A model generated the notes under the pieces. It was not told the origin of the DNA and ran no database searches. It worked only from the letters and a program-made list of their open reading frames with translations. 18,342 bases of DNA from Candidatus Hydrogenedentes bacterium CG07_land_8_20_14_0_80_42_17. GTDB taxonomy: Bacteria; UBA8481. Positions 1 through 18,342 of the stretch are shown here, one piece after another. The position numbers were made by a program, and so were the translations under genes. The stretch lies in the NCBI GenBank assembly GCA_002780065.1, contig PEWQ01000063.1, positions 1 to 18,342 on the forward strand. The letters are read 5' to 3'. How positions within the stretch are numbered: the first letter of the stretch is position 1; the number at the start of each line of letters is the position of its first letter.

Positions 1-1
1 G

Positions 2-1345
2 CAATTAATCGAAGCCGGAAAAAAATTCGGAGGCTTGACTGCGTATTTGACTCGCTGTGCGGACTCTTCCAGTGGAGAAGAAATTGCGCGCCGCGCCGGC
101 GCCGGCCGAATATTAAAAGAGAGCGACGGAGTTAAAGCCGATGACGCTGTGAAAAATGCATCCGCAGTTGTGTTTCCCAACTGCACGATTACGATAGCGG
201 CAAAGATTGGGTTACTGATTTCAGATGACAACGCCTCTTCTATTGGAGTAAGAGCTTTAGTCAAGAGAGTCCCTGTTGTAATTGCATCGAATTCGCTTAT
301 GACAAGTCTTTCAAGGGGTGGTTACGTTCCGCCGGAATTTCAGAGTGTCGGGACTGAACATATAGAGCGGCTTCGAAGAGTAGGAGTGACAGTTTGCGAT
401 ATCAGAGAACTTGCATCAAAAATTTCAACAAGTGGATTGAAAAATGAATTACATTTTGCCGATAAGACTCCGCAAATGCCGTCGTCAATTGCGCCGTCCG
501 TTGCGATAGAATGTTCTCCACTTTTAAATCAGGCTGTGGATTTTGTTCGGAATTCATTAGCCGATGATCCTTCATGTATTCCATGCGCGGCTAAAGTTAA
601 TCTTGCGATTGAAAAGTGCATCGAAGCAGGAGCATGCAGAGTTGGTTCAATCGGCGTTGCCGAAAATTCGATGCAGGGAAACAGCGTTGCTCGAATGATT
701 GATCATACTCTGCTGAAAGCAAACGCTACGCCTGAAGATGTAGAAAAAATTTGCAAAGAGGCGCGGAAATACAAATTCAAATCAGTATGCGTGAATTCCG
801 GTTATGCTTCTCTTGTGAAAAGACTTCTTCGCGGCTCAGGCGTGCTTACTTGCGTTGTTGTCGGGTTTCCGCTTGGCGCAATGACCACTGCATCGAAAGC
901 GGCGGAGGCACGCGACGCCGTTGCCGACGGAGCCGACGAAATCGATATGGTGATTAATATTGGAGCGCTGAAGGCCGGAGATTTTGACAAGGTCAAGCAT
1001 GATATTGAGGCTGTAGTCGAAGCCGCAAAAGGCAGAACAGTGAAGGTTATTCTCGAGACGCATCTTCTTACCGATGAAGAGAAGGTTGCGGCTTGTCAGC
1101 TCGCCGTAATGGCCGGAACTTCCTTTGTCAAGACCTCGACCGGATTTGGCGGCGGCGGCGCAACTGCGGAAGACATTGCGCTGATGCGCAGAGTTGTCGG
1201 ACCTGCTATTGGAGTCAAAGCATCGGGCGGAGTTAGAACCAGAGAAGATGCGGAAAAGATGATTAAGGCTGGAGCAAGCCGAATAGGAGCCTCTGCATCG
1301 ATCGCGATCGTCACCGGAAAAAAGCAAGAATCGAAAGGTTACTGA
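2..1345 (+). CDS. deoC: Flavoprotein domain fused to deoxyribose-phosphate aldolase (5' end outside window)
   Basis: The C-terminal half is a complete DERA, which cleaves 2-deoxyribose-5-phosphate to glyceraldehyde-3-phosphate and acetaldehyde. It starts near position 686 with [14 protein letters not shown]. It has EIDMVIN (catalytic-type Asp, about 944), FVKTSTGFG with the Schiff-base Lys at 1130-1132, and VKASGGVRT with the second active-site Lys. The N-terminal part (2 to about 430) looks like a Dfp/PPC-decarboxylase-type flavoprotein: an LTR-type strand, then [20 protein letters not shown], then a [13 protein letters not shown]...IRELASKI end. This pattern is typical of flavoproteins in BMC loci. 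A cysteine-containing linker joins the two parts. The reading frame is open to the left edge, so the in-frame TTG at 35 is internal and not a start. It ends one base before deoB, so the two are co-transcribed. The DERA call is very secure; the flavoprotein call is good but based on pattern memory. Confidence 0.93.
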
Positions 1346-1346
1346 T

Positions 1347-2519
1347 ATGAATTACAAACGCGTAGTTTTAATTGTGCTTGATTCTCTTGGAATCGGAGAG
1401 ATGCCGGACGCGGCGGAATACGGTGATGTAGGATCGAATACGCTTGGAAATATGGCGAGAGCTATGGGCGGATTAAAACTTCCCAATCTCGGGAAGTGGG
1501 GACTTGGCTGTTTGACAGATGTTATGGGAGTTCCACCGGTCTCTATTCCTGATGCTGTTATTGCCCGCGCCGCGCTTGCCGCTCCGAATAAGGATACGAC
1601 TTCCGGGCATTGGGAGATGATGGGAGTAATATTAAAGGTTCGCTTGAATACGTATCCTAACGGGTTCCCTGATGAGCTCATTGAACTTTTTAAAAAGGAA
1701 GCGAACGTTGACGGAGTTCTTGCAAACAAAGCGGCGTCAGGCACGGAAGTAATCGCCGAATACGGAGACGAACATCTCAGAACCGGCTTTCCGATTGTTT
1801 ACACGAGTGCCGACTCTGTCTTTCAAATTGCGTGTCATGAAGAAAAGTTTGGGCTTGAACGGCTTTACAAAATATGTGATGTTGCGCGAAAAATTTGCAG
1901 AGGTAAATTTGAAATCGGCCGTATAATTGCGAGACCTTTCATCGGCTCGAATGGAAAATATCAGCGAACTACAAATCGTCACGATTATTCGCTGGAACCT
2001 CCTGAGCCTACAGTGCTCGAAAATTTGTGCGAAAAGAATATTCCAGTGCTGGGCATTGGAAAAATTTACGATATTTTTGCGGGCATAGGTGTTCCTGAAA
2101 ATTGGAAGACGAAGAACAATGAAGATGGAATTGCGAAAACTGTTGAAGCTATCGAGAAAAAAAAGGAAGGTTTGATATTCACGAACCTTGTTGATTTCGA
2201 TATGGTTTTCGGTCATCGCAATAATACTCCCGGTTATGCAAATGCGATGGAAGAGTTTGATCTCGCTATTCCTCGAATAATTGAAGGGCTTGTTGACGGA
2301 GATCTTTTGATAATTACCGCTGATCATGGAAACGATCCGACTACTCCAAGCACTGACCATTGCCGAGAATTTTGTCCTGTTATCGCATGGAGCAAAGGAA
2401 TTAAGGGAAAAAATCTTGGAACATTTAGTTCGCTTGCTGATATCGGAGCTACTATTGCCGAGAATTTCGGAGTCACTTCAATCGGAGGAAAATCATTTTT
2501 GAGAGAATGTCGAAGATGA
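1347..2519 (+). CDS. deoB: Phosphopentomutase
   Basis: Interconverts (deoxy)ribose-1-phosphate and (deoxy)ribose-5-phosphate and so feeds the aldolase encoded just upstream. It belongs to the alkaline-phosphatase-like metalloenzymes and is cytoplasmic. Visible motifs are DSLGIGEMPDA with metal ligand Asp12, KDTTSGHWEM with the phosphorylated Thr at 84/85, TNRHDYSLEPP, GKIYDIFAGIG, NLVDFDMVFGHR, ITADHGNDPT and TDHCRE, which together give the two-Mn site. At 390 residues it is the usual family length, with cap and core both present. The ATG lies one base after the deoC stop, in a clear deoC-deoB operon. The end of the gene (ATGA, 2516-2519) overlaps a possible tiny reading frame leading to the phosphatase. 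Confidence is very high. Confidence 0.97.
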   Translation: MNYKRVVLIVLDSLGIGEMPDAAEYGDVGSNTLGNMARAMGGLKLPNLGKWGLGCLTDVMGVPPVSIPDAVIARAALAAPNKDTTSGHWEMMGVILKVRLNTYPNGFPDELIELFKKEANVDGVLANKAASGTEVIAEYGDEHLRTGFPIVYTSADSVFQIACHEEKFGLERLYKICDVARKICRGKFEIGRIIARPFIGSNGKYQRTTNRHDYSLEPPEPTVLENLCEKNIPVLGIGKIYDIFAGIGVPENWKTKNNEDGIAKTVEAIEKKKEGLIFTNLVDFDMVFGHRNNTPGYANAMEEFDLAIPRIIEGLVDGDLLIITADHGNDPTTPSTDHCREFCPVIAWSKGIKGKNLGTFSSLADIGATIAENFGVTSIGGKSFLRECRR

Positions 2520-2560
2520 GGGAAATCCCAATCACGCGCCGCGCATCACGGTATTATTGA
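2516..2560 (+). CDS. Possible 14-codon coupling ORF between deoB and the PP2C gene
   Basis: An ATG at 2516 overlaps the deoB stop in an ATGA arrangement. The frame encodes 14 residues (MREIPITRRASRYY) and ends with a TGA at 2558-2560 that overlaps the phosphatase ATG (TGATG). It fills the gap between deoB and the phosphatase exactly, and no Shine-Dalgarno is visible close to the phosphatase start. A role in carrying terminating ribosomes to the next gene is an inference. A chance open frame of this length is quite possible. Confidence 0.3.
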   Translation: MREIPITRRASRYY

Positions 2561-3345
2561 TGGCGATTAAACCTAAAATCGATTTAGCTTTTGCTTGTGA
2601 TACCGGATGCGTTAGAACAAATAATGAAGACTCTTTCAAATATCTCGATGAAGGAAATGACTTTTGGGCGTGTGTAGCTGACGGCTGCGGCGGTGAAGCG
2701 GCAGGTGAAATAGCTTCTCGAATTTCTGTTGATGTATTTGCGGAAGAAGTTTCAAAGAATAGGAATTCCGGCAGAGATATTTCTTTTGTTCTTCGTGATG
2801 CAGTTGTGAAGGCAAACAAAACTATTCTCGAGGCTTCTCTTGAAGAAGGAAGAGAAGGAATGGGAACAACCTTTTCTTCAATTTATATTAGAGGCAGAAA
2901 CGCAGTTATTGCTCATGCCGGCGATTCCAGAATTTACAGGAAACGTGAAGGTAAATTCGAACAGCTCACTGACGATCATACTTGGGTTGAAGCTCAAGTG
3001 AGAGCAGGAAAAATTTCTAAAAGTGATGCTGAGAATCATCCGAATTCAGGATTGCTGATGAGAGCATTAGGAATGCCGGATTTTAAAGCTCCGGATATAA
3101 GCTTCATCGATTGCGTGGAAGGCGATGCTTTTCTTCTCTCGACAGATGGGCTTCACAGAGTATTAACTATGAGCGATATTTCTAATTATATGGATATGGA
3201 GCCGGCAAAAGCTGTTAGCGAAATGATTGCGCTTAGTCTTAAGCGCGGCGCACCGGACAACGTGACGATCATATTTTTTAAAATATTAAAGTTTGAGCGA
3301 ATAGAAGAACAAACTTTATTCGAATTAGAGGGACACAATACCTAA
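2560..3345 (+). CDS. PP2C-family serine/threonine protein phosphatase
   Basis: A soluble metal-dependent (PPM) phosphatase that would remove phosphate from Ser/Thr of proteins. The motifs run in canonical order: DTGCVRTNNEDS near the N-terminus, VADGCGGEAAGE (metal-binding Asp), GTTF, HAGDSRIYR, the HPNSGLLMRALG stretch, LLSTDGLHRVL and GAPDNVTIIF with the late metal-binding Asp. The length of 261 residues is typical of stand-alone bacterial Stp/PrpC enzymes, with no extra sensor domain or membrane segment. ATG at 2560 is preferred; a TTG directly before it at 2557 is possible. No Hanks-type kinase gene is visible in the window, so the partner is unknown. It is probably co-transcribed with deoC-deoB, though a functional link is not evident. 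Confidence 0.94.
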   Translation: MAIKPKIDLAFACDTGCVRTNNEDSFKYLDEGNDFWACVADGCGGEAAGEIASRISVDVFAEEVSKNRNSGRDISFVLRDAVVKANKTILEASLEEGREGMGTTFSSIYIRGRNAVIAHAGDSRIYRKREGKFEQLTDDHTWVEAQVRAGKISKSDAENHPNSGLLMRALGMPDFKAPDISFIDCVEGDAFLLSTDGLHRVLTMSDISNYMDMEPAKAVSEMIALSLKRGAPDNVTIIFFKILKFERIEEQTLFELEGHNT

Positions 3346-3423
3346 TTCCAACTGAACCCGCTCATCCTCATTCAGAATTCATTCTTTAACGTTAACTGAG
3401 ATCTGCAGTTGCTTTTTCACCTT

Positions 3424-3452
3424 TTGACCTTCTTACAATATTGTGGTAAAAC
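3424..3452 (+). promoter_or_regulatory. Probable sigma-70-type promoter of leuS
   Basis: TTGACC at 3424-3429 and TAAAAC at 3447-3452 are separated by 17 bases. The -35 matches the consensus in five of six positions and the -10 in four of six. Transcription would start near 3459, upstream of the leuS ribosome site (AAAGGA, about 3472-3477). It supports ATG 3485 rather than the in-frame GTG at 3443, which lies inside the spacer. Confidence 0.45.
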
Positions 3453-3484
3453 GTATTGGAATTGATTTTAGAAAGGAAATAGAA

Positions 3485-6013
3485 ATGTCATCAAAATACG
3501 AACCTCAAAAGATTGAACTCGAAATTCAGAAATTGTGGTCGGACAGCAAAGTTTTTGAACGCGCTTCATCGGATAAAACAAAAAAAAGTTTTTATTGCCT
3601 CGAGATGTTCCCGTATCCGTCAGGAAAACTTCACATGGGACATGTCAGGAACTACACGATAGGAGACGCAGTTGCAAGATTTCAGCGGATGCATGGCAGG
3701 CATGTAATCTATCCAATGGGATTCGATTCGTTTGGCCTTCCGGCGGAGAATGCGGCAATACAAGGAAAGGCTCATCCCAAAAAATGGACATTTGCTCGCA
3801 TCGACGAAATGATTTTTCAGATGAAACGGATGGGCTTCTCTTACGATTGGAATAGGAATCTTGCAACATGCACTCCAGAATATTATCGCTGGAACCAGTG
3901 GTTCTTTCTAAAATTTATGGAGCAAGGATTGGCTTACAGAAAAGGAGCTCCAGTTAATTGGTGTCCAAAATGCAATACCGTTCTTGCAAACGAACAGGTT
4001 CATGACGGAAGATGCTGGCGGCATGAAGATACGCCTGTTGAACAGAAGACGCTCGAACAATGGTTTCTAAAGACGACGGCTTATGCTGAACGGCTTATCA
4101 AAAATTTAGATAAGCTCGAAGGCTGGCCTGAAAACGTGAAGGAGATGCAGAGGCATTGGATTGGCAGGTCTCAAGGCTCAATACTGAGATTTCCTGTTGA
4201 GAACAATTCCACGGTTATTGAAACCTTCACAACGCGCCCTGACACTGTTTATGGAATAACTTATCTTGTGCTTGCGCCCGAGCATCCGCTGGTCGACAAA
4301 CTGGTTGATGAGGAACGAAAAAATGGGCTGGAGGAATTCAGGCGTGAAGTATATTCAAGAACATCAGAAGAGAGAACTGACGAGTCGAGACCTAAAAACG
4401 GTTATGCGTTGGGAAGAAATTTTATCAATCCATTTACAGGTAAAACTCATCCGATTTACGTTGCGGATTATGTGCTCATGGATTACGGAACCGGAGCTGT
4501 AATGGCGGTTCCTGCTCACGACCAGCGCGACTTTGAATTTGCAAGGCGGCATGGGCTCCCAATAAAACCTGTGATTCATCCCCGAGATTTAATTCTTTCT
4601 GTGGATACGATGACGACTGCGTATGTCGAAGATGGAATAATGAGGGACTCAGGAAGATTCGATAATTTGCCCAATCGCGATTCTTCCGAAAATGATGCTT
4701 GGCATGGCATAGTGCAGTTGGCAAAAGAAAATGGTTGGGGTGATTTTCATATTCAATATCGATTGCGCGACTGGCTGATTTCACGCCAAAGATATTGGGG
4801 GACTCCTATTCCTGTCGTTTATTGCGATTCGTGCGGGATTGTTCCTGCAAAAGAGTTGCCTGTAATACTGCCTGATGACGTGCGATTCGATGTTGGCGGC
4901 AATCCGCTGGCGTCCTCGGAAAAATTTGTGAATACTCTGTGTCCTTCATGCGGCAAGCCGGCTAAGAGAGAAACAGATACTATGGACACGTTTGTAGATT
5001 CCTCGTGGTATTTTATGAGATACTGCGACAACAAAAATTCGAACGCGCCGTTTGATCCTGAAAAAGTGCGGAGCTCGATGCCGGTCGACCAATACATCGG
5101 CGGAGTCGAACATGCATGCATGCATCTGATTTACGCGAGGTTCTTCACCATGGTTCTTCACGATATGGGACTAATCGAATGCGAAGAGCCTTTTACGAAT
5201 CTTCTTACTCAAGGAATGGTCTGCCTCGAGACATATCGCTGTCCAAAGGATGATTGGATTCTTCCTTCCGAATGCTCTGATGGAAAATGCGTGAAGTGCG
5301 GGAGCAAAGTCACAATTGGTGCGATCGAGAAGATGTCAAAGTCAAAGAAGAATACTGTTGATCCTGGAGAAATAATTAATAAGTACGGCGCCGATACTGC
5401 AAGAACATTTATCCTATTCGCGTCGCCGCCGGAAAAAGAACTCCTCTGGTCGGACCAAGCTGTTGAAGGCTCATACAGATTTTTGCGCAGAGTTCATGAC
5501 CTGGTCGAAGAAAAAATTTCTTCGAGAGTTGAGCCTCCTAATTCATTGGACAAAGATTTACTTCGAAAAACTCACGAGACAATTTTGAAAGTTACGAAGG
5601 ACATATCTGAAAAGTTTCAGTTCAATACTGCTATTGCGGCTCTGATGGAGCTTTTGAACTCGATTCAAGAGCACGGGAAAAATACTGCGGTTTCTATCGA
5701 GGCGGTCGAAATGCTTTTGAGATGCCTTGCGCCTATTGCTCCGCATTTGGCTGAGCATGCGTGGAAGAGGCTCGGCAAGAACGGATTGCTTGCAGAAGCG
5801 GCTTGGCCTGAATACGATGCAAAAGCGCTGATTGTAGATACTGTCGAAATTCCCGTTCAAATCAACGGCAAGTTGAGAGGAACTATTTCAGTTTCACCAT
5901 CTGCATCCGAAGCCGAGGTATTGTCTGCCGCGGCTAAAGCTGTGAAGCAGGATATCTCAAAGCCGAAGAAGGTCATCTACAAACAGGGAAAGATTTTGAA
6001 TCTGGTCGTGTGA
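3485..6013 (+). CDS. leuS: Leucyl-tRNA synthetase
   Basis: Class Ia synthetase that charges tRNA-Leu; essential and cytoplasmic. Present are FPYPSGKLHMGHVRN with the HIGH motif at residues 50-53, the zinc-type insert NWCPKCNTVLANEQV...GRCWRHED, the editing domain with TTRPDT (249-254) and GTGAVMAVPAHDQRD, then RDWLISRQRYWGTPIP, a second CPSC pair, TFVDSSWYFMRYCD, a further Cys-rich leucine-specific insert (YRCPKDDW...CVKCGS), KMSKS at 616-620, the anticodon-binding helices and a C-terminal domain. At 842 residues it is full length with an intact editing site. ATG 3485 is chosen because it follows AAAGGA at good spacing and lies downstream of the promoter; the longer frame from GTG 3443 adds 14 residues that are not family-like. 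Its stop overlaps the next gene. Confidence 0.98.
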   Translation: MSSKYEPQKIELEIQKLWSDSKVFERASSDKTKKSFYCLEMFPYPSGKLHMGHVRNYTIGDAVARFQRMHGRHVIYPMGFDSFGLPAENAAIQGKAHPKKWTFARIDEMIFQMKRMGFSYDWNRNLATCTPEYYRWNQWFFLKFMEQGLAYRKGAPVNWCPKCNTVLANEQVHDGRCWRHEDTPVEQKTLEQWFLKTTAYAERLIKNLDKLEGWPENVKEMQRHWIGRSQGSILRFPVENNSTVIETFTTRPDTVYGITYLVLAPEHPLVDKLVDEERKNGLEEFRREVYSRTSEERTDESRPKNGYALGRNFINPFTGKTHPIYVADYVLMDYGTGAVMAVPAHDQRDFEFARRHGLPIKPVIHPRDLILSVDTMTTAYVEDGIMRDSGRFDNLPNRDSSENDAWHGIVQLAKENGWGDFHIQYRLRDWLISRQRYWGTPIPVVYCDSCGIVPAKELPVILPDDVRFDVGGNPLASSEKFVNTLCPSCGKPAKRETDTMDTFVDSSWYFMRYCDNKNSNAPFDPEKVRSSMPVDQYIGGVEHACMHLIYARFFTMVLHDMGLIECEEPFTNLLTQGMVCLETYRCPKDDWILPSECSDGKCVKCGSKVTIGAIEKMSKSKKNTVDPGEIINKYGADTARTFILFASPPEKELLWSDQAVEGSYRFLRRVHDLVEEKISSRVEPPNSLDKDLLRKTHETILKVTKDISEKFQFNTAIAALMELLNSIQEHGKNTAVSIEAVEMLLRCLAPIAPHLAEHAWKRLGKNGLLAEAAWPEYDAKALIVDTVEIPVQINGKLRGTISVSPSASEAEVLSAAAKAVKQDISKPKKVIYKQGKILNLVV

Positions 6014-7074
6014 AGATGATAAAAACTTTTATAATTGCGCCTACAGTTTTTTTTCTTGCTTTAGTTTTATCAGTTCCTGTTCGAGCTGAATTCGTTAGAG
6101 GAATTTTTACTACCGGAGCTGAGACATTCGACACGATAAGCGCTATGGGGTTCAATCTTGCAATATGCAGGACCGAGACTGCGGAATTGGAATCAGCAAA
6201 GCGATTGGGGCTAAAATTGATTCCGCAGTGGTTTGGAGATGACACAAAAAGTTTTGAAAGAATAGCAGAATTCGGTGATGACTCCAGGATTGCGGCATGG
6301 TTCCCTTTTGATGAGCCAGACATTTATCATATTTCTCAGGAAATAGTTGAAGGCAAAATAACTCGATTGCGCAAATATTCAAATAAACCTGTTTTTCTGA
6401 CTGTATTTACACCTTCGAGATATGCTGATTTTTTTCCGTATGCTGACTTTTGCGGAATCACTCCGTACCCGATAGGTTCGAATCCGAATGAAATAAGAAT
6501 GGAAGTTGTAGGTCAATTCAGTAAAATTGCCAGAGTTGTCAGCGGGGCAAAACCTCTTTATATTTTCGTCCCCGTTTTTTTTCAGAGACCATGGCAGTAT
6601 CGCGCTCCGACAGCATTGGAATTGCATAACATTGTCTATCAGGCTCTGACTTCAGCGCCTGACGGAATACTATTTTTTATCTGGAAAATTGGCGGGTTGG
6701 ATAACGTCATCTGGAATTTAACCGACCGACCGGATTTGATGAAAGAAATAGAAATTATCAATCATGAACTGATAACTCTGGATGGAGTTCTAACCGCTGG
6801 GACCGATGCTTCTTCGGAGATCACTTCAGCTTCCAACCCTCTTGTTTATTACAGGCTTGTCGAATTCGGAGGGGAATATTATTTATTCGTAGCGAATCCA
6901 ATGCCGCGTGAATTGCAATTTGAAATTGGATTTGATTTTGTCCCGGACGCCACAGAAATAATGTTTGGAAGCGGAGTCAAAATTCGCAATACTGATTCTC
7001 ATAACCGAATAGCTTTAACGATGAATAAATTTGGGCACAGTGTAATCAAAATTTGTAATAACAATCAAGAATAA
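6010..7074 (+). CDS. Secreted glycoside-hydrolase-like TIM-barrel protein
   Basis: No exact family recognised. Residues 1-26 form a signal peptide with a positive start, a hydrophobic core and a VRA/EF type I cleavage site, so the protein is probably exported. The body reads like a TIM barrel: GIFTTGAETFDTISAMGFN, then RLGLKLIPQWFG, WFPFDEPD (Glu102 in the place of a glycosidase acid/base), DFCGITPYPIG and FFIWKIGG. A beta-rich tail of about 80 residues follows (YYRLVEFGGEYYLFVANPM), as in the C-terminal beta-sandwich of many glycosidases. The GTG start at 6010 overlaps the leuS stop by four bases (GTGA); ATG 6016 is an alternative. No Shine-Dalgarno is obvious, so expression probably depends on coupling to leuS. 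Substrate and even enzymatic activity are unproven; a non-catalytic barrel is possible. Confidence 0.8.
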   Translation: MKMIKTFIIAPTVFFLALVLSVPVRAEFVRGIFTTGAETFDTISAMGFNLAICRTETAELESAKRLGLKLIPQWFGDDTKSFERIAEFGDDSRIAAWFPFDEPDIYHISQEIVEGKITRLRKYSNKPVFLTVFTPSRYADFFPYADFCGITPYPIGSNPNEIRMEVVGQFSKIARVVSGAKPLYIFVPVFFQRPWQYRAPTALELHNIVYQALTSAPDGILFFIWKIGGLDNVIWNLTDRPDLMKEIEIINHELITLDGVLTAGTDASSEITSASNPLVYYRLVEFGGEYYLFVANPMPRELQFEIGFDFVPDATEIMFGSGVKIRNTDSHNRIALTMNKFGHSVIKICNNNQE

Positions 7075-7313
7075 CGGCAAAAAAAAGAAATGCAGGCAAT
7101 TGCCTAAAGCTATTGATATTTTTTGGTAGCGTCTGTCAAGTTGCGCACTTTCGAAAAAATAACAATTTTTCTATGGCTAGTTTTTAGTATATTATTCATT
7201 TTTGTAATTTGTTTCGATTGGTAGAGTAATTTATTAATATTTTAGGATGTGGCAAGCAAGTATAAAACTGATTGCTTTGCTCAATAGATGTTTGTTCTCG
7301 GAGGATATTCATT
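7075..7313. other. AT-rich intergenic region upstream of the ATPase cassette
   Basis: 239 bases with no convincing coding potential. It holds a perfect 12-base palindrome AGGCAATTGCCT at 7094-7105 and a T-run at 7119-7124, too weak for a confident terminator call. It ends with the ATPase ribosome site GGAGG at 7300-7304. No unambiguous promoter could be chosen among the many AT-rich hexamers. Confidence 0.4.
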
Positions 7314-8438
7314 ATGCCGTCAGCATTAAATACCGTAACCATAAAAGGTTTTAAGTCGATCCGTTCATTAGAAAATTTTGAACAAGCCAATTTGAATGTG
7401 CTCATTGGCGGCAATGGCGCAGGCAAAAGCAACTTCATTGATTTTTTCCGATTGCTTCGGGCTATGCTAGAACTTCCTTTACATGGACTAGAACATGCCA
7501 GTCTAAGAGCTTATGTTGCGGATAATGATAGCAGGGACGGACTGCTTTTTAACGGCATTAAAGTAACCCCGCAAATTGAAGTGGAATTACATTTTGATCT
7601 TAATGGTTACCGGTTTAAACTTGCGCCTGATACTGGAGATTCATTTTTCATCAAAGATGAGGAACGTTTATTTATGGGTGGAACTGCCGGATGGTGGAAT
7701 CTGGGGAGCGGGCAAACAACACCTGAACTACTTAAAGACAAAGAAACTAATGGTTACACTGGAACGAAAAATGCTTCATTTTATGTATATCATGCTATTG
7801 AATCTTGGAAAATATACCATTTTCACGACTCGAGCAAACATGCTCCTATGCGTGGTTATGAAAAAATTGATGACTGTGATTACTTGCGATTCGAAGGCTC
7901 AAATATTGCTCCGTATTTATTTAAGCTGCGAGAGGAATATTCGGATGCATATAAACAGATTGTAGAAACGGTTCGATTAGTTACTCCATTCTTTGACGAT
8001 TTCATACTGAAGCCGAATAAAAAAGAAATGGTTCGTCTACGATGGCGCCAAAAAGGGTCAGATTATCCTCTAAACCCTTATCACTTATCTGATGGCACAA
8101 TTCGCTTCATCTGTCTTGCTACGGCATTATTACAGCCGGAACTACCATCATTGCTGATTCTTGATGAACCGGAACTCGGACTGCATCCGTATGCTATTTC
8201 TATTTTAGCCGAATTGATTCAGACTGCTGCAAAGAAAATCAAACTTATCGTTGCAACCCAGTCGGCAGAATTTGTGAATAATTTTCATCCCGAACATATC
8301 GTGGTGACCAATCGTCGAGATGGAGCATCGGTCTTTAGTCGCCTTAATACTGACGAATTGAGCCTCTGGTTAAAAGATTATTCATTAGGTGAACTCTGGA
8401 AAAAAAATATTATTAGCGGTGGTCCCGACTATGAGTGA
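7314..8438 (+). CDS. AAA/SMC-like ATPase (COG4637/AAA_21 type), defence-cassette ATPase
   Basis: A RecF/OLD-like ATPase. Residues near the start read TIKGFKSIRSLENFEQANLN, then the Walker A loop IGGNGAGKSNFIDF, a variable middle (about residues 45-235), the ABC signature-like HLSDGTIRFICLATAL, Walker B LILDEPELGLHP and the ATQSAEFVN switch. ATG 7314 sits nine bases after GGAGG; the longer frame from TTG 7272 has no ribosome site. At 374 residues it appears full length and undamaged. Its last 8 bases overlap the start of a DUF4276 gene. As known for this family, such ATPases are commonly paired with a DUF4276 or other TOPRIM-like nuclease partner in phage-defence or mobile loci. The function here is inferred from that pairing, and the partner is truncated. 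Confidence 0.88.
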   Translation: MPSALNTVTIKGFKSIRSLENFEQANLNVLIGGNGAGKSNFIDFFRLLRAMLELPLHGLEHASLRAYVADNDSRDGLLFNGIKVTPQIEVELHFDLNGYRFKLAPDTGDSFFIKDEERLFMGGTAGWWNLGSGQTTPELLKDKETNGYTGTKNASFYVYHAIESWKIYHFHDSSKHAPMRGYEKIDDCDYLRFEGSNIAPYLFKLREEYSDAYKQIVETVRLVTPFFDDFILKPNKKEMVRLRWRQKGSDYPLNPYHLSDGTIRFICLATALLQPELPSLLILDEPELGLHPYAISILAELIQTAAKKIKLIVATQSAEFVNNFHPEHIVVTNRRDGASVFSRLNTDELSLWLKDYSLGELWKKNIISGGPDYE

Positions 8439-8583
8439 CTTGAATATTTTTGTTATTGTCGAAGGTCAGACAGAACAAACATTTGTTCGAGAAGTTTTAG
8501 CACCGGAACTGGCGTCAAAAAACATATTCCTATATTCAGCATTAATCGGTAAACCTGGACATAAAGGTGGCAAATGGTTTTGA
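8431..8583 (+). pseudogene. Truncated DUF4276 (TOPRIM-like) partner of the ATPase
   Basis: The 50-residue product matches only the N-terminus of DUF4276 proteins: IFVIVEGQTEQTFVREVLAP, then IGKPGHKGG, then KWF and stop. VEGQTE fits the TOPRIM pattern with its catalytic-type Glu. As I recall them, family members are about 200 residues long, so roughly three quarters is missing. Skipping one base before the stop would read on as WFEKIT, similar to the family's next segment, so a frameshift may lie at 8578-8583. The cupin ribosome site begins only ten bases later, so the rest of the gene is deleted as well. The ATG overlaps the ATPase end (ATGAGTGA), the usual coupled layout. It is probably non-functional; a role for the short peptide cannot be excluded. 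Confidence 0.75.
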
Positions 8584-8603
8584 AAAAATTACGGAGGTAA
8601 ATC

Positions 8604-8948
8604 ATGACCGACAATTCTGGAAGTAAAGCCGCGTTGGATCCAGGAAAAGCATTTAAATTAAAAGAGCTTGTGCCGTATGCGGACGGAACGGTGATTAGCA
8701 GGACATTGAAGAAGGACCAATCCGGAACATTGACAGTTTTCGCATTTGCTGAAGGGGAGTCATTATCCGAACACAAAGCTCCATTTGATGCGTTCGTTCA
8801 AGTTCTTGATGGAGAAGGTGAGATCGTTGTTGATGGAAAACCTGTCGCAGTCACAGAAGGAGAGATTATTTTAATGCCGGCAAACATTACTCATGCGGTA
8901 AATGCTCGCAAGCCTTTCAAAATGCTCTTGATGATGATTCGCGGATAG
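8604..8948 (+). CDS. Small single-domain cupin protein
   Basis: A 114-residue cupin_2 beta-barrel. The two cupin motifs can be followed: AEGESLSEHKAPFDAFVQVLDGEGEI contains a G...H.H-like first motif with one His (SEHKAP) and Asp/Phe where a second His is often found, and GEIILMPANITHAV is the second motif with a conserved His. The metal site may therefore be incomplete. A strong ribosome site GGAGG (8593-8597) lies six bases before the ATG. The substrate is unknown; stand-alone proteins like this are often annotated only as cupin-domain proteins. It follows the broken DUF4276 directly, and the DNA join between them may be a deletion junction. Family call is secure, function is not. Confidence 0.9.
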   Translation: MTDNSGSKAALDPGKAFKLKELVPYADGTVISRTLKKDQSGTLTVFAFAEGESLSEHKAPFDAFVQVLDGEGEIVVDGKPVAVTEGEIILMPANITHAVNARKPFKMLLMMIRG

Positions 8949-8952
8949 TGGG

Positions 8953-8981
8953 TATAAAAAAAACTCTTCGTTTATTTTTTA
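8953..8981 (+). terminator. Weak AT-only hairpin after the cupin gene
   Basis: The arms 8953-8964 and 8970-8981 pair in 10 of 12 positions around a TCTTC loop, and the 3' arm is T-rich. The stem lacks GC pairs except one next to the loop, so this is only a possible intrinsic terminator. Confidence 0.25.
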
Positions 8982-9068
8982 CAAGCTTTATGATCAAAAT
9001 TGAAATTGATTTTTACTTGAGCTGTGAGAAAGTATTGATATCAGATTAAAAAAGGGGAGATTGCCATA

Positions 9069-9320
9069 ATGAACAGCAAATACACACCTCCTATTCCATC
9101 TTTTGAGCGGCGTGAAATAAGGTTAGTCACTATGCGCGTTCATGCGCGCATTACATTTATCAACGGGTTGGTATTGACCGGAACTGACAACCGTACTCGA
9201 TGACCAGATATGTGATGACAAAGAAGGAATATTGTATTTTGACGACATAATGTTTACTCAGTGAATGAACGGGGCGATTTGATTGCGAGAAGTGTTTTGG
9301 AGTGCTATATTAGTTTATGA
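9069..9320 (+). pseudogene. Remains of a small conserved gene broken by two frameshifts
   Basis: A good ribosome site (AGGGGAG, about 9053-9059) precedes an ATG at 9069 that opens a 44-codon frame (MNSKYTPPIPSFERREIRL...) ending at 9203. From about 9193 the next frame continues sensibly (VLDDQICDDKEGILYFDDIM) to a stop at 9262. From about 9258 the original frame resumes (SVNERGDLIARS...) to a TGA at 9318-9320. Joined, this gives one protein of about 83 residues with a pattern ITFINGLVLTGT...LYFDDI...GDLIARS, which recalls small DUF6812-like beta-rich proteins (low certainty). The final stop overlaps the HDOD gene start in an ATGA arrangement, the layout expected for a once intact coupled gene. 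The net frame change is zero. A sequencing or assembly error is the main alternative. Confidence 0.55.
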
Positions 9321-11014
9321 TGAATGAGTTGCAATCAAAAATGCTTGTTTGCTACATTGGCGAAGAGCGAAATATGGGAAGGCTTCTTGAGGAACGGCTG
9401 TCTGCTATTGGAGTTCAATTCATGCTTGTTGTTGATCCGGCTTCAGGTGTTAGAATTGCTCAGCAGTACAAACCAAAAGTTATTATAGTTGATGAGCGCG
9501 TCGGCAGATACGAGTCGATTAATGTCATTTCGACTATCAGAAGGATTCTTAGCAAGAATGAGACAGGAATTATCTGGCACGCAAGTGGAGTGACTGCTTC
9601 AAAAGTTATTGATGCTCATAAAGCTGGAGCCAATTCGATTCTTACTAGGCCAATGACAATGCCGTCATTGGTCTCACGCATTAATGAGTTATTCAAGCCT
9701 AGCCCCGGAATAAATTTTTCACGCGAAGATTCTCTCGAAAATAAAACTGCGGAAGATACGCAAAAAAAACTTTCTAAGGTTCAGAATTTGAACGCCGTTC
9801 CTTATGTAGTTGAAAAAGTTTTGAATATCACCGGCGATTCTGATTCCAGTGCGAAAGATTTAGAGCAGGTAATAGAAACTGATCCTAAGGTTTCTGCTGT
9901 AATACTGAAACGAGCAAATTCAGCCTTCTATACGTCTGTAAGGCAGATTGGGAGAATACTAGATGCGGTTGCCAGAATAGGTTTTAGAGAGGTTAGAGCT
10001 TTAATACTCGGCTTATCTGTTATTGATTTATTTCCCCGTGATCAGAAGACACTTTCGTTTGATAGGGTTCAGTTTTGGATCTCGTGTCTCTCTACAGCTG
10101 TGATAGCTCAGACACTGGCGGAAGTCGATAAGGAAATAGATCCTGACGATGCATTTATTGCAGGTTTGCTTCATGATTTAGGCAGGATGATTTTAGATGA
10201 ACATTTTCCGGACGAATTTTCTCGAGCTTTATCGATTTCTGAAAGATTTAGAATCTCTCTTTCAGATGCCGAAAAAAAGGTATTCGGAATGAATCATCAA
10301 GATATTGGAAAGATTGTTTTGGAAAATTGGAAATTTCCTAAAGAACTGCAATCTGTTGTGGGAAAACATGAAAATTTAGAAGAGATTAATAAGATTGAAG
10401 ATCCAAAGGAGCGTAAGCTTGCTCAGATCGTGTGGGCTGGAGAATGGATTACTCTTTTGCTTGGAGTGGGAACTTCAGGCGAACGACTGATTAATTATCC
10501 TATGCCTGATCAAATTTCCGGATTCAATTTTTGGCCTGCTGTGCTTGATAAAGAATTCGAAAATAAAGCTATGTTCAGACTGGATGATCTTCTTTCATTT
10601 ATTGGAGCAGATACATCGAGAACACCTAGAAAGCTTCAGGGAGAAACTGCTGTTTCTAAAGCCGTTGTTTACGAAGAATCCAATTTGCCTATGGGACCGC
10701 TTGCTTATCTCTTTGAAAACGCTCAATTCGAAGTTAAGAGGGCTGAGTCGATTAAAGATATCGGGCCGGTCGAACCCAATGTTATTGCAGCAATAGAATT
10801 CATATCTTTTGACTCGCTTCGAACGTCACTGCAATATTTGCCGGCCGGCCGCCAACCACTGCTCATTGTCGTTCCTAAAGGTGAATTGCCTTATGATGAC
10901 AAGGTTAAAGAACGCGCAGGGCTTCCGATTCAAAAGACGATTTATTTGGAAAAACCGTTTCACTGCAATGAATTAATGCAGGCAATTGAAAAATTGATGG
11001 ATTTTCTAAACTAA
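9317..11014 (+). CDS. REC-HDOD-REC signalling regulator
   Basis: A 565-residue cytoplasmic protein. Residues 8-126 are a response-regulator-like domain with VIIVDER (Asp59 as possible phosphoacceptor), but the usual Lys-Pro near the end is Arg-Pro (ILTRPM, 109-113). Residues about 150-365 form an HDOD domain (LNAVPYVVEKVLNIT, ETDPKVSAVILKRANSAFY, ARIGFREVRALIL) that keeps an HD pair, IAGLLHDLGR (His286-Asp287). HDOD domains usually act as signalling scaffolds and most are catalytically uncertain. The last 100 residues look like a second, degenerate receiver: YLEKPFHCNEL keeps the Lys-Pro but no clear acceptor Asp is seen. The ATG at 9317 overlaps the stop of the preceding pseudogene. It converges on a sensor histidine kinase gene with a 20-base gap. 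Confidence 0.9.
   Translation: MMNELQSKMLVCYIGEERNMGRLLEERLSAIGVQFMLVVDPASGVRIAQQYKPKVIIVDERVGRYESINVISTIRRILSKNETGIIWHASGVTASKVIDAHKAGANSILTRPMTMPSLVSRINELFKPSPGINFSREDSLENKTAEDTQKKLSKVQNLNAVPYVVEKVLNITGDSDSSAKDLEQVIETDPKVSAVILKRANSAFYTSVRQIGRILDAVARIGFREVRALILGLSVIDLFPRDQKTLSFDRVQFWISCLSTAVIAQTLAEVDKEIDPDDAFIAGLLHDLGRMILDEHFPDEFSRALSISERFRISLSDAEKKVFGMNHQDIGKIVLENWKFPKELQSVVGKHENLEEINKIEDPKERKLAQIVWAGEWITLLLGVGTSGERLINYPMPDQISGFNFWPAVLDKEFENKAMFRLDDLLSFIGADTSRTPRKLQGETAVSKAVVYEESNLPMGPLAYLFENAQFEVKRAESIKDIGPVEPNVIAAIEFISFDSLRTSLQYLPAGRQPLLIVVPKGELPYDDKVKERAGLPIQKTIYLEKPFHCNELMQAIEKLMDFLN
10840..10849. repeat. GC-only perfect palindrome inside the HDOD gene
   Basis: GCCGGCCGGC is self-complementary and stands out in AT-rich surroundings. 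It encodes part of LPAGRQ, a peptide that recurs at insertions of small palindromic repeats in proteins of several uncultivated bacteria. Only one copy was noticed in the window, so a repeat family is not shown. Confidence 0.4.
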
Positions 11015-11034
11015 CCAAAATAATTACTTCCTAA

Positions 11035-12723
11035 TCACTCTTCTTTTGCTAATGGCAGAATTATTCTGCACGTCGTTCCAAGCCCTTCCTCGCTTTCGAT
11101 CTCTATTTTGCCGCTATTCTCTTCAATTATCTTTTTGGCGATGGACAGCCCTAATCCCAGTCCGCCGTATTTTTGAGTTTTTGAATCGTCTGTTTTGTAG
11201 AATTTGTCGAATACTCGATTTAACTTCTCTTTGGGTATTCCAATTCCCCAGTCTTTGACAATAAGAAACGCTTTTTCAGAGTCTCTATTTGTAGTGATTT
11301 TTATTTTGGATTCGGGTTTTGAAAATTTTATCGCATTCCCGATTATTGGTATTATCGCTTGTATCATCGAAGAAAAATTTGCCGAGATGTAAATCGGTTC
11401 CGAGTAATGATCAATTTCAAATGAAATTTTGTTCCGCGAGGCTCTGGGAATCATCATGGATTCAGCTTCATTCGTGATTTCTCTAAGGTCTACCTTCTGC
11501 TTTGAAGTTATAATTCTTGATTCTGTACTGACTATTGAAAGAAGCTCATCGAATATATCGAGCAGACCGTTTCCGCCTTTAATACATGCTTTCAGCTTCT
11601 CTTTCTGTTTGTTGTTTACTTCTCCAAAAAGTCCGTTCAGCATCAATTCGCAATAACCTATTATTGTTACGATCGGAGTTCTGATTTCGTGCGAAACATT
11701 AGCCAGAAGAACGTCGCGAGTGCCAAGCGCAATATTGAGATTGCGGTTTACTTCATTTAGGTCGTCGGCCTTTTCTATAAGCAGTTTCTCTCGTTTGCGC
11801 ATCGAGTTGATCATCTCATTGAATGCAATTCTTACGGCTTTAAATTCTCCGTAACTTTTTGCCGGAACCGATTCTGGATAATCTCCTTTGGAAATTTTAT
11901 TGGCTAATTTTGAAAGAACATCAAGCTCACGTGTCATTATCGAAGTGAATAATGTGATTACAATAATAAAAATCGATATAGATATCGCAAATACTATTGC
12001 TGATTTTATCAGCATGTTAATAGTGTCGCGCCGAAAATCTTCGGCAAATTTAATATTCATTGCTTCAATATCGTCTATATACAAACTGGTTCCTACCACC
12101 CAATTCCATTCGGGTATGAGTTTGACAAAAGCAAGTTTTTTATACCCCTCTTCTGTTGTGGAACCGTTAGGCAAAGGCTTTGTCCAGTAGTAAGTGACAA
12201 AACCTTCTCCTTTTTCTTTGCATGCTTCATTCATCTCGACTAGAAACTTCTTTCCCATTCTTGAAATTATTTCAGTATCAAGCTCGATGATTTCTCCTTC
12301 CAATTTGATTTTATTTAGATTTTCTAAGTCCATAAATTCCTTTATGTTCTTTCCAACAACTTTGGGCGATGTCGGATGCATAACTATTTGAGGGATGGTA
12401 TCTGCCTCACTCGGAAATTCGTGAATCCAGAAATATCCTTTTCCTTCGTCGTATCGCATGGAAGAGAGTCTTTCTAGAAAACGTTTCTTCTGCTCGGCAG
12501 GAGTCAAGTCTGCTCGATTCATATATTGTTTTGCAAGAGATATAGCTGTGTTGCAGAGTGATTTTAAATTATTTTCACGTTCATTGTAAATATTTTCGGA
12601 AATGAGTTTTAGATTATTCTGGCTTTGAAGAGAAAAAAGGTAATTGTAAAAGCTACTTAAAAATAAAGTTGAGATTAGAACTAGTAAAGATGTGATTATT
12701 ATTATTCTGGTTCTGAACGACAT
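11035..12723 (-). CDS. Membrane sensor histidine kinase with extracellular Cache domain
   Basis: A 562-residue membrane kinase. TM1 is at about 7-30; a periplasmic/extracellular sCache-type domain spans about 35-235 (YDEGKGYFWIHE, IVMHPTSPKVVGKN, WNWVVGTSLYIDD are typical); TM2 is at about 238-262; a HAMP-like linker (ISKGDY...EFKAVRIAFNEM) runs to about 312, followed by a short coiled segment. The HisKA domain has NVSHEIRTP with the phosphoacceptor His345. The HATPase domain shows the N box (IIGNAIKFSKP, Asn463), DWGIGIP, FDKFYK and GGLGLGLSIAKKI. All catalytic boxes are present, so it should be active. Cache domains commonly bind small carboxylates or amino acids; the ligand is unknown here. 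The start lies 54 bases after the FecR gene. No classical response regulator is adjacent; the convergent REC-HDOD-REC protein is the nearest receiver. Confidence 0.95.
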   Translation of the reverse strand: MSFRTRIIIITSLLVLISTLFLSSFYNYLFSLQSQNNLKLISENIYNERENNLKSLCNTAISLAKQYMNRADLTPAEQKKRFLERLSSMRYDEGKGYFWIHEFPSEADTIPQIVMHPTSPKVVGKNIKEFMDLENLNKIKLEGEIIELDTEIISRMGKKFLVEMNEACKEKGEGFVTYYWTKPLPNGSTTEEGYKKLAFVKLIPEWNWVVGTSLYIDDIEAMNIKFAEDFRRDTINMLIKSAIVFAISISIFIIVITLFTSIMTRELDVLSKLANKISKGDYPESVPAKSYGEFKAVRIAFNEMINSMRKREKLLIEKADDLNEVNRNLNIALGTRDVLLANVSHEIRTPIVTIIGYCELMLNGLFGEVNNKQKEKLKACIKGGNGLLDIFDELLSIVSTESRIITSKQKVDLREITNEAESMMIPRASRNKISFEIDHYSEPIYISANFSSMIQAIIPIIGNAIKFSKPESKIKITTNRDSEKAFLIVKDWGIGIPKEKLNRVFDKFYKTDDSKTQKYGGLGLGLSIAKKIIEENSGKIEIESEEGLGTTCRIILPLAKEE

Positions 12724-12754
12724 AATATTTTAAATATTCACCCCGTTAAATTTT

Positions 12755-12784
12755 ATTGTATCACTAAGTCTCAACTTTCACCAA
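12755..12784 (-). promoter_or_regulatory. Possible promoter for the histidine kinase gene
   Basis: Read on the minus strand, TTGGTG (12784-12779) and TACAAT (12760-12755) are 18 bases apart, matching the consensus in four and five of six positions. It would start transcription in the gap after the FecR gene, giving the kinase some independent expression. Weak evidence. Confidence 0.25.
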
Positions 12785-13869
12785 GGAAGATGCCTCAATA
12801 GTCCGCCAACAGGTGTAGAAGTTATTCCAGAAGTAAGCTTTAGGAATCCGGAAAGTTTTTCCAGCGTATCCGCAAATTTTCCGATTGAATCTGCTTTGTT
12901 CGACCTTGCTGAATCGAATGCCGCGTATTCGCTGTCCGATGCTTCTGAACTGATCCCCCATCGCTCGGATAACGACCTCGTGACTTCTTTTCGAGCTTCC
13001 ATCGACTCTTTTCGTATCTCCATTCTCTGCCAGATCCTGAGCCCTTTTTCAATTGCGTCCGCAACATTTGCCGCATCGCTTGCTGTGCGCGGTGGATAAG
13101 CCGCAAGCCGAATTAGCTGACTTGCCATCGACGCCATTTCAACAAAGTCATTCAGCGACATCTTGTTAGTCTCTTTCATTGCTTCGGCAGAAAAAGATTC
13201 TATCTTCTGAGCTTTATTTGGATCTGAAACCTTGTGAGAATCGAACCACTCTTCTCCCTCTGTGTTTTGATCGATACTCTCTAGCATCCCCATTTCGGTT
13301 TCTTCATCTGCTCCAAGAGTAGTTGCAAATTCTTCTTTTCCCATCTCGACTTTGCCTTCAGCTACTTTTGTCTTTGAGGTGCAGTCTTCGCCGACCAATA
13401 CGTCGAATTCGGTTCCGCGAACGCCCGAAACGCTGGTAGGCGTGACTACTCTGTAGCTCGCTCTCTTCGCAAGCCTGTTAACCGAATGCGAGGTCTGTCC
13501 ACGATACACTGTAATGGATGTGCTGTTCAGTCGGCCTCTACTCCATCTGACTGTTGTTCGAGCAGGACCGAGCCGCACAACGTGTGAGTCAGGAAGCATC
13601 AGCGTGACTATTGAACCTTGCGGTACGTGGATGAGCGAGCCTGATGGAATTCGAGCTCGACTTCTAAGCGGAAGTGAAAGTCCCGAACTGTCAGGAATAA
13701 AATAAGGTGGAGCCTCATCTTCAGTTTGCGCCGATGTTTCTACTTTTATCGCAATCGCAGTATTTTCGTCTGCGCTTGCATTTGTTCCGAATGAAAGAAG
13801 GACGGAAATTAGCATCAAAATTAAGTAGAGCAGAAAATTAAAACGCATCTTCGATATGTTCGATTTCAT
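12778..13869 (-). CDS. Secreted FecR-domain protein
   Basis: 363 residues. A signal peptide occupies residues 1-33 with a likely cut after ASA, so the protein is exported; no lipobox Cys is present. Residues about 66-185 match the FecR fold: RSRARIPSGSLIHVPQGS, LPDSHVVRLGPARTTVRW and the diagnostic VVTPTSVSGVRGTEFDV. The C-terminal half (about 190-363) is acidic and helical without a recognised domain. ATG 13869 is chosen because GGAG lies eight bases upstream; the open frame extends 12 codons further without a ribosome site. It has no sigma factor or TonB receptor next to it, so it is not a FecIR system. Such stand-alone FecR-domain proteins are common in diderms and their role is unclear. 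The start overlaps yraN by 32 bases, and the kinase gene follows. Confidence 0.88.
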   Translation of the reverse strand: MKSNISKMRFNFLLYLILMLISVLLSFGTNASADENTAIAIKVETSAQTEDEAPPYFIPDSSGLSLPLRSRARIPSGSLIHVPQGSIVTLMLPDSHVVRLGPARTTVRWSRGRLNSTSITVYRGQTSHSVNRLAKRASYRVVTPTSVSGVRGTEFDVLVGEDCTSKTKVAEGKVEMGKEEFATTLGADEETEMGMLESIDQNTEGEEWFDSHKVSDPNKAQKIESFSAEAMKETNKMSLNDFVEMASMASQLIRLAAYPPRTASDAANVADAIEKGLRIWQRMEIRKESMEARKEVTRSLSERWGISSEASDSEYAAFDSARSNKADSIGKFADTLEKLSGFLKLTSGITSTPVGGLLRHLPW

Positions 13870-14185
13870 AATTATCTCCTTTTTTGAGAATGCCGATACA
13901 ATCAAATCTCAAATTCATTTTATCGAACTCACTGTGTTGTTGCGAATAAATACTTGCTAAATTTCGGATTTTGTTTTGCTTGGCTACTGTCACTGATTCC
14001 AGAGGAAATCCGCTCGAATCGCTGGTACGGGTCTTTACCTCGACAAAAACAAGTTCGTTCTTATCGAGCATAATAATATCGATCTCGCCGAATTTTTTCC
14101 TGCAGTTGCGTTCGATTATTTTGCAACCGCGTTTTTTAAGAAATTCTGCCGCAAGATCTTCACCCATTTTTCCAAGATGGTTCAA
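13838..14185 (-). CDS. yraN: YraN/UPF0102 family nuclease-fold protein
   Basis: A 115-residue protein of the UPF0102 family with a restriction-endonuclease-like core: LGKMGEDLAAEFLKKRG at the start, then FGEIDIIMLDKNELVFVEVKTR, which contains the E...D...ExK pattern, then PLESVTVAKQNKIRNLA and RFDCIGI. The function of the family is poorly known; the gene is often near ribosome or RNase HII genes, which is not the case here. The start chosen is the TTG at 14185, preceded by GGAG at eight bases and overlapping the upstream stop as TTGA. The frame is open further upstream to 14254, but that part would overlap the end of the glycosyltransferase and adds no family-like sequence. Length after this choice fits the family. 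Confidence 0.92.
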   Translation of the reverse strand: MNHLGKMGEDLAAEFLKKRGCKIIERNCRKKFGEIDIIMLDKNELVFVEVKTRTSDSSGFPLESVTVAKQNKIRNLASIYSQQHSEFDKMNLRFDCIGILKKGDNYEIEHIEDAF

Positions 14186-15801
14186 TGAGTCCGCTCCAAT
14201 ATAATGATGGGCTCGGTAGGTATTATTCCTTGAAATCGACGAAGCTCTTTCCAATTATCTAAATTTTTCGGCAAGTGAGATTTCTGCTCGATAAGCAAAA
14301 TGTTTTTTGATGGAGGAACTTTTTCGGGGATAAGGTATGCGTCTATATCAGGAAGAAGTAATGCGGCTCTAACACCCCATAGACCTGATACAGCTCGTTC
14401 GTGAAATTCTGTATCGAGAATTTGAGACAGCTCTTTCGGACCTGGCCCCTCAGAAAATCCTCCTTTCATCCAGAAGAAGGTATTGCCTGCGCAAAAGATC
14501 GAAACGACAAGAATAAGAAATATCGCGCGCCTTGACGGAGCAAGAAGAGCGTATAGAAAAAACGCAATCGGAACGATCGCTATTAGAGTTAAAATAATTG
14601 AAGCGGCAGGAGAATTTATTCTTCCTGACAAAGTTCCGCATAATGCTAAAGAGAGAATGAACGATGAGACGATAGCAATTAATTTTCTTGTATGATTGTC
14701 GAATTTCGTTGTCAGCGCAAATGCAGACAAAATAGCAGCAGGCGGAGCTATGAAGAGTCTATATCTTAGAGGCACGTAATGAAATATCGAGAGTATTACA
14801 ATTCCAAACGCAAGCCAGATTGCAGAGAATCTTAACACGCTGTTTCGCGGTTTCAGTAATATTACTGATGAAATGCCTATGGCTGTAAGAAGAGTTTCTG
14901 CCGGTTGACGAAGAAATAAATTGGTTTGAAAAAAACGCGGCGGAAAAGATGATATCGGACCTGTGGAAGCTTTGTGCGCGACATCAACTCCAACGGAGAT
15001 ATAAGAGGCTTGATAAAAGAGAGCTTTAAACCATTCCTCAAATATGTTTAAGTGAGCGAGCCAAAAAAACCATACTGCCCAAATTGCGGCGCCTGATGCG
15101 ATCCCGATTAGATATGACAATAGATTTTTCTTGCAATCTTTTAAATTAAACAAAATATACAAAATTAGAATCGGCAAAAAGATTGCATATAAAGTTTTAA
15201 TGAAAGCGGCAAGGAAAGCCAAAAAGAAGGCGAGACTATTCATCGCTTTTGAGTTCTTCGACAATCCTGTTACGAAGCATAAAGCTGAAGCGATACAAAG
15301 AGTAATTCCTTCCATATCTCCTTTAGGAACCCTTTGAAACACGAAAAAAGTATGCGAGAAAAGTCCGGCTGTTACAACCAGCAGAGGTAAAAGTAAAAAA
15401 AACTTTAAATATTTTTCATCGCTAAACACAAAAACAGTCTCTTTCATCATTAAAAAAGTTAGATAGGAGGTTAGACAGAGCCCAACCAATCCCGATATGA
15501 CGGTTATCAATACAGGAACTTCATATTGAGCGCCGAAGAGTTTATACCACAGAGTGGAAGAAAGTGTGAAGCCGGGCGTTGTGAAGAACGCTAGAGAATC
15601 TTCATATCGCCATTCATGAAATAACGCATACGATCGGGCATTATAGAGGTAAATTGCAGGATCGCCCCATTCTCCGCTTGACCATGAAATAATTGGAGGA
15701 TTGGCAGTGACGTTATGGAATCTGATAAGCAAAAGAAACAGGCAAAGTAATAGTAGAAATATTTTGATGCAGTTATATTTAATTTTTTGCTCCTTGTTCA
15801 C
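14182..15801 (-). CDS. Multi-spanning GT-C type membrane glycosyltransferase-like protein
   Basis: 539 residues with about eleven predicted membrane segments from residue 12 to about 440, then a soluble tail of about 100 residues. After the first membrane helix comes SGEWGDPAIYLYNARSYAL, with acidic residues Glu44 and Asp47 in the first outer loop, as in ArnT/PMT-like GT-C enzymes that use polyprenyl-phosphate sugars as donors. Other features, such as FHEWRYEDSLAFFTTPG and FHYVPLRYRLFIAPPAAI, fit this type of protein. The acceptor could be a lipid, glycan or protein and cannot be told. It starts with GTG at 15801. It is the first gene of the minus-strand operon and its stop is shared with the yraN start. 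It diverges from the flavin-reductase gene. Confidence 0.78.
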   Translation of the reverse strand: MNKEQKIKYNCIKIFLLLLCLFLLLIRFHNVTANPPIISWSSGEWGDPAIYLYNARSYALFHEWRYEDSLAFFTTPGFTLSSTLWYKLFGAQYEVPVLITVISGLVGLCLTSYLTFLMMKETVFVFSDEKYLKFFLLLPLLVVTAGLFSHTFFVFQRVPKGDMEGITLCIASALCFVTGLSKNSKAMNSLAFFLAFLAAFIKTLYAIFLPILILYILFNLKDCKKNLLSYLIGIASGAAIWAVWFFWLAHLNIFEEWFKALFYQASYISVGVDVAHKASTGPISSFPPRFFQTNLFLRQPAETLLTAIGISSVILLKPRNSVLRFSAIWLAFGIVILSIFHYVPLRYRLFIAPPAAILSAFALTTKFDNHTRKLIAIVSSFILSLALCGTLSGRINSPAASIILTLIAIVPIAFFLYALLAPSRRAIFLILVVSIFCAGNTFFWMKGGFSEGPGPKELSQILDTEFHERAVSGLWGVRAALLLPDIDAYLIPEKVPPSKNILLIEQKSHLPKNLDNWKELRRFQGIIPTEPIIILERTH

Positions 15802-15854
15802 TTCTCTCGTAATAATTTAATATTGTTTGTAGAATAATATAAAAGGAGGTTTAT
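15802..15854. promoter_or_regulatory. Divergent intergenic region
   Basis: 53 bases between two divergent starts, strongly AT-rich. On the plus strand a TTGTTC (15794-15799) and TAATAT (15818-15823), 18 bases apart, are a weak promoter candidate. A strong ribosome site, GGAGG at 15845-15849, serves the plus-strand gene. Confidence 0.3.
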
Positions 15855-16403
15855 ATGAAGAAAGAAGTTGCAGAGGCAAATGCTACGAAGCTGATTTATA
15901 ATGGTCCGTGCGTTTTAGTGACGTGCCAGAGGAACGGCAGGCCTAATGTTTTTACCGTATCGTGGAATACTCCGGTTTCGATTGTGCCTCCTATAGTCGC
16001 AATAAGTTGTGTGAAGAGCAATTATTCGTGGGAGATAATTCGCGGGACAAAAGAGTTCACAATCAATGTTCCTGAAATGGATATAGTCGATGCGGTCTTC
16101 GGATGCGGAAAAGTTTCAGGCAGGGAAGTCGATAAGTTTTCGAGATTCGGGTTCGGTCTTGAATCGGGGAAAAAAGTTTCCGTGCCGTCGATAAAAGAAT
16201 GTCCTGGGCAGCTCGAATGCAAAGTGATTGCCGAGCCGCAATTCGGCGACTTTTCTCTATTTGTCGCAGAAGTGGTTTCCGCTTATGCTGAAGAGGAAAA
16301 ATTCGATACGAAATGGATATTAGAGAAAGCTAAAATTATTAATCATTTAGGCGACGAGGTCTTTTATTCCTTGGGAATAAAGCAGTCGGCGAAACTTATT
16401 TAG
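15855..16403 (+). CDS. Flavin-reductase-like FMN-binding split-barrel protein
   Basis: 182 residues of the flavin reductase-like domain family (PF01613 type). Typical stretches are PCVLVTCQRNGRPNVFTVSW, the PPIVAISCVKSNYSWEIIR core, EFTINVPEMDIVDAVFGCG, then SGREVDKFSRFGF and ECPGQLECKVI. These proteins bind FMN and act as NAD(P)H:flavin oxidoreductases or as redox partners; in anaerobes many have no assigned partner. There is no signal peptide or membrane segment. Ribosome site AAGGAGG lies just before the ATG. The next gene starts 23 bases after the stop with its own ribosome site, so the two probably form an operon although their functions seem unrelated. Confidence 0.92.
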   Translation: MKKEVAEANATKLIYNGPCVLVTCQRNGRPNVFTVSWNTPVSIVPPIVAISCVKSNYSWEIIRGTKEFTINVPEMDIVDAVFGCGKVSGREVDKFSRFGFGLESGKKVSVPSIKECPGQLECKVIAEPQFGDFSLFVAEVVSAYAEEEKFDTKWILEKAKIINHLGDEVFYSLGIKQSAKLI

Positions 16404-16426
16404 TTAATGAAATAAGGAGAGGATAA

Positions 16427-17149
16427 ATGAGTGAGCTAAGAGAGATGAACGGCAGTGCTCCGCTTATTACCTTTATTATGCCGGCATTCAATGAAGAAGC
16501 TACAATAGAGAAAGCACTCGATCAGACACACTTAATTCTCGAGTCGATGGGAATTTCTTATGAGCTGATCGTCATTGATGACGGTAGTTACGACTGCACA
16601 TCTGCACTGATTAGGCAGTCGATTAGCGGTTGGCCGAATGCTCGGCTCATCTCACATTCACACAATAGCGGACTTGGAACTGCTATTCGCACAGGCATTC
16701 TTGCTGGCAATGGCGAGTTTATCGTTTTTATGCCGGTCGACAGTCCTTTGGAGAAAGATGAAATTGAGCGTTATCTTGCGGCATTTTTGCCCGAGACGGA
16801 TGCTGTAGTAGGCTGTCGTCATTTGCGCCTCGGCTATAATTATCTGATGAGATTTAATTCTTTTATTTATCCTAAGTTAGTTCAGATTCTATTTAATGTT
16901 CGAATTAAAGATTTTAACTGGATTCACATGTATCGCCGCCGCATCTTTCCGCGTGCGCTTAATCTATGCGAAGGAATTTTTGGGCCTACTGAGATTCTGA
17001 TCAGGATTTCGCGTGCAGGCGGTTCGATTCGCGAGATAGACGTTAATATGAAAGAACGGAAAGCCGGCTCGGCAAGCGCATCGCGTGTGCGAGTAATGAT
17101 TAGAACTCTCGCTGAACTTATTTATTTTCGTCTGATATTCCGCGGATGA
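16427..17149 (+). CDS. GT2 (DPM1-like) glycosyltransferase
   Basis: 240 residues, a GT-A fold family 2 glycosyltransferase. ITFIMPAFNEEATIEKAL is the first nucleotide-binding strand and VIDDGS (Asp51-Asp52) the second; HSHNSGLGTAIRTGI follows. At the place of the DxD motif the sequence is FMPVDSPLEKDEI, keeping Asp105 but not the usual Asp-x-Asp, as in the related polyprenyl-phosphate sugar synthases that read PxDxQ at this point. GPTEILIRISRAGGSIREI is the acceptor side. No C-terminal membrane helices are present, unlike GtrB/ArnC. It would make a lipid-linked sugar or add a sugar to a cell-surface glycan. A polyprenyl-phosphate sugar product could supply the nearby GT-C enzyme (inference). 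The ribosome site GGAG precedes ATG 16427. Confidence 0.9.
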   Translation: MSELREMNGSAPLITFIMPAFNEEATIEKALDQTHLILESMGISYELIVIDDGSYDCTSALIRQSISGWPNARLISHSHNSGLGTAIRTGILAGNGEFIVFMPVDSPLEKDEIERYLAAFLPETDAVVGCRHLRLGYNYLMRFNSFIYPKLVQILFNVRIKDFNWIHMYRRRIFPRALNLCEGIFGPTEILIRISRAGGSIREIDVNMKERKAGSASASRVRVMIRTLAELIYFRLIFRG

Positions 17150-17157
17150 AAGGTTTA

Positions 17158-18066
17158 TTATCTCTTTTGCTTTATTGCCTCACCGCCAAGTTGGCCGCAG
17201 GCGGCGGATATCTCGCTTCCGAATGACCTTCTGATCTTGCAGAAAACTTTGTTCGCGCGAATATGCTCTTGAAATGCAATAATGGCTTCATCTTTGCTCG
17301 GCTTGAATTTTGAACCTTCGATTGAGTTGAATTTAATAAGGTTGACAATGCACGGTAAACCTTTGCACCACTTTATTACTTCGTCTGCGTGAGTGATTGA
17401 ATCGTTTATTCCTTCGAGCATTACATATTCGACAAGAAACTTTCTTCTGGATGATATTGGCACCAGTTTCAGAGCTTCGTGAAGCTCTTCAAGCGGCCAA
17501 ATTTTATTTATCGGCATCAGTTCGCTTCTCAATTCATTGTTGGCGGAATTCAGCGAAACGGCAAGCCCTGTGCCTCTTGGTCCCTCTTCGGCAAAATGAT
17601 GAATACCGTCAATATGCCCAGAGGTCGAAACTGTTATACTGGAACACGGAAAAGAATACTTCTTATTAAAGATTCCGATTGCTTCACGCACTGCGCTCCA
17701 ATTGTCGAACGGCTCACCCATTCCCATAAAAACTATATTGCGGATTCCACCCAATTCTTCTTTTTGCATCAATATCGAGTCGGCCGATGCCAACTGCTGA
17801 ACAATATCGCCAGTAGAAAGATTACCTTTCAAATTTAGTTTTCCTGTAGCGCAAAATGAGCATCCTCTGCTACAACCCATCTGAGACGAAACACATAGCG
17901 TGTGCCATCTCTCGTTGTGATAACTTCGCATTGGTATTACAACCGATTCGCTTCTCAATAAAGTGGCTGGATTCTTGAGAACAAATTTAATTACGCCTTG
18001 CGATTCTTCGATGACTTCAGGATCCGGCATTTCAGTTTTTGTGACATCTAAAATATTTTTAATCAC
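17158..18066 (-). CDS. rlmN: RlmN-family radical SAM methyltransferase, short N-terminus
   Basis: Methylates C2 of adenine in 23S rRNA (A2503) and in some tRNAs in the RlmN family. LCVSSQMGCSRGCSFCATG holds the CX3CX2C cluster (Cys65, 69, 72) and the conserved Cys58; FMGMGEPFDNW, ITVSTSGHIDG, SELMPINKIWPLEEL and SAACGQLGG (methyl-carrying Cys290) are all present. Aligned at Cys58 with Cys118 of E. coli RlmN, the protein is about 60 residues shorter at the N-terminus, lacking the helical accessory domain with its RxKQIxxW motif. Spacing from Cys58 to Cys290 is close to that of E. coli. Smaller differences are SLN for the usual SLH and NLIKFN for NLIPFN. The GTG start directly follows an in-frame TAG. 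It could be a divergent RlmN or a Cfr-like paralogue. Confidence 0.9.
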   Translation of the reverse strand: MIKNILDVTKTEMPDPEVIEESQGVIKFVLKNPATLLRSESVVIPMRSYHNERWHTLCVSSQMGCSRGCSFCATGKLNLKGNLSTGDIVQQLASADSILMQKEELGGIRNIVFMGMGEPFDNWSAVREAIGIFNKKYSFPCSSITVSTSGHIDGIHHFAEEGPRGTGLAVSLNSANNELRSELMPINKIWPLEELHEALKLVPISSRRKFLVEYVMLEGINDSITHADEVIKWCKGLPCIVNLIKFNSIEGSKFKPSKDEAIIAFQEHIRANKVFCKIRRSFGSEISAACGQLGGEAIKQKR

Positions 18067-18342
18067 CTATTCTATTTTTTCAGCGATTTTCTCTATCTCT
18101 CTTTGCAATGATTTTATCTCACCATTTTCAACATTGCAGACTACTAGTTCAAGACTTACGCCATTGACTCCGTATATTGCTTTTTTTCGCAGAACAAGCA
18201 ACTCAGAATTATTTAGCCATGAAAGATGAACCTTTGTTGAATTTTCAAGCTCTGCCGCCGCCATACTCACCAAGACTTTAGTTGGTTCCGGCCAGCTCCT
18301 ATCTGTGACCTCAACTTGATTTTTTCTTAACAGCGCAATTTT
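18067..18342 (-). CDS. C-terminal part of an unidentified protein (5' end outside window)
   Basis: The frame is open from the right edge for 91 residues and stops with TAG at 18069-18067, directly before the RlmN start and in the same frame. The visible part includes VEVTDRSWPEPTKVL, then VHLSWLNNSELLVLRKKAIY, then SLELVVCNVENGEI and a charged helical end (REIEKIAEKIE). The alternating SWLNNSELLVL...LVVCNVENGEI pattern resembles blades of TolB-like beta-propellers, but this is only an impression. No function is assigned. Confidence 0.6.
   Translation of the reverse strand, partial: KIALLRKNQVEVTDRSWPEPTKVLVSMAAAELENSTKVHLSWLNNSELLVLRKKAIYGVNGVSLELVVCNVENGEIKSLQREIEKIAEKIE

What the first reader, a model, noticed from the sequence alone, without database searches (positions are those of the whole stretch)
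2..1345. Flavoprotein fused to deoxyribose-phosphate aldolase, a probable microcompartment enzyme
A Dfp-like flavoprotein domain with the pattern of BMC-locus flavoproteins is joined in one frame to a complete DERA and followed by deoB. Known sugar-phosphate-utilising BMC loci encode DERA and an RpiB-like isomerase, and DERA releases acetaldehyde, the sort of product a BMC contains. A fusion of these two domains is not one I recognise. It would physically tie flavin chemistry to aldol cleavage inside a shell.
Basis: partly seen in the sequence, partly recalled or inferred. Interest (0 to 1): 0.65.

Follow-up and report, generated by a model that had tools for sequence, protein, structure and literature searches.

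The report
Flavoprotein–aldolase fusion of a bacterial microcompartment
The gene encodes an enzyme that cuts the DNA sugar deoxyribose-phosphate, joined to a flavoprotein-like domain and normally carrying a tag for loading into a protein-shelled bacterial organelle; the organelle is of a known type, but I found no published description of this version of its key enzyme.

Summary
Window 2-1345 is one open frame, cut at its 5' end by the contig edge, whose C-terminal half is a complete deoxyribose-phosphate aldolase (DERA) with its catalytic residues. The N-terminal half gives no Pfam match alone, but profile comparison places it with stand-alone microcompartment (BMC) flavoproteins (98.8%, E 6e-17). 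A same-order relative (Ca. Hydrogenedentota J006) has the full-length 510-aa protein, beginning with an encapsulation-peptide-like helix. The fusion recurs in eight genomes from five lineages among about 386 diverse genomes, plus three tag-less look-alikes. All eleven genomes encode BMC shell proteins, against 93 of 386 overall. In five relatives it sits beside shell genes, in two of them with a nucleoside transporter, RpiB and aldehyde dehydrogenase. The window's own genome carries BMC-H, BMC-T, three BMC-P, PduL, aldehyde dehydrogenase, PduS and a BMC-type RpiB on other contigs. It is therefore the signature aldolase of an SPU (sugar-phosphate-utilising) metabolosome, a known kind, in a form not described in the papers I could search. 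What the flavoprotein domain does is unresolved: the HFCD (CoaC/EpiD-type) decarboxylase residues are missing, so redox relay and structural roles both stand.

The parts
2..418 (+). flavoprotein-like (HFCD/UbiX-type, BMC flavoprotein family) domain, residues 1-139; its first ~54 residues, including the expected encapsulation peptide, lie beyond the contig edge
   Evidence: hhalign of A1 against stand-alone BMC flavoproteins 98.8%, E 5.9e-17; A4 profile matches residues 1-139 (A4 includes this sequence)
557..646 (+). cysteine-rich linker [30 protein letters not shown], residues 186-215; counterpart of the C..C(..C)...GAxRI element in front of other BMC-associated DERAs
686..1345 (+). complete class I deoxyribose-phosphate aldolase (DeoC/DERA), residues 229-447 plus stop; Schiff-base lysine at 1130-1132 in VKTSTGF
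   Evidence: TIGR00126 276.5 bits; PF01791; Foldseek to DERA structures
1347..2519 (+). deoB, phosphopentomutase, starts one base after the DERA stop
   Evidence: NF003766 525.9 bits, TIGR01696 466 bits; same neighbour in G001

Best explanation
This is the signature aldolase of an SPU-type bacterial microcompartment that degrades the sugar of DNA. Full-length order: encapsulation-peptide helix, flavoprotein-like domain, cysteine-rich linker, DERA. Proposed pathway: deoxynucleosides are phosphorolysed to deoxyribose-1-phosphate (inferred); DeoB, encoded next to it, makes deoxyribose-5-phosphate; [quoted passage not shown] a tagged CoA-acylating aldehyde dehydrogenase and PduL turn the trapped acetaldehyde into acetyl-CoA and acetyl-phosphate. 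The genes are shown; encapsulation and flux are inferred. The flavoprotein domain most likely keeps this otherwise separate BMC flavoprotein next to the aldolase; I lean slightly to a flavin redox role with the PduS-like oxidoreductase in recycling NAD+, but a structural role is almost as likely. The confidence given is for the SPU microcompartment aldolase reading, not for the role of the flavoprotein domain.
For: DERA and deoB profile scores. Flavoprotein homology. Full-length fusion in G001 = Ca. Hydrogenedentota J006 starting MNVDKMLVERITREVVRRLE, an N-terminus more amphipathic than all 80 control N-termini. Own genome: BMC-H, BMC-T, PduL, ALDH, PduS on C141; three BMC-P on C143; RpiB with a BMC-type C-terminal tail on C99. 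Relatives: G119, G133, G270 have BMC-P directly upstream of the fusion; G019 and G166 have fusion - nucleoside transporter - RpiB - ALDH - BMC-H in a row. Shell genes in all 11 genomes with the fusion or look-alike (background 93/386). Only one DERA was found in the window's genome. A secreted-type 5'-nucleotidase gene lies in the BMC gene cluster of both G000 and G001. G013, G161 and G300 carry the tagged flavoprotein and the tagged DERA as separate genes, so the fusion joins two proteins that already co-occur. SPU role of DeoC + RpiB: PMC4207490, PMC8217296.
Against: The window gene is not on the same contig as any shell gene. Its own encapsulation peptide is not seen because the 5' end is missing. 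The flavoprotein domain of the window protein has no direct Pfam match, lacks the HFCD catalytic His and PXMN motif, and has Thr where PASANT has Asn. The AlphaFold models are low confidence (pLDDT 48.8 and 45.3). No nucleoside phosphorylase was sought. Genome completeness is 86.9%.
Confidence: 0.85

Rival explanations
1. Same BMC aldolase, but the flavoprotein-like domain is structural: it oligomerises and helps nucleate the enzyme core or fixes the aldolase to other cargo, and does no flavin chemistry.
For: The HFCD His and PXMN motif are absent from every member and the PASANT Asn is lost in several fusions (window, G001, G133, G019, G166). The domain is the most divergent part of the protein (38% identity between G000 and G001, against 80% in DERA). 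Other BMC-associated DERAs have RpiB or nothing in its place. HFCD proteins form trimers, dodecamers or cages (own knowledge; DmrB cage entry).
Against: The fold is kept across several lineages and some fusions keep the PASANT Asn (G119, G270, G383). Stand-alone BMC flavoproteins are conserved near PduL/ALDH.
Confidence: 0.4
2. The flavoprotein domain is a working FMN redox module that helps regenerate NAD+ in the lumen with the PduS-like oxidoreductase, in a metabolosome that has no alcohol dehydrogenase in its locus.
For: PduS is encoded beside BMC-T in G000, G001, G119, G133, G270, G019, G166, G383 and G370. Axen 2014 notes that SPU loci lack alcohol dehydrogenase and suggests an electron-shuttle role for a BMC flavoprotein in GRM3. 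Low-confidence fold matches to UbiX, EpiD and DmrB.
Against: FMN binding is untested and some flavin-site motifs are degenerate in part of the fusions. Alcohol dehydrogenase elsewhere in the genome was not searched for.
Confidence: 0.45
3. An ordinary cytosolic DERA with an unrelated N-terminal extension; BMC genes in the genome are a coincidence.
For: The gene is on a different contig from the shell genes; deoB and DERA are neighbours in many non-BMC bacteria (own knowledge).
Against: Shell genes directly beside the fusion in five relatives; 11 of 11 genomes with shell genes; targeting-like helix in every full-length tagged fusion.
Confidence: 0.05
4. The domain is an active HFCD decarboxylase (CoaC/EpiD-like).
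For: Membership of the wider HFCD fold family.
Against: The catalytic His and the substrate-clamp PXMN motif are absent in the window protein, in all fusions and in all stand-alone BMC homologues aligned.
Confidence: 0.03

Closest known systems
SPU (sugar phosphate utilising) bacterial microcompartments (Axen 2014 PMC4207490; Sutter 2021 PMC8217296)
   Same: DeoC-type aldolase plus RpiB, aldehyde dehydrogenase, PduL, PduS, BMC-H/T/P; proposed DNA-sugar catabolism
   Different: the aldolase carries a flavoprotein-like domain between targeting helix and aldolase; genes are split over several loci in G000 and G001; not found by term searches of the main text of either paper
RpiB-DERA fusion aldolases of Marinimicrobia-type SPU loci (Axen 2014)
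   Same: signature aldolase with an extra N-terminal domain; five further examples seen here (G287, G149, G272, G026, G354)
   Different: partner domain is the isomerase, not the flavoprotein
HO-type BMCs (Haliangium ochraceum; Sutter 2021)
   Same: BMC-P triplet; DeoC with an EP-like N-terminal extension encoded away from the main locus in some genomes
   Different: HO loci are described as having an EP-like extension only; in the window genome RpiB with a BMC-type tail is present
Stand-alone BMC flavoproteins (PF02441-related) next to PduL in other BMC loci
   Same: same domain family with targeting helix
   Different: separate protein ending in an ITPLARD-type tail that is replaced by DERA here
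HFCD/UbiX flavoproteins (CoaC, EpiD, DmrB, UbiX)
   Same: remote homology and predicted fold
   Different: catalytic His and PXMN motif absent

Membership tests
deoxyribose-phosphate aldolase (DeoC, EC 4.1.2.4) | TIGR00126 equivalog score above cut-off | tested here: met
   276.5 bits against 117.3
deoxyribose-phosphate aldolase (DeoC, EC 4.1.2.4) | Schiff-base Lys (VKTSTGF), second Lys (GVKASGGVR), Asp (EIDMVIN) | tested here: met
   all present in P0001 and invariant in A3; residue roles from own knowledge of E. coli DERA
BMC flavoprotein family | profile similarity to stand-alone flavoproteins of BMC loci | tested here: met
   98.8%, E 5.9e-17 over 191 columns
Flavoprotein PF02441 / HFCD family | direct match of the window protein to PF02441 | tested here: not met
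   no match; met by fusion G383 above cut-off and by 7 of 9 A4 members
Flavoprotein PF02441 / HFCD family | catalytic His, PASANT and PXMNXXMW motifs | tested here: not met
   His and PXMN absent, PASANT Asn replaced by Thr
Flavoprotein PF02441 / HFCD family | binds FMN | not testable with these tools
   needs purified protein
SPU metabolosome | DeoC-type aldolase (PF01791) and RpiB (PF02502) encoded | tested here: met
   RpiB with BMC-type tail on C99
SPU metabolosome | shell proteins BMC-H, BMC-T, BMC-P | tested here: met
SPU metabolosome | CoA-acylating aldehyde dehydrogenase and PduL | tested here: met
   C141; CoA-acylating type inferred from context
SPU metabolosome | signature genes in one locus with shell genes | tested here: inconclusive
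   different contigs in G000; G001 has RpiB on the shell contig C86; one locus in G019 and G166
BMC cargo | encapsulation peptide on the aldolase | tested here: inconclusive
   window protein truncated; present in G001 and in the other tagged fusions

The most novel reading that the evidence does not exclude
The signature enzyme of a metabolosome is covalently tied to a flavin electron carrier, so that acetaldehyde production and cofactor recycling across the shell are coupled in one protein.
Probability: 0.25. Interest if true: 0.65.

Novelty: new variant of a known kind. Interest (0 to 1): 0.47.

Why it matters
SPU compartments are among the most widespread BMCs, yet the two papers read here assign their function from gene content alone. 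The fusion is a natural link between the DERA and the enigmatic BMC flavoprotein, whose role has been guessed at only as an electron shuttle. It gives a single protein on which the role of that flavoprotein can be tested, and it shows that the slot in front of the SPU aldolase is modular (nothing, RpiB or flavoprotein).

Tried and rejected
Viral contigs held no relative. The genome-contig scan with strict peptide patterns returned only J006, which understated the distribution; profile searches of whole genomes corrected this. The idea that the N-terminal domain is RpiB was rejected by alignment and by the separate RpiB genes. A single origin of the fusion was tested on a DERA tree: the fusions do not form one clade (AU p 0.0245), so several gains or losses are likely but weakly supported. 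Literature searches found no mention of a flavoprotein-DERA fusion; subscription papers and supplements were not available.

Full report
WHAT IS IN THE SEQUENCE. Window 2-1345 on the + strand is one open frame of 447 codons that runs off the left end of the contig. The C-terminal part, residues 229-447, is a complete deoxyribose-phosphate aldolase: TIGR00126 276.5 bits against a cut-off of 117, PF01791, with [16 protein letters not shown] and EIDMVIN intact. deoB starts one base after its stop codon. The first 227 residues give no Pfam match even at E 10. The window is bases 1-18342 of a 23.5-kb contig in a 2.39-Mb draft genome of 207 contigs, 86.9% complete. The gene is therefore truncated by about 54 residues, and nothing upstream can be read.

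A FULL-LENGTH RELATIVE. The only other held genome of the same order, G001, encodes a 510-aa protein with the same order of parts and deoB downstream. The genome-contig scan names it: Candidatus Hydrogenedentota bacterium isolate J006. It begins MNVDKMLVERITREVVRRLE, an amphipathic helix of the type used as encapsulation peptide, more amphipathic than all 80 control N-termini. The two proteins are 80% identical in DERA and 38% in the N-terminal region.

WHAT THE N-TERMINAL DOMAIN IS. A profile of the two N-terminal regions hits stand-alone 246-300 aa flavoproteins, several of them encoded beside PduL and aldehyde dehydrogenase in other bacteria. Profile-profile comparison with seven of these gives 98.8% probability, E 5.9e-17. 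Seven of nine members of the combined alignment match PF02441 singly, and its profile finds EpiD, CoaBC, DpaB and UbiX in the PDB (the combined profile includes the stand-alone proteins). A fusion from another lineage, G383, matches PF02441 at 36.9 bits (cut-off 22.7) and DeoC at 57.7 bits (cut-off 23.8) in one frame. The two-row AlphaFold models are poor, but the best balanced Foldseek matches of the isolated domain are again UbiX, DmrB and EpiD (weak). The HFCD catalytic His and PXMN motif are absent from all fusions and all stand-alone BMC members; PASANT Asn is kept in some fusions and is Thr in the window protein. A decarboxylase is therefore unlikely; FMN binding is open.

HOW COMMON IT IS. 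Profile and DERA searches over about 386 diverse genomes, followed by reading of the frames, gave eight fusions: G000 (the window), G001, G133, G270, G019, G166, G119 and G383, from five lineages. Three more, G370, G106 and G242, carry a similar-looking domain without a targeting helix (my reading of the alignment, no profile match). The fusion is not an assembly artefact. On a DERA tree the eight do not form one clade (AU p 0.0245), so repeated gain or loss is likely, but the deep branches are weak.

THE MICROCOMPARTMENT. The window genome encodes BMC-H, BMC-T, PduL, an aldehyde dehydrogenase with a tag-like N-terminus and a PduS-like protein on contig C141, three BMC-P on C143, and an RpiB with a BMC-type tail on C99. 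In G119 two BMC-P genes, and in G133 and G270 one BMC-P gene, lie directly upstream of the fusion. In G019 and G166 the order is fusion, CNT-type nucleoside transporter (named from its sequence), RpiB, aldehyde dehydrogenase, BMC-H. All 11 genomes with the fusion or look-alike have PF00936 shell genes, and all are among the 93 of 386 genomes with BMC-P. The expectation at that rate is about three of 11, although related genomes are not independent. DeoC plus RpiB defines the SPU type, proposed to break down DNA sugar. A 5'-nucleotidase gene in the BMC cluster of G000 and G001 and the nucleoside transporter fit that role.

ANATOMY IN COMPARISON. Other BMC-associated DERAs examined have a targeting helix and a short linker, often with C..C..C, ending in GAxRI just before the barrel; others have RpiB in front. 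By my reading of the listing, 32 of 45 DERAs from BMC-bearing genomes had the GAxRI-type motif and none of eight from genomes without BMC-P; the sample was chosen for similarity or length and is biased. The window protein keeps this linker (residues 186-215). The simplest reading is that the flavoprotein domain sits between targeting helix and linker of a standard SPU aldolase. In G013, G161 and G300 the flavoprotein and the tagged DERA are separate genes in one genome, which supports a shared workplace.

MECHANISM. Shown: gene content, domain order, adjacency in relatives. Inferred: DeoB feeds deoxyribose-5-phosphate to the encapsulated aldolase; acetaldehyde is converted in the lumen by aldehyde dehydrogenase and PduL. 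The role of the flavoprotein domain is not settled; redox relay with PduS (0.45) and a structural role (0.40) are close.

NOVELTY. The organelle type and the habit of fusing partners to its aldolase are known (PMC4207490, PMC8217296). I found no description of the flavoprotein fusion in the searchable open-access papers; supplements and UniProt were out of reach. I rate it a new variant of a known kind.

Noticed in passing
L168:7830-8705, L169:2802-3686, L167:7639-8505, L170:7344-8195, L171:8212-9090: Proteins of 283-294 aa with three BMC (PF00936) domains in one frame, in five genomes of two lineages. Shell proteins known to me have one or two; one paper search for 'three BMC domains' found nothing.
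   Followed up: partly
window 557-646; L152:8455-9330; L149:8012-9061: Cysteine-rich linker before BMC-associated DERAs; in G232 and G094 it reads CxxCxxCxxxCP, like a 4Fe-4S site, in others it is reduced.
   Followed up: partly
L026:3341-3826, L028:4594-5085: A 161/163-aa protein with a tag-like N-terminus and ITPxARDxA motifs resembling the E3-binding domain, in the BMC cluster of G000 and G001; the same tail ends BMC-type RpiB and stand-alone BMC flavoproteins.
   Followed up: no
L026:1760-3337, L028:2802-4529: A 5'-nucleotidase and a GGDEF protein follow the BMC genes in both G000 and G001.
   Followed up: no
L138:7334-8536, L133:7372-8679, L132:7216-8523: DERA with a flavoprotein-like N-terminal half but no targeting helix (400-435 aa), between RNase Y and enolase genes in G370, in genomes that also have BMC loci.
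   Followed up: partly
window 2557-18342: By sequence alone: a PP2C-like phosphatase (2557-3345), a leucyl-tRNA synthetase (3443-6013) and an rlmN-like radical SAM gene (17158-18066, - strand); no BMC gene was recognised.
   Followed up: no
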